In this document: one piece after another, positions 1-64,000 of the stretch
Layout of the letters: each line of letters starts with the position of its first letter
Numbering within the stretch: position 1 is the first letter of the stretch
NCBI GenBank assembly: GCA_019359745.1
Contig: JAHHGT010000007.1
Span: 1-64,000, forward strand
Direction: 5' to 3'
From: Aphanothece saxicola GSE-SYN-MK-01-06B
GTDB lineage: Bacteria > Cyanobacteriota > Cyanobacteriia > PCC-6307 > Cyanobiaceae
Length of the DNA: 64,000 bases
Made by a program: the position numbers and the translations under genes
Notes under the pieces: model-generated
The model's database searches: none
Seen by the model: only the letters and a program-made list of their open reading frames with translations
Told to the model about the DNA's origin: nothing

Positions 1-124
1 AGGCCGTGGGGAACAGCAGCAGACCGGACCACCCCACGAAAACGAAGCGGTCGCGCTTGAGCCAGTCGTCGAGGACGTCGAACCATCCACGCGTGGCCGG
101 TGCACGCCCTAGGGCGATCGTCAT
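1..124 (-). CDS. psbD: Photosystem II D2 protein, N-terminal fragment
   Basis: Reading the minus strand from the ATG at 124-122 gives 41 codons beginning [20 protein letters not shown] and continuing through [19 protein letters not shown] to the window edge. This is the highly conserved N-terminus of D2, the reaction-centre subunit that with D1 binds the primary pigments and quinones of photosystem II in the thylakoid membrane. The rest of the gene lies outside the window. Cyanobacteria often carry a second copy or a psbD-psbC operon, which cannot be judged here. No clear Shine-Dalgarno sequence precedes the ATG. Identification rests on remembered D2 sequences and is very safe. Confidence 0.95.
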
Positions 125-282
125 GGGAGGGGCTTCACGAAGCGTTACACGGTGATCGTAAAAGACAACGTCCGTTCTGTGCGGCCGACCGCACCCTGGC
201 CCTCAGGATTGAGCACAAGTACCCATCCCTCCCCGGCGGCCCACGATTCGCCAGAGTGGCTGCGCCAGTCCTCCCCCCCTAC
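125..282. other. Divergent intergenic region, psbD / UPF0367 gene
   Basis: This 158-base spacer separates the divergent starts of psbD and the UPF0367 gene, so it should hold the psbD promoter and possibly one for the plus-strand genes. The least GC-rich part is around 140-175. I could not make out a convincing -35/-10 pair or a full HLR1 (RpaB-type) direct repeat, so no individual site is annotated. Confidence 0.5.
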
Positions 283-546
283 ATGTACGTCGTCGAGATC
301 TCCCTCCGGCTCAGCCCCATGCCCGTGGCCGTCCAGCGCAAGGAGCTGGAGGCCGCCCAGGCCCTTTACGGCGAGGTGCGTCAGGCTCTCGAGAACGGCC
401 ATCCCAAAGTGCTGGAGCTGACCTGCGAGAAGGACGAGCAGAAGCGCGTCAGCCTTCTCAGTGGCGAGATCGTGGCCGTTCAGATGTATGAGAAGTCCGC
501 GGTTGCCGGCGGTGGCAAGCGCCCCGGCTTCAGCTTCGAGCCTTGA
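283..546 (+). CDS. UPF0367 family protein, conserved in cyanobacteria
   Basis: An 87-residue protein starting [20 protein letters not shown] and ending [12 protein letters not shown]. The central part ([27 protein letters not shown]) and tail match my memory of the UPF0367 family, a small soluble protein found in cyanobacteria with no assigned function. The frame is open further upstream to 100, but homologues begin at MYV, so the ATG at 283 is chosen. The stop overlaps a possible TTG start of the next gene, suggesting the two are cotranscribed. No catalytic motif is visible. Confidence 0.85.
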
Positions 547-1244
547 CGACAAGGGTGCCGGTGGACCTGCCCTTGCGCATCGAGGGGCTCCGGTTCAGCT
601 GGAGCGAGGGCCGTCAGGCGCTCGCTGACTGCCAGCTCCAGATTCCGGGGCCGGGACTGTGGATGCTCGTCGGCAGCAACGGCAGCGGCAAGAGCACCCT
701 GCTGCGCCTGATCACCGGCCTGCTCACACCCACCGAAGGCACCATCACCTGCCACGGCAGGCCCGCGCTGGTGTTTCAGAACCCCGACCACCAGCTGCTG
801 CTGCCCAGTTGCGGCAGCGACCTGCAGCTGGCCCTTCCCGAGGGTCTCGACACCGGCGCGCGTGCCGCTCGCGTGGCGGCAGCCCTGGCCCAGGTGGGCT
901 TGAGCGGCCTGCAGCAGCGTCCGATCCACACCCTGAGTGGTGGCCAGAAGCAGCGCCTGGCGATCGCTGGCGCCCTGGCCAGCGACGCGACGCTGCTGCT
1001 GCTCGACGAACCGACCGCCCTGCTGGATCCGGAAAGCCAGAACGAGGTGCTGGAGCTGATCCATCGGCTCTGTCACCGGAGCGCCTCACCCCTCACCGCG
1101 CTGTGGATCACCCACCGCCTTGAGGAACTGCAGCGTTGCGACGGGGCCGCCCGCATGGAAGCCGGTGCGATCGGCCCCTGGCAGAGCGGCGAAAGCCTGC
1201 GCCACTCCCTGGCCCCCTTGCCCGCCGGCGGGGCCGAAAGGTAA
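543..1244 (+). CDS. ABC transporter ATP-binding protein, cobalt/ECF-like
   Basis: A 233-residue ABC ATPase. Visible motifs are Walker A (GSNGSGKST, about residues 43-51), a Q-loop (VFQNPDHQ), signature LSGGQKQR, Walker [13 protein letters not shown] and the H-loop THRLEE. The QNPDHQ form of the Q-loop is typical of energy-coupling-factor and CbiO-type importers of metals or vitamins. No permease or substrate-binding gene is adjacent, so the substrate is unknown. The start is uncertain: TTG at 543 overlaps the previous stop, and a GTG at 555 is an in-frame alternative. The protein is short for the family because it lacks a long C-terminal part. Confidence 0.8.
960..967. repeat. HIP1 palindrome GCGATCGC
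   Basis: This octamer is the Highly Iterated Palindrome 1, over-represented in many cyanobacterial genomes. I also see it at 3721-3728, 16321-16328, 17117-17124, 19714-19721, 30849-30856 and 50296-50303. Both coding and intergenic sites occur. The list is not exhaustive and I did not compute an expected frequency. Confidence 0.7.
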
Positions 1245-1274
1245 GGTCTTCAGAACCCGGTTCTCCGGGTGTTT

Positions 1275-1346
1275 TCCTCGGTAGCTCAGTGGTAGAGCGG
1301 TCGGCTGTTAACCGATTGGTCGCAGGTTCGAATCCCGCCCGGGGAG
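1275..1346 (+). tRNA. tRNA-Asn (anticodon GTT)
   Basis: A 72-nucleotide cloverleaf. The acceptor stem TCCTCGG pairs with CCGGGGA with one G-U wobble, followed by discriminator G at 1346. The D-arm holds GTAGCTCAGTGGTAGAGC, the anticodon loop is CTGTTAA with anticodon GTT, and the T-arm carries GGTTCGAATCC. The CCA end is not encoded; downstream is TTT, so it must be added by the CCA-adding enzyme (a candidate is at 14990). It sits alone between the ABC ATPase gene and rpaA. Confidence 0.95.
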
Positions 1347-1512
1347 TTTCTTCATTCGCCTGATTCAGGCCACCGCCTCCCAGCCAAAGCTGGCAGTCGT
1401 CGCCTGCGTCGCAGGATCCATCCAATCCCTGCAGGGCAGGGGCAGAACGGCGAAAATGTAGTCTCCCGTCACTTGTGCTCGCTTCAGAAGCACCGACGCC
1501 ACGATCCCACCC

Positions 1513-2304
1513 ATGAAGCCCTCCATCCTGCTCATCGAAGATGACGGCGACATGCGCGATCTGGTCGCCGGCCATCTCGAGCACGGGGGCTTCGACGTTC
1601 AGCGCGCCGAAGACGGCATCAAGGGCCAGGCCCTTGCCGTGCAGTACAGCCCGGACGTCATCCTTCTCGACCTGATGCTCCCCAAGGTCGACGGGCTGAC
1701 CCTCTGCCAGCGCCTCCGACGCGACGAGCGCACGGCCAAGATCCCCATCCTGATGCTCACCGCCCTCGGCAGCACCAAGGACAAGGTCAGCGGCTTCAAT
1801 TCCGGCGCCGATGACTATCTCACCAAGCCCTTTGATCTGGAGGAGCTGATGGTGAGGGTCAAGGCCCTCCTGCGACGCAGTGAGCGGGCTCCCCTCTCCG
1901 CCAAGCACAACGAGATCCTCAGCTTCAGCGCCCTCACCCTTGTTCCCGAGCGCTTCGAGGCCATCTGGTTCGATGCGCCCGTCCGCCTCACCCACACCGA
2001 GTTCGAACTCCTCCACTGCCTGCTGCAGCGCCACGGTCAGACCGTCGCCCCCTCCCTGATCCTCAAGGAGGTCTGGGGCTACGAACCCGACGACGACATC
2101 GAAACCATCCGGGTCCACATCCGCCACCTCCGCACCAAGCTCGAACCCGACCCCCGCAAGCCCCGCTTCATCAAGACCGTCTACGGCGCCGGCTACTGCC
2201 TGGAGCTCCCCAGCAACGATCAGATGGAGCTGCTTGCCACGATCGTCAGCAACGCCAGGCAGGCCCGGCTGGAGGCTGCCACCAGGGCCAACGAAACCGG
2301 CTGA
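1513..2304 (+). CDS. rpaA: Response regulator RpaA (circadian output, OmpR type)
   Basis: A 263-residue response regulator. The N-terminal receiver domain has the acidic pair E9/D10, the phosphoacceptor D53 ([11 protein letters not shown]) and K103-region motif YLTKPF; the C-terminal half is an OmpR-type winged helix ending in [13 protein letters not shown]. The linker [20 protein letters not shown] and the recognition region [20 protein letters not shown] are those I associate with RpaA, the master output regulator of the Kai clock, phosphorylated by SasA. A tail of about 30 residues ([20 protein letters not shown]) follows the DNA-binding domain. It has 166 bases of upstream sequence after the tRNA. 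Main alternative: another OmpR paralogue. Confidence 0.88.
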
Positions 2305-2420
2305 TCCCCAGGCCAGCCGTTGCACGGGAACCCAGGCTTCCCCTGGCCTGGCTCAAGGGGCACCGAGGGACCTTGGGGACCTTGGGCCGGCACCACACAG
2401 TTCCTCCGCTGCCTGGGTCC
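2305..2420. terminator. Convergent intergenic region with GC hairpin
   Basis: Between the convergent ends of rpaA and holB lies an inverted repeat CCAGGC...GCCTGG around 2332-2352, with no run of T after it. It may act as a transcription barrier for both genes, but the lack of a U-tract makes this weak. Confidence 0.35.
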
Positions 2421-3380
2421 TCAGCGGCCCAGGTCGAGCAGGGCCACCTCCCAGGCCAACCGGGGCTGCACGTAAGCCAGCAGGTGGCTGCGCAGCTGCT
2501 CGATGCGCCGCAGCGGCGCCGGCTCCAGGCGCTGGCGCCAGAGGTGGACCTGCCACCAGTCGAGCAACCAGAGCTGCTGTTCGCCGTCGAGGGCCTCGCT
2601 GAGGTCACGGGCCAGGCCCAGGGCCTCCATGGGCTCCCGGCCCAGGGTCAGCAACCGTTCCGCCAGCCCCTCCGGCAGGCCCTGCCAGACCCGCCGGTGG
2701 CGCAGCAGGGCCCCGGGGGAGCCGGCGGCCAGTTCGAGCAGTTCGGGGGGATCCGCCACGGGCCCTTGGGGTTCCCCTTCGGCCAGCGGCTGCCGTTCCA
2801 GCACCTGGCGCACCAGGGCGGGGGGCAGGCGGGCGAAGGGAATCGACTGGCAGCGGGAGCGGATGGTGCTCAGCAGCCGCTCCGGCGTCGCCGTGAGCAG
2901 GATCAGCAGGCCGTGGCCGGGTTCCTCGAGGGTCTTGAGCAGGGCATTGGCGGCCGCTTCGGCCATCGCCTCGGCCGTTTCCAGCACAACCAGGGAGCGG
3001 ACTCCCTCCACCGGGCGGCGGGCCAGGAAACGGGTCACCTCCCGCACCTGCTCCAGGCGCAGCTGGGGGGGGCTGCGGCGACTGAGACCCTGGGCCTCGG
3101 CCTCGGAGGCCTTCACCAGCCGTCCCTGGTGCAGGTAGGTGGGCTCGACCCAGAGCAGGTCGGGATGGTTGCCCTCCGCCAGCCGCCGCCGCAACGGCAC
3201 TGATCCGGTGCTTCCACCGGAGAGCACCCCCTCCAGCAGGCGCAGGGCCGCCAGGCGCCGGCCCACCCCGTCGGCCCCCACGAACAGATACGCCGGCGCC
3301 AGCCGCTGCCGTTCGAGGGCGGCCGTCAGCAGCCCCACCGCCTGCGGCTGGCCGAGAAGATCAGCAAACAGCTCAGCCAT
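2421..3380 (-). CDS. holB: DNA polymerase III, delta' subunit (clamp loader)
   Basis: A 319-residue protein read from the ATG at 3380 (MAELFADLLGQPQ). It has the AAA+ clamp-loader fold landmarks: a P-loop position at residues 35-42 (GADGVGRR), the segment NHPDLLWVEPTY, the sensor-1 region and the DnaX-like NALLKTLEEPG motif. The P-loop lacks the essential lysine, as expected for delta', which does not hydrolyse ATP. It helps load the beta clamp onto primed DNA. The start overlaps the 3' end of tmk by 8 bases, the common tmk-holB arrangement. In-frame starts up to 3401 exist but would lie inside tmk. Confidence 0.85.
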   Translation of the reverse strand: MAELFADLLGQPQAVGLLTAALERQRLAPAYLFVGADGVGRRLAALRLLEGVLSGGSTGSVPLRRRLAEGNHPDLLWVEPTYLHQGRLVKASEAEAQGLSRRSPPQLRLEQVREVTRFLARRPVEGVRSLVVLETAEAMAEAAANALLKTLEEPGHGLLILLTATPERLLSTIRSRCQSIPFARLPPALVRQVLERQPLAEGEPQGPVADPPELLELAAGSPGALLRHRRVWQGLPEGLAERLLTLGREPMEALGLARDLSEALDGEQQLWLLDWWQVHLWRQRLEPAPLRRIEQLRSHLLAYVQPRLAWEVALLDLGR

Positions 3381-4029
3381 GGCCCCCATCGCCGGGACCA
3401 CCCAGGTGTTGTGTGATCAGGGAGCGGCACAGATCCGTGACCTGCTCCCTGGGCAGGCCGGCCTCGACGCGACACCAGCCCCTCTGGTCGGCCAGGGTGG
3501 CGAAGCCATCGCTGACCCGCTGCAGGAAGGCCTCGCCGGCGGCCTCGATCCGGTCGGCGGGCCGGTCGCCGCGGCGCTGCAGAGACCCGGCCAGGGGCAG
3601 GTCGAGCCAGAGGGTGAGATCGGGCGTCAGGCCACCGGTGGCCAGGGCCTCGAGCTGGAGAATCGTTGGCAGGGGAAGGCCGCGGCCATAGCCCTGGTAG
3701 GCGGCGGTGGAGCCGCTGAAGCGATCGCAAAGCACCCAGTCGCCGGCCGCCAGGGCCGGACGCAGGCATTCCTCGACGTGCTGGGCCCGGTCGGCAGCAT
3801 ACAACATCAGCTCGCTGAGGCTGCAGGGGGCCGCACCCTCGGGAGGCCGCAGCAGCAGGGCGCGCAGGGCCTGGCCCAGGGCCGTGCCGCCGGGTTCCCG
3901 CGTCACCACCAGCCGGGCGCCGGGTGCCATCAGGCCGCTCTCCGGCAGCCAGGCGCGCAGGGCCTCGATCTGGGTGGACTTGCCGCAGCCGTCGATGCCT
4001 TCCAGCACCAGGAAGCGTCCGCTCCTCAC
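3373..4029 (-). CDS. tmk: Thymidylate kinase
   Basis: A 218-residue kinase converting dTMP to dTDP. The P-loop EGIDGCGKST spans residues 10-19, followed by the substrate-binding VTREPGGT and DRFSGSTAAYQGYGRG motifs. I chose the GTG at 4029, because the P-loop then sits at the usual distance from the N-terminus and the GTG overlaps the stop of the upstream copper ATPase (GTGA). The frame is open to 4230 but that part lies within the ATPase gene. It is translationally linked to holB downstream. Confidence 0.9.
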   Translation of the reverse strand: MRSGRFLVLEGIDGCGKSTQIEALRAWLPESGLMAPGARLVVTREPGGTALGQALRALLLRPPEGAAPCSLSELMLYAADRAQHVEECLRPALAAGDWVLCDRFSGSTAAYQGYGRGLPLPTILQLEALATGGLTPDLTLWLDLPLAGSLQRRGDRPADRIEAAGEAFLQRVSDGFATLADQRGWCRVEAGLPREQVTDLCRSLITQHLGGPGDGGHG

Positions 4030-6419
4030 GGCCGTTCCTTCTGGGTGACCTGCAGGAGCAGGGCATTGCCGACCACCGTGATGGAACTGAAGGCCATCAG
4101 CAGGGCCGCCAGCTCGGGCGAGAGGCGCAGGCCGAAGCCCGGCAACAGCACACCGGCGGCGATCGGCAGAACGATCAGGTTGTAGCCGAAGGCCCAGGCC
4201 AGGTTCTGGCGGACCTTGGCCATGGTGCACCGGGCGATCTCCAGGGCCCGGACGATGCCGTCGAGGCCCTCGCCCATCACCACCAGCGCCGCACTCTCCT
4301 GGGCGATCTGGGTGCCCGTTCCGACGGCGATGCCGAGATCGGCGGCGGCCAGGGCGGGCGCATCGTTGACGCCGTCGCCCACCATCGCCACGGCCCCCTG
4401 GCGGTGGGCCAGCAGGAGGCGTTCCAGCTTCTGCTCGGGCCGCAGGTCCCAGGACAGCTCTTCAGGGCGCAAGCCGAGCCGGAGGCCCAGGCCCTCGACG
4501 CTCGCCCGCCGGTCTCCGCTCAGCAACCCGAGCCGCAGCCCCTGCTGCCGCAGGCGGGCCAGGGTGGCGGCGGCATCGGCGCGGGGCTGGTCCTCCACGG
4601 CCAGCAGACCCAGCAGCCGTCCGTCGCTCGCCACCGCCAGCAGGCTGGCGCCATCGGCCTCCAGGTTCTGCTGGAGGGCCTCAAGACCAGGATCCACCGC
4701 CACACCGCAGCGGGCCAGCCAGGCCAGCCGTCCCACCTGCACCAGCCCGGAGCCCTCCACCACCCCCTGCACCCCTTCCCCGGGAAGCATCTGGCTCTCA
4801 GCGACGGGCAAAAGGGGAAGGTCCAGTGACTGGGCCTGCTGCAGCACCGCGTGGGCCAGGGGATGGCGGCTGTGCTGCTCGAGGCTGGCCGCCAGCTGCA
4901 CCAGCTGCTCGGCCTGGGCCGCCTCCGCCGGGCTCCCGGCCGGGGCCCCGACCACACGGACGGCCGTCACCAGGGGGCGGCCGAGGGTGAGGGTGCCGGT
5001 CTTGTCGAACAGGACCGCCTGCAGCCGGGAGGCGGTCTCGATGGCGTCACCGCCCCGGAACAGCAGCCCCGAGCGGGCCGCCAGGCCCGAGCCCACGGTG
5101 ATGGCCGTCGGTGTCGCCAGGCCCAGGGCGCAGGGACAGGCCACTACCAGCACGGCGATGGCGAGCTGCAGCCCCAGGCTGAAGGGCGTGGCGGGGCTGG
5201 CGGCCGCACCATGGCCATGGGTGCCATGGCCGGACGCAGGGGCCGTGAGCAGCACCTCGGGCCACTGCTGGCTGCCCCACAGCCACCAGAACAGCAGGGT
5301 GGCCACCGCCAGGGCGAGCACCACCAGGGTGAAGCGACCGGCGATCCGGTCGGCCAGTCCCTGGATCGGGGCCTTGCGGGCCTGGGCCCGCTCCACCAGA
5401 TGCACGATGCGGGCGATGGCGCTCTCGGCACCACGGCGCTGCACCTCCAGCACCAGGGAACCGTCCAGGTTGAGCAGGCCGGCGGCCAGCTCACTGCCAG
5501 GAGCCACGGAGCGCGGCAGGGGTTCGCCGGTGAGGCTGGAGGCATCCACGCTGGAGCGGCCGTCCAGCACCACCGCATCCACCGGCACCCGGTCCCCCGG
5601 CAGCAGCCGCAACCGGTCGCCCGGACGCAGCCCGCCAACCCTGACCTGGCGAGGGGGGCCGTCGCCCAGCAGCAGCAGGGCATGGTCGGGCTGCAGGGCG
5701 CCCAGTTCCTCGATGGCCCGGCCGGTGCGGTAGCGGGCCCGTTCCTCGAGGAAGCGACCGGTGAGGACGAAACCCAGCAGCATCACCGGCTCATTGAAAT
5801 AACAGGGCCAGCCACTGTCCGGCCACAGCCAGCCCACCAGGCTGGAGAGGTAGGCGCTGGCCACGCCCAGCCCCACCAGGCTGTCCATGCCGGGCACCCC
5901 GACCAGCGCCGAGCGCACGCCCCGGATCAGGATCGGCCGACCCGGAAGGGCCAGGGCGAGCGTGGCCACCAGGGCATGGAACCAGGGGCTGCCCAGCAGC
6001 TGCCACGGTCCCCGCCAGGGCAGCTGGCCCGCCTCCGCCAGGTGGCCCAGCCCGGAGATCAGCAGTAACAGCAGGGCCACCAGCAGCTGGCGCCAGTGGC
6101 GCCACCACTGGTCGGCCTGGCGCCGCTGCCGCTGGCTGGCCGGCTCCAGCTCCTGGGGCCGCAGCCGGGCCTGGAAGCCCAGGCTCTCAAGGCTGCCCAG
6201 CAGGGCGGGCACGGGATCCACGCCGGCCCCATCGGGGCCGGAGGAGCGGGGATCCAGGTCGACCCAGGCCGTGCGGGTGAGCAGGTTGACGCTGGCCTGG
6301 CGCACCCCTTCGGTCTGGAGCAGACGCTGCTCGACGGCACGCACGCAGCCGCCGCACTTCATGCCCTCCACGTCAAGGAGCAAGGGCTCGGCGGTGGTGA
6401 CAGGGGGGGTGGCGCTCAC
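4026..6419 (-). CDS. Copper-transporting P1B-type ATPase (CtaA/CopA-like)
   Basis: A 797-residue CPx ATPase. The N-terminal heavy-metal domain has GMKCGGC (residues 19-25). The actuator motif TGEP is at 297-300, the metal-site CPC at 428-430, the phosphorylation motif DKTGT at 472-476, then SRHP and the hinge [10 protein letters not shown] near the C-terminus. Hydrophobic helices flank these. In cyanobacteria CtaA imports Cu(I) at the plasma membrane and PacS moves it into thylakoids for plastocyanin and cytochrome oxidase. The GMKC form recalls CtaA, but I cannot be sure which one this is. A histidine-bearing loop (H398, H401, H403) lies just before the CPC helix. It heads an operon with tmk and holB. 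Confidence 0.88.
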
Positions 6420-6526
6420 GCAGGGGGTGCCGGGCGATCACGGGCCGGGGCCCCACGCTAGGGAGCCGCCACGCCCTTGCCCCGACCGTCCGAGGCAGGA
6501 TGGGGGCACGATCCGGATCTCGACCC

Positions 6527-7048
6527 TTGCCCCGCTCGCAGCGCAACGACAATTTCATCGACAAGAGCTTCACGGTCATGGCCGACCTGATCGTCAAGCT
6601 GCTGCCGATCGATCCCAAGGCGAAGGAGGCCTACGTCTATTACCGCGACGGTCTGTCGGCCCAGAACGACGGCGACTACGCCGAGGCCCTCGAAAACTAC
6701 GAAGAGGCCCTGAAGCTCGAGGAGAACAGCATCGACCGGGGCGAGATCTTCAAGAACATGGCGATCATCTTCATGAGCAACGGCGAAGAAGAGAAGGCCC
6801 TCGACTTTTACCGCCAGTCGCTGGACGCCAACGCCAACTCCCCCTCCTGCCTCAAGAACATGGGGCTGATCTATGAGAAGTGGGGCCGGCTGGCCGAGGA
6901 GACCGGCGACCAGGACGCCGCCGACCGCTGGTTCGACGAGGCTGCCACCTACTGGACCAAGGCGGTGCGGCTCTACCCGGGCGGCTACCTGGACATCGAG
7001 AACTGGCTCAAGTCCTCCGGACGCAGCAACGTCGACGTCTACTTCTGA
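6527..7048 (+). CDS. ycf3: Photosystem I assembly protein Ycf3
   Basis: A 173-residue tetratricopeptide protein needed to assemble photosystem I on the thylakoid. The conserved N-terminus [19 protein letters not shown] is followed by three TPR-like repeats ([55 protein letters not shown]) and the conserved end [11 protein letters not shown]. The TTG at 6527 is taken as start because it places the initiator right before PRSQRNDNF and gives exactly the usual 173 residues. An ATG at 6500 would add nine unconserved residues. Its stop abuts that of radA on the other strand. Confidence 0.93.
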
Positions 7049-8521
7049 TCAGAGATCACCATCTGACGACTCGGGGTTGACCCCCAGGCCGGCCACCAGG
7101 GCCTCGGCCACCGTGGCCGCCTCCAGCAGCTGCAGGCCCAGGCCGGCCGCCACCGGCCCCATGGCGCTGCCGCGGGGAACCACGGCCCGAACGAACCCCA
7201 GCCGGGCCGCCTCCTGCAGGCGCAGCTCCAGCTGGCCCACGGGCCGCAGCTGGCCGCCCAGGCCCAGCTCCCCCAGCAGCACGGTGCCCGCCGGCAGGGT
7301 GAGGTCGCGGTAACTGGCCACCACGGCGGCCGCCACCCCCAGATCCGCAGCCGGTTCCTCCACCTCGAGGCCACCAGCCACCGCCAGGTAGCAGTCGAAG
7401 CGGGAGAGGGGCAGGCCCATGTGTTTCTCCAGCACCGCCAGGATCTGGTGCAGCCGGTTGGTGCCGATGCCGGTGGCGGTGCGCCGCGGGCTGGCGTAGC
7501 TGGTGGGGCTGACCAGGGCCTGAACCTCCACCAGCAGGGAACGGGTGCCCTCGCAGGCCACGATCGTGGCGGTGCCGGGGCTGGGTCCATCCCCGGCCAG
7601 AAACAGCTCGCTCGGGTTGCTCACCTCCACCAGGCCGGCACCCTGCATCTCGAACACGCCCAGCTCGTGGGTGGCGCCGAAGCGGTTCTTGACGGCCCGC
7701 AGCAGCCGGTGGCTGGCGAAGCGGTCCCCTTCGAAGGTGAGCACCGCATCCACCAGGTGCTCGAGCACCTTGGGACCCGCCAGCATCCCCTCCTTGGTGA
7801 CGTGCCCCACCAGCACCAGGGCCGTGTGCTGGCGCTTGGCGATGCGCTGCAGGGCGGCGGCGCATTCCCGCACCTGGGACACCGAGCCGGGGGCACTGCC
7901 CAGTTCGGCGTCGTGCAGGGCCTGGATGCTGTCGATGATCGCCACCTCGGGCCGCAGGGTCTCCAGCTCCTGCAGCACCAGCTCCAGATCGGTCTCCGCC
8001 AGCAGGCGCAGACCCTCGCCATGGCCGTCGCCATCTCCAGCCGCTGCCATGTCGCCAGGGGCGTCCTCGGCCAGGCGCCGCCAGCGCAGCTTCACCTGCT
8101 GGGCCGACTCCTCGGCGCTGACGTAGAGCACCACGGCCCGCGACGCCATCGCCCGGGCGCTCTGCAGCAGCAGGGTGCTCTTGCCGATGCCCGGATCACC
8201 CCCCAGGAGCACCAGGGAGCCGGGAACCAGGCCGCCCCCCAGCACCCGGTCCAGTTCGCCGTAGCCGCTGGCCAGACGCTGCAGGGGGCGGTCCCCGACG
8301 GATTGGATCGGTTCGGAGCGGCGGGGACGGCCCGGCGCCTGTGCACCAGCGGCGTCCGGAGCGGACGCGGCGGCCACCGGACGGCGGCGGCGGGTGTCGC
8401 CGCTGGGCTCGTTCTGCTCCACCAGCGTGTTCCAGCCACCGCAGCCGGAGCAGCGGCCGAAGAACTGCCGCGTCCGGGCCCCACAGGCCTGGCAGACGAA
8501 CGAGGAACCGGGACGGGCCAA
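7049..8521 (-). CDS. radA: DNA repair protein RadA (Sms)
   Basis: A 490-residue RecA-like ATPase promoting branch migration in recombinational repair. An N-terminal C4 zinc finger uses C10, C13, C24 and C27, Walker A GGDPGIGKST is at 107-116, the family hallmark KNRFG at 278-282, and a C-terminal Lon-protease-like domain carries the GLEVEEPAADLGVAAAVVAS region. Insertions of low complexity occur at about 45-70 and 153-170 (acid- and glycine-rich), making it slightly longer than typical. It converges on ycf3 with no gap and is divergent from rpaB. Confidence 0.93.
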   Translation of the reverse strand: MARPGSSFVCQACGARTRQFFGRCSGCGGWNTLVEQNEPSGDTRRRRPVAAASAPDAAGAQAPGRPRRSEPIQSVGDRPLQRLASGYGELDRVLGGGLVPGSLVLLGGDPGIGKSTLLLQSARAMASRAVVLYVSAEESAQQVKLRWRRLAEDAPGDMAAAGDGDGHGEGLRLLAETDLELVLQELETLRPEVAIIDSIQALHDAELGSAPGSVSQVRECAAALQRIAKRQHTALVLVGHVTKEGMLAGPKVLEHLVDAVLTFEGDRFASHRLLRAVKNRFGATHELGVFEMQGAGLVEVSNPSELFLAGDGPSPGTATIVACEGTRSLLVEVQALVSPTSYASPRRTATGIGTNRLHQILAVLEKHMGLPLSRFDCYLAVAGGLEVEEPAADLGVAAAVVASYRDLTLPAGTVLLGELGLGGQLRPVGQLELRLQEAARLGFVRAVVPRGSAMGPVAAGLGLQLLEAATVAEALVAGLGVNPESSDGDL

Positions 8522-8622
8522 GGGGAGCGAGCGGGGTGTATGAAGAAAGGTGGCGTTCGGTGAATTCCCGACCTTCCGGCCGGTTCAGTGGGTCGGAACC
8601 GTGTTGCCTTTTACGCGCCGCA

Positions 8623-9369
8623 ATGACGGCCTCCCCCACCGCCAAAGAAACCATTCTCGTCGTCGACGACGAGGCCAGCATCCGCCGGATCCTTGAGACC
8701 CGGTTGTCGATGATCGGCTATCAGGTGGTCACCGCCAGCGATGGCGAGGAGGCCATTGAGGCGTTCCACCGCGTCCTGCCGGACCTGGTGGTCCTCGACG
8801 TGATGATGCCCAAACTTGACGGCTACGGCGTCTGCCAGGAGCTGCGCAAGGAGTCCGATGTGCCGATCGTGATGCTCACGGCCCTCGGCGACGTGGCCGA
8901 CCGCATCACGGGCCTCGAGCTCGGGGCCGACGACTACGTCGTCAAGCCCTTCAGCCCCAAGGAGCTGGAGGCCCGCATCCGCTGCGTCCTCCGGCGGGTC
9001 GAGAAGGACCCCGGCGCCGGGATCCCCAATTCCGGCGTGATCCAGGTCGGCGATCTGCGCATCGACACGAACAAACGGCAGGTGTACCGGGGCGACGAGC
9101 GCATTCGGCTCACCGGCATGGAGTTCAGCCTGCTGGAGCTGCTGGTGAGCCGTTCCGGCGAGCCCTTCAGCCGGGGCGAGATCCTCAAGGAGGTGTGGGG
9201 CTACACCCCCGAGCGTCACGTGGACACCCGCGTGGTGGATGTCCACATCTCGCGGCTGCGCTCCAAACTGGAGGATGATCCAGCCAACCCCGAGCTGATC
9301 CTCACGGCCCGGGGCACCGGCTATCTGTTCCAGCGCATCGTTGAACCCGTTGCCACCGAAGGATCCTGA
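8623..9369 (+). CDS. rpaB: Response regulator RpaB (OmpR type)
   Basis: A 248-residue response regulator: receiver with D15/D16, phosphoacceptor D59 (VVLDVMMPKLDGYGVCQE) and VVKPFSPKELEAR; then a winged-helix domain with MEFSLLELLVSRSGEPFSR and WGYTPERHVDTRVVDVHISR. These segments are nearly invariant in RpaB, the essential regulator that binds HLR1 elements of photosystem and high-light genes and responds to redox and light. The ATG at 8623 gives the usual N-terminus (MTASPTAKETILVVDDE). The conserved cysteine in YGVCQELRK is present. Its 3' end overlaps the plsX start by 29 bases if the TTG at 9341 is used. Confidence 0.92.
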   Translation: MTASPTAKETILVVDDEASIRRILETRLSMIGYQVVTASDGEEAIEAFHRVLPDLVVLDVMMPKLDGYGVCQELRKESDVPIVMLTALGDVADRITGLELGADDYVVKPFSPKELEARIRCVLRRVEKDPGAGIPNSGVIQVGDLRIDTNKRQVYRGDERIRLTGMEFSLLELLVSRSGEPFSRGEILKEVWGYTPERHVDTRVVDVHISRLRSKLEDDPANPELILTARGTGYLFQRIVEPVATEGS

Positions 9370-10681
9370 AGGCGGGGGGCGCGATGGCCGCCGCTTCGCC
9401 TCCAACCGCCCCAAACCCAACCGCACGATCCGCCGCCTGGTGATCTGGTACCGGCGCAATGCGGCCGTCACCAGCCTGGTGGGCACCGCCACTGCCACCG
9501 CTTCAGGGGCCGCCTCGGGGGCGGTCTCGGTGGCGGGCAGCATGGCGGGTTCCGTGCTCCAGCCCCTGGTCTTCGATCCGCTGCGCCGCCTCCAGCAGGG
9601 GGGCCACACCGGAAGCGGCATCGATGACCGGCAGCGCCTGTGGGTCGCCGTCGACGGCATGGGCGGGGACCATGCCCCGGGGCCGATCCTGGAGGGTTGC
9701 CTGCGGGCGGTGGCGCTGCTGCCCCTGCGCATCCGCTTCGTGGCGGAACCGGAGCCGCTGCGGCAGGCGGTGGCGGCGATGGGCCTGGGCCACGACCTCG
9801 AGGAGGCGGTGCAGCGCGGCCTGATCGAGCTGGTGCCCAGCGGCCCCACGGTGGGCATGCACGAGGAGGCCACGGTGGTGCGCCGCAAGCGCGACGCCAG
9901 CATCAATGTGGCCATGGATCTGGTCAAGAAGGGTGAGGCCACCGCCGTCTATTCCGCCGGCAACTCCGGCGCCGTGATGGCCGCCGCGATCTTTCGGCTC
10001 GGCCGGCTGGCCGGCATCGATCGGCCGGCCATCGGCGCCCTGTTCCCCACCAAGGACCCCAGCCAGCAGGTGCTGGTGCTCGACGTCGGGGCCAACATGG
10101 ACTGCAAGCCCGAATGGCTGCACCAGTTCGCCCTGCTCGGGAACATCTACAGCCGCGACGTGCTGCAGGTGAAACGGCCCCGCATCGGCCTGGTGAACAT
10201 CGGTGAGGAGGAGTGCAAGGGCAACGACCTCTGCCTGCGCACCCATCCGCTGCTCGCGGCCGACGAGCGCTTCGTGTTCGCCGGCAACTGCGAGGGGCGC
10301 GACATCCTCTCCGGCGACTTCGACGTGGTGGTCTGCGATGGTTTCACCGGCAACGTGCTGTTGAAGTTCCTCGAATCGGTCGGCAGCGTCCTGCTGGACG
10401 TGCTGCGGGCCGAGCTGCCCCGGGGTCGCCGGGGCAAGGTGGGTTCGGCGTTCCTGCGCAGCAACCTGGTGCGGATCAAGAAGCGCCTTGACCACGCTGA
10501 GCACGGCGGCGCCCTGCTGCTTGGAGTGGACGGCATCTGCGTCATCGGCCACGGCAGCAGCCGGGCACTTTCGGTGGTGAGTGCCCTGCGGCTGGCCCAC
10601 TCCGCCGCCAGCCACGGCGTCATGGACGACCTGCACGCCCTCGGCGAGGGGAGCGCCGGAGTGGCAACCACCTGTGGTTGA
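9341..10681 (+). CDS. plsX: Phosphate acyltransferase PlsX with N-terminal extension
   Basis: PlsX makes acyl-phosphate from acyl-ACP for glycerolipid synthesis. The catalytic domain starts near residue 100 (VAVDGMGGDHAPGPIL) and shows YSAGNSGAVMAAA, VLDVGANMDCKP, GNIEGEE-like NIGEEECKGND and the FTGNVLLKFLES segment. The ~98 preceding residues are unusual: a basic part with RTIRRLVIWYRRNAA followed by an Ala/Gly/Ser-rich hydrophobic stretch, perhaps a membrane-association element. No in-frame ATG exists in this part, so the start is TTG 9341 or TTG 9350 (inside rpaB) or an alternative codon further in. fabH, fabD and plsC follow. Confidence 0.9.
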   Translation: MNPLPPKDPEGGGRDGRRFASNRPKPNRTIRRLVIWYRRNAAVTSLVGTATATASGAASGAVSVAGSMAGSVLQPLVFDPLRRLQQGGHTGSGIDDRQRLWVAVDGMGGDHAPGPILEGCLRAVALLPLRIRFVAEPEPLRQAVAAMGLGHDLEEAVQRGLIELVPSGPTVGMHEEATVVRRKRDASINVAMDLVKKGEATAVYSAGNSGAVMAAAIFRLGRLAGIDRPAIGALFPTKDPSQQVLVLDVGANMDCKPEWLHQFALLGNIYSRDVLQVKRPRIGLVNIGEEECKGNDLCLRTHPLLAADERFVFAGNCEGRDILSGDFDVVVCDGFTGNVLLKFLESVGSVLLDVLRAELPRGRRGKVGSAFLRSNLVRIKKRLDHAEHGGALLLGVDGICVIGHGSSRALSVVSALRLAHSAASHGVMDDLHALGEGSAGVATTCG

Positions 10682-10706
10682 CTGTGGCCACCTGTGAACC
10701 GAATGG

Positions 10707-11762
10707 GTGCCGCTCGGCTCAGACAAGACGGTGACCACGGCCGCCTTGCGGGGGATGGCCCTGGTGGGCTGTGGACGCGCCCTCCCCGCCGCCAGCATCA
10801 GTAACGACCAGCTGAGCCAGCGGGTCGAGACCAACGACAGCTGGATCCGCAGCCGCACCGGCATCGGTGCCCGCCGCGTGGCCGGCCCCGGCGAAACCGT
10901 CACCAGCCTGGCCGCCGAGGCCGGCCGAGCGGCCCTGGCCCATGCGGGCTGGGCCCCCGAGCAGGTGGATCTGATCCTCCTGGCCACCTCCAGCCCCGAC
11001 GACCTGTTCGGCACCGCCCCCCGGGTCCAGGCGGCCCTGGGCGCCCACCAGGCGGTCGCCTTCGATCTGACAGCGGCCTGCAGCGGCTTCCTGTTCGCCC
11101 TGATCACCGCAGCCCAGTACATCCGCGGCGGCACGATGCAGCGGGTGCTGGTGATCGGTGCCGACCAGCTCAGCCGCTGGCTCGACTGGGACGACCGCCG
11201 CACCTGTGTGCTCTTCGGCGATGGCGCCGGTGCCCTGGCCGTCCAGGCCTGCGACCCCGGTGAAGACGCCCTGGTGGGCTTCCGCATGCGCTCGGACGGC
11301 AGCCGCAACGCCTGTCTCACCCTGGCCCAGGTGGCCGAGCACCGGCCCCTGGTGGGGGACCTCTCCGCCCAGGTGGGGGGCTTCGCGCCGATCCACATGA
11401 ACGGCCAGGAGGTCTACAAGTTCGCCGTGCGGGAGGTGCCCGCCGTGCTGGCCGAGCTGCTCGAGGCCACCGGCACCGCCGCCTCGGACGTGGATTGGCT
11501 GCTGCTGCACCAGGCCAACCAGCGCATCCTCGATGCGGTGGCCGACCGTTTCTCCATGCCCGCCGAGCGGGTGCTCAGCAATCTCTCGGCCTACGGCAAC
11601 ACCTCCGCCGCCACAATCCCCCTGATGCTCGATGAGGCGGTCCGCGATGGCCGGGTCGGCGCCGGCGACCTGATCGCCAGCAGCGGCTTCGGCGCCGGCC
11701 TCAGCTGGGGGGCCGCCCTGTTCCGCTGGAGTGGTCCCGGCCGCCCGCCAGCCGAGATCTAA
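10707..11762 (+). CDS. fabH: 3-oxoacyl-ACP synthase III (KAS III)
   Basis: Starts fatty acid synthesis by condensing acetyl-CoA with malonyl-ACP. The catalytic triad is visible: Cys125 in LTAACSGFLF, His in LLLHQANQRIL and Asn in SAYGNTSAATIP. The substrate-site motif DSWIRSRTGI is present. Length, 351 residues from the GTG at 10707, is normal; an in-frame GTG at 10731 is an alternative start. It lies 25 bases after plsX and 27 before fabD, so the lipid genes probably form one transcript. Confidence 0.95.
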   Translation: MPLGSDKTVTTAALRGMALVGCGRALPAASISNDQLSQRVETNDSWIRSRTGIGARRVAGPGETVTSLAAEAGRAALAHAGWAPEQVDLILLATSSPDDLFGTAPRVQAALGAHQAVAFDLTAACSGFLFALITAAQYIRGGTMQRVLVIGADQLSRWLDWDDRRTCVLFGDGAGALAVQACDPGEDALVGFRMRSDGSRNACLTLAQVAEHRPLVGDLSAQVGGFAPIHMNGQEVYKFAVREVPAVLAELLEATGTAASDVDWLLLHQANQRILDAVADRFSMPAERVLSNLSAYGNTSAATIPLMLDEAVRDGRVGAGDLIASSGFGAGLSWGAALFRWSGPGRPPAEI

Positions 11763-11789
11763 TCTCCTGCCGTTGCACGGGAGGCTTGA

Positions 11790-12698
11790 ATGGCCATTGC
11801 CTGGGTGTTTCCGGGACAGGGTTCGCAGAAGCCGGGCATGGCCGAGGGGGTGATCGACCTCCCCGGCGCCCGGGAACGCTTTGCGCGGGCCTCCGAGCTG
11901 CTCGGCCGTGACCTGCTGGCCATCTGCTCCGGGACTGGGGCCAACGGCCGTGGGGGCCCCGGCGAACCCACCGATCTCAACGACACCCGCAACACCCAGC
12001 CGGCCCTGTTCGTGGTCGAGAGCCTGCTGGTGGATGCCTTGCACCGGCAGGGCCGCACAGCCCAGCTCGTGGCGGGCCACAGCCTGGGCGAACTGGTGGC
12101 CCTCTATGCCGCCGGCGTCTTCGACGCCGAAACCGGCCTGGCCCTGATGCGCCGCCGCAGCGAACTGATGGCCGCCGCCGGCGGCGGCGCCATGACCGCC
12201 GTGATGGGCTTCGACCGCGACGAGCTCGAGCGGGTGGTGGCAGCCACCGAGGGGGTGGTCATCGCCAACGACAACAGCGCTGCCCAGGTGGTGCTCTCCG
12301 GCACCCCGGAGGCGGTGGCCAGCATCAGCGCCACGGTGCGCTGCAAACGGGCCATCCCCCTGGCGGTGTCCGGCGCCTTCCATTCCCCCTTCATGGCCAC
12401 CGCCGCCGCGGCTTTCGCCACCGAACTGGAGGCGGTGCCCTTCGCCGACGCCCGCATCCCCGTGCTCAGCAACGCCGACCCCCGACCCGAAACCTCCGCC
12501 AGCGTGCTCAAGGAGCGCCTTCGCCAGCAGATGACCATGGGGGTGCGCTGGCGCGAAACGATGGACGGCCTGCAGAGCGCGGGCATCACCACCGCGGTGG
12601 AAATCGGCCCCGGCAACGTGCTCAGTGGCCTGATCAAGCGCAGCTGCCCCGGGCTCGGCACCGCCCAGATCGCCGGCACGGGAGACCTGGGCCAGTGA
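11790..12698 (+). CDS. fabD: Malonyl CoA-ACP transacylase
   Basis: A 302-residue enzyme transferring malonyl from CoA to ACP. The N-terminal FPGQGSQKPGM motif, nucleophile Ser98 in VAGHSLGELVA, the oxyanion/selectivity residues near RRRSELM, and VSGAFHSPFM with the catalytic His are all present. A good Shine-Dalgarno, GGGAGG, stands six bases before the ATG. An insertion of about 10 residues (GANGRGGPGEPTD) precedes the conserved NTQPALF segment. The stop overlaps the GTG start of plsC by 4 bases. Confidence 0.95.
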   Translation: MAIAWVFPGQGSQKPGMAEGVIDLPGARERFARASELLGRDLLAICSGTGANGRGGPGEPTDLNDTRNTQPALFVVESLLVDALHRQGRTAQLVAGHSLGELVALYAAGVFDAETGLALMRRRSELMAAAGGGAMTAVMGFDRDELERVVAATEGVVIANDNSAAQVVLSGTPEAVASISATVRCKRAIPLAVSGAFHSPFMATAAAAFATELEAVPFADARIPVLSNADPRPETSASVLKERLRQQMTMGVRWRETMDGLQSAGITTAVEIGPGNVLSGLIKRSCPGLGTAQIAGTGDLGQ

Positions 12699-13420
12699 GG
12701 CGCCGCCGCCGACCACCGGCCGATCCCCCTGCCCTGCTGAGCACCCCAAAGCCGAGCCTGACCTACCGGCTGATCAGCTACCTGCTGGTGTTTCCCGTCT
12801 TCCGGGTGCTGTTCCGGGGCCAGACCACCGGCAACGACAACGTGCCCCTGGAGGGGGCCGTGGTGGTGGTGGCCAACCATGGCTCCCACCTGGATCCCCC
12901 GCTGCTGGGCCACGCGCTGGGCAGGCCCGTGGCCTTCATGGCCAAGGCGGAACTGTTCCGGGTGCCGCTGCTGGGGCCGATCATCCGGGCCTGCGGCGCC
13001 TACCCGGTGGAGCGGGGCGCCGGCGACCGGGAAGCGATCCGCACCGCCACCGACCGGCTGCTGCAGGGCTGGGCCACCGGTGTCTTTCTCGACGGCACCC
13101 GCCAGCCGGATGGCCGCGTCAACCAGCCCCAGCCCGGGGCGGCCCTGCTGGCGGCCCGGGCCGGGGTGCCGTTGCTGCCGGTGGCGATCATCAACAGCCA
13201 TCGGGCCCTCGGGCCGGGCGGCCACGGGCCCCGGCTGGTGCCGATCCACATCCGCATCGGCACGCCGATCCCACCACCGGCCTCGCGGCGACGCCCCGAC
13301 CTGGATGCGGTGACCCGAGCCGCCCAGGAGCAGATCAACCGGATGCTCGACCTCGGCCCGATCAGCGGAAACCTGCTTTCTCCAGCCAGGGAGCCACCCG
13401 CTCTTCCACCCAGGGCCTGA
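12695..13420 (+). CDS. plsC: 1-acyl-sn-glycerol-3-phosphate acyltransferase
   Basis: A 241-residue membrane-bound acyltransferase making phosphatidic acid. Motif I is NHGSHLD (His62, Asp67), a variant of NHxxxxD; motif III is FLDGTRQPDGR, where the usual E of EGTR is D; motif IV is VPLLPVAI. A hydrophobic segment (LISYLLVFPVFRVLF) precedes motif I. The GTG start overlaps fabD (GTGA), completing the plsX-fabH-fabD-plsC set. The C-terminal ~20 residues overlap the convergent DUF218 gene by 59 bases, so either this tail or the neighbour's tail is nonconserved. Confidence 0.9.
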   Translation: MRRRRRPPADPPALLSTPKPSLTYRLISYLLVFPVFRVLFRGQTTGNDNVPLEGAVVVVANHGSHLDPPLLGHALGRPVAFMAKAELFRVPLLGPIIRACGAYPVERGAGDREAIRTATDRLLQGWATGVFLDGTRQPDGRVNQPQPGAALLAARAGVPLLPVAIINSHRALGPGGHGPRLVPIHIRIGTPIPPPASRRRPDLDAVTRAAQEQINRMLDLGPISGNLLSPAREPPALPPRA

Positions 13421-14054
13421 TGTCCTGGCCGCTGACCACCCACAGGGCCGCCCTGGCACCATCGCCCCACAGGCGCCGACGGCCCTCGACGACGCACAGA
13501 TCGCCGCAGGGCACGGGGACCGGGGTGAGGTGGATACCACGGCTGCCGGCCACGATCCGTCCCACCAGCAGGGCCCGCTCCATGTGATCGGTGGAGGTGA
13601 CCAGCAGGGCGTGGCGGATGCGGGACTTGCGCAGGTCATCGACCAGGGAGGTGAAGTTGGACACCGTGTCCCGGGCCCGGTAATCGAGCTGGACCTGGCG
13701 GGAGGGCAGGCCCTCCTTCTGCTGGAACAGCCAGTGGGCGTACTCGGGGTTGGTGCCGCCGGTGACCACCACCGGCAGCCCATCGGTGCGGGCCAGACGG
13801 GCCGCCGCCTCCTCCCGATCCGCATCACCCCCCAGCACCAGGATCATCTGGGGGGGCGGCGGCGTGGGCCACCACACACCACGGGACAACCACAGCAGGG
13901 CCAATCCGGCCAGGCCCACCAACATCCCCCTGCCCCGGCCGGGTCGCCGCGGTGCGGGGAGGGCGCGGCGGACCCGCGGGGACGGGCCTGCCGGAGCAGG
14001 GCCGGGGCGTTCCGGACGGCGTGACCGGCGCCGGCGGGGCTGGGGGCTCAGCAT
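13362..14054 (-). CDS. DUF218 (YdcF/SanA-like) membrane protein
   Basis: A 230-residue protein starting at the ATG at 14054 (MLSPQPRRRR). A very basic, proline-rich N-terminus of about 45 residues is followed by one membrane helix (GMLVGLAGLALLWLSRGVWW) and a DUF218 domain with ILVLGGDADREEAA, VVVTGGTNPEYA, TVSNFTSL and LLVTSTDHMERA. Relatives such as SanA and ElyC act at the inner membrane on envelope integrity, but the biochemical activity is not established. The start overlaps the tsaB stop by 7 bases; tsaB and ycf34 lie upstream in the same operon. Confidence 0.8.
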   Translation of the reverse strand: MLSPQPRRRRSRRPERPGPAPAGPSPRVRRALPAPRRPGRGRGMLVGLAGLALLWLSRGVWWPTPPPPQMILVLGGDADREEAAARLARTDGLPVVVTGGTNPEYAHWLFQQKEGLPSRQVQLDYRARDTVSNFTSLVDDLRKSRIRHALLVTSTDHMERALLVGRIVAGSRGIHLTPVPVPCGDLCVVEGRRRLWGDGARAALWVVSGQDIRPWVEERVAPWLEKAGFR

Positions 14055-14707
14055 GGGAGCGCCTCCACCGGACTGGTCGGGTACAGGGGCAGCACCGGCT
14101 GCCAGGGTGCGCTCAGGCCGGCGGCGGCGCTGGCGGCACTGAAGCCGAGCAGCTGGACCACGTCCTCCGGCAGTCGCACCTCGGCGGGGTGGATGGGGAA
14201 GGGGGCCAGATCGTCGCGGCCCCGGTACAGCCTCGGGACCTCCAGCTCGGCGACGCCACCGGGCCGGCCCGGGTCGGCGCCGTAGAGCCCCGCCACCACC
14301 CCGCGACGGGGCAGCTCCTGCAGCAACCAGAAGGGGCTCGCCTCGCTGGGCGGCCTGGTCCCGGCGAGCAGCCGGCGGGCCATCAGCTGGAAACTGCTGA
14401 TCCCGTCGAGGGGCAAAGCCAGCTGCTGGGCCAGGGTGCGGGCCAGCACCACCGTCAGGCGGGTGCCGGTGAAGCCACCAGGCCCCGTGGCCACCGCCAA
14501 CCGACCCAGCCGGGGCCAGGCACTGGCCGGCAGGACCGATTCCAGACAGTCGAACAGGCCATTGGAGAGGGCGCGGCCGAGGGGGAAACGCTCCAACCGC
14601 TCGGGCTGCATGGCCCCGAGGCGCTGCAGCCCCACCCCGAGGCTGTCGCTGGAGCTGTGCAGCGCCAGCAGCCAGGGGCGACCGTCCGGATCGGGAGGGT
14701 CCGTCAT
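14048..14707 (-). CDS. tsaB: tRNA t6A biosynthesis protein TsaB
   Basis: A 219-residue member of the ASKHA superfamily. The N-terminus WLLALHSSSDSLGVGL corresponds to the family's LAIDTST motif and VATGPGGFTGTRLTVVLART is its hallmark. TsaB scaffolds TsaD and TsaE in making threonylcarbamoyladenosine at position 37 of ANN-decoding tRNAs. The first motif reads ALHSSSD where typical proteins have ID-T-S, a conservative change since TsaB is not itself catalytic. It overlaps ycf34 upstream by 4 bases (ATGA) and the DUF218 gene downstream by 7. Confidence 0.88.
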   Translation of the reverse strand: MTDPPDPDGRPWLLALHSSSDSLGVGLQRLGAMQPERLERFPLGRALSNGLFDCLESVLPASAWPRLGRLAVATGPGGFTGTRLTVVLARTLAQQLALPLDGISSFQLMARRLLAGTRPPSEASPFWLLQELPRRGVVAGLYGADPGRPGGVAELEVPRLYRGRDDLAPFPIHPAEVRLPEDVVQLLGFSAASAAAGLSAPWQPVLPLYPTSPVEALPC

Positions 14708-14961
14708 GTCGGCAGGGGCCCATCGGGGCACCAGCGGCGCCAGCGGCCCGGATCGGGGCGGAAATCGGAGCAGGCCCGCACGTCCCACTCCACCCCGACA
14801 CTGGCCACAGCGTCGTCGAGATCGAGGACCTGCACGTGGATGCGGGGCTGCCGGGGGCTGAAATCGGGACGCATGGTGAGGTGGGCGACGCCGTGCTGAC
14901 GCTCGACCGCGTGGTAGGCCTGACAACGCTCGACCCAGTGGCAATCCACGCAGATGCACAT
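14704..14961 (-). CDS. ycf34: Ycf34 family iron-sulfur protein
   Basis: An 85-residue protein beginning MCICVDCHWVERCQAYHAVE, the hallmark of Ycf34. The cysteines C2, C4, C7 and C13 are the likely cluster ligands; Synechocystis Ycf34 is reported to bind an Fe-S cluster and affect photosynthetic electron flow. The segment QHGVAHLTMRPDFSPRQPRI also fits. The ATG at 14961 is chosen over that at 14988 because homologues begin MCIC. It leads the ycf34-tsaB-DUF218 operon and is divergent from cca. Confidence 0.9.
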   Translation of the reverse strand: MCICVDCHWVERCQAYHAVERQHGVAHLTMRPDFSPRQPRIHVQVLDLDDAVASVGVEWDVRACSDFRPDPGRWRRWCPDGPLPT

Positions 14962-14989
14962 GCCGCCGCGGCCCAGCAGGGCGCCCATT

Positions 14990-16303
14990 GTGGCGTGCGA
15001 GCCGGGACGTCAAGTCTCGGAGCTGTGGCGGGCCCTGGCACCGGAGCGCTGGCCTGTGGCCCTCGACCAGTTTCCGCAGGGCACAGCCCTGGTGGGGGGG
15101 GCGGTGCGGGACGGGCTGCTGGGTCGGCTCGCCGCCCAGCCGGATCTGGACCTGGTGGTGCCCGGCGACGCCATCGACCTGGCCCGGCGGCTGGGGCGGC
15201 GCTTTGGCGGCACCTGTGTGGTGCTCGACCAGGAGCGTTCGATCGCCCGGCTGGTGCTGAAGGGCTGGACGATCGACCTGGCCCGCGGCGCCGGTGACAC
15301 TCTCACGGCCGATCTGGGCCGCCGCGACTACACCGTCAACGCCATCGCCCTGCCCCTGTGCAGCAACGAGGCCGCCGATCAGCCGCTGATCGACCCCTGC
15401 GGCGGCCTCGCGGATCTGGCGGCACGCCGAATGGTGGCGATCAGCGAGGCCAACCTGCTGGACGACCCCCTGCGGTTGCTGCGGGGGGTGCGGCTGGCCT
15501 GCGACCTGGACTTCGCCATCGCGCCGGCCACGTGGGAGCTGATCCGGCGCCACCGCCAGCGGATCACCGCCGTGGCCGGGGAGAGGGTGCTGGCGGAACT
15601 GGAGCGCCTGGCCGCGGCTGGCGAGGGGCATCGGGGGCTGGCTCAGGCGCTGGAAGCGGGCCTGCTCCAGCCCTGGGGGGCCGCTGACGGGAGCGAGGCG
15701 TCGCTGCAGCCCCTCGGTCCCGAGCGACCGGAACGCTGCGGCCTCACCCCCGCCGAAGCAGCCTGGGCCCTGCCCCTGGCGCGGCTGGCGGCCGTGCTGG
15801 ATGGCCGGTCCCTCGAGGGTCTGCGGGCCAGCCGCCGCCTGCAGCAGCGCTGCCAACGGCTGCGCCATTGGCTCGCTTGTCTCCGGCGGACGCCAGGGGA
15901 CACCGGTGCGCTGACGCTGGAGGCCCTGGCCGAAGCGGAGCGGCTGGCCCTGCAGCGCCAGCTGGAGGAGGACCTGCCTGCCCTGCTGCTGCACCTGGAT
16001 CCGCCGGCGGCGCAGCTGGCCGTGGGCCGCTGGCGGAATCCGGCGGATCGCCTGTTTCACCCCCGGCCACCCCTGGACGGCAGCCGCCTGCAACAACTGC
16101 TGGCCATCGCTCCGGGCCCCCGGCTCGGCCAGCTGATCGACCACCTCACCGCCGAATGGGCCTTCGGTCGCCTGGGCGGAACAGCAGCAACGGAGACAGC
16201 GGAGTTGACGGATGACCCCCTCCTCTCCGAGGCCGTGGTTGCCGCCCGGGCGTGGCTGGTTCGCCAGAGCGAGGCGAAGGACGCGGACCCACGGCGTGAT
16301 TAA
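14990..16303 (+). CDS. cca: CCA tRNA nucleotidyltransferase / poly(A) polymerase family
   Basis: A 437-residue class II nucleotidyltransferase. The head domain has GTALVGGAVRDGLLG and the metal-binding DLDLVV, then RRDYTVNAIAL and DPLRLLRGVRLACDLDFAI; the C-terminal part is all-helical and poorly conserved. It should repair or add the CCA end, needed since the tRNA at 1275 lacks an encoded CCA. The GTG at 14990 is preferred because it clears ycf34; an ATG at 14954 would overlap ycf34's start. Some bacteria split CC- and A-adding activities, so exact specificity is open. Confidence 0.85.
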   Translation: MACEPGRQVSELWRALAPERWPVALDQFPQGTALVGGAVRDGLLGRLAAQPDLDLVVPGDAIDLARRLGRRFGGTCVVLDQERSIARLVLKGWTIDLARGAGDTLTADLGRRDYTVNAIALPLCSNEAADQPLIDPCGGLADLAARRMVAISEANLLDDPLRLLRGVRLACDLDFAIAPATWELIRRHRQRITAVAGERVLAELERLAAAGEGHRGLAQALEAGLLQPWGAADGSEASLQPLGPERPERCGLTPAEAAWALPLARLAAVLDGRSLEGLRASRRLQQRCQRLRHWLACLRRTPGDTGALTLEALAEAERLALQRQLEEDLPALLLHLDPPAAQLAVGRWRNPADRLFHPRPPLDGSRLQQLLAIAPGPRLGQLIDHLTAEWAFGRLGGTAATETAELTDDPLLSEAVVAARAWLVRQSEAKDADPRRD

Positions 16304-16372
16304 CTGCTGGATGCAATGGCGCGATCGCACCGCCTGCCAGAGTTTTTTCCCTTTTCCCCGAGCCCCCTCCCC

Positions 16373-16801
16373 ATGAGCGTTCGTCTCTATGTCGGCAACC
16401 TGCCGCAAACCTTTGATTCCAAAGAGCTGGAAGCTCTCTTCTCGAGCGTGGGAGAGGGGGTGCGCTTCAAGGCGGTGAACGACCGGGAGACCGGCGGCTG
16501 CCGTGGCTTCGGCTTCGCCAACGTTGAGGATCTGGCCCAAGCCGAGGCTGTGATCGCCCAGCTCAACGGCAAGGACTTCGGCGGCAGCACCCTGCGCATC
16601 GAGATTTCCGAACAGCGCCGCGACAGCCGCCCAGCCTCCGGTGCCGATCGTCGCCCCGGCAGCGCCCCGACGCCCGCCCGCAAGAGCGTCAACAAGGTGG
16701 TCCATGCCGACGCCGTCGGCGAAGGCGCCCCCGATCCTCGCTGGGCCGGCGAACTGGCCAAGCTCAAGAACCTGCTGGCCAACCAGAAAGCAGCCGTCTG
16801 A
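16373..16801 (+). CDS. RRM-domain RNA-binding protein (Rbp)
   Basis: A 142-residue protein with one N-terminal RNA recognition motif: RNP2 RLYVGNLP (residues 3-10) and RNP1 GCRGFGFANV. The C-terminal ~55 residues are not glycine-rich as in the cold-induced RbpA class but contain RRDSRPASGADRRPGS and a conserved-looking end WAGELAKLKNLLANQ. Cyanobacterial Rbp proteins bind transcripts and some position photosystem mRNAs near thylakoids. The start ATG 16373 gives MSVRLYVGNL. A long perfect hairpin lies 10 bases after its stop. Confidence 0.9.
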   Translation: MSVRLYVGNLPQTFDSKELEALFSSVGEGVRFKAVNDRETGGCRGFGFANVEDLAQAEAVIAQLNGKDFGGSTLRIEISEQRRDSRPASGADRRPGSAPTPARKSVNKVVHADAVGEGAPDPRWAGELAKLKNLLANQKAAV

Positions 16802-16810
16802 GGCCACACT

Positions 16811-16859
16811 GCTGCCCTGAAGCTCCCCCCTTCAGCGAAGGGGGGAGCTTCAGGGCAGC
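16811..16859. terminator. Perfect 22-bp inverted repeat, bidirectional terminator candidate
   Basis: The arms 16811-16832 and 16838-16859 are perfectly complementary over 22 bases with a 5-base loop (CAGCG). The arms include GGGGGG/CCCCCC cores flanked by AA/TT. The element lies between the convergent rbp gene and the 59-codon gene, and the stop codon of the latter (16850-16852) is inside one arm. There is no long U-tract, only the short TT/AA of the stem top, so it may work as a strong barrier or as an RNA-stabilising 3' end. Confidence 0.75.
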
Positions 16860-17029
16860 ACCGCCATCAGACCGACGACGCCGACGAAGATCGCCAAAAA
16901 GACGAAGCCGAGGCGCGTCATCTTGCGCTCATGGCCATCGATGCCGGCCTCCACATCGGCTGTGATCCTCTGCCTGAATTCGGAGAGGCTGCGCTCCTTG
17001 TCTTCGGGAGGCACCGACTTGATCGTCAT
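16850..17029 (-). CDS. Small single-pass membrane protein, 59 aa
   Basis: Reading the minus strand from the ATG at 17029 gives 59 residues: a charged, helical N-terminus (MTIKSVPPEDKERSLSEFRQ, then RITADVEAGIDGHERKMTR) and a C-terminal membrane helix LGFVFLAIFVGVVGLMAVLP. I do not recognise a named family. The soluble part probably faces the cytoplasm. Support for a real gene is the clean hydrophobic helix preceded by basic residues, the codon pattern and the fit between the hairpin and the next gene. Its stop codon lies in the terminator hairpin. It lies 23 bases downstream of the cyclic-nucleotide-domain gene, on the same strand, and may be cotranscribed. Confidence 0.65.
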   Translation of the reverse strand: MTIKSVPPEDKERSLSEFRQRITADVEAGIDGHERKMTRLGFVFLAIFVGVVGLMAVLP

Positions 17030-17052
17030 GACGTGACAGCAGGGGAAATGGC

Positions 17053-17664
17053 TCAGCCCCGGTGAAAGTACCAGTAGGAACCGATCGCCAGCAGCACCAT
17101 CAGCACGATGGGGATGGCGATCGCCGCCATGCCGCTGTGGCTGCGCACCACCCGCCCTTCATGGGCAACGACCGCATCGCGGATGCTGGCCTGCATCTCC
17201 TCCCGCAGGCGGGCCAGATCGGACTCGAGGGTTTCGTTGGTGTAAAGGTCACGGAGGCGATCAAAAACGCTGCGTCCCAGCACGAGACTGCGTTCGGGAT
17301 GCTCGAACAGCAGATCCATCAGCTCGTCACGGCTGAACACCAGCAGCTCCGTGGGCTTTGCAGCCCGGGCCGTGTGGGTGCGGGTGCGCCCGTCGATGAG
17401 CTCCACTTCACCGAAGACATGGCCGGGCCCATGGCGCCCATCCACGCCTTCACCGGTTTCGGGATAGAGGGTGACGAGTTCGATCGTCCCGGTTCGGACA
17501 AGGTAAACATCCTGGCCGCTGTCTCCACTTCGGTAGGCGAACTCACCGGGTTCCAGGTGAAGCTTGCGCAATGGTCGCCGATCAACAGGAGCGCACTCTA
17601 ATTCCTCCCACCGGTTTAACTTGGTTCCCGGGCTGACTGGTGCTAAACAGGGGCGGTGGGCCAT
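17053..17664 (-). CDS. Cyclic-nucleotide-binding-domain protein with C-terminal membrane anchor
   Basis: A 203-residue protein from the ATG at 17664. Residues about 20-150 form a CNMP/CAP-like beta-roll (LHLEPGEFAYRSGDSGQDVYLVRTGTIEL, then HVFGEVELIDGRTRTHTA); a helical linker follows and a C-terminal helix (AAIAIPIVLMVLLAIGSYWYF) anchors it. The phosphate-binding cassette typical of true cAMP binders (GELAL...R-A) appears as FGEVELI-RTRTHTARA, so ligand binding is plausible but not proven. No DNA-binding or channel domain exists. It is divergent from Rieske oxygenase 1 with only 28 bases between the starts. Confidence 0.75.
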   Translation of the reverse strand: MAHRPCLAPVSPGTKLNRWEELECAPVDRRPLRKLHLEPGEFAYRSGDSGQDVYLVRTGTIELVTLYPETGEGVDGRHGPGHVFGEVELIDGRTRTHTARAAKPTELLVFSRDELMDLLFEHPERSLVLGRSVFDRLRDLYTNETLESDLARLREEMQASIRDAVVAHEGRVVRSHSGMAAIAIPIVLMVLLAIGSYWYFHRG

Positions 17665-17692
17665 TGGAACCCGTGTCGCACCCGTCTGAGGA

Positions 17693-18691
17693 ATGACCCA
17701 GGGACTCGAGAATTTCTGGTACGCGGTGGAGCACAGCCACGGGCTTGGCAACCAGCCCGTTTCCGTCACACTCCTGGGACGCCGCTACCTGCTCTTCCGT
17801 GATCAAGCCGGCCAGGCCCACGCCCTGGCCGACTACTGCGCCCACCGGGGCGCCAGCCTGGCCAAGGGATGGCTGGAGGGATCCTGCGTGCGCTGCCCCT
17901 ATCACGGCTGGAGCTATGACGTGGCCGGACACTGCGTCAGGATTCCGGCCGATCCGCCTGGCACACCCATCCCGGCCAAGGCCCGGATGGCCACCTTTCC
18001 CCTGAAGGAACAGTCCGGTTTCGTCTGGATCTTTCCTGGCGAGGCCGGACTGGCCGCCAGCGTCCCCATCCCCCCCTTCCCCGAACTGGACCAGCCGGGC
18101 TGGCGGGCGGTGAGCGGGGAGTACCGCTGGAAGGCCCACTTCAGCCGTGTCGTGGAGTCGGGGCTGGACACCTCCCACGCCCCCTTCGTGCACAAGCCGT
18201 TCTTCAGCAACCGCGAGGAGGCCAGCGTCGAAAGCCTGGACATCGTCAGCGAAGCGGGCCTGGTCTCCACGCATCACCAATTGAAGCCACCGGCACGGGT
18301 GGGGCTGCTGAAGTACATCGTCAAAAGGAAAAGAAGCCACTCCAGTTCCACCCTCACCGGCTATCTTCCCAACGTCAACAGGATCGCACTGGATTTCAAC
18401 TGGAAGGGATTTCAATACATCTATTTCGCCAGCAACATCCCCGTTGACGACACCACCACGCTCACCAAGTGGATCGGCGTGCGCAACTTTCTTCCCTACG
18501 GCTGGGCGGATGGCAACTCGATCCGTAACACCGTCGACACCTACGAAGAGGATCGCTCGGTGGTGGAGACCCAGCCGCCTGGTCCCTCCTGGGCCACCCA
18601 GGGGGACGAACTTCTGCTGGCCTCGGATCAGCTGATCCTGGCCTATCGCCGCGCCCTGGCCCGGGCCTGTCCGGCCGTCACGGCGCCCTGA
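17693..18691 (+). CDS. Rieske non-heme iron oxygenase 1
   Basis: A 332-residue oxygenase. The Rieske [2Fe-2S] ligands are C49 and H51 (CAHRGASL) and C68 and H71 (CPYHGW). The mononuclear iron triad is D159, H162, H167 in LDTSHAPFVH. The latter pattern and total size recall the pheophorbide a oxygenase/TIC55/chlorophyllide a oxygenase group (PaO-type), but the C-terminal CxxC and membrane helices of plant PAO are missing. The substrate is unknown. It needs an external reductase, none of which is adjacent. Rieske gene 2 follows after one base, so they are surely cotranscribed. Confidence 0.85.
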   Translation: MTQGLENFWYAVEHSHGLGNQPVSVTLLGRRYLLFRDQAGQAHALADYCAHRGASLAKGWLEGSCVRCPYHGWSYDVAGHCVRIPADPPGTPIPAKARMATFPLKEQSGFVWIFPGEAGLAASVPIPPFPELDQPGWRAVSGEYRWKAHFSRVVESGLDTSHAPFVHKPFFSNREEASVESLDIVSEAGLVSTHHQLKPPARVGLLKYIVKRKRSHSSSTLTGYLPNVNRIALDFNWKGFQYIYFASNIPVDDTTTLTKWIGVRNFLPYGWADGNSIRNTVDTYEEDRSVVETQPPGPSWATQGDELLLASDQLILAYRRALARACPAVTAP

Positions 18692-18692
18692 A

Positions 18693-19709
18693 ATGAGCTC
18701 CCCGACGCCCTGGCCCACCGACTGCTGGTACGCGGTGGGCCTCTCCAGCCAGGTGAACCACCAGCCCCTGGCCCATCGCTTCCAGGGCCGGGAGGTGGTG
18801 ATGATGCGCGACGGCGGCGGCCGGGTGCTGGCCTTCGACGGCCGCTGCGCCCACCGGGGCTGCTCCCTGGCGGGGGGCTGGGCCCAGGGGGACACCCTCG
18901 TCTGCCCGTACCACGGCTGGCGTTACGACGCGCAGGGCGCCTGCGTGGCGATCCCGGCCCTGCGGGCCGAGGAGTCCATCCCCCGCCAGGCCCACCTGCG
19001 CACCTTCCCCACCCGGGAGCGGCATGGGTTCGTCTGGTTGTGGCTGGCCGGCCAGCACCCGGACCCCGAGGAAGACGTGCAGGACATCCCGGAACTGGCT
19101 GGTCTCAGCCTGCGGGACGGTGGTGACATGGCCTTCACCTACGCCACCCATTTCACCCGGACAATCGAGAACGGCATCGATCCCACCCATGCCGCCTTCG
19201 TCCATGGGAAAAGCATCGGCCGGGTCGACCCCGACACCGACTTCAGCCTGGAGCACTACCCCGTCCAGGTGGAGCGCGGCAGCCTGTACGGGCGCATGCC
19301 GATCAAGGTCAAGAAGCTCACCGGCCTCACCCGCCTGCTGCTGAAGGGGGACTCCGGCAACGCCTACAAGGAGTACCGCTTTCTCTACCCCAATGTGGTG
19401 GTGTCGATCATTCATTTCGGTGCCCTGACCCTGGCGGCCCTGCAGGCCCACGTGCCCGACAACGACAGGGAAACCACCGTCAGGGTGACCAACGGCAGGA
19501 ACTTCCTGGGCACCACTCCCCTGCTCAACCGGCTCTTCGATCGCATCACCCTGGACACGGGTCTGCAGATCTCCAGGGAGGATGCGGCCGTGATCACGGA
19601 ACAGGAACCGAAGCGGGTCAGCTTCCGCGGCTCCCACGAAGTGCTGATCGAGTCCGACCTGATCCTGGTGGAGTACCGCCGCATGATGCGCGAACGGGCC
19701 CGGGCCTGA
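18693..19709 (+). CDS. Rieske non-heme iron oxygenase 2
   Basis: A 338-residue paralogue of its neighbours. Cluster ligands are C52, H54, C71 and H74 (RCAHRGCSL, VCPYHGW); the iron triad is D163, H166, H171 (GIDPTHAAFVHG). All catalytic residues are intact. The middle part (MPIKVKKLTGLTRLLLKGD) parallels LKYIVKRKR in copy 1 and the region around LKLLRTLMG in copy 3 (21071), suggesting a shared substrate-entry lid. It lies one base after copy 1 and converges with the MFS gene, leaving a 33-base gap. Function beyond oxygenase is not assignable from sequence. Confidence 0.85.
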   Translation: MSSPTPWPTDCWYAVGLSSQVNHQPLAHRFQGREVVMMRDGGGRVLAFDGRCAHRGCSLAGGWAQGDTLVCPYHGWRYDAQGACVAIPALRAEESIPRQAHLRTFPTRERHGFVWLWLAGQHPDPEEDVQDIPELAGLSLRDGGDMAFTYATHFTRTIENGIDPTHAAFVHGKSIGRVDPDTDFSLEHYPVQVERGSLYGRMPIKVKKLTGLTRLLLKGDSGNAYKEYRFLYPNVVVSIIHFGALTLAALQAHVPDNDRETTVRVTNGRNFLGTTPLLNRLFDRITLDTGLQISREDAAVITEQEPKRVSFRGSHEVLIESDLILVEYRRMMRERARA

Positions 19710-19742
19710 GACAGCGATCGCCCTAGGGGCCCCCCGTCCCGC

Positions 19743-20951
19743 TCAGCCGACGACGTCGACCGGCACAGGGACGGGCTCCTTGATGCCGCGCAGCAGGGGG
19801 GCCCCCAGCAGACAAACCGCCGCCTGGAGCAGGAAGCAGAGGGCCGGGGACAGGTCGTAGAGCACCCCGGCCAGCATCGGGCCCAGGGCACTGGCCAGGC
19901 CCGTGAGGGCGATCAGGCTGCCCAGCATCACCCCCTGCCGGTTCTCGGGCACCAGCCGCGACACCAGACTCCGGGCCGTTGGGATCACGCAGGCTGCCCC
20001 CACCGAGAGCATCACGGCGGACGTGACGATCACGACGGCGGCGCCGGCCCCGAAAACCTGGGCCAGGGGGACCAGGGCAATGCCGACGGCCACCGCCACC
20101 AGGCCGTAGCCGTTGAGCCGGGCCTCGCCATGGCGCCGGACCAACGGGCCGGTGAGGGCCACCTGCACGTAGGTGACCGTGAGGCCGACGATCACGAAGA
20201 TGCCGCTCGATTGCGTGGCCGACCAGGAGAACTGATCTTTCAGGTAGAGCACCAGCAGGGTGGTGAAGCCGCTGAAGGCGAAGTTGAAACAGCAGAACGA
20301 GAGGGCCACCCGGTTCGCCTTCGGCAGGGCCAACAGGGCCATGACCGGCGCCAGTCCGTTGATCTGGGCGCGCTGGAAGCGCGGTCTGTTCTCGCGGGGG
20401 AGCGTTTCCTTGAGATACAGAAACGCCATCACGAAGTTGTAGACCGCCAGGGCGGCCGCCACGAACACCGGGATGCGCATGCCGAAACCCACCAGGGCAC
20501 CCCCCAGGGCTGGACCGGCGATGGCCCCGAGGCCGAAGGCGGCACCGCTGATGCCGAAGTTGCGGGCCCGGTTCGCCGGTGTGGAGATGTCGGAGATGTA
20601 AGCCTGGGCCGTGCCGACGGTGGCGGTGGAGACACCATTGATCGCCCTGGAGAGAAAGATCAGTCCCAGGGTTCCGGCCACGCCGAACATGAACAGAGAC
20701 AGGGCGTTGATGGCGACGCAGAGAAGAATCACCGGCCTGCGGCCGTAGGCATCACTGAGGGAGCCGATGATCGGCGAGGCCAGCACAGAAAACAGGGTGG
20801 CCGTCGACGCCAGCAGCCCCAGGGTGAGTCCGTCCGGGGAGAACGTCTCGAGAATGAAGGGCAGGAGCGGGTAGACGATGTTTTCGCCCAGCTTGTCCAG
20901 CAACAGGGTGAGAAACACGATCGCCAGGGGACTGCGCAGCTTGCGAATCAC
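19743..20951 (-). CDS. MFS transporter (DHA1/TetA-like)
   Basis: A 402-residue, about 12-helix major facilitator. Motif A GSLSDAYGRRPVIL lies between helices 2 and 3, with RARNFGISGAAFGLGAIAGP (motif C-like) in helix 5, both typical of proton-driven drug or metabolite exporters. The GTG at 20951 (VIRKLRSPLAIVFLTLLLDK) is chosen, since the open frame upstream to 21104 is soluble, unconserved-looking sequence. It faces Rieske 2 tail to tail and is divergent from Rieske 3. It may export the product of the flanking oxygenases, but it could equally be an unrelated efflux pump. Confidence 0.82.
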   Translation of the reverse strand: MIRKLRSPLAIVFLTLLLDKLGENIVYPLLPFILETFSPDGLTLGLLASTATLFSVLASPIIGSLSDAYGRRPVILLCVAINALSLFMFGVAGTLGLIFLSRAINGVSTATVGTAQAYISDISTPANRARNFGISGAAFGLGAIAGPALGGALVGFGMRIPVFVAAALAVYNFVMAFLYLKETLPRENRPRFQRAQINGLAPVMALLALPKANRVALSFCCFNFAFSGFTTLLVLYLKDQFSWSATQSSGIFVIVGLTVTYVQVALTGPLVRRHGEARLNGYGLVAVAVGIALVPLAQVFGAGAAVVIVTSAVMLSVGAACVIPTARSLVSRLVPENRQGVMLGSLIALTGLASALGPMLAGVLYDLSPALCFLLQAAVCLLGAPLLRGIKEPVPVPVDVVG

Positions 20952-21070
20952 TTGCGGATCATTCGAATGGCAGTGTGGGCTGTCCCAACCTTGGCGGCGG
21001 CGCCAATCTAGGGGGTGTCGCACTCTCCAACCGGACGCTTCGCTTAAGATCCCCGCAGCATCAGCAGAGC
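20952..21070. promoter_or_regulatory. Divergent promoter region, MFS / Rieske 3 operon
   Basis: This 119-base spacer must contain promoters for the MFS gene and for the Rieske3-devBCA-hydrolase operon. I see no clear operator palindrome or NtcA-type GTAN8TAC site. The Rieske 3 ATG is preceded by a weak purine run (AGCAGAGC). Confidence 0.45.
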
Positions 21071-22153
21071 ATGTCAATTCCTGGGTCCGTATCAGAGACA
21101 ACATCTCCCCAGGTGTCTCAACTGGCTCAGAATTGTTGGTATGCCGTGGCCTCTTCCTTCGCCCTGCAGAAGGGTCCCGTCGCCGTTCCGTTTGCGGGTC
21201 ACGATCTGGTGCTGTTCCCGGATGCGGAAGGACGGCCGCACCTGTTCAGCGACCGTTGCCCCCACCGGGGGGCCTCCCTGGCCCTGGGCCGCGTGGAAGC
21301 CGGTTGCCTGCGCTGCCCGTTCCATGGCTGGAAGTTCGCCGCCGATGGCACCTGCCTGGAGGCCCCTGCCGAACCGGCCGGGGCCAGCCCGCCGGCCCGC
21401 AGCGGCCTGGTGGGGGAGCGGCCGGTGCTCGAGTCGCGGGGCTTCGTCTGGATGTGGTGGGGCCCCGATCCTGCCGATCCGGCCCTGCTGCCCGAGCTGC
21501 CCCTCTTCCCGGCCGCCGACTGGAGCCATGTGGAAAGCAGCTTCGACTGGGACACCCATTTCAGCCGGGTGATCGAGTCCAACCTCGACAATTCCCACGC
21601 TTACTGGGTTCACAAGGGCACCTTCGCCAGTCAGGATTCGCCCCTGTCGATTCCGGTCGATCTGCGCAAGGAGGATCGCATGATCGCCGCCACCGTGAGC
21701 TTCGAATTGCCGGTGAAAGGAGCCCTCAAGCTGCTGCGCACCCTGATGGGCCAGAGCGGGCCCCTCTGCGCCACCACCACCTTCAGCTTCTACTACCCGA
21801 ATCTGAACATCGTCGACACCAGCATCGGCGACCAGCTGCGCTTCGTCTTCTTCAATGCCAGCCTCCCCCAGAGCGACAGCCACACCCTGGCCCGCTGGGT
21901 GAAGTACTCCAGGCGCAAGCGCTTGCGGCTGCCCGGCAGCGCGGCCAAGTCGATCGCCATCTCCCGCACGATCTTCCAGGAGGACCACGGGGTGGTGCGC
22001 AGCCAGCGGCCGAGCCCGGTCCCCCTCGACCTCACCGAGGAACGGCATGTGGCCTCGGACATCCTCTCGATCGAGTTCCGCCGCATGCACCGCCGCTGGC
22101 TGAGCGCAGAACCGCTGGCTACCATGGCGCGCCCTGACGCCCTCGGTTCGTGA
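21071..22153 (+). CDS. Rieske non-heme iron oxygenase 3
   Basis: A 360-residue third paralogue. Rieske ligands are C63, H65, C82, H85 (RCPHRGASL, RCPFHGW); the iron triad is D173, H176, H181 (NLDNSHAYWVHKG). The ATG at 21071 gives MSIPGSVSETTS; an open frame upstream to 20975 lacks conservation. The segment after the catalytic triad (YYPNLNIVDTSIGDQ) matches the equivalent LPNVNRIALDF and YPNVVVSIIHFG of copies 1 and 2. The stop overlaps the GTG start of the DevB gene (GTGA), so the oxygenase is translationally coupled to an exporter. The substrate is unknown. Confidence 0.87.
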   Translation: MSIPGSVSETTSPQVSQLAQNCWYAVASSFALQKGPVAVPFAGHDLVLFPDAEGRPHLFSDRCPHRGASLALGRVEAGCLRCPFHGWKFAADGTCLEAPAEPAGASPPARSGLVGERPVLESRGFVWMWWGPDPADPALLPELPLFPAADWSHVESSFDWDTHFSRVIESNLDNSHAYWVHKGTFASQDSPLSIPVDLRKEDRMIAATVSFELPVKGALKLLRTLMGQSGPLCATTTFSFYYPNLNIVDTSIGDQLRFVFFNASLPQSDSHTLARWVKYSRRKRLRLPGSAAKSIAISRTIFQEDHGVVRSQRPSPVPLDLTEERHVASDILSIEFRRMHRRWLSAEPLATMARPDALGS

Positions 22154-23247
22154 CGGAGACGCCGCACGTCGACAGGCTGGAGGGCCTGCAGCGTTTCTGG
22201 CGGGAGCGCGCCTGGGGCAGCGGCCGTCAGAAGATCGTCACGGTGTCGGCGCTGGCCGTGCTGGGGCTGGCGGGATGGCAGCTGAGCCACCGTCCTGCCC
22301 CACCGCCACCGCCCCTGGCGCCCCGGGCCGTGACCGCCCTCGGACGTCTCACCCCCATGGGAGGGGTCGTGTCCCTCTCCACCGCCGCCGGCAACAGCGG
22401 CGGCTCGGAGGTCGTCGAAAAGTGGCTGGTGCCGGAAGGCGCGACGATCCGCCGCGGCCAGCTGCTGGGCTTCCTGAGCAGCTGGGCCAGCCTCCGCAAC
22501 AGCGTTGTCCAGGCCGAAAACCAGCTGGCCCTCAGTGAAGCCAAGCTGGCCCAGGTGGACGCGGGAGCCCGCCAGGGCGCCCGGCTCAAAGCCGAGGCCG
22601 ACCTCAAGGCCGAGCAGGTGGTGATTCCCTACCTGAAGATCAGCCAGCAGAAGAGCGTGGAGCTGTTCAAGGCGGGGGCGATCTCCGAGGAGGAACTCGG
22701 CAAGGCCGATGCCGCCCTCGCCCAGGGCCAGGCCAACATCCAGGCGCTCAAGGGCACCCTCTACGACAACCTCACGGTCCGCCCGGTGGACCGGCAGGTG
22801 GCCCTCGCCGATGTGGCGGTGGCGAAGGCCAGCCTCGCCCAGGCCCGCAGCCAGCTGCGCAACGCCGAAATCCGCTCCCCCCTCGACGGACGCCTGCTGC
22901 GGATCTACAGCTGGCCGGGCATGAAAGAGACCGACCAGGGGCTCGCCCAGGCCGGACAGATCGGGGCCATGCAGGTCTGGGCCCAGGTGTTCCAGAGCGA
23001 CATCCCCCAGGTGCGCTCAGGCCAGCCCGTCGAGATCTGGCCGGAGAGCGGGGGCTTCAGCGGCAAGCTGCAGGGCCGCGTCCAGAACATCACCGGCGAG
23101 GTCTCCGACCGGGACCTGTTCAGCGTCAACTCCAACAACAACGTCAATGCCCGGGTGGTGCTGGTGAAGATCAACCTGACCCCCGCCGACTCCAGCCGCC
23201 TCGCCAAACTCAGCGGACTGAACGTCAACGTCCGCTTCCTGCCGTGA
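22150..23247 (+). CDS. devB: ABC exporter membrane-fusion subunit, DevB-like
   Basis: A 365-residue periplasmic adaptor: membrane anchor at about 28-45 (KIVTVSALAVLGLAGWQL), a lipoyl/barrel-sandwich half (AVTALGRLTPMGGVVSLS), a long coiled-coil hairpin (about 115-240, rich in A/Q/K/E) and the second lipoyl half AEIRSPLDGRLLRIYSWPGM, then a beta-barrel. The LTPMG...WPGE/M layout is typical of the DevB family, the adaptor of the DevBCA exporter that in Anabaena works with the TolC homologue HgdD to export heterocyst glycolipids. The GTG start overlaps Rieske 3; the stop overlaps devC by 4 bases. Confidence 0.88.
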   Translation: MTETPHVDRLEGLQRFWRERAWGSGRQKIVTVSALAVLGLAGWQLSHRPAPPPPPLAPRAVTALGRLTPMGGVVSLSTAAGNSGGSEVVEKWLVPEGATIRRGQLLGFLSSWASLRNSVVQAENQLALSEAKLAQVDAGARQGARLKAEADLKAEQVVIPYLKISQQKSVELFKAGAISEEELGKADAALAQGQANIQALKGTLYDNLTVRPVDRQVALADVAVAKASLAQARSQLRNAEIRSPLDGRLLRIYSWPGMKETDQGLAQAGQIGAMQVWAQVFQSDIPQVRSGQPVEIWPESGGFSGKLQGRVQNITGEVSDRDLFSVNSNNNVNARVVLVKINLTPADSSRLAKLSGLNVNVRFLP

Positions 23248-24431
23248 TCGGCCGCTCCCTGAGGCGCAGCCTGGGCGATCTGCCGGTGGCCTGGCTGCAG
23301 CTGAAGCGGCAGCCGATCCGCTACCTGGTGGCCGTCACCGGCATCGGTTTCGCCGCGCTGCTGATGTTCATGCAGCTGGGCTTCCAGTCGGGCCTGCTGA
23401 CCAGCGCCACCACCTTCTACCAGGCCCTGATCACCGATCTGGTGGTGATCAGCCCCGGCACCCGGGACAGCGGCGCCTTCCAGCAGTTCCCCCAGTCCCA
23501 GCTGTATCAGTCGCTGGGGGTTCCGGGGGTGAGCGATGTCATTCCGGTCTATGTGGCCAATGTGAATGCCCAGCAGATGGGCGGGATCAAACCCACCAGC
23601 CTGCGCCTGATCGGCTTCGATCCCAACCAGCAGATCCTCGATCTGGCCCCGGTGCGCGAGCAGATCGACCGGATCCGCACCCCGGGCTACGTGCTCTTCG
23701 ATGCGGCGGGGAACAGCAACACCGGTCCGGTGGCGGCGGCGGTCAAGGACCAGGGGAGCCAGACGATGATCCTCTCCGACTATTCCAAGACCTTTCGGGT
23801 GGTGGGATTGTTTCGCCTTGGCTCCACCTTCGCCGCCGACAGCAATCTGATCAGCAGCGACACCACCGCCCTGCAGCTGGCCTACAAACAGATCAACGAA
23901 GGCGAGATCTCCATGGGCCTGATCCGCGTCACCGATCCGGCTGCCATCACCTCCGTGCAGCGTCACCTGCGGGCCCTCTACGGCAGCCAGCTGCAGGTGT
24001 TCACCAAGCCGGAGCTGATCGCCAATGAACAGAACTACTGGAACACCAGTTCCTCCTTCGGCATCATCTTCGGCTTCGGCACGATCATGGGACTGCTCGT
24101 GGGGGGGGTGATCGTCTATCAGGTGCTGTACACCGATGTCAGCGACCACCTGCACGAATACGCCACCCTCAAGGCCCTGGGCTTCCGCAACCGGTTCCTG
24201 CTGATCCTGGTGCTCCAGGAGGCCTCGATCCTGGCGGTCTCCTCCTTCGTTCCTGCCCTTGTGGCGAGTGCCGCCCTCTATGCCTTCCTCACCGCCGTCT
24301 CCGGCATCCAGATCGTGATGACCACCGACAAGACCCTGCTGGTGTTCAGCCTCACCATCGGCGTCTGCGCCGTGGCGGCCGCCATCGCGCTCAACAAGCT
24401 GCGGGATGCGGATCCGGCCAGCGTCTTCTGA
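23244..24431 (+). CDS. devC: ABC exporter permease, DevC-like
   Basis: A 395-residue permease of the MacB/FtsX type: helix 1 at about 30-48 (VAVTGIGFAALLMFMQLGFQ), a long periplasmic domain (about 50-260), then three helices near residues 270-390 (FGIIFGFGTIMGLLVGGVIVYQ; LLILVLQEASILAVSSFVPAL; TLLVFSLTIGVCAVAAAIAL). The motif YATLKALGFRN before helix 3 is the usual ATPase-contacting region of DevC. It partners DevB and DevA. Start is GTG, with a GTGA overlap. Confidence 0.88.
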   Translation: MIGRSLRRSLGDLPVAWLQLKRQPIRYLVAVTGIGFAALLMFMQLGFQSGLLTSATTFYQALITDLVVISPGTRDSGAFQQFPQSQLYQSLGVPGVSDVIPVYVANVNAQQMGGIKPTSLRLIGFDPNQQILDLAPVREQIDRIRTPGYVLFDAAGNSNTGPVAAAVKDQGSQTMILSDYSKTFRVVGLFRLGSTFAADSNLISSDTTALQLAYKQINEGEISMGLIRVTDPAAITSVQRHLRALYGSQLQVFTKPELIANEQNYWNTSSSFGIIFGFGTIMGLLVGGVIVYQVLYTDVSDHLHEYATLKALGFRNRFLLILVLQEASILAVSSFVPALVASAALYAFLTAVSGIQIVMTTDKTLLVFSLTIGVCAVAAAIALNKLRDADPASVF

Positions 24432-24436
24432 TCCCG

Positions 24437-25120
24437 ATGCAGCCCGTCGTCGCCGAGAATCTGCGCCACGCCTACGGCGAGGGTCCGCTGCGCAGCGAGA
24501 TTCTGCACGGGATCAGCTTCAGCGTGAATCCGGGCGAGATCACCTTGCTGGTGGGGCCCTCCGGCAGCGGCAAGAGCACCCTGCTCACCCTCGTCGGGGC
24601 GCTGCGATCGGTCCAGGAGGGATCCCTGCAGGTGCTCGGCAGCGAGGTGCGGCGCTCCAGTGAGCGCAGCCGGGTGGAGATCCGCCGCCGCATCGGCTTC
24701 ATCTTCCAGAGCCACAATCTGGTGGCCTCCCTCACCAGCCTGCAGAACGTGGCCCTGGTGCTGCAGCTGAGTGAACCGGATCCCAGGCGGCGCCTGCACC
24801 GGGCCACCGCCCTGCTCGAGGCGGTGGGCCTGGGCCACCGCCTGGATTACTTCCCGTCCGAACTCTCCGGCGGCCAGCGCCAGCGGGTCGCGATCGCCCG
24901 GGCCCTGGCCCCCGAACCCGACCTGGTGCTGGCCGATGAACCCACCGCCTCCCTCGACAGCAGCTCCGGCCAGGAGGTGGTGGCCCTGCTGGGCGACCTC
25001 TGCCGCAAACGGGGCAGTTCGGTGCTGCTGGTGACCCACGACCTGCGCCTGCTCGATGACGCCGATCGGATCTGGGCCATCGAAGATGGCAGGGTCGAGC
25101 CCTGGAAGGGTTCCCATTGA
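24437..25120 (+). CDS. devA: ABC exporter ATP-binding subunit, DevA-like
   Basis: A 227-residue ABC ATPase of the LolD/MacB class: Walker [20 protein letters not shown]-loop FIFQSHNLVASLT, signature LSGGQRQRVAIARAL, Walker B LVLADEPTASLDS and H-loop VTHDLRLL. The 5-base gap to devC and the 4-base overlap with the hydrolase gene put it in a five-gene operon. It energises export through DevC/DevB and an outer-membrane TolC, for which a candidate is encoded at 28693-30315. Confidence 0.9.
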   Translation: MQPVVAENLRHAYGEGPLRSEILHGISFSVNPGEITLLVGPSGSGKSTLLTLVGALRSVQEGSLQVLGSEVRRSSERSRVEIRRRIGFIFQSHNLVASLTSLQNVALVLQLSEPDPRRRLHRATALLEAVGLGHRLDYFPSELSGGQRQRVAIARALAPEPDLVLADEPTASLDSSSGQEVVALLGDLCRKRGSSVLLVTHDLRLLDDADRIWAIEDGRVEPWKGSH

Positions 25121-26118
25121 GCCCCCCGTCACCCGGCCCCATGTCCGTCACTCCCCCTGCCAGCGGCGACTTGGCCGACGCCGTCCCGATGTTCCCGGCC
25201 GACTGGCTGGACACCTGGCCATGGCAGGGACAGACGATCAGCTACGTGGGCAGCTCCCCAACGGCACCCGGCCCGGCTGGGGTGTTGCCCGTGCTGCTGA
25301 TCCATGGCTTCGGCGCCTGCAAGGAACACTGGCGCCACAACCTGCCGCCCCTGTCGGGTCACCGGCCCGTGTTCGCCTTGGATCTGGTGGGCTTCGGAGC
25401 CAGCAGCAAGCCGCCCTCCCGCCTTGAGGGCGAACCCGACGACGGCCTGGCCTTGCGCTACGGCATCGACCTGTGGGCTGATCAGGTGGCGGCCTTCGTG
25501 CGGGAGGTGATCGGCACGCCGGTCCAGCTCGTCGGCAATTCGATCGGGGGTGTCGTGGCCCTCGCCGCGGCCGCCAGACTCGGGGACGACGCCCGCCAGG
25601 TGATCCTGATCGACTGCGCCCAGCGCAGCCTCGATGACCGCCGCCTGAGCGAGCAGCCCCCCCTGCGCCGCATTGGCCGGCCCCTGCTGAAGCGACTGGT
25701 GCGGCAGCGCTGGCTCACCGGCCGCCTGTTCCGCTGGGTGGCCAACCCCGCTGTGATCCGCAAGGTTCTGGGCGCCGCCTATCCCACCGGCGACGGGATC
25801 GACGACCAACTGGTGCAGTTGCTGCTGACCCCGGCCCGCAGCCCCGGCGCCGAAGAGAGCTTCCGGGGGTTCATCAACCTCTTCCGCGACCGGCTCGCCC
25901 CGGACATGCTGGCGGAACTGACCGTTCCGGTCCGGCTGCTCTGGGGGGAGGCGGATCCATGGGAGCCGGTGGCCGAGGCCCGGCGCTGGGCCGGGGCCTA
26001 CGGCGCCGTGCGTGATCTGCGGATCCTGAGCGGCCTCGGCCACTGCCCCCATGACGAAAATCCCTCGCGGGTGAATCCGGTGCTGGAGGAGTGGCTGGCG
26101 CTCGAGGATCAGCCCTAG
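25117..26118 (+). CDS. Alpha/beta hydrolase
   Basis: A 333-residue (from TTG 25117) or 325-residue (from ATG 25141) hydrolase. It has the oxyanion HGFGACKEHW, nucleophile elbow GNSIGG, acid LLWGEADPW and catalytic His in GLGHCPHDE, so the triad Ser-Asp-His is intact. A cap domain lies between about 180 and 260. The GNSIGG elbow and HG(F)GA-x-K-x-H-W motif remind me of the cyanobacterial/plastid group that includes pheophytinase-like enzymes, but haloalkane or ester hydrolases share these. The TTG overlaps the devA stop, placing it as the last gene of the Rieske3-devBCA operon. Confidence 0.8.
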   Translation: MSPPSPGPMSVTPPASGDLADAVPMFPADWLDTWPWQGQTISYVGSSPTAPGPAGVLPVLLIHGFGACKEHWRHNLPPLSGHRPVFALDLVGFGASSKPPSRLEGEPDDGLALRYGIDLWADQVAAFVREVIGTPVQLVGNSIGGVVALAAAARLGDDARQVILIDCAQRSLDDRRLSEQPPLRRIGRPLLKRLVRQRWLTGRLFRWVANPAVIRKVLGAAYPTGDGIDDQLVQLLLTPARSPGAEESFRGFINLFRDRLAPDMLAELTVPVRLLWGEADPWEPVAEARRWAGAYGAVRDLRILSGLGHCPHDENPSRVNPVLEEWLALEDQP

Positions 26119-26435
26119 GGGGGAGCCGGCGGCCTTGCAGCACCGAGTCGGGTGCGCCAGCGCTGACGCTCGGGATCCCAGCGCAACCAGCCCCGTTCCT
26201 GCAGCCGGGCGCGCAGCTGCTCCGGGGTCTGGCCCAGGGGAGGCGCCGCGGCGGCACAGCAGGCGTCGAGTTCCGGCTCCCCCAGGCCGGCCCGCAGGCC
26301 CAGGGTGAGCAGCTGCCGCAACGCTGCGGGCTCCAGCGCCACCAGCCGGGCCATGCTCAGGGGGCCCTCCGGCAAGGCGAGGAGGGGCCGCGCTGCGCTG
26401 TCACCGGCGGTCTCGGGAGGCTCAGAGGAGCGCAT
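26115..26435 (-). CDS. Hypothetical protein, 106 aa
   Basis: A short protein with two helical parts: LVALEPAALRQLLTLGLRAGLGEPELDACC and a compact C-terminal region LGQTPEQLRARLQERGWLRWDPERQRWRTR, which looks like a small winged-helix or SH3-type fold with aromatic residues. I do not recognise it. The start at 26435 overlaps the end of the MinD-like gene by 14 bases, so it is probably its partner in an operon. The 3' end just overlaps the convergent hydrolase stop. Confidence 0.6.
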   Translation of the reverse strand: MRSSEPPETAGDSAARPLLALPEGPLSMARLVALEPAALRQLLTLGLRAGLGEPELDACCAAAAPPLGQTPEQLRARLQERGWLRWDPERQRWRTRLGAARPPAPP

Positions 26436-27186
26436 CGGCGAGGTCGGCCGCGAGCTGGGTCACCCCGGCACTCCAGGGGTGGGAAGGGACATCCACCAGC
26501 GCCAGGCTGCGACTGGCGATCGTGAGCAGGTCGTCGCTGAGGGGCAGGATCGCTCCCACCGGAATGCCGTAACTCTGGGCCACCCGGGCGCGCACCTGTT
26601 CGGCATCGAAGTGGGGGGGCAACTTGTTCACCACCAGGCGGGCCTCGGGCACCATCAGCCTCTGGGCCACTTCGATCGCCACGGCGGTGCCGAGGTAATC
26701 CTGCTGATCCGGGCGCATCACCATCACCAGGCAATCGGAAATGGCCGTCGACAACAGGGTCTCCTCGTTGATCCCTGGGTGCGTGTCCACGATCAGCAGA
26801 TCCAGGTGCTGACTCTGGCCAAGGCTGAACAGGGCATCATTGAGCCGCTCCACCTCATAGCCCTCGCGCAACAGCCGGGCGATTCTGTCCCCATCCATGG
26901 CGGCCGGCACCAGATAAATGCGCCCCTTACCACCTCCCAGAGCAGAAGGTGTCACATCATGGGAACACTTTTCGATCGGTATGGAGCCTTGGAGATGGTC
27001 ATTGAGCGTATGGGATTCCGGACCAGCCGTGAATCCGAACAGCACATGAATGCCCGGCGAAGCCAGATCGGTGTCAAACACGCCCACCCTCAATCCCCGG
27101 GCCGCGAATGCGGCCGCCAGATTCGCCGAGAGGTTGGATTTTCCCGTTCCTCCACGGAAGGAATGGACGGAAAGGATCCTGGTCAT
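26422..27186 (-). CDS. MinD/ParA-like ATPase
   Basis: A 254-residue deviant-Walker ATPase: FRGGTGKSNLSANLA (residues 10-24), switch I DTDLASPGIHVLFG, Walker B LDLLIVDTHPG. The signature lysine of the KGGxGKT motif is Arg11 here, which could affect dimer-dependent hydrolysis. The C-terminus lacks an obvious amphipathic membrane-targeting helix like that of MinD. Such ATPases position or assemble large complexes at membranes. The ATG at 27186 is preferred to a TTG at 27198. It is divergent from the HAMP-domain gene with only 38 bases between them, suggesting a functional pair. Confidence 0.82.
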   Translation of the reverse strand: MTRILSVHSFRGGTGKSNLSANLAAAFAARGLRVGVFDTDLASPGIHVLFGFTAGPESHTLNDHLQGSIPIEKCSHDVTPSALGGGKGRIYLVPAAMDGDRIARLLREGYEVERLNDALFSLGQSQHLDLLIVDTHPGINEETLLSTAISDCLVMVMRPDQQDYLGTAVAIEVAQRLMVPEARLVVNKLPPHFDAEQVRARVAQSYGIPVGAILPLSDDLLTIASRSLALVDVPSHPWSAGVTQLAADLADALL

Positions 27187-27224
27187 GAAGCGATCCAATT
27201 CACAGATGTGGGAAAATCATAGGC

Positions 27225-28802
27225 ATGGCGTTGCAGGCCCTTTTGAAGATTCGCCAACGACTCCCCGGACGCCCCTGGAGGGTTCTGGAAGCGAGACTCG
27301 GGCCGCCGAAACCGATGCGACTGTCGCTGAGGCTGCTGCTCCTGGGGATCAGTGGTCCCCTGGTGAGTCTGGCGATCTTTCTGGTGCTGGCGACGATCGG
27401 CTCGATCCGTCTGGCCCAGAAGGCCCAGATCGAGATCAACAGCATGTTCGACCACGACAACCTGTCCTCCCTGTCGGTAACCACCTCGATCATCCAGAAA
27501 TCAGCCTCGGCGATCAGCCAGGACATCTTTCAGGATTCCCAGGAATTGCGCGCGGCCCTGGCCCCCTTGCGGCTGGAGGCCAACGGCCGCCTGACCTGGA
27601 AAGGCCAGAGCCTGACAACGGCCGAGGCCCCCGCCGTGCTGAACGAGCAGCTGCGCCTCCCCCTGGCGATGCCCCAGGAGCGGGCGGCGGTGTACTACCG
27701 CGACCGCACCGGCACCTGGCGGCGTCTGGCGGGCATCACCAGTCGGGGCAAGGCCCTCAAGCCCGGCGCGCCGGCCAGGCCTGCAACGGTCAGCGACTTC
27801 GAGCACCTCTTCAAGGGCGCCCCCACCGCGGAGGTCGCTCGCAACACCATGGTGCAGATGGATGGGGAGTGGCGCATGGCCCGACTGACGCTGTTGTCGG
27901 GCCGGAAGCCTGGGGAGGGCCATCTGGCCCTGTTGGTGGACGTCAGCACCCAGGCGGCCTCCCAGCTGCTGGCCGCCGGCTCGAGCCTCTTCCCGACCGA
28001 CACCCATCAGGCGGCCTTTTTTGGCATCAGCCCCACCGGCGCGCTGTACTGCAGCTACCAGACGCCGGGCACCGAGGCGTGCGTCGACCTGGCCATGGCC
28101 ATGCGTCAGAACGGCGGTGTCCCCGACCCGCGGGCCCTGGGCCTGAGCAGGACCTTCGAGCGCAAGGCCCTGGTGAGTCCCCTGGGCACCGATCAACCGG
28201 TGCAGCAACACCTGTACATCGCCACCTTTCCCGAGTGGAACTGGCTGGCGGTGGTGTCCGTGGAGGAAGAAGCTCTGGCGGATGCCCTCGTGCCGATGCA
28301 GGAGGCCAGGGACCGGATGGTCCGTCGCCTGGTGGTCCTCACCCTGATCCTGATCGGCGCCAGCGGCGTGGCCGCCTGGCTGATCTCCCGTGGCATCCAG
28401 CGGCAGCTGCGGGAGCTGGCAACCGCCGCCGATGCGATCGCCGATGGCCAGGACCATCAGGCGCTCACCTACCCCGCCGATGACGCCATCGGCCGACTGG
28501 TGCGGGCCTTCAACCGGATGTCGGGGGCCGTGGCCGACCGGGAAAGTTCCCTGCGGGCCCAGATCCGCCAGATGGAGATCGACATCAACGCCAGTGAACT
28601 GCAGGGCCAGGTCTGCTCGATCCTCAACGATCCCGGCTTCGAACAGCTCAGTGCCCGTGCACAGGCGATGCGCCAGCGGCGTCTGGAGCAGATCAGCGCA
28701 TCTGGGCCATCCGCGTCGGCAGCCGCAGGGTCTGCAGGGGATGGCCCACCGCCTCGAGAAGGGCGGGATCAGGCTGAACAGGCAGGCCGCTCGAGCGGCT
28801 GA
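27225..28802 (+). CDS. Membrane sensor with periplasmic Cache-like domain and HAMP, no output domain
   Basis: A 525-residue protein. Helix 1 (about 34-58: LLLLGISGPLVSLAIFLVLATIGSI), a ~300-residue extracytoplasmic part resembling a double Cache domain, helix 2 (about 366-388: RLVVLTLILIGASGVAAWLI), then HAMP (RGIQRQLRELATAADAIADG to RAFNRMS). After HAMP a short helix (REQMEIDINAS-like, IRQMEIDINASELQGQVCSI) and FEQLSARAQAMRQRRLEQ follow, but no kinase, cyclase or methyl-accepting domain. The last ~36 residues are low-complexity and overlap the convergent TolC gene by 110 bases. Likely role: signal relay to a partner, possibly the divergent MinD-like ATPase. Confidence 0.75.
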   Translation: MALQALLKIRQRLPGRPWRVLEARLGPPKPMRLSLRLLLLGISGPLVSLAIFLVLATIGSIRLAQKAQIEINSMFDHDNLSSLSVTTSIIQKSASAISQDIFQDSQELRAALAPLRLEANGRLTWKGQSLTTAEAPAVLNEQLRLPLAMPQERAAVYYRDRTGTWRRLAGITSRGKALKPGAPARPATVSDFEHLFKGAPTAEVARNTMVQMDGEWRMARLTLLSGRKPGEGHLALLVDVSTQAASQLLAAGSSLFPTDTHQAAFFGISPTGALYCSYQTPGTEACVDLAMAMRQNGGVPDPRALGLSRTFERKALVSPLGTDQPVQQHLYIATFPEWNWLAVVSVEEEALADALVPMQEARDRMVRRLVVLTLILIGASGVAAWLISRGIQRQLRELATAADAIADGQDHQALTYPADDAIGRLVRAFNRMSGAVADRESSLRAQIRQMEIDINASELQGQVCSILNDPGFEQLSARAQAMRQRRLEQISASGPSASAAAGSAGDGPPPREGRDQAEQAGRSSG

Positions 28803-30311
28803 GCTGCACCAGGCTGTCGTTGTAGGTGGCCAGGTTCTCGATGTAGGAGCTCACCGCCTGGCTGATCTCCTGCTGGGCCTGGACCACATCGGTGATCGTG
28901 CCGTAGCCGGCGTTGAAGCGCAGGGTCTGGAGGCGCAGGGCCCCGTTGGCCGCCGTGACCCGCTCGGCTCCGGCCATGACGATGCTGCGGCCGGAGCGGG
29001 CCTGGGCCACCAGGGACTGCACTTCGCTACGCACCTGCAGCACGGTGGCGCTGTAGGTCTCGGCGGCGGCCGCCGCCTGGCGGCGGGCGGCGGCGGCGTT
29101 CATGCGGGCCTGGCCGCCGTCAAAGCCGGTGAAGGTGAGCTGCAGCAGGGCCGATCCGTTCCATTCGTCGGAGCGGGCGTTGGGCACGAACGGCGGGCCC
29201 TGGTTGAGGTAGCCCACCCCCTTGGTCCAGTAGAGGGAGGTGATCAGCTGCAGGGTGGGTCGGTAGGTGGCCAGGTAGATCCGGGCCTGGGCCTCGTTGG
29301 TCTGGACGGCGAGGAGCTGTTGTTCCAGCACCTTGCGGTAGGCGAGGCTCGCTGTGATCGAGTCGTTGAGGGAATGGTCCCAGGCGCCGAGGGGGGCGAA
29401 AGGCGTGGCGGGCGTGAGGGCGTCGGGACTGGGGGTGGCCAGCAGCTGGGCCAGGTTGGCCCGGGCGGTTTCCACCTGCTGTTCGGCGGCCAGGAGCGAC
29501 TGGCGGTCGGCCAGCAGGACGGTCTGCTGCTTGTAGACCTCCAGCTTGGAGGCCACCCCCATCTGCACCCGGGTCTGGGCGAGGCGATACAGCAGTTCGT
29601 CGTTCTCGACGATCTGCCGGCCGGTCTGCACGGCGGCGAGGGCCCGCTGGAGATCGATGTAGGCCGACTGGGTCTTGAGGCGCTGGTCGCGGCGGGTGAT
29701 CACATAGGTGTCCGCCGCCTGGCGGACCAGGTACTTGTTCTGCCAGATCGTGGCCGACCGGGTGGGATCGATCAGGTTCCAGGTGGTATCGATCTGGCCG
29801 ATCGCCTGGAAGTAGCTCGCTTCAAACACCCTCTCACTGCTGAGACCGGAGCCCGAGATGGGGAAGCCCGCGGAGGCACTGAAGGGGTAGTTGTAGAAGG
29901 TCTTGGAGGCGTAGGGACCGCCGTTGAGGCTGAGGTTGAGGGTGGGCCACCAGCTGGCATAGGCCGCACCGAGGCTGTTCTGGGTGGCCACCAGGGACTG
30001 GTAGGCGGAGCGCACCACGGGATTCCTGTCCACCGCCCAGGCCGCCGCCTGCTCCATCGTCAGGGCCCCCAGGAGCTCGGGGGGCAGGGCGGGCAGGCGG
30101 TCGCCGGTGGGCATCGGGCCGGGCCATCCCGCCCCCAGTCCCTCCACGGCCTTCACCTCGGGTGGGCTGACCGAGGCCGGCAGGGACTGGGCCCGGGCCA
30201 GTGATGGAAAAGGCAGCCCTCCAATGCAGGCCGCCAGGGCGCAATGGGTGAGGCGGACAGGCAGGGACGGCAGCGTCGAAGGCCCGTGGGCCTGGCCGAT
30301 GGAACGCCGCT

Positions 30312-30315
<4 letters not shown>
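28693..30315 (-). CDS. TolC-family outer membrane efflux protein
   Basis: A 540-residue outer-membrane factor with a signal peptide (about 1-42: CALAACIGGLPFPSLARAQS) and two repeats of the long alpha-helical/beta-barrel unit. Features include WAVDRNPVVRSAYQSL, the helical ETARANLAQLLA segment and in repeat 2 FNAGYGTITDVVQAQQEISQA, the classic TolC signature for the second helical pair. It forms a trimeric outer-membrane duct for tripartite exporters such as DevBCA. The ATG overlaps the crtB stop (ATGA), so it is the third gene of a crtP-crtB-tolC operon. In Anabaena the DevBCA partner is the TolC homologue HgdD. Confidence 0.88.
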
Positions 30316-32824
<2,509 letters not shown>

Positions 32825-33172
32825 ATGGTCGAGACGCTGCTCAAGTCCACCACCCGCCACATCCGTCTGTTCACGGCGCGGGTTGAGAACGACGATCTCA
32901 TCCCCGACCCGGATCAGCTGACCCTCGACATCGATCCCGACAACGAGTTCCTCTGGGACGAGGCGGCCCTGGAGAAGGTGCGTGGCCAGTTCAGGCAGCT
33001 GGTGGCGGCCCAGGCCGGCCAGGAGCTGAGCGACTACAGCCTGCGCCGCATCGGCTCCGAACTGGAGGGACTCGTCCGGCAGATGCTCCAGGCCGGTGAG
33101 CTGAGCTACAACCCCGAGGCCCGGGTGCTCAATTACTCGATGGGTCTGCCCCGCAGCCCGGAAACCCTGTGA
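32825..33172 (+). CDS. ndhM: NAD(P)H-quinone oxidoreductase subunit M
   Basis: A 115-residue subunit found only in oxygenic phototrophs' NDH-1. It reads [20 protein letters not shown], then [41 protein letters not shown] and [13 protein letters not shown], matching NdhM along the whole length. NdhM sits in the cytoplasmic arm and helps bind ferredoxin. The frame is open far upstream but the ATG at 32825 is the family start. Its stop overlaps the GTG of the DUF3172 gene. Confidence 0.95.
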
Positions 33173-33906
33173 CCCGCTCCCGCAGCAGCAGCGGCCGACC
33201 CGAGCCGGGCGGTTACGCCTCAAGGCCCGACCGCTACGACCCCCGGGCCGATCGTTACGACGAGCGCCCCGACCGGTTTTCCGCGGGCTACGGACGCCGG
33301 GACGATCCCCGCACAGGGGCCAAGGGGCGTCGGGAGATGAACGGCGGTGGTGGTGGCGGGCGTCCCCCCTCCGGCAACGGCGGTGGTCCACCGGGCGGCG
33401 GCGGCCCCAACATTCAGCTGAATGTGGCCACCGTGGCGGTGCTGGCGGGGGTGCTGGTGGTGGGCATCGGCATCGGCAGCGCCGTGACCAGCACCACCCA
33501 GGGCAACCAGGGCAACATCGCCAGCGCCCAGCAGCTCGACATGGCGGTGCCTGACCCCGAATTCTGCAAGCAGTGGGGGGCCAGCGCCTTCGTCATGGAC
33601 ATCGAGCTGTACACCACGATGAACCCGAGCAGCAGCTTCGTGACCCAGCCCACGCTCCAGCCCGGCTGCGTCATCCGCCGGGAGAACTGGTCGGTGCTGC
33701 AGAAGGAAGGGGCGGTGACCGCCGAGCAGATGCGCCAGTGCAAGCAGCGCATGAACACCTTCGCCTACATCGGCTCGGTGCGCGACAAACCTGTCGTTCG
33801 CTGCGTCTACCAGACCGACATCTCTGGCAACAAGTTCCAGACCCGGGGGGTCGCCGGCGCCGCCGATGACGCCGTCGGCATCACACCGGAGGCCGATCAG
33901 TTCTGA
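33169..33906 (+). CDS. DUF3172 protein, single-pass membrane
   Basis: A 245-residue protein with a basic N-terminus containing repeated R-x-DRYD units (residues 20-36), a glycine-rich tract (about 58-82), one membrane helix ([21 protein letters not shown]) and a C-terminal domain with conserved cysteines ([45 protein letters not shown]). This arrangement corresponds to DUF3172, a family of cyanobacteria and plastids with no established function. The GTG start overlaps ndhM (GTGA). The end overlaps the convergent rbcR by 26 bases. Confidence 0.85.
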
Positions 33907-34882
33907 GGCCGTTGCGCTCGGCCGCTCCCGCCGTGGCCTGCACCTGACGCAGGGGGCTGTCCGGGCTGGCGAACACCGGCAGCACCTCGCGGCGGAAGGC
34001 ATCAGCGGCCCGGGAGCAATAGCGGGCTGGGTGGGTGATCAGCTTCAGCTGACGCCGCACCATCAGGTCGGCCACCTGGGGGCGATGCAGGGTGCCGGCG
34101 GCCAGCTCCCGCTCGATCGACACCACCGGCAGGAACGCCGCCCCCAGCCCCGCCTGGACAGCGTTCTTGATGGCCTCGAAGGAGTTGAGCTCCATTTCGA
34201 TCTTGAGCCGTTGCACGTCGAGCTTGGAGCGGCTCAGCAGCTGGTCCACCATCTTGCGGGTGGTCGACTGGGCGTCGAGGCAGACGAAGCCCAGTCGGTA
34301 GAGGTCGTCCTTGGTGAGCTCGGGCAGGCGGGCGAGGGGGTGCTTGGGGGGCAGCACCAGGGCGAGTTCGTCGTTGGCGTAGGGCACCACCTGCAGCAGG
34401 TCGTTGAGATCCGCTGGCAGCTCTCCGCCGATGATCGCCAGGTCGATCTGCCCGTTGGCCACGCTCCAGCCGGTGCGGCGGGTGCTGTGCACCTGCAGCT
34501 GCACCGCCACGTCGGGGTACTTCTGGCGGAACAGGCCGATCATGCGGGGCATCAGGTAGGTGCCCGTCGTCTGGCTCGCCCCCACCACCAGGGAGCCGCC
34601 GCGCAGGTTGTGGAGGTCGTCGAGGGCCCGGCAGGCCTCCTGGCACTGGCTCAGGATCCGGTCGCAGTAGCTGAGCAGCAGATGGCCGGCTTCGGTGAGC
34701 TGGGCCTTGCGGCCGCCGCGGTCGAACAACGACACATCCAGCTGCTTCTCCAGGTTCTGGATCTGCAGGCTCACCGCCGGCTGGGTGACGTAAAGGCTGT
34801 CGGCCGCCTTCTTGAAGCTGCCCTCACTGGCGATGGCCCGCAGGATGCGCAGCTGGTCGAGGGTGAAAGGCAGATCTGCCAT
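33881..34882 (-). CDS. rbcR: LysR-type regulator RbcR (Ycf30)
   Basis: A 333-residue LysR family regulator. The winged-helix N-terminus [40 protein letters not shown] and the effector domain [23 protein letters not shown] and [22 protein letters not shown] match RbcR, the activator of rubisco operon and carbon-concentrating genes in cyanobacteria and red-line plastids. Its position next to ndhF and ndhD fits a role in inorganic carbon supply. The C-terminal ~25 residues are unconserved. CmpR/CcmR paralogues are alternatives, but the N-terminal [10 protein letters not shown] favours RbcR. Confidence 0.88.
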
Positions 34883-35000
34883 GGGTCGGGGAGGCCGCGG
34901 GGGGACCGTTCGCCGGAGCCGGCAGGCCGTGCGGAACTCTAGGGGTCCCGCCCAGTGGCCAGAATCGGCCTGTCACATCCGCTCCCGGACGCCGCGCCCC

Positions 35001-35753
35001 ATGCCCTCGCTACCCCTGCTGACGGTGGGCCCCCAGCACAGCAGCGTGGTGATGCTGGTTCTTCTGGTCCTCTTCGCCCTGATCCACAGTGGCGGGGCCT
35101 CCCTGAGGGTCTGGGGGGAGGCGCGGATCGGGGCCCGGCTGTGGCGGCTGCTGTTCGCCGGCCTCAGCATCCCCTCGGCGGTGGTGGTGGTGGGCTATTT
35201 CCTGGCCCATCGCTACGACGGCCTGCGGCTCTGGAACCTGCAGGACCAGCCCTGGGTGGTGCCGGTGGTCTGGACCGGCACGGCGATCAGCTTTCTGTTC
35301 CTCTATCCGGCCACCTACAACCTGCTGGAGATCCCCGCTGTGCTGAAGCCCCAGGTGCGGCTGTACGCCACGGGGATCATCCGGGTGAGCCGCCATCCCC
35401 AGGCGGTGGGCCAGGTGCTGTGGTGCGCGACCCACCTGCTCTGGATCGGCACCAGCTTCACCCTGGTGGCCTGCGTGGGGCTGATCGGCCACCACCTGTT
35501 CGCCGTCTGGAACGGAGACCGGCGCCTGCACAACCGCTTCGGGGCCGCCTTCGAGGAGCTGCGGGCCTCCACCTCGGTGCTGCCCTTCGCCGCCGTGCTG
35601 GATGGCCGTCAGACGCTGGTGGCGGCGGAATTCCTGCGGCCCTCGCAGCTGGGCATCGCCATCGCCATCGCTGTGATCTGGTGGGCCCACCGCTGGATCG
35701 GACTGGGCGCCACCAGCTTCTCGCGCACCGCCCTGGCCCACTGGCTGGGATGA
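35001..35753 (+). CDS. 15-cis-zeta-carotene isomerase (Z-ISO), NnrU family
   Basis: A 250-residue, about six-helix membrane protein. Motifs matching the plant and cyanobacterial Z-ISO group are ALIHSGGASLRVWGE, FLAHRYDGLRLWNLQ, FLYPATYNLLEIPAV, IIRVSRHPQAVGQVLWCATH, LIGHHLFAVWNGDRRLHNRF and SVLPFAAVLDGRQ. Z-ISO isomerises the 15-15' cis bond of the crtP product and uses a heme; conserved His residues in HSG and RHP motifs are candidate ligands. The ATG at 35001 gives MPSLPLLTVG. The location 2.3 kb from crtP supports the assignment. It is between rbcR (divergent) and ndhF. Confidence 0.85.
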   Translation: MPSLPLLTVGPQHSSVVMLVLLVLFALIHSGGASLRVWGEARIGARLWRLLFAGLSIPSAVVVVGYFLAHRYDGLRLWNLQDQPWVVPVVWTGTAISFLFLYPATYNLLEIPAVLKPQVRLYATGIIRVSRHPQAVGQVLWCATHLLWIGTSFTLVACVGLIGHHLFAVWNGDRRLHNRFGAAFEELRASTSVLPFAAVLDGRQTLVAAEFLRPSQLGIAIAIAVIWWAHRWIGLGATSFSRTALAHWLG

Positions 35754-35781
35754 AGCTCCCGCCGGCCGGCCGGGGTCGATG

Positions 35782-35823
35782 GGCAGGCCCCCACAGAGGC
35801 GGGGGCATTCCGGTGGGCCTGCC
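35782..35823. terminator. 9-bp inverted repeat between Z-ISO and ndhF
   Basis: GGCAGGCCC at 35782-35790 pairs perfectly with GGGCCTGCC at 35815-35823, and the 24-base loop contains further complementary C/G runs. It follows the Z-ISO stop by 29 bases and precedes ndhF by 28. It could be an attenuating hairpin or an operator. There is no T-run to make it a classical terminator. Confidence 0.4.
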
Positions 35824-35850
35824 TACACTCGCCCCAACAGAGCCCCCAGG

Positions 35851-37872
35851 ATGCCCTCCGCTTCCGAACTTGCCTGGCTGATACCAGTGCTCCCCCTGCT
35901 GGGGGCCTGCCTCACTGGCCTGGGGCTGATCACCTTCAACCGCACCGTCAACCGTCTGCGCAAGCCGGTGGCGCTGCTGCTGATCACCAGCGTGGGCATG
36001 GCCGCCGTGCTCAGCTTCGCGATCCTGGCCGAGCAACTGGCCGGGGCGGGCGGCACCGAGGTGCTGTTCGACTGGGCCGGCGCGGGCACCTTCCATCTGC
36101 AGATGGGATTCCGGGTCGACGCCCTCGGTGCCGTGATGCTGTCGCTGGTCACCACCATCGCCCTGCTGGTGATGGTCTATTCCGACGGCTACATGGCCCA
36201 CGACAAGGGCTACGTCCGTTTCTTCACCTATCTGGCCCTGTTCAGCAGCTCCATGCTCGGGCTGGTGATCAGCCCCAACCTGCTGGAGATCTACGTGTTC
36301 TGGGAGCTGGTGGGCATGTGCTCCTACCTGCTGGTGGGCTTCTGGTACGACCGGGACGCCGCCGCCAACGCCGCCCAGAAGGCCTTCGTGGTCAACCGGG
36401 TGGGCGACTTCGGCCTGCTGCTCGGCATCCTGGGCCTGTTCTGGGCCACCGGCAGCTTCGGCTTTGAAGAGATCGGCGAGCGGCTCTCGGCGGCCGTGGC
36501 CGGCGGCGGCCTGCCCACGGGGGTGGCCGTGCTGCTCTGCCTGCTGGTGTTCATGGGCCCGATGGCCAAATCGGCCCAGTTCCCCCTGCACGTGTGGCTG
36601 CCCGACGCCATGGAGGGCCCCACCCCCATCTCGGCCCTCATCCATGCGGCCACCATGGTGGCGGCGGGGGTCTTCCTGGTGGCCCGCCTGCAGCCGGTCT
36701 ATGCGCCCTTCCCCCAGGTGCAGGTGGTGATCGCCGTGATCGGCACCATCACGTTGTTCCTGGGGGCCACCATCGCCCTCACCCAGATGGATCTCAAGAA
36801 GGGGCTGGCCTACAGCACCGTCTCCCAGCTGGGTTACATGATGCTGGCCATGGGCTGCGGGGCCCCCGTGGCGGGCATGTTCCACCTCGTCACCCACGCC
36901 TTCTTCAAGGCGATGCTGTTCCTCGGCTCCGGCTCGGTGATCCATGCCATGGAGGAGGTGGTGGGCCATGAGCCCGTGCTGGCCCAGGACATGCGCCTGA
37001 TGGGCGGCCTGCGGAAGCACATGCCGATCACCTCCGCCACCTTCCTGGCGGGCTGCATCGCGATCAGCGGCATCCCGCCCCTGGCGGGTTTCTGGAGCAA
37101 GGACGAGATCCTGGGCCAGGCCTTCAACAGCTTCCCGCTGCTCTGGGCCATGGGCTTCCTGACCGCCGGGATGACCGCCTTCTACATGTTCCGCCTCTAC
37201 TTCCTCACCTTCGAGGGGCCCTTCCGCGGCCTGGACACCGGCATCCGCGCCCAGCTGCTCAGCGCCGCGGGCCAGCCTCCGGAGGTCACTCCAGAGTCCA
37301 CTGGGGACGGCCACCATGGCCATGCCAGCCATCCCCACGAATCGGGCTGGCAGATGGCCGCCCCGCTGGTCGTGCTGGCGGTGCCTTCGGTCCTGATCGG
37401 CCTGCTCGGCACCCCCTGGAACAGCCGCTTCGGCCAGCTGGTCGATCCCATTGAGGCCGCCGAGGTGGCCGAGCATTTCAGCTGGGGGGAGTTCCTGCCC
37501 CTGGCCGGCGCTTCGGTGGCCATCTCCAGCCTCGGCATCGGCCTGGCCGTGCTGGCCTACGCCCTGCACCGCATCGACCTGGGCACCGCCGTGGCGGGGC
37601 GCTTCCCGGCGATCAACCGGTTCCTGGCCAACAAGTGGTATCTCGATGCCATCAACGAGAAGCTGTTCGTGCAGGGCAGCCGCCGCCTGGCCCGCCAGGT
37701 GCTCGACGTCGACTCCAAGGTGGTGGATGGGGTGGTCAACCTGACCGGCCTGCTCACCCTGGGCAGCGGGGAGGGCCTGAAGTACTTCGAGACCGGCCGG
37801 GTCCAGTTCTATGCCCTGATCGTGTTCGGCGGGGTCATCGGCCTGGTGCTCCTGTTCAGCGCCTTCGGCTGA
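35851..37872 (+). CDS. ndhF: NAD(P)H-quinone oxidoreductase subunit F (NdhF)
   Basis: A 673-residue proton-pumping antiporter-like subunit of NDH-1 with about 16 helices. Core motifs: VFWELVGMCSYLLVGFWYDR, the lysine-bearing MGPMAKSAQFPLHVWLPDAMEGPTPISALIHAATMV, and LAYSTVSQLGYMMLAMG. A histidine-rich stretch (GDGHHGHASHPHES, about residues 485-500) lies in a loop before the C-terminal lateral helix. This looks like NdhF1, the respiratory/cyclic-flow form paired with NdhD1, rather than the CO2-uptake NdhF3/F4. The ATG at 35851 gives the family-like start MPSASELAWLIPVLPL. Confidence 0.93.
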   Translation: MPSASELAWLIPVLPLLGACLTGLGLITFNRTVNRLRKPVALLLITSVGMAAVLSFAILAEQLAGAGGTEVLFDWAGAGTFHLQMGFRVDALGAVMLSLVTTIALLVMVYSDGYMAHDKGYVRFFTYLALFSSSMLGLVISPNLLEIYVFWELVGMCSYLLVGFWYDRDAAANAAQKAFVVNRVGDFGLLLGILGLFWATGSFGFEEIGERLSAAVAGGGLPTGVAVLLCLLVFMGPMAKSAQFPLHVWLPDAMEGPTPISALIHAATMVAAGVFLVARLQPVYAPFPQVQVVIAVIGTITLFLGATIALTQMDLKKGLAYSTVSQLGYMMLAMGCGAPVAGMFHLVTHAFFKAMLFLGSGSVIHAMEEVVGHEPVLAQDMRLMGGLRKHMPITSATFLAGCIAISGIPPLAGFWSKDEILGQAFNSFPLLWAMGFLTAGMTAFYMFRLYFLTFEGPFRGLDTGIRAQLLSAAGQPPEVTPESTGDGHHGHASHPHESGWQMAAPLVVLAVPSVLIGLLGTPWNSRFGQLVDPIEAAEVAEHFSWGEFLPLAGASVAISSLGIGLAVLAYALHRIDLGTAVAGRFPAINRFLANKWYLDAINEKLFVQGSRRLARQVLDVDSKVVDGVVNLTGLLTLGSGEGLKYFETGRVQFYALIVFGGVIGLVLLFSAFG

Positions 37873-37959
37873 GCCCCATCTGTGTGTGACAACGCCCATC
37901 CGGTGGGTGTTGCGGAGGCCGGGATTTCTACACTCCGGCCAGATGGACAGCACCGTTCT

Positions 37960-39561
37960 GTGCCCTTTCCCTGGCTGAGCACCGCGATTCTGTTCCCGAT
38001 CGGCGCCGCTCTGCTGATCCCCTTTGTGCCCGACAAGGGCGATGGCAAGCAGGTCCGCTGGTACGCCCTCGGTGTCGCCCTCACCACCTTCCTGGTGACC
38101 GTGGCGGCCTACCTGCGCGGCTACGACCCCGCCGATCCAGGCCTGCAGCTGGTGGAGCGGGTGCAGTGGCTGCCCGATCTCGGGCTGGCCTGGTCGGTGG
38201 GGGCGGATGGAATCTCCATGCCGCTGATCCTGCTCACCAGCTTCATCACCTCCCTGGCCTGCCTGGCGGCCTGGCCGGTGACCTTCAAGCCGAAGCTCTT
38301 CTATTTCCTGCTCCTGGCCATGGACGGCGGCCAGATCGCCGTGTTCGCCGTGCAGGACATGCTGCTGTTCTTCCTGGCCTGGGAGCTGGAACTGCTGCCG
38401 GTGTACCTGCTCCTGGCCATCTGGGGCGGCAAGAAGCGCCAGTACGCCGCCACCAAGTTCATCCTCTACACCGCCGGCAGCTCCCTGTTCATCCTCCTGG
38501 CGGGCCTGGCGATGGCCTTCTACGGCGGCGGTGCCCCCAGCTTCGAGTACACGGTGCTGGCGGCCAAGGACTTCGGCACCGGCTTCCAGGTGCTCTGCTA
38601 TGCCGCCCTGCTGATCGCCTTCGGCGTCAAGTTGCCGGTGGTGCCGCTGCACACCTGGCTTCCCGATGCCCACGGTGAGGCCACCGCCCCGGTGCACATG
38701 CTCCTGGCGGGCATCCTGCTGAAGATGGGGGGCTATGCGCTGCTGCGGTTCAACGTGCAGCTGCTGCCGGAGGCCCACGCCCAGTTCGCGCCCCTGCTGG
38801 TGATCCTGGGGGTGGTCAACATCATCTACGCCGCCCTCACCTCCTTCGCCCAGCGCAACCTCAAGCGCAAGATCGCCTACAGCTCGATCAGCCACATGGG
38901 CTTCGTGCTGATCGGCATCGGCAGCTTCAGCGCCCTGGGTACCAGTGGCGCCATGCTCCAGATGATCAGCCATGGCCTGATCGGCGCCAGCCTCTTCTTC
39001 CTTGTGGGCGCCACCTACGACCGCACCCACACGCTCCAGCTCGACGAAATGGGGGGCGTGGGCCAGAAGATGCGCAAGATGTTCGCCCTCTGGACCGTCT
39101 GCTCCCTGGCCTCCCTCGCCCTGCCGGGCATGAGCGGCTTCGTCTCCGAGCTGATGGTGTTCGTGGGCTTCGCCACCAGTGAGGCCTACAGCCTCAGCTT
39201 CCGCATCGTGATCGCCGTTCTGGCGGCGATCGGCGTGATTCTCACCCCGATCTACCTGCTCTCGATGCTGCGGGAGATCTTCTTCGGCAAGGAGAATCCC
39301 GAGCTGGCCTCCCACACCCACCTGGTCGACGCCGAACCGAGGGAGATCTATGTCATCTCCTGCCTGCTGGTGCCGATCATCGGCATCGGCCTCTACCCGC
39401 GCCTGGTCACCGACAGCTACCGCGCCGCCATCGAGGCCCTGGTCGACCGGGAGTCCGTGGCCCTGGTGAAGGTGGGGCGTGCCCCCGTTCCGGCGGTGAT
39501 GGCGGCCGGGGCCTTCGGCAACCTGCCGCCCGCCCTGCTGCACGCCCCGGCCCTGGGTTGA
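37960..39561 (+). CDS. ndhD: NAD(P)H-quinone oxidoreductase subunit D (NdhD)
   Basis: A 533-residue antiporter-like subunit, about 14 helices. Motifs include [59 protein letters not shown] and [20 protein letters not shown] with the proton-channel lysines. I choose the GTG at 37960 ([15 protein letters not shown]) because homologues start M-x-FPWLS; a GTG at 37882 in frame would add 26 unconserved residues. The two antiporter subunits ndhF and ndhD are adjacent, 87 bases apart, so this should be NdhD1. Confidence 0.93.
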
Positions 39562-39677
39562 TCTCTGCCCCCCTTCAGCCCCGGGGGCCGGTTACGAAAC
39601 TCTGCGCAGGCCCCAGGTGATGGCGGCGTCCTGCGCTGAAGATGCCTACGCTCCTCCATCGCACAGCGAGGCTCTCC

Positions 39678-40067
39678 ATGCGGCAGATCAATTTCCTTCT
39701 GATCTTCAGCTTCGGCTTGGCCACGGTGATGTTCACCCTGGAGAACACCACGGCCACCACGGTGCATTTCCTGCCGGGCGTGAGCACCACCCTGCCGTTG
39801 GCGGCCCTGCTGCTGCTGGTGGGCGGCATCGGCGCCACCGCCGCCTGGATCTACGCCGTCTGGAGCGGGGTGGTGCGCAAGGTGGAAACCCTGCAGAGCA
39901 GCCCTGACGTGGAGGCCCAGCAGGTGCGGATCAGCGAACTGGAAAACGATCTGCGCCGCTACCGGGCCACCGTCGACGCCCAGCTCGGCCTGCTGCCGGC
40001 GGCCGGGGAGAGTTCGGCGCCGTCCCGTGAGGCGGGCGAAGACAACCTCTCGCTGGCGGCCGACTGA
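39678..40067 (+). CDS. LapA-domain (DUF1049) membrane protein
   Basis: A 129-residue protein with two N-terminal helices (QINFLLIFSFGLATVMFTLEN and LPLAALLLLVGGIGATAAWIYAV) joined by NTTATTVHFLPG, typical of the LapA/DUF1049 fold (F-x-x-EN-x-x-V motif), followed by a cytoplasmic coiled coil (VRISELENDLRRYRATVDAQ). In E. coli LapA/LapB control LPS synthesis; the cyanobacterial role is not known. The ATG at 39678 is preferred over 39642. Transcribed with the genes on both sides. Confidence 0.8.
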   Translation: MRQINFLLIFSFGLATVMFTLENTTATTVHFLPGVSTTLPLAALLLLVGGIGATAAWIYAVWSGVVRKVETLQSSPDVEAQQVRISELENDLRRYRATVDAQLGLLPAAGESSAPSREAGEDNLSLAAD

Positions 40068-40163
40068 GGCCCATGGGGCCGGTTCGGTGACCATCGTGAC
40101 TGGTGCCATCCGGCCACAGCCGGTAGCTTGCGCCAGGAAGGCCCCCCGAGCAGGACATCGCGC

Positions 40164-41054
40164 GTGGCAGAAGCGGGCGCCAGACTCGCCATCCGGTTGC
40201 TCCAGGACGCGGCCGAGCGCGGCGATATCGACCCCTGGGACGTGGATGTGATTGCCGTCGTCGACGGCTTCCTCGACCAGCTGCGCCAGCGCATCGAACG
40301 GCCCAGGCCGCTGGCCCCCCAGGGCGGCAGCTACGAACGGGATCTGGCGGAATCCAGCGAGGCGTTCCTGGCGGCCTCAGTGCTGGTGGGACTCAAGGCG
40401 GAGCTGCTGGAGTCGGCCACGTTTCCGCCCGAGCCCCTGCTGGAGGATCCCTTCGCCGCCGAGGACGGGGAGGTCTGGGACCCCGGAGCCCTGGCGCTGC
40501 CCCGCCGGCCCGAGCGGCACCTGCACCGCCGTCCGGTGGCGCCCCCGCCCCTGCAGCGGCCCGTCACCCTGGGGGAACTGATCCGGCAGCTTGAGGACAT
40601 CGCCGAGCGGCTCGAACAGGACGGAGGAGAAGGGCGCCACCGGCCCCGGCCGCGCCGTTACAGCGAACGGGCCGCCATCGCCCAGGTGGCCTCCCTGGCC
40701 CACCGCGAGAAGCTGCCGGAAACCACCGCCGCCCTGAGCCGCTTCCTGCTGCACTGGTCCCCCACGGCCGAAGGCGTCGAATGGGTGGCCTTCGAGGCCC
40801 TGGTGGGCGCCTGGGCGGAGGCCGTCGCCAACGCGCCCGCCGACGAAGACCTGGACCAGGACCGGGTGGGGGTGTTCTGGGCCCTGCTGTTCCTCTCGTC
40901 CCAGGGCAAGGTGGAACTGGAGCAGGCCGGTGGCCTTTACGGTCCGCTCAGCCTGCGTCGCCGGCGGGAGGAAAGGGCCGAAACGCTGAGCCTGCCGCGG
41001 CTGCCTGGCCAGGGGTCAGATAGGGGGCCGGCTCTGGAGGCAGTGGCAGCCTGA
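40164..41054 (+). CDS. scpA: Segregation and condensation protein A
   Basis: A 296-residue kleisin. The N-terminal part EAGARLAIRLLQDAAERGDIDPWDVDVIAVVDGFLDQL and the C-terminal winged-helix region FWALLFLSSQGKVELEQAGGLYGPLSLR fit ScpA, which bridges SMC heads in chromosome condensation. A proline/arginine-rich linker (about 120-180) separates them. The GTG at 40164 is taken as the start because homologues begin near the RLAIRLLQDA motif. Typical cyanobacterial ScpA is divergent from the Firmicutes form, so confidence is below maximal. Confidence 0.82.
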   Translation: MAEAGARLAIRLLQDAAERGDIDPWDVDVIAVVDGFLDQLRQRIERPRPLAPQGGSYERDLAESSEAFLAASVLVGLKAELLESATFPPEPLLEDPFAAEDGEVWDPGALALPRRPERHLHRRPVAPPPLQRPVTLGELIRQLEDIAERLEQDGGEGRHRPRPRRYSERAAIAQVASLAHREKLPETTAALSRFLLHWSPTAEGVEWVAFEALVGAWAEAVANAPADEDLDQDRVGVFWALLFLSSQGKVELEQAGGLYGPLSLRRRREERAETLSLPRLPGQGSDRGPALEAVAA

Positions 41055-41101
41055 GTTTTCTCCTTAGGCTGGCCATTCACCTCCGACATGAAACGACGCC
41101 G

Positions 41102-42283
41102 ATGAAGGCGATGATCCTGGCGGCAGGCAAGGGAACACGGGTGCGGCCGATCACGCACACCACCCCCAAGCCGATGATTCCGATCCTGCAGAAACCCGTG
41201 ATGGAGTTTCTGCTCGAGTTGCTCCGGGAGCACGGTTTCAACGAAATCATGGTCAACGTCTCCCACCTGTCGGAGGAGATCGAGAACTACTTCCGTGATG
41301 GGCAACGCTTCGATGTCCAGATCGCCTACAGCTTCGAGGGGCGAATCAGTGATGGGGAGCTGATCGGTGAAGCGATGGGTTCGGCCGGAGGGCTGAAGAA
41401 GATCCAGGACTTCCAGGCCTTCTTCGACGACACCTTCGTGGTGCTCTGCGGCGATGCCCTGATCGACCTCGACCTCACCGAAGCCGTGCGCCGCCACCGC
41501 GAGAAGGGGGCCATGGCCAGCCTGATCACCAAGCGGGTACCGCGCGATCAGGTGAGCAGTTATGGGGTGGTGGTGACGGACGAAGCCGGCCGGGTGCTCT
41601 CTTTCCAGGAGAAGCCGTCGGTGGAAGAAGCCGCCAGCGACATGATCAACACGGGCATCTACATCTTCGAACCGGCCGTCCTGGATTTCATCCCCAGCGG
41701 TGAACCCTTCGACATCGCCGCCGACCTGTTCCCCAGGCTGGTGGACTCCGGGGCCCCTTTCTATGCCCTGCCCATGGAGTTCGAGTGGGTCGACATCGGC
41801 AAGGTACCGGATTACTGGCAGGCAATCCGCAGCGTCCTCCAGGGAGACGTGCGCCAGGTGCAGATTCCTGGCAAGGAGGTGCGACCAGGGATCTATGCGG
41901 GCCTCAATGTGGCGGCCGACTGGGACAAGATCCACGTCGAGGGGCCGATCTTCGTGGGCGGCATGACCCGCATCGAAAACGGCGTGACCATCATCGGGCC
42001 GGCCATGATCGGACCGAGCTGCCACATCTGCGAAGGCGCCACGATCGACAACTCGATCATCTTTGACTATTCCCGCATCGGCGCCGGGGTTCAGCTCGTC
42101 GAAAAGCTGGTCTATGGCCGCTATTGCGTCGATCGCAACGGCGACCATTTCGATCTCCAGGAGGCCGCCCTCGACTGGCTGATCACCGACGCCCGCCGCC
42201 AGGACGTGGGCACCCCTTCACCGCAGCAGAAGGCCATGGCCGAGCTGCTCGGCACCGACCTCGCCGCCAGCGGCGCCCCCTAG
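41102..42283 (+). CDS. NDP-sugar pyrophosphorylase with left-handed beta-helix (ManC/GMP-like)
   Basis: A 393-residue nucleotidyltransferase: signature MILAAGKGTRVRPITHTTPKPMIPI, then CGDALIDLDL with the metal Asp, FQEKPS and EFEWVDIGKVPDYWQA. Residues after about 270 are hexapeptide-repeat-like (GPIFVGGMTRIENGVTIIGPAMIGPSCHI). It activates a sugar-1-phosphate, probably mannose to GDP-mannose or glucose to dTDP/UDP-glucose. The substrate cannot be read from the sequence. It ends by overlapping the convergent MTHFR gene by 66 bases. Confidence 0.85.
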   Translation: MKAMILAAGKGTRVRPITHTTPKPMIPILQKPVMEFLLELLREHGFNEIMVNVSHLSEEIENYFRDGQRFDVQIAYSFEGRISDGELIGEAMGSAGGLKKIQDFQAFFDDTFVVLCGDALIDLDLTEAVRRHREKGAMASLITKRVPRDQVSSYGVVVTDEAGRVLSFQEKPSVEEAASDMINTGIYIFEPAVLDFIPSGEPFDIAADLFPRLVDSGAPFYALPMEFEWVDIGKVPDYWQAIRSVLQGDVRQVQIPGKEVRPGIYAGLNVAADWDKIHVEGPIFVGGMTRIENGVTIIGPAMIGPSCHICEGATIDNSIIFDYSRIGAGVQLVEKLVYGRYCVDRNGDHFDLQEAALDWLITDARRQDVGTPSPQQKAMAELLGTDLAASGAP

Positions 42284-43150
42284 GCCCGCCAATCGAAGGA
42301 TCTCGGGGATGCGGTGCTCGGCCTTGATGGCCATCAGGTGCACCCCCTGGGCGATGGCGCGGTAGGCCGCCACCTGTTCGGCGGCGATCGCCACACCTTC
42401 CGCCGCCGGGTCCGCGGCGCCGGCGAGACGATCGATCAGGGTCTGGGGGATGCGGGCCCCGGGCACCACGCGGTTGATGAACTGGGCGTTGCGGGCCGAC
42501 TTGAGCAGAAACACCCCAGCCAGCACCGGCAGCCCGAGTGGAGCCGTGAGTTCCTCGACGAAGCGGCGCAGACAGGCGGTGTCCATCACCATCTGGGTCT
42601 GGAGGAAACGGGCGCCGGCCTCCTGCTTGCGCCGTACCCGCGAGCACAGTCCGCTCCAGCTGGGCGACTGGGGATCGGCGGCGGCGCCGGGGAAGAGCGC
42701 CGTGGCCCCATCCGGCAGCTCCCCCTTCACGGGATCCTCGCCGGCGTTGAGGGCCCGCACGAGCTGCAACAGCCGCACCGCTTCCAGTTCATTCACCGCT
42801 CGGACCCCGGGCTGATCGCCGGCCCGCACCGGGTCACCGGTGAGGCAGAGCAGGTTGCGGATGCCGAGAGCGTGGGCGCCGAGCAGGTCGGCCTGGAGGG
42901 CGATGCGATTGCGGTCGCGGCAGGTCATCTGCAGCACGGGCTCGATGCCGGCCTCCAGCAGCAGGCGGCACATCGCCAGGCTGCTCATCCGCATCACCGC
43001 CCGGCTGCCGTCGGTGACATTGACCGCCTGCACCAGGCCCCGCAGCGCCGCCGCGGCTTCCAGGGTGCGGCTGGCATTGCCCCCACGGGGCGGGGTCACC
43101 TCTGCCGTGACGGCGAAACGGCCTTCCGCCAGGGCCTGTCGAAGCTGCAA
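42218..43150 (-). CDS. metF: Methylenetetrahydrofolate reductase
   Basis: A 310-residue TIM-barrel FAD enzyme reducing CH2-THF to CH3-THF for methionine synthesis. Motifs: FAVTAEVTPPRGGN with the catalytic Glu, the VTDGS pair, LQMTCRDRNRIALQADLLGA, NLLCLTGDPV and FLQTQMVMD. The TTG at 43150 is favoured because a perfect AGGAGA stands seven bases before it (43157-43162); ATG codons at 43174 and 43177 in frame lie over the divergent pedR start and have no Shine-Dalgarno. It overlaps convergently with the preceding sugar nucleotidyltransferase. Confidence 0.85.
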   Translation of the reverse strand: MQLRQALAEGRFAVTAEVTPPRGGNASRTLEAAAALRGLVQAVNVTDGSRAVMRMSSLAMCRLLLEAGIEPVLQMTCRDRNRIALQADLLGAHALGIRNLLCLTGDPVRAGDQPGVRAVNELEAVRLLQLVRALNAGEDPVKGELPDGATALFPGAAADPQSPSWSGLCSRVRRKQEAGARFLQTQMVMDTACLRRFVEELTAPLGLPVLAGVFLLKSARNAQFINRVVPGARIPQTLIDRLAGAADPAAEGVAIAAEQVAAYRAIAQGVHLMAIKAEHRIPEILRLAGLGGAAGGEVGAEQLGHGLLLR

Positions 43151-43156
43151 CGGCCA

Positions 43157-43162
43157 TCTCCT
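43157..43162 (-). promoter_or_regulatory. Shine-Dalgarno AGGAGA deciding the metF start
   Basis: On the minus strand AGGAGA at 43162-43157 is spaced seven bases from the TTG at 43150-43148. This consensus spacing supports TTG over the upstream ATG pair, which overlaps the divergent pedR ATG. Confidence 0.6.
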
Positions 43163-43175
43163 AGACAGGGGCATC

Positions 43176-43538
43176 ATGGATCAGCCGCTGCCTAGAGTGA
43201 TCGGAACCGCCGAGGAGCTGATGGCTGAGCGCAGGCCCCCGGCTCCGTCGATGCCCCCGTCCCCGGAGCGGCCCATGGTTCATGCACGCAGCGAGTTATC
43301 GGAGAGGGAACTCGAAATCATCGAGCTGGTGGCCACGGGCCTCACCAACCTGGAGATTGCTGGCCAGCTGACCATCAGCAAGCGCACCGTCGACAACCAC
43401 GTCAGCAACATCTTCACCAAGACCGGCGCCAAGAACAGGGTGGCCCTGCTGAACTGGGCCATGGACCACGGCAAGATCTGCCGCGACGGCTTCAACTGTT
43501 GCGCCCTGCCCCATGTCGACCCGTCCAGACCCGGCTGA
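43176..43538 (+). CDS. pedR: LuxR/NarL-type regulator, PedR-like
   Basis: A 120-residue protein of which residues about 40-105 are a LuxR-type helix-turn-helix (LSERELEIIELVATGLTNLEIAGQLTISKRTVDNHVSNIFTK). It lacks a receiver domain. The ending WAMDHGKICRDGFNCCALP, with a CxxxxxxCC arrangement, recalls PedR, a small cyanobacterial regulator whose redox-active Cys responds to photosynthetic electron transport through thioredoxin. The N-terminal 40 residues are proline-rich and unconserved; an internal ATG near 43221 is an alternative start. PedR assignment is from memory. Confidence 0.7.
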   Translation: MDQPLPRVIGTAEELMAERRPPAPSMPPSPERPMVHARSELSERELEIIELVATGLTNLEIAGQLTISKRTVDNHVSNIFTKTGAKNRVALLNWAMDHGKICRDGFNCCALPHVDPSRPG

Positions 43539-43540
43539 GC

Positions 43541-44095
43541 TCAGACGCTGCGGGGCAGCAGGAGCGACTCCCGTTCGGCTGCCGGCCAGGCCATCAGCGG
43601 ACGGTGAGCCAGGGCCGCATTGCTGAGATCACGGCGGCCGGTGATCTCCGTGGAGCACCAGGCGGGGATGGTCACGGCCTGGTCGGCCCGCTCCAGTTCC
43701 ACCTCCGCCACCACCAAGGGGGCATTGGCGGCCTCGAACACATCCAGCACCCAGTCGCCACCGGGCAGATCCAGGCCGTACCGCATCTTGCTCACCTGAT
43801 GGGCGGATTGCTCCAACAAGGCCTCAGCATCGATGGCCGGGATCGGGTACTCGTACTCCTGCCGTGTCAGGGCCTGACCGGCGGAGGCTGACGCCGCCGC
43901 CGCGCCGACGGCCGGCAGCTTGAGGGTGAGGAACGCCTCCATGGCGCCATCGGAGGCCTGGGCCAGCCGCACCCGCAGGGTGAGGTCCCCGTGACCGGTT
44001 GAGAGATACCCCTGGCGGATCGCCCTGGCCCTGTGGGCATGGGAGCGCCAATGGTCGCCACGGACAAGGAAGCGACGCTCGATTTCCAGGGCCAT
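43541..44095 (-). CDS. CYTH-domain triphosphate tunnel protein
   Basis: A 184-residue CYTH protein with the N-terminal EIERRFLV hallmark (ExExK-type, here E-I-E-R-R), a string of alternating charged strands (LTLRVRLAQ, EAFLTLKLP, QEYEYPIP, RYGLDLPGGDWVLDVFEA, VAEVELE) and the closing TGRRDLSNAALA. The family hydrolyses inorganic tri- or polyphosphates or forms cAMP. The exact substrate is unknown. It is the last gene of the minus-strand set after nadK (16-base gap), which itself uses phosphate donors. Confidence 0.85.
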   Translation of the reverse strand: MALEIERRFLVRGDHWRSHAHRARAIRQGYLSTGHGDLTLRVRLAQASDGAMEAFLTLKLPAVGAAAASASAGQALTRQEYEYPIPAIDAEALLEQSAHQVSKMRYGLDLPGGDWVLDVFEAANAPLVVAEVELERADQAVTIPAWCSTEITGRRDLSNAALAHRPLMAWPAAERESLLLPRSV

Positions 44096-44111
44096 GATCG
44101 GGGTGGGCTGT

Positions 44112-45101
44112 TCAGTTGCGGGACGGTTCGCCGGCGGTGAGGCTGCCGGCCCAGTGGAGCTTGTGGGTGAGGGTGCTGTAGTACGAGGGGCTCTGCTCCA
44201 GCTGGAGCATCAGCACCGGGTGGCGGCCCCGCTGCAGGACGCAACGATCGCCGGGTTCGAGCACGGTGGCATGGGCGCCATCCTTCCAGAGCTTGACCCG
44301 CCGGCTGGATTCCCCCAGGGGCCAGACCGACAGCCGCGAACCGGGAGGAACCACCACCGCCCGGCTGGAGAGGCTCATCGGGCAGATCGGCGTGACCACG
44401 ATCGCTTCGATGCCTGGATGCAGGATCGGCCCGCCGGCGGCCATCGCATAGCCCGTGGAACCGGTGGGAGTGGCAATGATCAGGCCGTCGCCCCGGTACT
44501 GGTCCACCACCTCCCCGTCGATCTCCAGCTCCAGCATGCAGGTGGGTGAAAGCTCGTCGAGGTAGGGGCGGAAGTAGAAGTCGTTGAGGGCGCCATGGGG
44601 TCCATCGCCCACCCCGTTCAGATCGGTGTCATCGGGGACGTCGCCATCCTGGGGCACGCCGTCCCCCCGGTCGATCCGTGCTTCCAGCATCATGCGCTTC
44701 TCGATCGCGAAGCGGTCGTCCCGCAGGCGCTGCCAGAGGTTGTCGTCAGGATCGTGGCTGTCAGGCTCCCCATTGGCCTCACCACGCAGCCGCAGCAGGC
44801 GCCGGTCATGGGTGAGAAAGCCGAGGTGGCCGCCGACGTTGAAGCTGAGCACCGGCACGGCAAAGCTGGCCAGGTGGCGGGCAGCCGCCAGGACCGTGCC
44901 ATCGCCACCGAGCACAATGGCCAGGTCGGGAAGGTCGCTCTCCGTGGCCAACAGACCGGGGAAGGGATTCAACCCCAGACCACTCACGGCGGTGGTGACG
45001 ATGACCCCCTGGGAACGCAGATCCTGGGCACAGCGACGGGCCTGTCGCTGGGCCGCCTGGCTGCCCTTGCGAAGAATCAGCCAGACCCGCTCAAGCTGCA
45101 T
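44112..45101 (-). CDS. nadK: NAD kinase
   Basis: A 329-residue kinase producing NADP. It has [26 protein letters not shown], the NDFYFRP (NE/D) binding motif and [26 protein letters not shown]. Cyanobacteria carry two nadK genes, and I cannot tell which one this is. An insertion of about 35 residues ([22 protein letters not shown]) falls before the NDFYF motif. The gene follows ndhE by 27 bases, in line with an operon supplying NADP(H) for photosynthetic electron flow. Confidence 0.9.
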
Positions 45102-45128
45102 GGGCCAGATGGCGTGACACGTGCACGG

Positions 45129-45458
45129 CTACCAGCGCAGCAGGTTGAAGCGCTCCATATCGACCGTTTCACGGTTGCGGTAAAGCGACAGCAGGATGGC
45201 CAGGCCGACGGCCGCTTCAGCGGCCGCCACGGTGATCACGAAGATGGCGAACACCTGACCGCGGATCAGCTGGCCATCGAGGTAGTTCGAGAAGGCCATC
45301 AGGTTGATGTTGACGGCGTTCAGCATCAGCTCGATGCTCATCAGCACCCGCACGGCGTTGCGGCTGTTGATCAGCCCCCAGACACCGACGCAGAACAGCA
45401 TGGCCGCGACGGAAAGAAAGGCCTCAAGGGGAATCGGAGAGGCGAGGTCGGTGCTCAT
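45129..45458 (-). CDS. ndhE: NAD(P)H-quinone oxidoreductase subunit E (NuoK-like)
   Basis: A 109-residue three-helix membrane subunit of NDH-1. Characteristic segments are [33 protein letters not shown], with the buried Glu of the proton path, and [37 protein letters not shown]. It overlaps ndhG by 4 bases, in the order ndhA-ndhI-ndhG-ndhE conserved in cyanobacteria and plastids. Confidence 0.95.
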
Positions 45459-46081
45459 GGCTTGGAAAGGAGGGTGGGCGCGGGGGCGGATGTCTCGATC
45501 AGCAGGGGCGTGCGTTCCTTTTCAATCAGCCCCTGATCGGCGGGCTCGCCAGTGATCACATCGGTGCTGAAAACGTCGCGACGGGCCAGCACGATGGCCC
45601 CGATCATCGCCATCAGCAGCAGCACTGAGGCCAGCTCAAAGGGCAGCAGGTAATCGGTGAACAGGTGCTCGCCAATGCGGATGGTGGCCTCTTCGCCAAC
45701 GGGGGTCGGGCCCGGCAGCGCCCAGGTGGTGGTGAAGGCCACCCGCAGCAGCAGGGCGAAGAGGCCGGCGCAGACCGCCCCCGACAGAAGCCGACGCACC
45801 AGCAGGCCGGGAATGGCGGCGAGGGTTTCCTGCTTGTTCACGAGCATGATCGCGAACAGGATCAGCACATTGACGGCGCCCACATAAACAAGGATCTGGG
45901 CCGCCGCGACGAAGCTGGCGTTGAGCAGCAGATACAGCCCGGCGACCGAGAGGAAGACGCCGCCGAGAAGAAAGGCGGAATAGACGATGTTGGGCAGCAG
46001 GACCACCCCGAGCGAGCCAACCACGGTGGTGGCCGAGAGCACGAGGAAGCAGATCTGCTGGGTGGTGGAGGCGATCGACAT
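45455..46081 (-). CDS. ndhG: NAD(P)H-quinone oxidoreductase subunit G (NuoJ-like)
   Basis: A 208-residue five-helix membrane subunit. The N-terminus [39 protein letters not shown] and [24 protein letters not shown] are typical. The 50-residue C-terminal part after the last helix is hydrophilic. It directly abuts ndhI and overlaps ndhE, all on the minus strand. Confidence 0.95.
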
Positions 46082-46714
46082 TCAGGACTCTCCGGTGCTG
46101 TCGGAAGCGGCGGCGCCGCTGGGGGCTGGCTGCTTCTGGAGGGATTCCAGCACCTGGGAAGGCAGCTGGCCCGCACGGGGCTCGCTGGCGGGCACACCAT
46201 GGGGATCCAGGACCCCCTTGGGAAGGTAGGCCAGCTCCCGCAGGGCAAACACCGCCGGGTCGGAGGTGACGCTGGTGGGCAGGCGGCCAAGGGCCACGTT
46301 GTCGTAGTTGAGGCTGTGGCGGTCAAAGGCCGCCAGCTCGTACTCCTCGGTCATGGAGAGGCAGTTGGTGGGGCAGTACTCCACGCAGTTGCCGCAGAAG
46401 ATGCACACCCCGAAATCGATCGAGTAGTTGCGCAACTCCTTCTTCTTTGTGGCCTTGTTCATCACCCAATCCACCACCGGCAGGTTGATGGGGCAGACCC
46501 GCACACACACCTCGCAGGAGATGCACTTGTCGAGTTCGTAGTGGATCCGGCCCCGGTAACGCTCGGAGGGGATCAGCTTCTCGTAGGGATACTGCACCGT
46601 GATCGGCCGACGGCGCAGGTGGTCGAAGGTGACCGCCAGACCCTGGGTCATGGTCTGGGCCGCACTGACCGCCTCCCGGGTGTAGTCACCGACTTGTTTG
46701 AGAAACCCGAACAT
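46082..46714 (-). CDS. ndhI: NAD(P)H-quinone oxidoreductase subunit I (2x[4Fe-4S])
   Basis: A 210-residue peripheral subunit. Two [4Fe-4S] motifs are intact: [17 protein letters not shown] and [18 protein letters not shown]. The N-terminus [16 protein letters not shown] and the C-terminal ~55-residue low-complexity extension ([17 protein letters not shown]) are as in cyanobacteria. It carries electrons from the ferredoxin side toward plastoquinone. A 79-base spacer separates it from ndhA. Confidence 0.95.
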
Positions 46715-46793
46715 GGCTGGGGGCGAGGGGGTTGCGGGATGGGGACCATGATGGCCCTAAGGGCGCGGAGCCGTTGGTATCCGCGCGACCGGT

Positions 46794-47945
46794 TCAGCCG
46801 CCGAAGGCGACGGGGAAGGCCAGCTTGAGGCCGGCGGTGACCAGGAGGTTGACCAGGGCGATGGGCAGCAGGAACTTCCAGCCCAGGTCGAGCAGTTGGT
46901 CGATCCGCACCCGTGGGGTGGTCCAGCGCAGCAGGATCGCGAAGAACACCAGCAGATAGGCCTTCAGGATCGTGCTGACGATGCCGATCGAACCGGTGAC
47001 CACCTGGACCAGGGGGGCATCGGGGGAGACCCCCAGCCAGCCGGTGATCCACTCGACGGGCACAGGGAAGCTCCAGCCGCCCAGGTAGAGCACCGACACC
47101 AGCAGCGCCGACAGCACCAGGTTGATGTAGCTGCCCAGATAAAACAGGGCGAACTTCATGCCGGAGTATTCCGTCTGATAGCCGGCCACCAGCTCCTCCT
47201 CGGCTTCCGGCAGGTCAAAGGGAAGTCGCTCGCACTCCGCCAGGGCGCAGATCCAGAAGATGACGAAGCCGACGGGCTGCCGCCAGATGTTCCAGCTCAG
47301 GATGCCGGCCCCCGTCTGCTGGGCGACGATGTCGACAGTGCTGAGGGAGTTGCTCATCATGACAACCGCCAGCACCGCCAGGGCCAGGGGAATCTCGTAG
47401 CTGATCGACTGGGCCGCCGCCCGCAGGCCGCCGAGCAGGGAATATTTGTTGTTGCTCGAGTAGCCGCTCATCAGCAGCCCGATCGGCTGGATGCTGCTCA
47501 GGGCAATCCACAGGAAGATACCCACCCCGACGTTGCTGATCAGCAGGTTCTGACCGAACGGGACCACCAGCCAGGACAGGATCACCGGCACCACCACCAG
47601 CACAGGGCCGAGGCTGAAGAGCACGGAATCGGCCCGGGCCGGAATGATGTCCTCCTTGAACACCAGCTTGAGGCCATCGGCCAGGGGCTGAAGCACGCCC
47701 AGGGCACCGGCGTATTCGGGCCCGATGCGCTGCTGCACCGCCGCGGAGATCTTGCGCTCCAGCCAGACGCTCACCAGCACGCCGACCACGGCCCCCACCA
47801 GCACCAGGACCATCGGCAGCGGCAGCCACAGCAGGCGGGCAGCACCGGCAGTGAGGCCCATGCCCTGAACCAGGTCGATGAAGCTCGACTGGAGATCGAG
47901 ACCAGGGGGAGCGACGGTGGCACCCAGCAGGCCAGTGGACAGCAT
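46794..47945 (-). CDS. ndhA: NAD(P)H-quinone oxidoreductase subunit H-membrane (NdhA/NuoH)
   Basis: A 383-residue, eight-helix subunit forming the quinone site. Conserved: [70 protein letters not shown] and [33 protein letters not shown]. All landmark charged residues are in place. It leads the NDH-1 operon after gltA, from which it is separated by 39 bases. Confidence 0.95.
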
Positions 47946-47984
47946 CAGAGAACTCCGGTGGGGGGAACCTAGGTGGAAACGGGG

Positions 47985-49196
47985 TCAGCCAGGAACCGGA
48001 CGGCTTTCCAGGGGCAACCAGCCCCGTTCGGCGGGACCGGTGTAGATCTGCGAGGGACGGTAGATGCGGTTGGCACCCAGTTGTTCCTTCCAGTGGGCCA
48101 GCCATCCTGCCGTACGGGCGATGGCGAAGATGGGGGTGAACAGGTCGCGGGGAATACCGAGCTTTCGGTACACCAGCCCGGAGTAGAAGTCGACGTTCGG
48201 GAAGATTCCCTTTGGCCCGAGGCGCCGCTCCGCCACCTCCTCGAGCTTGAGAGCCACGTCGTACATGGCGTCGTGGCCGAAGCGCTGGAAGAGCTCTTCG
48301 GCCAGGCCCTGCAGGATCACGGCCCGGGGGTCCTTGACCCGGTACTCGCGGTGGCCGAAGCCCATGATCTTCTGCTTCTGGGCGATGGCCCGATCCAGCC
48401 ATGGCTCGACCTGATCGATGCTGCCGATCTGGTCGAGCATGTCCAGCACGTCCTCGTTGGCGCCGCCATGCAGGGGACCGGCCAGCGTGCCCACGGCAGA
48501 GGCCACCACGGCGTAGGGATCGGTGAGGGTGCTGGCGGTGACCCGGGCGCTGAAGGTGCTGGCGTTGAGGCTGTGCTCGGCGTGCAGGATCAGGCAGGCA
48601 TCGAAGATCCGCGCCGCCAGTGGATCGGGCTCCCGCTCCGTGAGCATGTAGAGAAAGTTGGCCGAATAGGCCAGGTCGTCCCGGGGCTGGATCGGATCCT
48701 GACCCTTCCGGATCAGCTGGAACGCCGCCACCATCGTGGGGATCTTGGCAATCAGCCGCACCACCGCCTCGGTGATGTACTGAGGGTCGTAGAGGGCGCG
48801 GCGGGAATAGAACAGTCCCAGCGAGGCGGCGCTGGCCTGCAGCGCATCCATCGGATGTCCGCTGGCCGGGAAGCACTTCATCATGTCGCGGATGCGGAAG
48901 CTCACCCGACGGTGCATCTGCACCTCCTGCTCGAACTCACGCAACTGGAAGATGGTCGGCAGCTCGCCCCAGATCAGCAGATAGGCGGTTTCCAGGAAGC
49001 TGCTGTGGCTGGCGAGCTGCTCGATCGGGTAGCCCCGGTAGGTGAGCAGCCCCCGTTGCCCCTCGATGTCGCAGATGGCGGACTGGGTGGCCGGCACCCC
49101 TTCGAGCCCGGGACGGAAAGTGGGGGGCGCCGGCGCCGCTGGCGAGGGAGGGGTGCCCTGAGGGTCCTTCGCCTCTGGGGTGCTCGCCGCCGCCAT
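47985..49196 (-). CDS. gltA: Citrate synthase
   Basis: A 403-residue enzyme making citrate from oxaloacetate and acetyl-CoA. Active-site parts are HSLNASTFSARV (with His), GPLHGGANEDVLDML with the essential His, and FGHREYRVKDPRA with the catalytic region; the R-rich YRGYPIEQLA start is standard. The ATG at 49196 gives MAAASTPEAKDPQG with a ~30-residue linker; the frame is open to 49421 but that part is unconserved. It is followed by the ndhAIGE genes on the same strand, so expression may be linked. Confidence 0.93.
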   Translation of the reverse strand: MAAASTPEAKDPQGTPPSPAAPAPPTFRPGLEGVPATQSAICDIEGQRGLLTYRGYPIEQLASHSSFLETAYLLIWGELPTIFQLREFEQEVQMHRRVSFRIRDMMKCFPASGHPMDALQASAASLGLFYSRRALYDPQYITEAVVRLIAKIPTMVAAFQLIRKGQDPIQPRDDLAYSANFLYMLTEREPDPLAARIFDACLILHAEHSLNASTFSARVTASTLTDPYAVVASAVGTLAGPLHGGANEDVLDMLDQIGSIDQVEPWLDRAIAQKQKIMGFGHREYRVKDPRAVILQGLAEELFQRFGHDAMYDVALKLEEVAERRLGPKGIFPNVDFYSGLVYRKLGIPRDLFTPIFAIARTAGWLAHWKEQLGANRIYRPSQIYTGPAERGWLPLESRPVPG

Positions 49197-49264
49197 GCCG
49201 CTTCCTGTGGATGGGATGAACTTAGGCGCAGGAACCGGCCCCTGGCGTAGCGCCCGCTGCCGGC

Positions 49265-49789
49265 TCAGGGGCGGGGCAGCCAGAGCCTGGGGCGGACCAG
49301 CCACTCCAGGCGGGCCGTGCCGGCCAGCGAACCGCCGACCTCCACGGCGGGGAGGCGCAGCAGGGCCAGACCCGCCTTGCGCAGGGCGATGGCGCCGGGC
49401 GGTGCCCCGAGCAGACGGCACGCCAGCAGCCCCAGATCCGGCTCATGGCCCACCAGGAGCAGCCGGCAGGATGGCGCTTGCTCGCCCTGGTGGAACCAGG
49501 CCGGCAGCAGGGGCAGGGGATCCCCGCCGGGCTCCAGGGCCTGGGCCAGCTCGATGCTGGAGGCCAGACCGACCATGCGGGCGATCTCGGCGGTTTGCCA
49601 GGCCCGGGCCAGGGGGCTGGAGAACAGACGATCGGCCCGCAGACCCATGGGGACGGCCCGCTCCAGCACCGCCCGGGTGCGGGCCCGGCCTGCGGCGGTG
49701 AGCTCCCGCCTGGCATCGACCCTGGCGGGGCTGCGCTCCTCGGCGATGCCGTGGCGCAGCAGGAGCAGTTCCCAGAGTGGCGGCGCCAT
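49265..49789 (-). CDS. Phosphohistidine phosphatase, SixA-like
   Basis: A 174-residue histidine phosphatase superfamily member. It has LLLLRHGIAEE (RHG nucleophile), SSPLARAWQTAEIA (a typical SPxxRxxQTA helix) and LLLVGHEPDLG (second His). SixA dephosphorylates phosphohistidine on signalling or PTS proteins. It lies two bases from the DUF3352 gene upstream in the same operon. Physiological target is unknown. Confidence 0.85.
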   Translation of the reverse strand: MAPPLWELLLLRHGIAEERSPARVDARRELTAAGRARTRAVLERAVPMGLRADRLFSSPLARAWQTAEIARMVGLASSIELAQALEPGGDPLPLLPAWFHQGEQAPSCRLLLVGHEPDLGLLACRLLGAPPGAIALRKAGLALLRLPAVEVGGSLAGTARLEWLVRPRLWLPRP

Positions 49790-49791
49790 GG

Positions 49792-51402
49792 TCAGGACCC
49801 TCCGAAGTCGAGGCGCGCTTCCACCGCCAGAAGGCCGGGTTCTCCCTGCAGCGCCAGGGCCAGGCCGGTGACAGGCTCACTCAGCGGCCCCCCGGCCAGG
49901 GCGGTGAGGCGTTGCCAGGGCCGCCAGGTCGCCAGAACGTCCCGGGCCCGGGGACCATCCAGGGCCCATTGCAGGGCCGCCTCCGGAACGGCAAGGGCCG
50001 CCAACTGCCCCTGCAGGAGACCGGCCCCCTTCTTCTGCGGCCCATCCAGGCTCTCCAGCTGGCCGAGGGACTCCCCCCACCAGGCCTGGTCGCCCCGTTG
50101 CCAGCGCCAGCCGAGCAGCGGCGCCTGCAGCTGTTCCGACCTGCCGTCGCGGCGGCCCGGGCTGGCCTCCAGCCGGGTCCAGGCCAGCAGCGGGTGACCG
50201 TCGACGTCCAGGGGCGCCGCGATCAGGCCATCGGCCGCCAGGGCCGCCTCCAGGGCTGAGGGCTCCGGGCGGTCCGCCGCCGTACCCAGCAACCAGCGAT
50301 CGCCGCTGGCGGCAGCCAGCAGTGGTCCCCCGTCGGACCCCACCACCAGGGCGGGCACCGGACCCGCCGCATCCGCCGAGCCCACCAGGCGGGCGAACAG
50401 CGGCTGCAGCAGGGGGATCGTGGCGAGGCTGGCGGGATCCTGCACCAGGGCAAGGCTGGCGGCGGGCCGGTGCAGGGCGGCCAGCAGGGCCTGGCCCAGG
50501 CCGGCGTCGGCACCAACCTCCGGCAGGGAGATCTCCGGCGGCAGCCCCAGCAGGGCGGACAGTCGCAGGCTTGGCCCATCGGGTCGCAGGGCCAGCAGCA
50601 GCCCACCGGGCCGCTGGTCGGCAGGGGCCGGCAGCGGCAGCCCCAGCCAGCGCTCCAGGGCAGCGGGGGACGCCTGGAGCAGGGCGGCGCCGGTGCCCAG
50701 TCGCCGCAGACCCTCCTGGAAGGAGGCCTGGCCGGCCTGGTTGAGCTCCGGGATCTGGGACACATCCAGCGCCTGCTCGAGCACACCCCGCCCCGAGGCG
50801 ATCAGGACGAGGTCGTCATCCACCAGGGCCGTGGCCAGCGGCATCGGTGTGCGGCCCAGCAGGGCCCCCCGGCCGCTGATCAGACCCATGCCCCGGTAGG
50901 TGCTGATCTGGAGATCCGTGCCCGCCAGGCTGCGGGTCTGCCAGAAGCGCTGCAGGAACTGGCGGGCGCCGCCATCGTCCCGGCTGCCCAGGGCCAGCAG
51001 CCAGCCGCCCCTGGAGCCCCCGCCAGCATCGCCGGCGTCCGCCTCGAACAGGGCCAGACCCACCGGTGCCGCCAGCCAGGAGCGCAGTTCGCTGGCGTAA
51101 TCCAGACCCGCCGCGGCGAAGGCTCCGTCACGCAGCCGGCCGACCGCCGCCGCCGCCTGGCGTCGCTGGCGGGGCGGGGCGACGGCACGGGCGTAGTCCA
51201 GGGGCTGGTCGCCGTCGCTGAACAGATGGAAGCTGAGGGGAGCCTCCCGGGGCACAAACCGGGCCGCCCGCGGCACCACCAGCGGCAGACGCTGCAGCCG
51301 CAGGGCACTGCGCTGCCATACCAGCCACCAGCCACCGAGCCCCAGTCCGAACACCACCAGCACCAGGGCCAGCAGCACCGCCAGGAATGGGCGGGCCTTC
51401 AT
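49792..51402 (-). CDS. DUF3352 membrane-anchored protein
   Basis: A 536-residue protein with an N-terminal helix (FLAVLLALVLVVFGLGLGGWWLVW) and a large periplasmic part with many repeated hydrophobic-Gly-Leu units (VGLALFEADAG, GWLLALGSRDD, PLATALVDDDLVLIASGRGV). The RFVPREAPLSFHLF start of the soluble part recalls DUF3352, found in cyanobacteria. I could not see a catalytic motif. It sits just before the SixA-like gene, and both precede gltA. Confidence 0.75.
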   Translation of the reverse strand: MKARPFLAVLLALVLVVFGLGLGGWWLVWQRSALRLQRLPLVVPRAARFVPREAPLSFHLFSDGDQPLDYARAVAPPRQRRQAAAAVGRLRDGAFAAAGLDYASELRSWLAAPVGLALFEADAGDAGGGSRGGWLLALGSRDDGGARQFLQRFWQTRSLAGTDLQISTYRGMGLISGRGALLGRTPMPLATALVDDDLVLIASGRGVLEQALDVSQIPELNQAGQASFQEGLRRLGTGAALLQASPAALERWLGLPLPAPADQRPGGLLLALRPDGPSLRLSALLGLPPEISLPEVGADAGLGQALLAALHRPAASLALVQDPASLATIPLLQPLFARLVGSADAAGPVPALVVGSDGGPLLAAASGDRWLLGTAADRPEPSALEAALAADGLIAAPLDVDGHPLLAWTRLEASPGRRDGRSEQLQAPLLGWRWQRGDQAWWGESLGQLESLDGPQKKGAGLLQGQLAALAVPEAALQWALDGPRARDVLATWRPWQRLTALAGGPLSEPVTGLALALQGEPGLLAVEARLDFGGS

Positions 51403-51456
51403 CGGTTCTCAGCAGGATGGGACCATCCTGACGCCACCCCCCCTCCGACGCCCGCC

Positions 51457-51819
51457 ATGGACGAGACGACCCCCCCGGGGACCCCCCGCACGCTCACCGC
51501 CGCGGACCTGCAACGGCGCCTCGAGGCCGGCGAGCCGCTCCGGATCGTGGACGTGCGCGAGGACGGAGAACTGGCCCTGGCCAGATTGCCGCTGGAGGTT
51601 CTGCATCTGCCTTTGAGCCGCCACCGGGAGTGGCTGCCGCAGCTGGAGACTCTGCTCGACCGGCAGCAGCCGGTGGTGGTGCTCTGCCATGCCGGCATCC
51701 GCAGCTGGGACTTCGGCTGCTGGCTGATCCAGGAACAGGGCTTTGGGGAGGTCTGGAACCTGAAGGGGGGCATCGACGCCTGGAGCCGGGAGGTGGATCC
51801 CGAGGTGCCCCGTTACTGA
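51457..51819 (+). CDS. Rhodanese-like protein
   Basis: A 120-residue single rhodanese domain. The loop VLCHAGIRSWDFGCWL holds the catalytic Cys in a CHAGIRS form, with RIVDVREDGELALARLP at the N-terminal CH2-like motif and NLKGGIDAWSREVDPEVPRY at the end. It may transfer sulfane sulfur or act as a Trx-type partner; specificity is not known. The ATG at 51457 is the first good start. It is divergent from DUF3352. Confidence 0.85.
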   Translation: MDETTPPGTPRTLTAADLQRRLEAGEPLRIVDVREDGELALARLPLEVLHLPLSRHREWLPQLETLLDRQQPVVVLCHAGIRSWDFGCWLIQEQGFGEVWNLKGGIDAWSREVDPEVPRY

Positions 51820-51898
51820 GCCCCCGTGCCGGGCCTGGGAGGGCACTTCGCTTACCTAGGATTAAGGATCTCTTTTCCTTGCTGTTTTCCCCCAGTCC

Positions 51899-52909
51899 TT
51901 GGACACGCTGCCGCGCCGACAACAGGAGGTCCTACGGGCCACGGTGCGGCACTACGTGGACACCGTCGAACCGGTGGGCAGCCACACGCTGGTGCGCCGT
52001 TTCGGGCTGCCCGCCAGCCCCGCCACCGTGCGTACGGCCATGGGGGCCCTGGAACAGCGCGGCCTGCTGACCCAGCCGCACACCTCCGCCGGCCGGATCC
52101 CCAGCCAGCGGGGCTACCGCCTCTACGTCGATCAGCTGCTGCCGGCCCCGGGGGCCGCCGCCCTGCAACTGGAGCGGGAACTGGCCGGAATCAGCCTGCA
52201 GTGGGCCGCCCTGGATGATCTGCTGCTGCACCTGGCCCGCCGCCTGGCCGACCTCACCGGCCTGCTCAGCCTGATCACCCGTCCCCAGCGCCCCAGTCCC
52301 CTGCTGCAGGCGGTGCGGCTGGTGCCCAGCGGCGACCGTCTCCTGGTGTTCCTCGTCCAGGGGCCGGACTTCAGCACCAGCCTGAACCTGCGCCTCGGCG
52401 CCGGCCTGGAGGAGGAGCTGCCGATCCTGGAGCGCTGGAGCAACCAGCAGCTCCGCACCAACGGCGATGGGCGCATCCCCTGGGAACGACTGCCGGCCGA
52501 ATTGCGCCGCAGCGGCGGCCTGCTGCGTCAGGCCCTCGACAGCCACAGCCGCATCCGCAGCGAAGAGCTCGACGCCGTGGTGGCGGCCGGTCTGGGGGGA
52601 CTGCTGGCCCAGCCGGAATTCAGCCACAGCTCCAGCCTGCTGCCGGTGGTGCAGCTGGTGGAGCATGGCCCCCGCACCCTGCTCGGGCTCACCGGCGACC
52701 CGGCCGCCATCGCCAGCGACGCGATCTGGATCGGCACAGAACACCCCCATGCGGCCCTTGGCCAGTGCTCGGTGGTCCAGGCCACCTACCGCACGGGCCA
52801 CGGCGGCCGCGGCCAGGTGGCGCTGGTGGGGCCGATGCGCATGGCCTATGCCACCGCCCGAGCGGCGGTCCAGTCGGTGGCCTCGATCCTGGAGAGGCTG
52901 CTCAGCTGA
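51899..52909 (+). CDS. hrcA: Heat-inducible transcription repressor HrcA
   Basis: A 336-residue protein: winged helix (RQQEVLRATVRHYVDTVEPVGSHTLVRRFGLPASPATVRTAM), GLLTQPHTSAGRIPSQRGYRLYVD, and the C-terminal GAF-like dimer domain ending YATARAAVQSVASILERLL. HrcA binds CIRCE sites before groESL and represses chaperone genes. No CIRCE element is visible in this window. The start is TTG at 51899. It overlaps the Anbu gene by one base (TGATG). Confidence 0.9.
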   Translation: MDTLPRRQQEVLRATVRHYVDTVEPVGSHTLVRRFGLPASPATVRTAMGALEQRGLLTQPHTSAGRIPSQRGYRLYVDQLLPAPGAAALQLERELAGISLQWAALDDLLLHLARRLADLTGLLSLITRPQRPSPLLQAVRLVPSGDRLLVFLVQGPDFSTSLNLRLGAGLEEELPILERWSNQQLRTNGDGRIPWERLPAELRRSGGLLRQALDSHSRIRSEELDAVVAAGLGGLLAQPEFSHSSSLLPVVQLVEHGPRTLLGLTGDPAAIASDAIWIGTEHPHAALGQCSVVQATYRTGHGGRGQVALVGPMRMAYATARAAVQSVASILERLLS

Positions 52910-53694
52910 TGACCTATTGCCTTGGTTTTCTGCTCCAGAGCGGCCTGGTGTTCGCTTCCGACTCCCGCACCAACGCCGGGGTGGATTACATCTCCAGCTA
53001 CAGCAAGATGCATGTGCTGGCGCCGGCGCCCGATCGCCTGTTCGTGCTGATGGCGGCCGGCAATCTGGGCACCACCCAGGCGGTGCTCAACCGCATCCGC
53101 CGCGACATCGAGAACCACGGGGCCGGGCCCAGCCCCCAGTGGAGCCGCCAGGATGATCCTCCGGCCGGACCGAGCATGCTCACAGCCCGTTATCTGTTTG
53201 AGGTGGCCGATTACATCGGCCGGCTCAACGTGATGGTGCAGAAGGAGTTCAATCCCAATCTGCGGCAGGCGGGCGCCAGCGGCGAGGCCAGCTTCATCCT
53301 GGGCGGACAGATTGCCGGCCAACCCCACGGGCTCTACATGGTGTATCCCCAGGGGAACGCGATCATGGCCACCGCCGACACCCCCTTCCTGCAGATCGGC
53401 GAAACCAAGTACGGCAAGCCCCCGCTCGATTACATCGGCCGACCGGACCTCTCGCTGGAGGACGCGGCGCGCCTCTGCCTGGTGTCAGAGATCGTCACCC
53501 GTCGCTCCAACCTCACCGTGGGGCCGCCCTTCGAGATCGCCCTGGTGCGGCGCGACGAATTCAAGGTGAGCCGCCACCTGAAGCTCGACAAGGAGGCGCC
53601 GGAAATCCAGCACACCATGGATGTGTGGGCCCGCCACATGCAGGAGGGCCTCAACAAGTTGCCCCGCTTCCCCTGGGAGCAGGATCCCCTCTGA
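52909..53694 (+). CDS. Anbu proteasome-like peptidase
   Basis: A 261-residue protein of the ancestral beta-subunit family: MTYCLGFLLQSGLVFASDSRTNAGVDYISSY with the predicted nucleophile Thr2 exposed after Met removal, and FILGGQIAGQPHGLYMVYPQGN and IGETKYGKPPLD in the core. Anbu forms helical or ring assemblies of uncertain substrate, often with ATP-grasp, DUF403 and transglutaminase partners, none of which is seen here. It is placed 1 base after hrcA, linking it to heat-shock regulation. Confidence 0.85.
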   Translation: MTYCLGFLLQSGLVFASDSRTNAGVDYISSYSKMHVLAPAPDRLFVLMAAGNLGTTQAVLNRIRRDIENHGAGPSPQWSRQDDPPAGPSMLTARYLFEVADYIGRLNVMVQKEFNPNLRQAGASGEASFILGGQIAGQPHGLYMVYPQGNAIMATADTPFLQIGETKYGKPPLDYIGRPDLSLEDAARLCLVSEIVTRRSNLTVGPPFEIALVRRDEFKVSRHLKLDKEAPEIQHTMDVWARHMQEGLNKLPRFPWEQDPL

Positions 53695-53724
53695 GGTCAG
53701 AGCCAGGCGGGTGGGACGGGAAAG

Positions 53725-54984
53725 CTATCCGGCCAGGCCGTCGCCCAGCTTCTCCGCCACGGTGTTGACGTCCTTGTCGCCGCGGCCGGAGAGGTTCAGC
53801 ACCACTTCGGTGCCTGGGGCGAGGGTGGGGCAGAGGGCTTCCAGCCAGGCGAAGGCATGGGCGGTCTCCAAGGCGGGGATGATGCCCTCCAGCTCACTCA
53901 CCCGCTGCAGGGCCTCCAGGGCCTGGGCGTCGGTGACGGCGGCGTACTCGGCCCGGCCAATGCCCTGGAGGTAGCTGTGCTCCGGCCCCACACCCGGGTA
54001 ATCGAGGCCGGCGCTGATGGAATGGGCCTCCTGCACCTGGCCTTCGTCGTCCTGCAGCAGCAGGCTCATGGCGCCGTGCAGCACCCCCACCCGCCCTTCG
54101 GTGATGGTGGCGGCATGGCGACCGGTGGCCACCCCCTCTCCGGCGGCCTCCACCCCGATCAGGCGCACACCGACGTCCTGAACGAAGGGGTGGAACAGGC
54201 CCATGGCGTTGGAGCCGCCGCCCACACAGGCGATCAGCACATCCGGCAGACGGCCGAAGGACTCAAGGCACTGGGCCCTGGCTTCCTGGCCGATCACGGC
54301 ATGGAAATCGCGCACCAGCATCGGGTAGGGGTGCGGGCCGGCCACCGAACCGAGGATGTAGTGGGTGGTCTCCACGTTGGTGACCCAGTCACGGATGGCT
54401 TCGCTGGTGGCGTCCTTGAGGGTGGCGGTGCCGGCGGTGACGGGCTGGACGGTGGCCCCCAGCAGCCGCATCCGGAACACGTTCAGGGCCTGGCGGCGCA
54501 TGTCTTCGGCGCCCATGTAGATGACGCACTCCAGTCCGAAGCGGGCACAGACCGTGGCCGTGGCCACGCCGTGCTGGCCGGCGCCGGTTTCGGCGATGAT
54601 CCGCTTCTTGCCCATCCGCAGCGCCAGCAGAGCCTGGCCCAGGGCGTTGTTGATCTTGTGGGCGCCGGTGTGGTTGAGGTCCTCGCGCTTCAGCCACAGG
54701 CGCGGCCCCCCCTCAGGGCGGCGGTAATGGGCCGTGAGGCGCTCGGCTTCGTACAGCGGTGTGGGACGCCCGACGTAGTGACGCAGCAGGTGATCCAGCC
54801 GGGCGGTGAAGGCGGGGTCGGCCCAGGCCTCGGCGGCGGCGGTCTCCAGCTCCGCCAGGGCGGGCATCAGGGTCTCGGGGACGTACTGACCGCCGAAAGG
54901 GCCGAAACGGCCCAGGCCATCAGGGCGGACCGACGGCTGCAGCTCGGCCGGATCGGCGCGGCGGGTAGGGACGGTGCTGGTCAC
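53725..54984 (-). CDS. trpB: Tryptophan synthase, beta chain
   Basis: A 419-residue PLP enzyme joining indole and serine to tryptophan. The PLP lysine is in [15 protein letters not shown], phosphate loop in [12 protein letters not shown] and the catalytic Glu in the GAGQHG region; [18 protein letters not shown] is the family start. The start is set at GTG 54984 but an in-frame GTG at 55026 would add 14 residues. It is on its own, without trpA in view. A 7-bp hairpin (55026-55052) lies in its leader. Confidence 0.94.
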
Positions 54985-55025
54985 CGGCGGCACGGAAGGG
55001 GATGATTCACAGTAGGGAGGCACCA

Positions 55026-55052
55026 CCCCTGCATGGCTGGGACGGGCAGGGG
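55026..55052. other. 7-bp inverted repeat in trpB leader
   Basis: CCCCTGC (55026-55032) pairs with GCAGGGG (55046-55052) across a 13-base loop, 42 bases upstream of the trpB start. It could be part of a leader or just an incidental GC-rich repeat. Confidence 0.3.
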
Positions 55053-55121
55053 ATTCCGTTGTGCCACGGCAGAATCACGGACGGCAACGGGTGCCGGCCC
55101 CGTTTCCTACGAACGCCAGAG

Positions 55122-56132
55122 ATGCTTCCCCACCACTACCTCTCCTCCCTGACTCTGGCGGAACGGCTGTATCGCCAGCAACCCGAAGTGGCGGGCCAGA
55201 TCTATTCAGCGGAGGTACTTCAGTTCCTTCGGGACGGTGTGATCCTTTTTCCCCAGGTGATCGAGCCGGAACTCCTTGACCGGGTCGACGCCGACCTGGA
55301 CGACCTGCCGAGGCTGGCCCGGACCTCCCTGCTGCACGGCATGATCGGCATTGACGGCAAGGCCGATCACTACGACGCCAGGGTGTTGCGCAACCTGTCC
55401 AAGCTGGGGGTCACGGATCTGCGGCAGGCGGGTCCCGGGCTCAAGCTCAATGACCTGCATCGCTACTTCGATTCGGCCCGCGAGCTCGCCTTCTCAGAGC
55501 CCATCATCCGTTTCCTCGACGAACTCTTCGGCTCAGCACCGGCCCTGATTCAATCGCTCACCTTCTGGAAAAGCAGCGAGCAGTCGCTGCACCAGGACTT
55601 CTCCTACGTGCACCATCACAGCCGGCTGGGGCATCTGGCCGCGGCCTGGATTCCCCTGGAAGACATCAGCGATCAGGCCGGGCCGCTCGTTTACTTCAAG
55701 GGGTCCCATCTCCTGGCGGAGCATCAGTTCTACGACTGGAACCAGGGCGGAATTCTGGCCAGCCGCAACACCGACCCCCAGACAGCAGAGGGGTACGGGC
55801 ACTACCTGAACGCCTTGATCGACCAGCAGGGCTGGACACCGAGCCTCTACCTGCCCCGGCGCGGCGACCTGCTGATCTGGCACGGGGCGCTGATTCATGG
55901 CGGCACCGCCATGGCCGATCCCGCGCTTACCCGCCGCTCCTACGTCTGCCATTACACCGCCGCCGCCAATCACAAGGCCATGGCCCGCCATCGCGTCGGG
56001 GAGGGCTACGACTTTTCCGAACCACCCTCCCTGCCCGAAACCATGCGCCCCAGATCCCTGCCCACCAGGCTGGTCACCGCCGCCGGCCGCCGCCTGAAGC
56101 ACCTCCTCCAGCGAGGCCGCACCCATGCCTAA
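55122..56132 (+). CDS. Phytanoyl-CoA dioxygenase (PhyH) family, 2-oxoglutarate/Fe(II)
   Basis: A 336-residue dioxygenase. The metal ligands are His-x-Asp in LHQDFSYVHHHS and the distal His in LIWHGALIHGG, with RRSYVCHY holding the 2-oxoglutarate arginine. The N-terminal ~100 residues contain an RDGVILFPQVIEPELLD helix typical of the family. It likely hydroxylates a small molecule. The substrate is unknown. The ATG at 55122 is chosen over 55002. It overlaps the SUI1 gene by 8 bases. Confidence 0.82.
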   Translation: MLPHHYLSSLTLAERLYRQQPEVAGQIYSAEVLQFLRDGVILFPQVIEPELLDRVDADLDDLPRLARTSLLHGMIGIDGKADHYDARVLRNLSKLGVTDLRQAGPGLKLNDLHRYFDSARELAFSEPIIRFLDELFGSAPALIQSLTFWKSSEQSLHQDFSYVHHHSRLGHLAAAWIPLEDISDQAGPLVYFKGSHLLAEHQFYDWNQGGILASRNTDPQTAEGYGHYLNALIDQQGWTPSLYLPRRGDLLIWHGALIHGGTAMADPALTRRSYVCHYTAAANHKAMARHRVGEGYDFSEPPSLPETMRPRSLPTRLVTAAGRRLKHLLQRGRTHA

Positions 56133-56451
56133 GGGCGGCTGGAGAGAGTTCAGCGGCTCGGAGAGCCTGCAGCGGCCTTCCGACCCTGGTGGCCCTGGCG
56201 TGGCCAGGGCCCAGCAGCGGGTGCGGGTGCAGCGCACCAAGGCCGGCAAAGGCGGCAAGCTGGTCACAGCGGTCACGGGGCTGGACGTTCCAGACGCCGA
56301 AGCCCGCGCCCTGCTGCAGCGGCTCAAGACCCGTGCCGGCACCGGCGGCACCCTCAAAGACGGGGTGATCGAACTCCAGGGCGACCAGGTGGCCCTCACC
56401 CTGGCCGAGCTGGAGGCCCAAGGGTTCCGGCCGAAGCAGGCAGGGGGGTAG
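56125..56451 (+). CDS. SUI1/eIF1-like protein (YciH family)
   Basis: A 108-residue protein whose C-terminal ~75 residues have the SUI1 fold: [40 protein letters not shown] and IELQGDQ. In eukaryotes eIF1 checks start-codon fidelity, and bacterial YciH may modulate initiation. The N-terminal 25 residues are variable. The gene lies between PhyH and cysC. Confidence 0.87.
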
Positions 56452-56485
56452 GGGAGAATGCGGCCCAAGCCGCTGCCCCGTTTCC

Positions 56486-57121
56486 GTGTCCGAGATGACC
56501 TCGCCTGCCAAGGCCACCAACATCGTCTGGCACCACTCCACCGTGACCCGCGCCGCCCGGGCCCACCAGCGGGGCCACCGCAGCGCCATCCTCTGGTTCA
56601 CGGGCCTCTCGGGGGCGGGGAAAAGCACCCTGGCCAATGCGGTGAACTCGGCCCTGTTCGAGCAGGGCCTCGCCTGCTACGTGCTCGATGGCGACAACGT
56701 GCGCCATGGGCTGTGCAGCGATCTGGGCTTCTCCGACGCCGATCGCGAGGAGAACATCCGCCGGATCGGTGAGGTGGCCAAACTGTTCCTGGATGCCGGC
56801 GTTGTGGTGCTCACCGCCTTCGTCTCCCCCTTCAAGGCCGACCGCCAGCGGGCCCGCGCGCTGGTGGAGGCGGGCGATTTCCTGGAGATCCACTGCGCCG
56901 CCGACCTGGAGGTCTGCGAGCAACGGGACACCAAGGGGCTCTACGCCAAGGCCCGGGCCGGGGAGATCAAGGAGTTCACCGGCATCTCCAGCCCCTACGA
57001 GGCCCCCGAGGCTCCCGAGCTGCTGGTGGCCACCGGTGAGCAGAGCCTCGACGACTCGGTGGCCCAGGTGATGGCCGAACTGGAGCGGCGCGGCATCATT
57101 CCGGCTCCGGCAGAACCCTGA
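56486..57121 (+). CDS. cysC: Adenylylsulfate kinase
   Basis: A 211-residue APS kinase making PAPS. P-loop [14 protein letters not shown], the [26 protein letters not shown] motif with the catalytic Asp, and [26 protein letters not shown] are standard. The start is GTG 56486 or ATG 56495. It is a self-standing kinase with no sulfurylase next to it. Confidence 0.93.
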
Positions 57122-58181
57122 ACGGTTCGGCGCGAAGGCGCAGGGCCCAGGCATCGAGGAAGGTCTTGGCGCAGCTGGCGACCGGCACCGCCAACAGCAG
57201 GCCCAGCAGTTCCCCCAGTCCCAGCAACCCGCCCAGCCGGGCTCCGATCGGCAGGCTGATCAGCAACCAGGCCGGCTGCAGACCCACGATCGACCCCATC
57301 AGCCGTGGCTGGATCACCTGGTCGACCACCTGGCCGACGGTGATCGCCACCGCCAGGACCTCCAGGCCGGTGCGTGGATCCTGAAGCGCCAGCAGCACGC
57401 TCACCCCGACGATGGTGAGGGCACTGGCATAGGGAATCAGGGTGGTGTAGCCGATCGCCACGGCGAACAGGACCCCATAGGGGATCCCCAGCAGGGTGAA
57501 CACCAGGCTCTGGGCGCCGCTGAGGATCAGGGCCAGCACCACCTGGCCGGCGAAGTAGCCCCGGAAAGTGCGGTCCAGGGTGGTGAGCACCAGAGACCGG
57601 GTGCCAGGGGGCAGCCATTCGGCAAGACCCTTGGCGATGCCCTCGCCCCCCAGCAGCAGGAAGACCGCCAGCACCAGGACAATCACCGTGTTGACGGTGA
57701 TGCTCACCGTGGCCCCCAGGATCCCCAGCACCTGCTGGCTGAGCTGGGAGGCGATCTTGCTGGTGCGGGTGATCAGTTCGCTGCTGAGCCCGCCGAAATC
57801 GGTGGGCAACCCCCGCTCGGTGGCCCAGCTCTGCAGCTGCCCCAGCAGGGTTTCCCCCTGGGCCAGCCAGCTGGGCAGGGCCAGCACCAGATCGCCGAGC
57901 TGCTCCACCAGGCGGGGTACCAGCACCAGGGCGGCCAGCACCACCGCCGACAGGCTCAGCCCCAGCACCAGCAGCAGAGCCACCGCCCGGGGCAGCCCGC
58001 GCTGAATCAGCCAGCGGCTGGGGATGTCGAGCAGGAACGCCAGCAGGGCGGCCGTCAGGAACAGGGCCGGGAACGGCGCCAGGGGCACCAGCAACTGGCG
58101 CAACACCCACAGGTTGAGCACCAGCAGGGGCAGGGCCAGCGAGAACCGCAGCCATGGGGGCAGCACCAGCCGCTCGAGCAT
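57096..58181 (-). CDS. AI-2E family transporter (PerM/DUF20)
   Basis: A 361-residue membrane protein with about eight helices: [63 protein letters not shown], then a long extramembrane helical part and [39 protein letters not shown]. The [22 protein letters not shown] motif is conserved in this family. The solute is not known, though some relatives carry AI-2 or act as Na+/H+ antiporters. It is convergent with cysC (26-base overlap). Confidence 0.82.
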
Positions 58182-58261
58182 CCGCGGGAGCCGGGCCTGG
58201 CCCCGGGTGAATCGATGATCGCCGACCAGCTTGGCCTGTCGAGCCGACAAGGGCCAGCGAT

Positions 58262-58819
58262 TCAGGCCTGGCCCATGGCCTCCAGGTAGGCGGCGCTGCC
58301 CAGGGCCTGCAGGCGACCATCCTTGGCCACCACCTGATCGTGCAGTCCACGGCGGTAGGCCTCCAGGGCGTCGGCGAGCACCGGATCGGCGATGGCCAGG
58401 ATCGAGGCCGCCAGCAGGCCGGCGTTGAGGCCGCCGCCGATGGCCACCGTGGCCACCGGGATCCCCGCCGGCATCTGCACGATGGAGTGCAGGGAATCCA
58501 CCCCGGAGAGGGCCTGGCTGCGCACGGGCACGCCGATCACCGGCAACAGGCAGAAGGCGGCCACCATGCCGGGCAGGTGGGCTGCGCCGCCCGCACCGGC
58601 GATGATCACCCGAAAGCCACGGGAGGCGGCCGCCTCGGCGAAGGCCGCCATCTCCCGTGGGGTGCGATGGGCCGAGAGCACCCGCACCTCGGTGGCCACC
58701 CCCAGCTGCTCCAGGATCCGCACCGCCGGCTCCAGCGTCGGCAGGTCGGAATCGCTGCCCATGACGATCGCCACCCGGGGCTGTGAGGTGGCGGTGGACG
58801 GGGCGGCTTCGGGGTCCAT
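58262..58819 (-). CDS. purE: N5-carboxyaminoimidazole ribonucleotide mutase
   Basis: A 185-residue class I PurE. Signature [35 protein letters not shown] with the active His, and the [11 protein letters not shown] loop are intact; the C-terminus folds as [16 protein letters not shown]. The ATG at 58819 gives [15 protein letters not shown]. It converts N5-CAIR to CAIR in purine synthesis and lies alone, divergent from nagA with a 49-base gap. Confidence 0.94.
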
Positions 58820-58868
58820 GGGGCGGGAGGCGGCGAGGATGGCATTGTCCCGTCCCGCGGCTGCCCTG

Positions 58869-60062
58869 ATGCGCTGGCTGACCAACCTGCGACTGGCGGG
58901 CGACGACCCGGCCTGCGGCGGGGATGTGGGCCGCTGGCGTGTGGGTGTCGACAGCGATGGTCTGATCGCCCGGGTACGGCCGACGCCACCGGGGAGCCAC
59001 TCCGCTGGCGAGGACTGGGGCGGCGACTGGCTGTCCCCCGGGGGTGTCGACCTGCAGATCAACGGCGGCCTGGGTCTGGCCTTCCCCGAACTGACACCCG
59101 GGGATCTGCCCCGCCTGCAGGCCCTGCTGGAGCTGCTCTGGCGGGATGGGGTGGAGGCCATCTGCCCCACCCTGGTGACCTGCGCACCGGAGGCCCTGCG
59201 CCAGGCCCTGGGGGTGCTGGCCGAGGCCCGCCGCCGGCACCGGCCCGGGCGATGCCGGCTGCTGGGCGCCCATCTGGAGGGGCCGTTCCTGGCACCGGAG
59301 CGGCGCGGCGCCCACCCGGCCCAGCACCTGCAGGCTCCCAGCCGGGCGGCCCTCGAGCGGCTGATCGCCGGCTTCCAGGGCGGCGCCGAAGCCGATGTCG
59401 CGCTGGTGACCCTGGCACCGGAACTGGTGGGTGCCGCCGAGGTGATCGACCAGCTGCGGGCCGCCGACGTGGTGGTGAGCCTGGGCCACAGCGGCGCCGA
59501 TGCGGAGCAGGCCCGTCAGTCCTTCGGACGGGGCGTGGGGATGCTCACCCACACTTTCAATGCGATGGCCGGGCTGCATCACCGCGCCCCGGGCCCCGTC
59601 GGCGCGGCCCTGCTCCAGGGTGAGGTGGCCCTGGGGCTGATCGCCGACGGCGTCCACGTGGCCCCAACCATGGCGGTGCTGCTGCAGCGGCTGGCTCCCC
59701 ACCGACTGGTGATCGTCAGCGATGCCCTGGCTCCCTACGGGCTTGCCGATGGCACCCATCGCTGGGACGAACGGCTGCTGCTGGTGCAGGACGGCAGCTG
59801 CCGCCTGGAGGACGGCACCCTGGCCGGGGTCACCCTGCCGCTGCTGGAGGGGGTGCGGCGGCTGGCCGGCTGGGGCGGCCGGGTGCCGACCTCGATCGCC
59901 GCGGCCACCCTGGCCCCGCGGCGCCTGCTGGGGGAGCGGCGACCGCTGGAGCAGCTGCTGCTGGGGCGGCCCCTGGGGGACACCTTGCGCTGGAGCACGG
60001 CGGACGACGGCAGCCTGCGCTGGCGGCGCCCCGCCACCGTGGCCCAGGCCCCACCTCCCTAG
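58869..60062 (+). CDS. nagA: N-acetylglucosamine-6-phosphate deacetylase
   Basis: A 397-residue amidohydrolase. Metal and substrate motifs: [28 protein letters not shown] with the Glu ligand, [34 protein letters not shown] and [11 protein letters not shown] with the catalytic Asp. It deacetylates GlcNAc-6-P, from cell-wall turnover for example. No nagB is beside it. It precedes chlM by 31 bases on the same strand. Confidence 0.92.
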
Positions 60063-60093
60063 GATCCGGCCCACCCGAACGGCCCTGCGCCCC

Positions 60094-60834
60094 ATGCCCC
60101 CGGAACTGCAACCCCCCGCGCCCGCCGAGGCACAGGCTGAGACGCAGGCCGAGAAGGCCGAGGTGCAGGCCTATTTCGAAAGCACCGGCTTCGAGCGCTG
60201 GAACCGCATCTACAGCGACAGCGAGGAGGTGAACCGGGTCCAGCGCAACATCCGCATCGGCCACCAGAAGACGGTGGATGCGGTGCTGGCCTGGCTGCAG
60301 CAGCAGGGCGACCTCGCGAGCCGCAGCTTCTGCGATGCCGGCTGCGGCGTCGGCAGCCTCAGCCTGCCCCTGGCGGCCCTCGGCGCCGGCTCAATCGCCG
60401 CCAGCGATCTCTCCGCCGCGATGGTGGCCGAGGCCAGCCGCCGTGCCGCCGAGGCCGACCTGGCCTCCGGGCGGCTGAGCTTCAGCGCCTCTGACCTGGA
60501 GAGCCTCCAGGGTCGCTACGACACCGTGATCTGCCTGGACGTGTTCATCCACTACCCCCAGGCGGCCGCCGAAGCAATGGTGAAGCACCTGGCGGCCATG
60601 GCCGAGCGCCAGCTGATCGTCAGCTTCGCCCCCTACACGCCGCTGCTGGCGGTGCTCAAGCAGATCGGCCAGCTGTTTCCCGGGCCGAGCAAGACCACCC
60701 GTGCCTACACGCTGCGGGAAGACGGGATCGTGGCGGCGGCGGCCAGCGCCGGCTTCCGCCCCGTCCACCGCAGTCTCAACCAGGCCCCCTTCTACTTCTC
60801 GCGGCTGATCGCCTTCGAGCGCGACCCGGCCTGA
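60094..60834 (+). CDS. chlM: Mg-protoporphyrin IX methyltransferase
   Basis: A 246-residue SAM-dependent enzyme methylating the C13 propionate of Mg-protoporphyrin IX, the step after Mg-chelatase in chlorophyll synthesis. The SAM motif is FCDAGCGVGSLSLPLA, with VQAYFESTGFERWNRIYSDS near the N-terminus and APYTPLLAVLKQIGQLFPGPSKTTRAY near the C-terminus, all typical. The ATG at 60094 places the conserved part at about residue 25. Confidence 0.93.
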   Translation: MPPELQPPAPAEAQAETQAEKAEVQAYFESTGFERWNRIYSDSEEVNRVQRNIRIGHQKTVDAVLAWLQQQGDLASRSFCDAGCGVGSLSLPLAALGAGSIAASDLSAAMVAEASRRAAEADLASGRLSFSASDLESLQGRYDTVICLDVFIHYPQAAAEAMVKHLAAMAERQLIVSFAPYTPLLAVLKQIGQLFPGPSKTTRAYTLREDGIVAAAASAGFRPVHRSLNQAPFYFSRLIAFERDPA

Positions 60835-60938
60835 CCCGATCCTGCAGGGGTGGCTGAAGCGTTGCCTCCCCCGGTGACGCCGGAGGCCGTGGTCCGGGCG
60901 CCTTGCGGAAGGGGCATCCAGATTCTGAACACCGCCCG

Positions 60939-61985
60939 TCAGCCCCAGGGCGCGCCGCTGTCCGGGTCCACGGCCGGTGGGGCCTGCAGCTCCAGGCCCG
61001 ACCCATCGGGGCGGTGCAGCCGCAGCCAACGGGCCTGGAGCCGGTAGCCGCCCTCCCCCGGCAGCCCCCCGGGGCGGGCCCTCCCGCCCGCCAGATACAG
61101 GGGATCCCCCCACAGTGGCGCCCCGATGGCGGCGCAGTGGATGCGGATCTGATGGGGTCGTCCGCTGACGATCGCCACCTCGACCAGGTCGGCCTCGCCG
61201 CCTTTCGCAAGCAGGGTGAGCCGGCTGCGGGCCGGCAGGGCCGCCGGATCGCCGGGCTTGGCCGCGCACCAGATCTCCCCGAGCGGCGGGTGGGGCTGCC
61301 GGCCGATCGCTGTGGTGATCACCAGGCTGTCGCCGGTCGTCAGCACCAGCCGGCCCGGCGCCAGCAGGGCCCGGTAGAGCTTGCGGCAGGGCGGGGCCCC
61401 GCCATCGGCACCGCCGTCGCTGACCAGCGAGCCCGTGCTCTCCCGCAGCTGGGCGCTCAGCCAGGCGCGGGTGGCCGGCCGGCGGGCGCACACCAGCAGT
61501 CCGGAGGTGAAACGCCCCAGGCGGTGCACCGGCCGCGGCACGCCGGCGGGGTCGTCGCCATGGCGGCGCTCCAACAGCCGCAGCACGGTGTGCTCCAGGA
61601 ATCCGCCCGCCGGCAGCACGGGCAGGCCACTGGGCTTGTCGATCACCAGCAGATCACCGTCGTCGTGGATCACCGCCCAGCGGGCCGGCACGGCAGGCTC
61701 CGGCCAGGGGGGACGCCGCCAGAGCAACCGGTCGCCACCGGCGAGGGCCACCTCGGCCTGCAGCGTCTCGCCGTTGCGGCTGATCTCGCCGGCCGCCAGG
61801 CGCCGTTCCCATGCCGCCGGGCTGGAGTGGCCATAGCGCTCCGCATAGAAGTCCACCACCCCCAGGCCGGCTCCGGAGGGGGGGATCCGATCGCGGTAGG
61901 TCCAGCCGTCGTTGGGCGCGGACGGCAGCCAGCCCGGCGGCAGGCTCAGCGCTGGGAGGTGGGGAGACTCAATCCACCAGCCCAT
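60939..61985 (-). CDS. RluA-family pseudouridine synthase-like protein, altered catalytic motif
   Basis: A 348-residue protein with the pseudouridine synthase fold: [52 protein letters not shown]. In place of the canonical HRLDxxTSG it reads [13 protein letters not shown], so the catalytic aspartate position is glycine. Plant and cyanobacterial relatives may share this change, but I cannot verify. It may be inactive, have a moved nucleophile, or act as an RNA-binding protein. The start at 61985 overlaps the response regulator stop. Confidence 0.8.
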
Positions 61986-62760
61986 GCTCGAGGGCGAAGC
62001 GCACCAGCTCGGTGCGGCTGGCGGTGCCGGTCTTGATGAACAGCCGGCTCACGTACTTCTCGACATTGCGGATCGAGGTTTCCAGCCGCCGGGCGATCTC
62101 CTTGTTCATCATTCCCTCCGCCACCAGCTGCAGGACGCTGGCTTCGCGGGGGGTGAAGTCGAGCTTGACGTCGGAGACGGGCTTCTTGGCACTGCCGACC
62201 GCACCGCTGGCGCCGCCACCCCCCAGCATCGAGCGAATCTCGGTGATCTGGCGGGCCATGGCGCCGATGTCGGCATCGGCGAAGCGGGCCGCCTCCGCCA
62301 GGAGTCGCTCCTGGCGACGCACCACGTTGCGCACCCGGGCCACCAGTTCATCCGGGTCGAACGGCTTGGGGATGTAGTCGTCGGCGCCGGCCTGGAAGCC
62401 GGCGATGCGGTCGGCCGTCATGCCCTTGGCGGTGAGGAAGATCACCGGGGTGCCCCCGAGCCGCTCATCGGCCCGCAGCCGCTTCAGCAGGCCATAGCCG
62501 TCGCAGCGGGGCATCATCACGTCGGTGATGACCACATCGGGCATCTGGGCCTGGGCCGCCGTCCAGCCTTCCTCGCCGTCATTGGCGGTGGTGACGGCAA
62601 AGCCCTCATCCTCCAGATAGGCCTTGACCGCGGTGCGCAGACCGGGCTCGTCGTCCACCAGCAGCAACCGCACCGGCGTGCTGGTGGCAGCCTCAGGCGC
62701 CTCCTCCAACCCGGACGGCTCGGAGATGGGGCCGGCGGCGGCGGAAGGATCTTGGCTCAT
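61969..62760 (-). CDS. Response regulator with LuxR-type DNA-binding domain (Ycf29-like)
   Basis: A 263-residue protein. The N-terminal ~27 residues are unstructured; a receiver domain follows with [11 protein letters not shown], phosphoacceptor in [15 protein letters not shown] and [14 protein letters not shown]; a ~60-residue linker; then a LuxR HTH ([44 protein letters not shown]). Similar plastid/cyanobacterial regulators are called Ycf29. No histidine kinase is nearby. It precedes the RluA-like gene. Confidence 0.8.
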
Positions 62761-62769
62761 GGGGGAAAT

Positions 62770-63348
62770 CTATCGACCGGCACCAAGAACCACCTGTTCC
62801 CGTTCGGGCAAGCGGCCGCTGTAGCCGAGCTGGCGGGCCAGGGGGCCAAGGCTGGCGGGGTCCTTGCCGGCCTGCTCGGGCACGCAGACCGCCCACCACA
62901 TCAGGTGGTCGAGGCGGTTGGCGGGGGTGATCACCCCACCGGGGTTGAGCTCGCGGATGACCAGCCGCCGCGCGCTGCCGGTGATCCTCAGGGGGCTGGT
63001 GGGGCTGCAGCCGATCTTGTCGGTGGCGACGGTGACCCGGTCGTCGAGCTCCTCCCACACCTGCACGCGCCACATCCCCGGCTGGCTGGGTTCGCTCACC
63101 TGGCCGTAGATGCCCACCACCTCCCGGCCCCGGTGGGTCACCCGGTCCAGGAGCACCTTGAAGCCCTTCGGGCGGTTTTCGGCATTGCTGCGGGACTCGT
63201 CCTGGGCGGCGGCTGGCCGGGGCAGGGCCAGGAACGAGGCCGCCGTCACCGAGACCGCCGCCAGGGTGAGCGCTGCCAGCGAGGCCATGGGGAGGACAGG
63301 CCGCCGCCGCAGGGGGCAGGCACCGGAGGAGCGGAAACGGTTCAGCAT
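62770..63348 (-). CDS. Hypothetical secreted protein
   Basis: A 192-residue protein with an N-terminal signal ([31 protein letters not shown], cleavage near AAAQ-D) and a compact domain with [41 protein letters not shown] and [15 protein letters not shown]. Two cysteines could pair. I do not recognise a family. It is divergent from the cysteine desulfurase gene with only 6 bases between start codons. Confidence 0.7.
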
Positions 63349-63354
63349 GACCCC

Positions 63355-64000
63355 ATGCTGACCTACCTCGACCACCACGCGAGCACCCCGTGCGATCCGG
63401 CGGTACTGGCGGCCATGGCGCCCTGGTGGACGCAGAACGCCGCCAATCCCTCCAGCCGCCTGTACCGCCCGGCCCTGGAAGCGGGAGCGGCGGTGGACAT
63501 CGCCCGCAGGCGGGTGGGGGAGGCGCTGGGTGTGGACAGCGCCACCGTGATCTTCACCAGCGGCGCCACCGAAGCCAACAACCTGGCGCTGCGCGGGGTG
63601 GCCGAGGCGGCCCTGGAGCGGGGGGAGCCCCGCCGCCACCTGGTGACCCTGGCCACGGAGCATCGGGCCGTGCTGGAGCCGATGGCCTGGCTGGCGCGCC
63701 ACGGCTTTCCGCTCACCGTGCTGCCGGTGGGGTCCGATGGCCGGCTCGATCCGGAACGGCTGGCGCAGGCCCTGGGCCCCGACACCCTGCTGCTGTCGGT
63801 GATGGCGGCGAACAACGAGATCGGCGTGCTGCAGCCCCTGGCCGAGATCGGCGCCCTCTGCCGCGAGCGGGGGGTGCTGTTCCACTGCGACGCCGCCCAG
63901 GCGGTAGGGCACATCCCCCTGGCCATGGCCGAGCTCGGCATCGACCTGCTCAGCCTCAGCGGCCACAAGCTCTATGGGCCCAAGGGGGTCGGCGCCCTGC
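63355..64000 (+). CDS. Cysteine desulfurase (NifS/IscS class), N-terminal part
   Basis: Reading from ATG 63355 gives 215 residues to the window edge: [53 protein letters not shown] and [13 protein letters not shown], then the PLP lysine in [16 protein letters not shown]. This is a class-V aminotransferase fold supplying sulfur for Fe-S clusters. The catalytic Cys loop lies outside the window, so IscS and SufS/NifS types cannot be separated fully, although HHAST is the IscS/NifS pattern. Confidence 0.9.

Follow-up and report, generated by a model that had tools for sequence, protein, structure and literature searches.

A co-inherited set of Rieske oxygenase, hydrolase and exporter genes in Aphanothece saxicola with a possible, indirect link to tetrapyrroles

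The window analysed here is a stretch of 64,000 nucleotides from Aphanothece saxicola GSE-SYN-MK-01-06B (contig JAHHGT010000007.1, positions 1 to 64,000). A set of thirteen genes occupies positions 17053-30315, between two core genes: on the left, that of an RRM protein (16316-16801, plus strand; PF00076) and, on the right, the phytoene synthase gene crtB (30312-31241, minus strand), whose best-scoring model is still NF045686 although its 436.8 bits fall below the cut-off of 550. A preliminary description had named three Rieske oxygenases, an MFS pump, DevBCA, an alpha/beta hydrolase and TolC in the interval 17693-30315, and ORF and profile searches confirm each as an intact ORF at its place, matching the expected Pfam or family models. 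Four genes were missing from it: a tail-anchored cNMP-binding protein at the left edge of the interval and, within it, a minus-strand MinD-like ATPase, a conserved small ORF of about 100 aa and a HAMP receptor. On the plus strand, successive genes from R3 through devB, devC and devA to the hydrolase (21071-26118) overlap by 4 bp or leave a gap of 5 bp, the MFS and TolC genes lie on the minus strand, and crtP, crtB and tolC form one series in which tolC and crtB overlap by 4 bp. A promoter scan returned no sigma-70-like sites and was uninformative; terminator-like sites number 16, against 6.1 expected.

The oxygenases R1 (17693-18691), R2 (18693-19709) and R3 (21071-22153; longest ORF from 20975), all on the plus strand, each combine a Rieske domain (PF00355) with VanA_C (PF19112) and are Rieske oxygenases of the VanA_C type. 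Residues C49, H51, C68 and H71, and D159, H162, H167 and D312 (R1 numbering), which we take to be the ligands of the Rieske centre and of the mononuclear iron, respectively, are invariant in all eight aligned sequences, the three from the window included. The earlier view of three PaO-type enzymes with intact ligands thus stands for the ligands, but not for the type: the PaO domain PF08417 has no match in R1-R3 at E 0.001, whereas another Rieske protein of the same genome (L170) matches it with 82 bits. The best structural matches of the R1 model (pLDDT 83.9) are DdmC (Z 33.7), SxtT (32.2) and NdmA (31.8). These enzymes and GxtA resemble R1 in fold (Z 31-34), domain pair and ligands, but share only 20-28% identity with it, and our type of cluster carries one to three Rieske genes. 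The substrates of these closest solved enzymes are saxitoxins, dicamba and methylxanthines, and include no tetrapyrroles. In a tree of 80 hand-picked copies out of 238 collected, with three rows from the window, R1 forms an orthologous lineage across families and R2 a second one paired with it; among the rows used, the R3 clade is confined to the window's own family. This tree and those of DevC and the hydrolase were built by a quick method from collections that include duplicates from the same contigs, with long branches flagged in several rows. Elsewhere, passages of PMC10119275 assign their Rieske protein to a guanidine cluster, and those of PMC6898599 deal with PAO-like genes in predators.

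The MFS exporter, of a TetA-like group (19743-21104; MFS_1, 182.5 bits), scores 188.2 bits with the Tet(A)/Tet(B)/Tet(C) family model, below the cut-off of 475, and the part of it kept in relatives stops near 20966. The DevB adaptor (22150-23247, plus strand; HlyD; 4-bp overlaps with R3 and devC) and the MacB-type permease DevC (23244-24431, plus strand; FtsX/DevC) exceed the cut-offs of TIGR02971 (178.9 bits against 129) and TIGR01185 (332.2 against 290.35). The ATPase DevA (24437-25120, plus strand; ABC_tran) reaches 289.8 bits with TIGR02982, by far its best family, just below the cut-off of 295.8. The TolC-family outer-membrane duct (28693-30315; OEP, 137.8 bits) finds matches of 85-94% in carriers of the set, and its matches in the remaining genomes compared do not exceed 33%. 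With DevB and DevC over cut-off and a TolC partner present, the exporter resembles the HgdD-DevBCA heterocyst glycolipid exporter of Anabaena PCC 7120. It differs in sharing its operon with oxygenases and in having a TolC within its own set, whereas the Anabaena paralogues share one HgdD, according to passages of PMC8277102. The preliminary description had argued from DevBCA in a seemingly unicellular strain to a substrate other than heterocyst glycolipids. DevBCA is nothing unusual in such a strain, however, since 39 of 40 genomes surveyed, including that of the window, have a DevC relative, and since Anabaena paralogues serve other roles, among them drug efflux and iron metabolism in the same passages of PMC8277102. 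Moreover, MacB-type pumps are described in part of PMC5985334 as loading from the periplasm and requiring a separate inner-membrane pump, so that the pairing of MFS and DevBCA fits.

The alpha/beta hydrolase (25117-26118, plus strand; Abhydrolase_6; TTG start; 4-bp overlap with devA) has S142, D280 and H309 invariant in 8/8 sequences. It thus has the Ser-Asp-His triad of the DphA/CLD1 dephytylases, a family mentioned in passages of PMC10068330, although this is a very general feature, and a PDB search returned only general alpha/beta hydrolases among 60 of 124 matches listed. The family, whose tree used 50 hand-picked copies of 79 together with that of the window, is present in 40/40 genomes and is retained where the rest of the set is absent: the operon has taken in a gene of the cyanobacterial core.

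The cNMP-binding protein (17053-17769, minus strand; PF00027, 65.5 bits) probably starts near 17600, its homologues being 170-188 aa long; its C-terminal membrane anchor appears as a single hydrophobic segment in all five cluster copies examined, and the gene adjoins the set in loci L048-L055, L073-L078 and L168. The MinD/ParA-like ATPase (26422-27198, minus strand; PF10609/PF01656) was rejected as a marker of the set, as relatives occur in 159/388 genomes. The small ORF (26115-26435, minus strand), a possible MinD partner, has no Pfam match. Of 28 loci searched with tblastn, 17 (on 15 distinct contigs) gave a match, all of them Cyanobium/Synechococcus-type loci with MinD; the two set-free loci of the sample gave no match, and neither did L074, though MinD is present there. 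In the membrane receptor (27225-28802, plus strand; HAMP, 31.8 bits), two hydrophobic segments flank about 310 residues, and no output domain was found. Its model (pLDDT 68.3) matches mostly chemoreceptor/dCache ligand-binding domains in Foldseek, weakly (best E 1.5e-7, rmsd mostly >5), and a filamentous relative (L105) matches dCache_1, which suggests that the extracytoplasmic part is probably dCache-like.

Gene order and orientation are identical in the eight further complete loci of the same genus that were read. Close copies of DevC (97-98%, one 89%) and of TolC occur in the same 10 of 25 genomes of the genus, a count that includes the window's own genome and the partial G012, and neither occurs in the remaining 15. 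R3 is present in nine of these ten carriers and in G042, hence in 10/42 genomes of the genus. Synechococcus sp. BO 8801 and Aphanothece cf. minutissima CCALA 015 are examples of carriers that can be cultured. All eight set-free loci of the genus that were read show the order CCA-RRM-hydrolase-crtB-crtP, which means that the set flanks the core hydrolase on both sides. In host-gene trees made by a careful method (the gyrB tree, for which 26 genomes were sought, lacks G017, G022 and G024), two set-free strains are nested among carriers, implying at least two absences of the whole set with the hydrolase spared each time.

The set also recurs, reshuffled, in other genera, with loci in the same family (L073, L075, L076, L083, L089, L248, L249) and in other families, filamentous ones included (L077, L078, L082, L168). 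In the neighbourhood of R1-clade genes (23 loci), MFS is found in 18, the hydrolase in 18, cNMP in 13 and DevC in 14; in the 57 loci around other Rieske relatives (L168 among them, a complete cluster whose Rieske is basal in the R2 lineage), the numbers are 3, 1, 1 and 23. The absence of DevC near R1 in 9/23 loci is partly due to contig ends. In G563, the set is split over two places, with MinD, cNMP and DevBCA kept together. In G109, an RND adaptor and pump adjoin the hydrolase, no DevC lies within the 20 kb read and the one DevC relative (39%) is far off in the genome; the RND system is an alternative pump loading cargo from the periplasm. The possibility, raised in the preliminary description, that the genes are scattered and independent in relatives is thus answered by a set that is co-inherited, co-absent and found reshuffled elsewhere. 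The grouping is not due to chance.

What the substrate could be is hinted at by a neighbouring Rieske clade whose members sit in tetrapyrrole clusters of the tolyporphin type, in most cases alongside DevBCA, although its join with the R1/R2 clades is unsettled in the Rieske tree. Passages of PMC10459692 and PMC8401325 describe, in BGC-2 of Nostocales cyanobacterium HT-58-2, a Rieske pair printed as 'duplicate hcaE' with DevB/DevC in the same cluster. A tandem pair of VanA_C type, like R1/R2, is also present in Oculatella LEGE 06141; L121 and L129 are the loci compared, and the pair of L121 is VanA_C-type by Pfam. This combination of Rieske pair and DevBC, a BGC-2 feature of tolyporphin-type clusters, is present in our set, while BGC-1 has no Rieskes. 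The two cluster types nevertheless differ. Tolyporphin-type clusters carry hem and tol biosynthesis genes (HemF2 in 26, TolJ in 26 and TolI in 25 of the 57 other Rieske loci), whereas five tetrapyrrole/tolyporphin genes sought, these three among them, occur in 0/23 R1-clade loci; the set therefore probably does not make the substrate, and family membership is the only link to tetrapyrroles. Conversely, at the threshold applied, one of the 26 tolyporphin-type loci has an MFS gene and none has a hydrolase, cNMP, MinD or HAMP gene. HemF was rejected as a marker of such loci: a HemF1 query matches the HemF2 gene at 36-42%, and a separate HemF1 is present in 4/26. In DevC trees (57 hand-picked copies of 87 plus that of the window), the DevC of our sets and 7/22 tolyporphin-type rows, L121 included, fall on one side of a branch with a support of only 63; in the first tree, the other 15/22 form part of another clade. 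That first tree suggested that each cluster type recruited DevBCA on its own; this was not upheld, a constrained tree being as good (p-AU 0.594), and the trees do not establish a single clade either. These relatives perhaps point, indirectly, to a tetrapyrrole substrate. The earlier suggestion of a pigment, lipid or isoprenoid product remains a guess to which they add this hint.

Our preferred, still tentative, reading is that the thirteen genes at 17053-30315 act as one unit that trims and ejects a hydrophobic small molecule, most likely a tetrapyrrole such as a chlorophyll derivative. What was observed is which genes are present, that they occur or are missing together, that they recur and that catalytic residues are intact; from this we infer a reaction order, a substrate and a mode of regulation. 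The hydrolase would cleave an ester to give an acid or alcohol, and the R1/R2 pair (plus R3 in the window's family) would hydroxylate or demethylate the freed product. As the set has no recognised gene for a reductase or ferredoxin, electrons could come from the general ferredoxin pool of the cell. The MFS pump would move the product across the inner membrane, and DevBCA, being MacB-type, would take it up from the periplasm and expel it via the set's own TolC. Sensing a ligand, and controlling or positioning these components, is probably the task of the dCache-HAMP receptor, the cNMP-binding protein, the MinD-like ATPase and its small partner. That one set oxidises, de-esterifies and exports a metabolite had already been proposed; joint inheritance and absence and reshuffled recurrence support it in part, while three arguments for it fail or weaken, those from PaO-type enzymes, from DevBCA in a unicellular strain and from the hydrolase, a core gene. 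This explanation gives no account of the Asp/Glu racemase, the SBP_bac_3 (glutamate-type) binding protein and the SDF dicarboxylate symporter that filamentous clusters also carry.

It is scarcely credible that the genes are unrelated neighbours sharing a locus by chance. The hydrolase and MinD families do exist apart from the set (40/40 and 159/388 genomes), and MFS and TolC are on the opposite strand, but this is contradicted by genes that are present or absent together to either side of a retained hydrolase, by their recurrence in new orders in other families and by the contrast between the 23 and 57 loci. Tailoring and export of a carotenoid, suggested by crtB and crtP beside TolC and the 4-bp overlap of crtB with tolC, is very improbable: both genes adjoin the hydrolase in 8/8 set-free strains read, and the filamentous versions L077, L078 and L105 have no crtB/crtP match. 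The position of crtB is the ancestral arrangement, and the carotenoid link was dropped because set-free strains have the same neighbours.

An oxidation and export unit for a secondary metabolite other than a tetrapyrrole (a lipid, isoprenoid or amino-acid conjugate) is possible, if doubtful. The Rieskes would tailor an alkaloid- or lipid-like compound, in keeping with the small-molecule enzymes SxtT/GxtA, NdmA and DdmC, and the filamentous racemase, binding protein and symporter would handle an amino-acid part; glycolipid is, moreover, the best known DevBCA cargo according to passages of PMC6161253. However, the genes identified in the window's set include none dedicated to building a scaffold (PKS, NRPS, terpene cyclase), and a search of the same-family loci L248 and L249 showed no racemase, binding protein or symporter. 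Detoxification, in which Rieskes and hydrolase would modify xenobiotics or light-damaged molecules, the two pumps expel them and the receptor sense them, seems unlikely. It would suit the TetA-like MFS, the demethylation of such compounds by DdmC and NdmA (going by their names), the drug resistance conferred by some DevBCA paralogues (passages of PMC8277102) and a patchy presence. Against it, R1 and R2 are paired across families more tightly than broad detoxification would predict, and the hydrolase is a core gene.

To return to the preferred unit for a hydrophobic, perhaps tetrapyrrole, molecule, free chlorophyll intermediates are photo-toxic and, to our knowledge, their disposal in cyanobacteria is poorly understood. 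With hydrolase, oxygenases, exporters and an apparent sensing module of its own, the set is a concrete and deletable candidate for this role. In plants, chlorophyll breakdown involves a dephytylase, the PAO/TIC55 Rieskes and export; the likeness is one of logic alone, that of esterase, Rieske oxygenases and exporter, and R1-R3 lack the PaO domain. According to passages of PMC5853334, our source for the esterases, cyanobacteria are likely to lack PPH itself. A bolder extension, rather unlikely as a whole, is that the set could be a bacterial chlorophyll-disposal route in which a dephytylase-type core hydrolase acts first, a co-inherited Rieske pair modifies the tetrapyrrole thus freed and a relay from MFS to DevBCA-TolC expels the photo-toxic product, all under its own receptor/MinD-type module, filamentous tolyporphin-type clusters being built from the same oxygenase-exporter kit. 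Among the titles and abstract openings of open-access papers searched, none describes the window's cluster, and those on CruH/synechoxanthin and phyllobilins have nothing on this locus. Whatever its substrate, the set brings together MacB-type export, an inner-membrane pump of its own and a receptor/MinD/cNMP module, and its presence in some sister strains but not in others, between the same flanking genes, offers ready natural controls.

The thirteen genes at 17053-30315 lie in a host genome of the Cyanobium/Synechococcus type, between an RRM gene (16316-16801) on the left and the phytoene synthase gene crtB (30312-31241) on the right. From RRM to crtB they encode a cNMP-binding protein (-), the Rieske oxygenases R1 (+) and R2 (+), an MFS pump (-), a third Rieske oxygenase R3 (+), DevB, DevC, DevA and an alpha/beta hydrolase (+), followed by a ~100-aa ORF (-), a MinD-like ATPase (-), a HAMP receptor (+) and TolC (-). 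The junctions from R3 through devB, devC and devA to the hydrolase are 4-bp overlaps or a single 5-bp gap, so that this stretch can be read as one putative operon. On the opposite strand, TolC overlaps crtB by 4 bp. The HAMP (+) and TolC (-) genes converge and share 110 bp at their 3' ends (28693-28802); eight further loci of the genus have such an overlap too (~105 bp in seven, ~65 bp in L048).

The genes named in the preliminary description, which had grouped them at one locus, were all confirmed, and the conserved co-occurrence that it proposed to look for in Cyanobium/Synechococcus genomes is borne out. The nearest named R1 relatives in the scan belong to Synechococcus sp. CCY 0621 (96%), Cyanobium sp. 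N5-Cardenillas (95%) and Synechococcus sp. CS-1332 (92%); the next include Cyanobium sp. N.Huapi 1H5, Aphanothece cf. minutissima CCALA 015 and Synechococcus sp. BO 8801 (90%). A DevC search of 40 genomes, including the window's own, revealed close DevC (89-98%) in nine more genomes of the genus, one on broken contigs (G012), and only paralogues (at most 42%) in the remaining same-genus genomes. TolC (85-94%) occurs in exactly the same genomes as close DevC. R3 is present in 10/42 genomes of the genus; no close R3 was found in G012, although other set parts are present there. The order and orientation of twelve genes from RRM to crtB are identical in all eight further complete loci read, each of which also contains the small ORF. 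The grouping is more than chance.

In strains of the genus without the set, the arrangement is CCA-RRM-hydrolase-crtB-crtP (8/8 loci read). The gaps that separate the hydrolase match from the flank matches are 137-161 bp and 42-73 bp in the two such loci measured; the window's are 8315 and 4193 bp. Trees of crtP+crtB and of CCA+RRM place one set-free strain, G024, beside the window strain and another, G002, among G006, G008, G017 and G022; gyrB, located elsewhere, agrees for G002 (G024 was absent from the gyrB draw). The simplest reading of these trees is that the set was present in the clade ancestor and that at least two absences would have removed both halves, on either side of the hydrolase, while sparing the hydrolase itself. 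It is equally possible that, instead of loss, recombination within the flanks swapped in an allele lacking the set, since the hydrolase tree gives the G002 copy a basal position in the clade. Under both readings the halves act jointly, as a single unit. The hydrolase family is core (40/40 genomes), and in its tree copies from inside and outside the cluster intermingle.

In other genera of the family, the set genes occupy this site too, in different arrangements. The set lies between both flanks in L073 (G118), L075 (G173), L076 (G106, no R2 orthologue), L248 (G064) and L249 (G192), the Rieske and MFS genes being divergent in the last two; in L083 (G236) and L089 (G077) it lies beside the left flank and the contig ends on the other side. 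In L074 (G109) it is located away from this site. Among filamentous cyanobacteria, L077 reads cNMP, hydrolase, MFS, devABC, R2, R1; L078 MinD, cNMP, racemase, binding protein, symporter, HAMP, MFS, R2, R1, devABC; L082 devBCA, R1, R2, MFS; and L168 (Elainella sp. Prado103) devBCA, one Rieske, HAMP, symporter, binding protein, racemase, cNMP, MinD, hydrolase, MFS. In G563 the set is split between two places (L079, L251): one holds R1, R2, hydrolase, MFS, racemase, binding protein, symporter and HAMP, the other MinD, cNMP and devBCA. Neighbours were counted in 80 named loci (match, 40% identity and half length; R1 clade, at least 50% to R1). Around the 23 R1-clade loci, many cut by contig ends, there are MFS 18, hydrolase 18, cNMP 13, DevC 14, MinD 9 and HAMP 10; around the 57 other Rieske loci, MFS 3, hydrolase 1, cNMP 1, DevC 23, MinD 1 and HAMP 1. 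Constant order within the genus, joint absence of both halves and reshuffled recurrence make the proposal of one oxidise-and-export unit well supported. No description of this cluster appears among the open-access papers listed by the literature searches. In filamentous cyanobacteria an Asp/Glu racemase, an SBP_bac_3 protein, an SDF symporter and a dCache-HAMP receptor travel together beside the Rieske set (L078:2161-7115, L105:14594-19343, L168:11225-16222).

The three Rieske oxygenases had been called PaO-type; this label fails, and all are VanA_C-type. The best structural matches of the R1 model (pLDDT 83.9) are DdmC, SxtT/GxtA and NdmA (Z 31-34). In a quick tree, R1 and R2 fall into distinct lineages (lineage support 96-100; join of R1 and R2, 81), each with members from the window's family and from filamentous families, and the pair has therefore stayed together. 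R3 forms a clade of the window's family only, among the rows used.

As for export, MacB-type pumps, in the part of PMC5985334 that treats them, perform no inner-membrane transport and take cargo from the periplasm, where stand-alone inner-membrane pumps supply it. The MFS pump thereby has a well-defined task, and its co-occurrence with DevBCA is accounted for: MFS would move cargo across the inner membrane to the periplasm, and MacB-type DevBCA would carry it onward. G109 carries, immediately next to its hydrolase gene, an HlyD-type adaptor and an AcrB-type pump (L074:1702-6131); no DevC was found in the 20 kb read there, and the one DevC relative of this genome (39%) is far away. Here one periplasm-emptying pump probably stands in for another.

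The leading guess for the substrate is a tetrapyrrole. The Rieske-pair clade neighbouring R1/R2 belongs to tolyporphin-type clusters, and these relatives provide the best, if indirect, substrate clue found. L121 is Nostocales cyanobacterium HT-58-2 itself, within the reported interval of its tolyporphin-type cluster BGC-2, where passages of two reports note a 'duplicate hcaE' and DevB/DevC and call the relevance of hcaE unknown (PMC10459692, PMC8401325). Within 10 kb of the Rieskes in the 57 other loci, relatives of HemF2 and TolJ occur in 26, TolI in 25 and HemA in 11. An apparent HemF1 count was discarded: it was mostly HemF2 matched twice, with a separate HemF1 in 4 loci. NCBIfam names in L149 include HemE, HemC, porphobilinogen synthase, two coproporphyrinogen oxidases and HemA. 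L168 left aside, 22 of the 57 loci bear DevC, all within the 26. DevC of the sets and 7/22 tolyporphin-type rows fall on one side of a branch (support 63), the other 15 in another clade. The five tetrapyrrole/tolyporphin genes sought were found in 0/23 R1-clade loci; the substrate, if a tetrapyrrole, is therefore probably an already existing molecule.

HemF2 and TolJ, nearly always with TolI, lie near a Rieske in L121, L123, L128, L129, L132-L136, L138, L139, L141, L142, L144, L148, L149, L152, L154, L156-L158, L160, L162, L164, L165 and L169, which include Nodularia, Anabaenopsis, Chrysosporum, Calothrix, Coleofasciculus, Gloeocapsa and Mastigocoleus. Such gene groups range well beyond the eight strains with tolyporphin-type clusters in the relevant part of PMC8401325.

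Known cyanobacterial dephytylases, in the section of PMC10068330 concerned, are Slr1916 (a putative esterase) and DphA1-3. The HAMP receptor has, between two hydrophobic segments, a ~310-residue domain whose model (pLDDT 68) weakly resembles dCache ligand-binding domains. The cNMP-binding protein carries a C-terminal hydrophobic anchor, near-identical in sequence in the window's family and filamentous families (5 copies). The small ORF (26115-26435, -), after MinD, has no Pfam match and is matched in Cyanobium/Synechococcus-type clusters only; it is possibly a MinD partner.

Outside the set, ARAGORN calls a tRNA-Pro at 15173-15257 (+) within the CCA-transferase ORF, without Rfam confirmation and probably falsely. 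A DUF3172 gene lies at 33169-33906 (+), and an NnrU-family gene at 34812-35753 (+) near crtP/crtB; the carotene isomerase Z-ISO belongs to the NnrU group.
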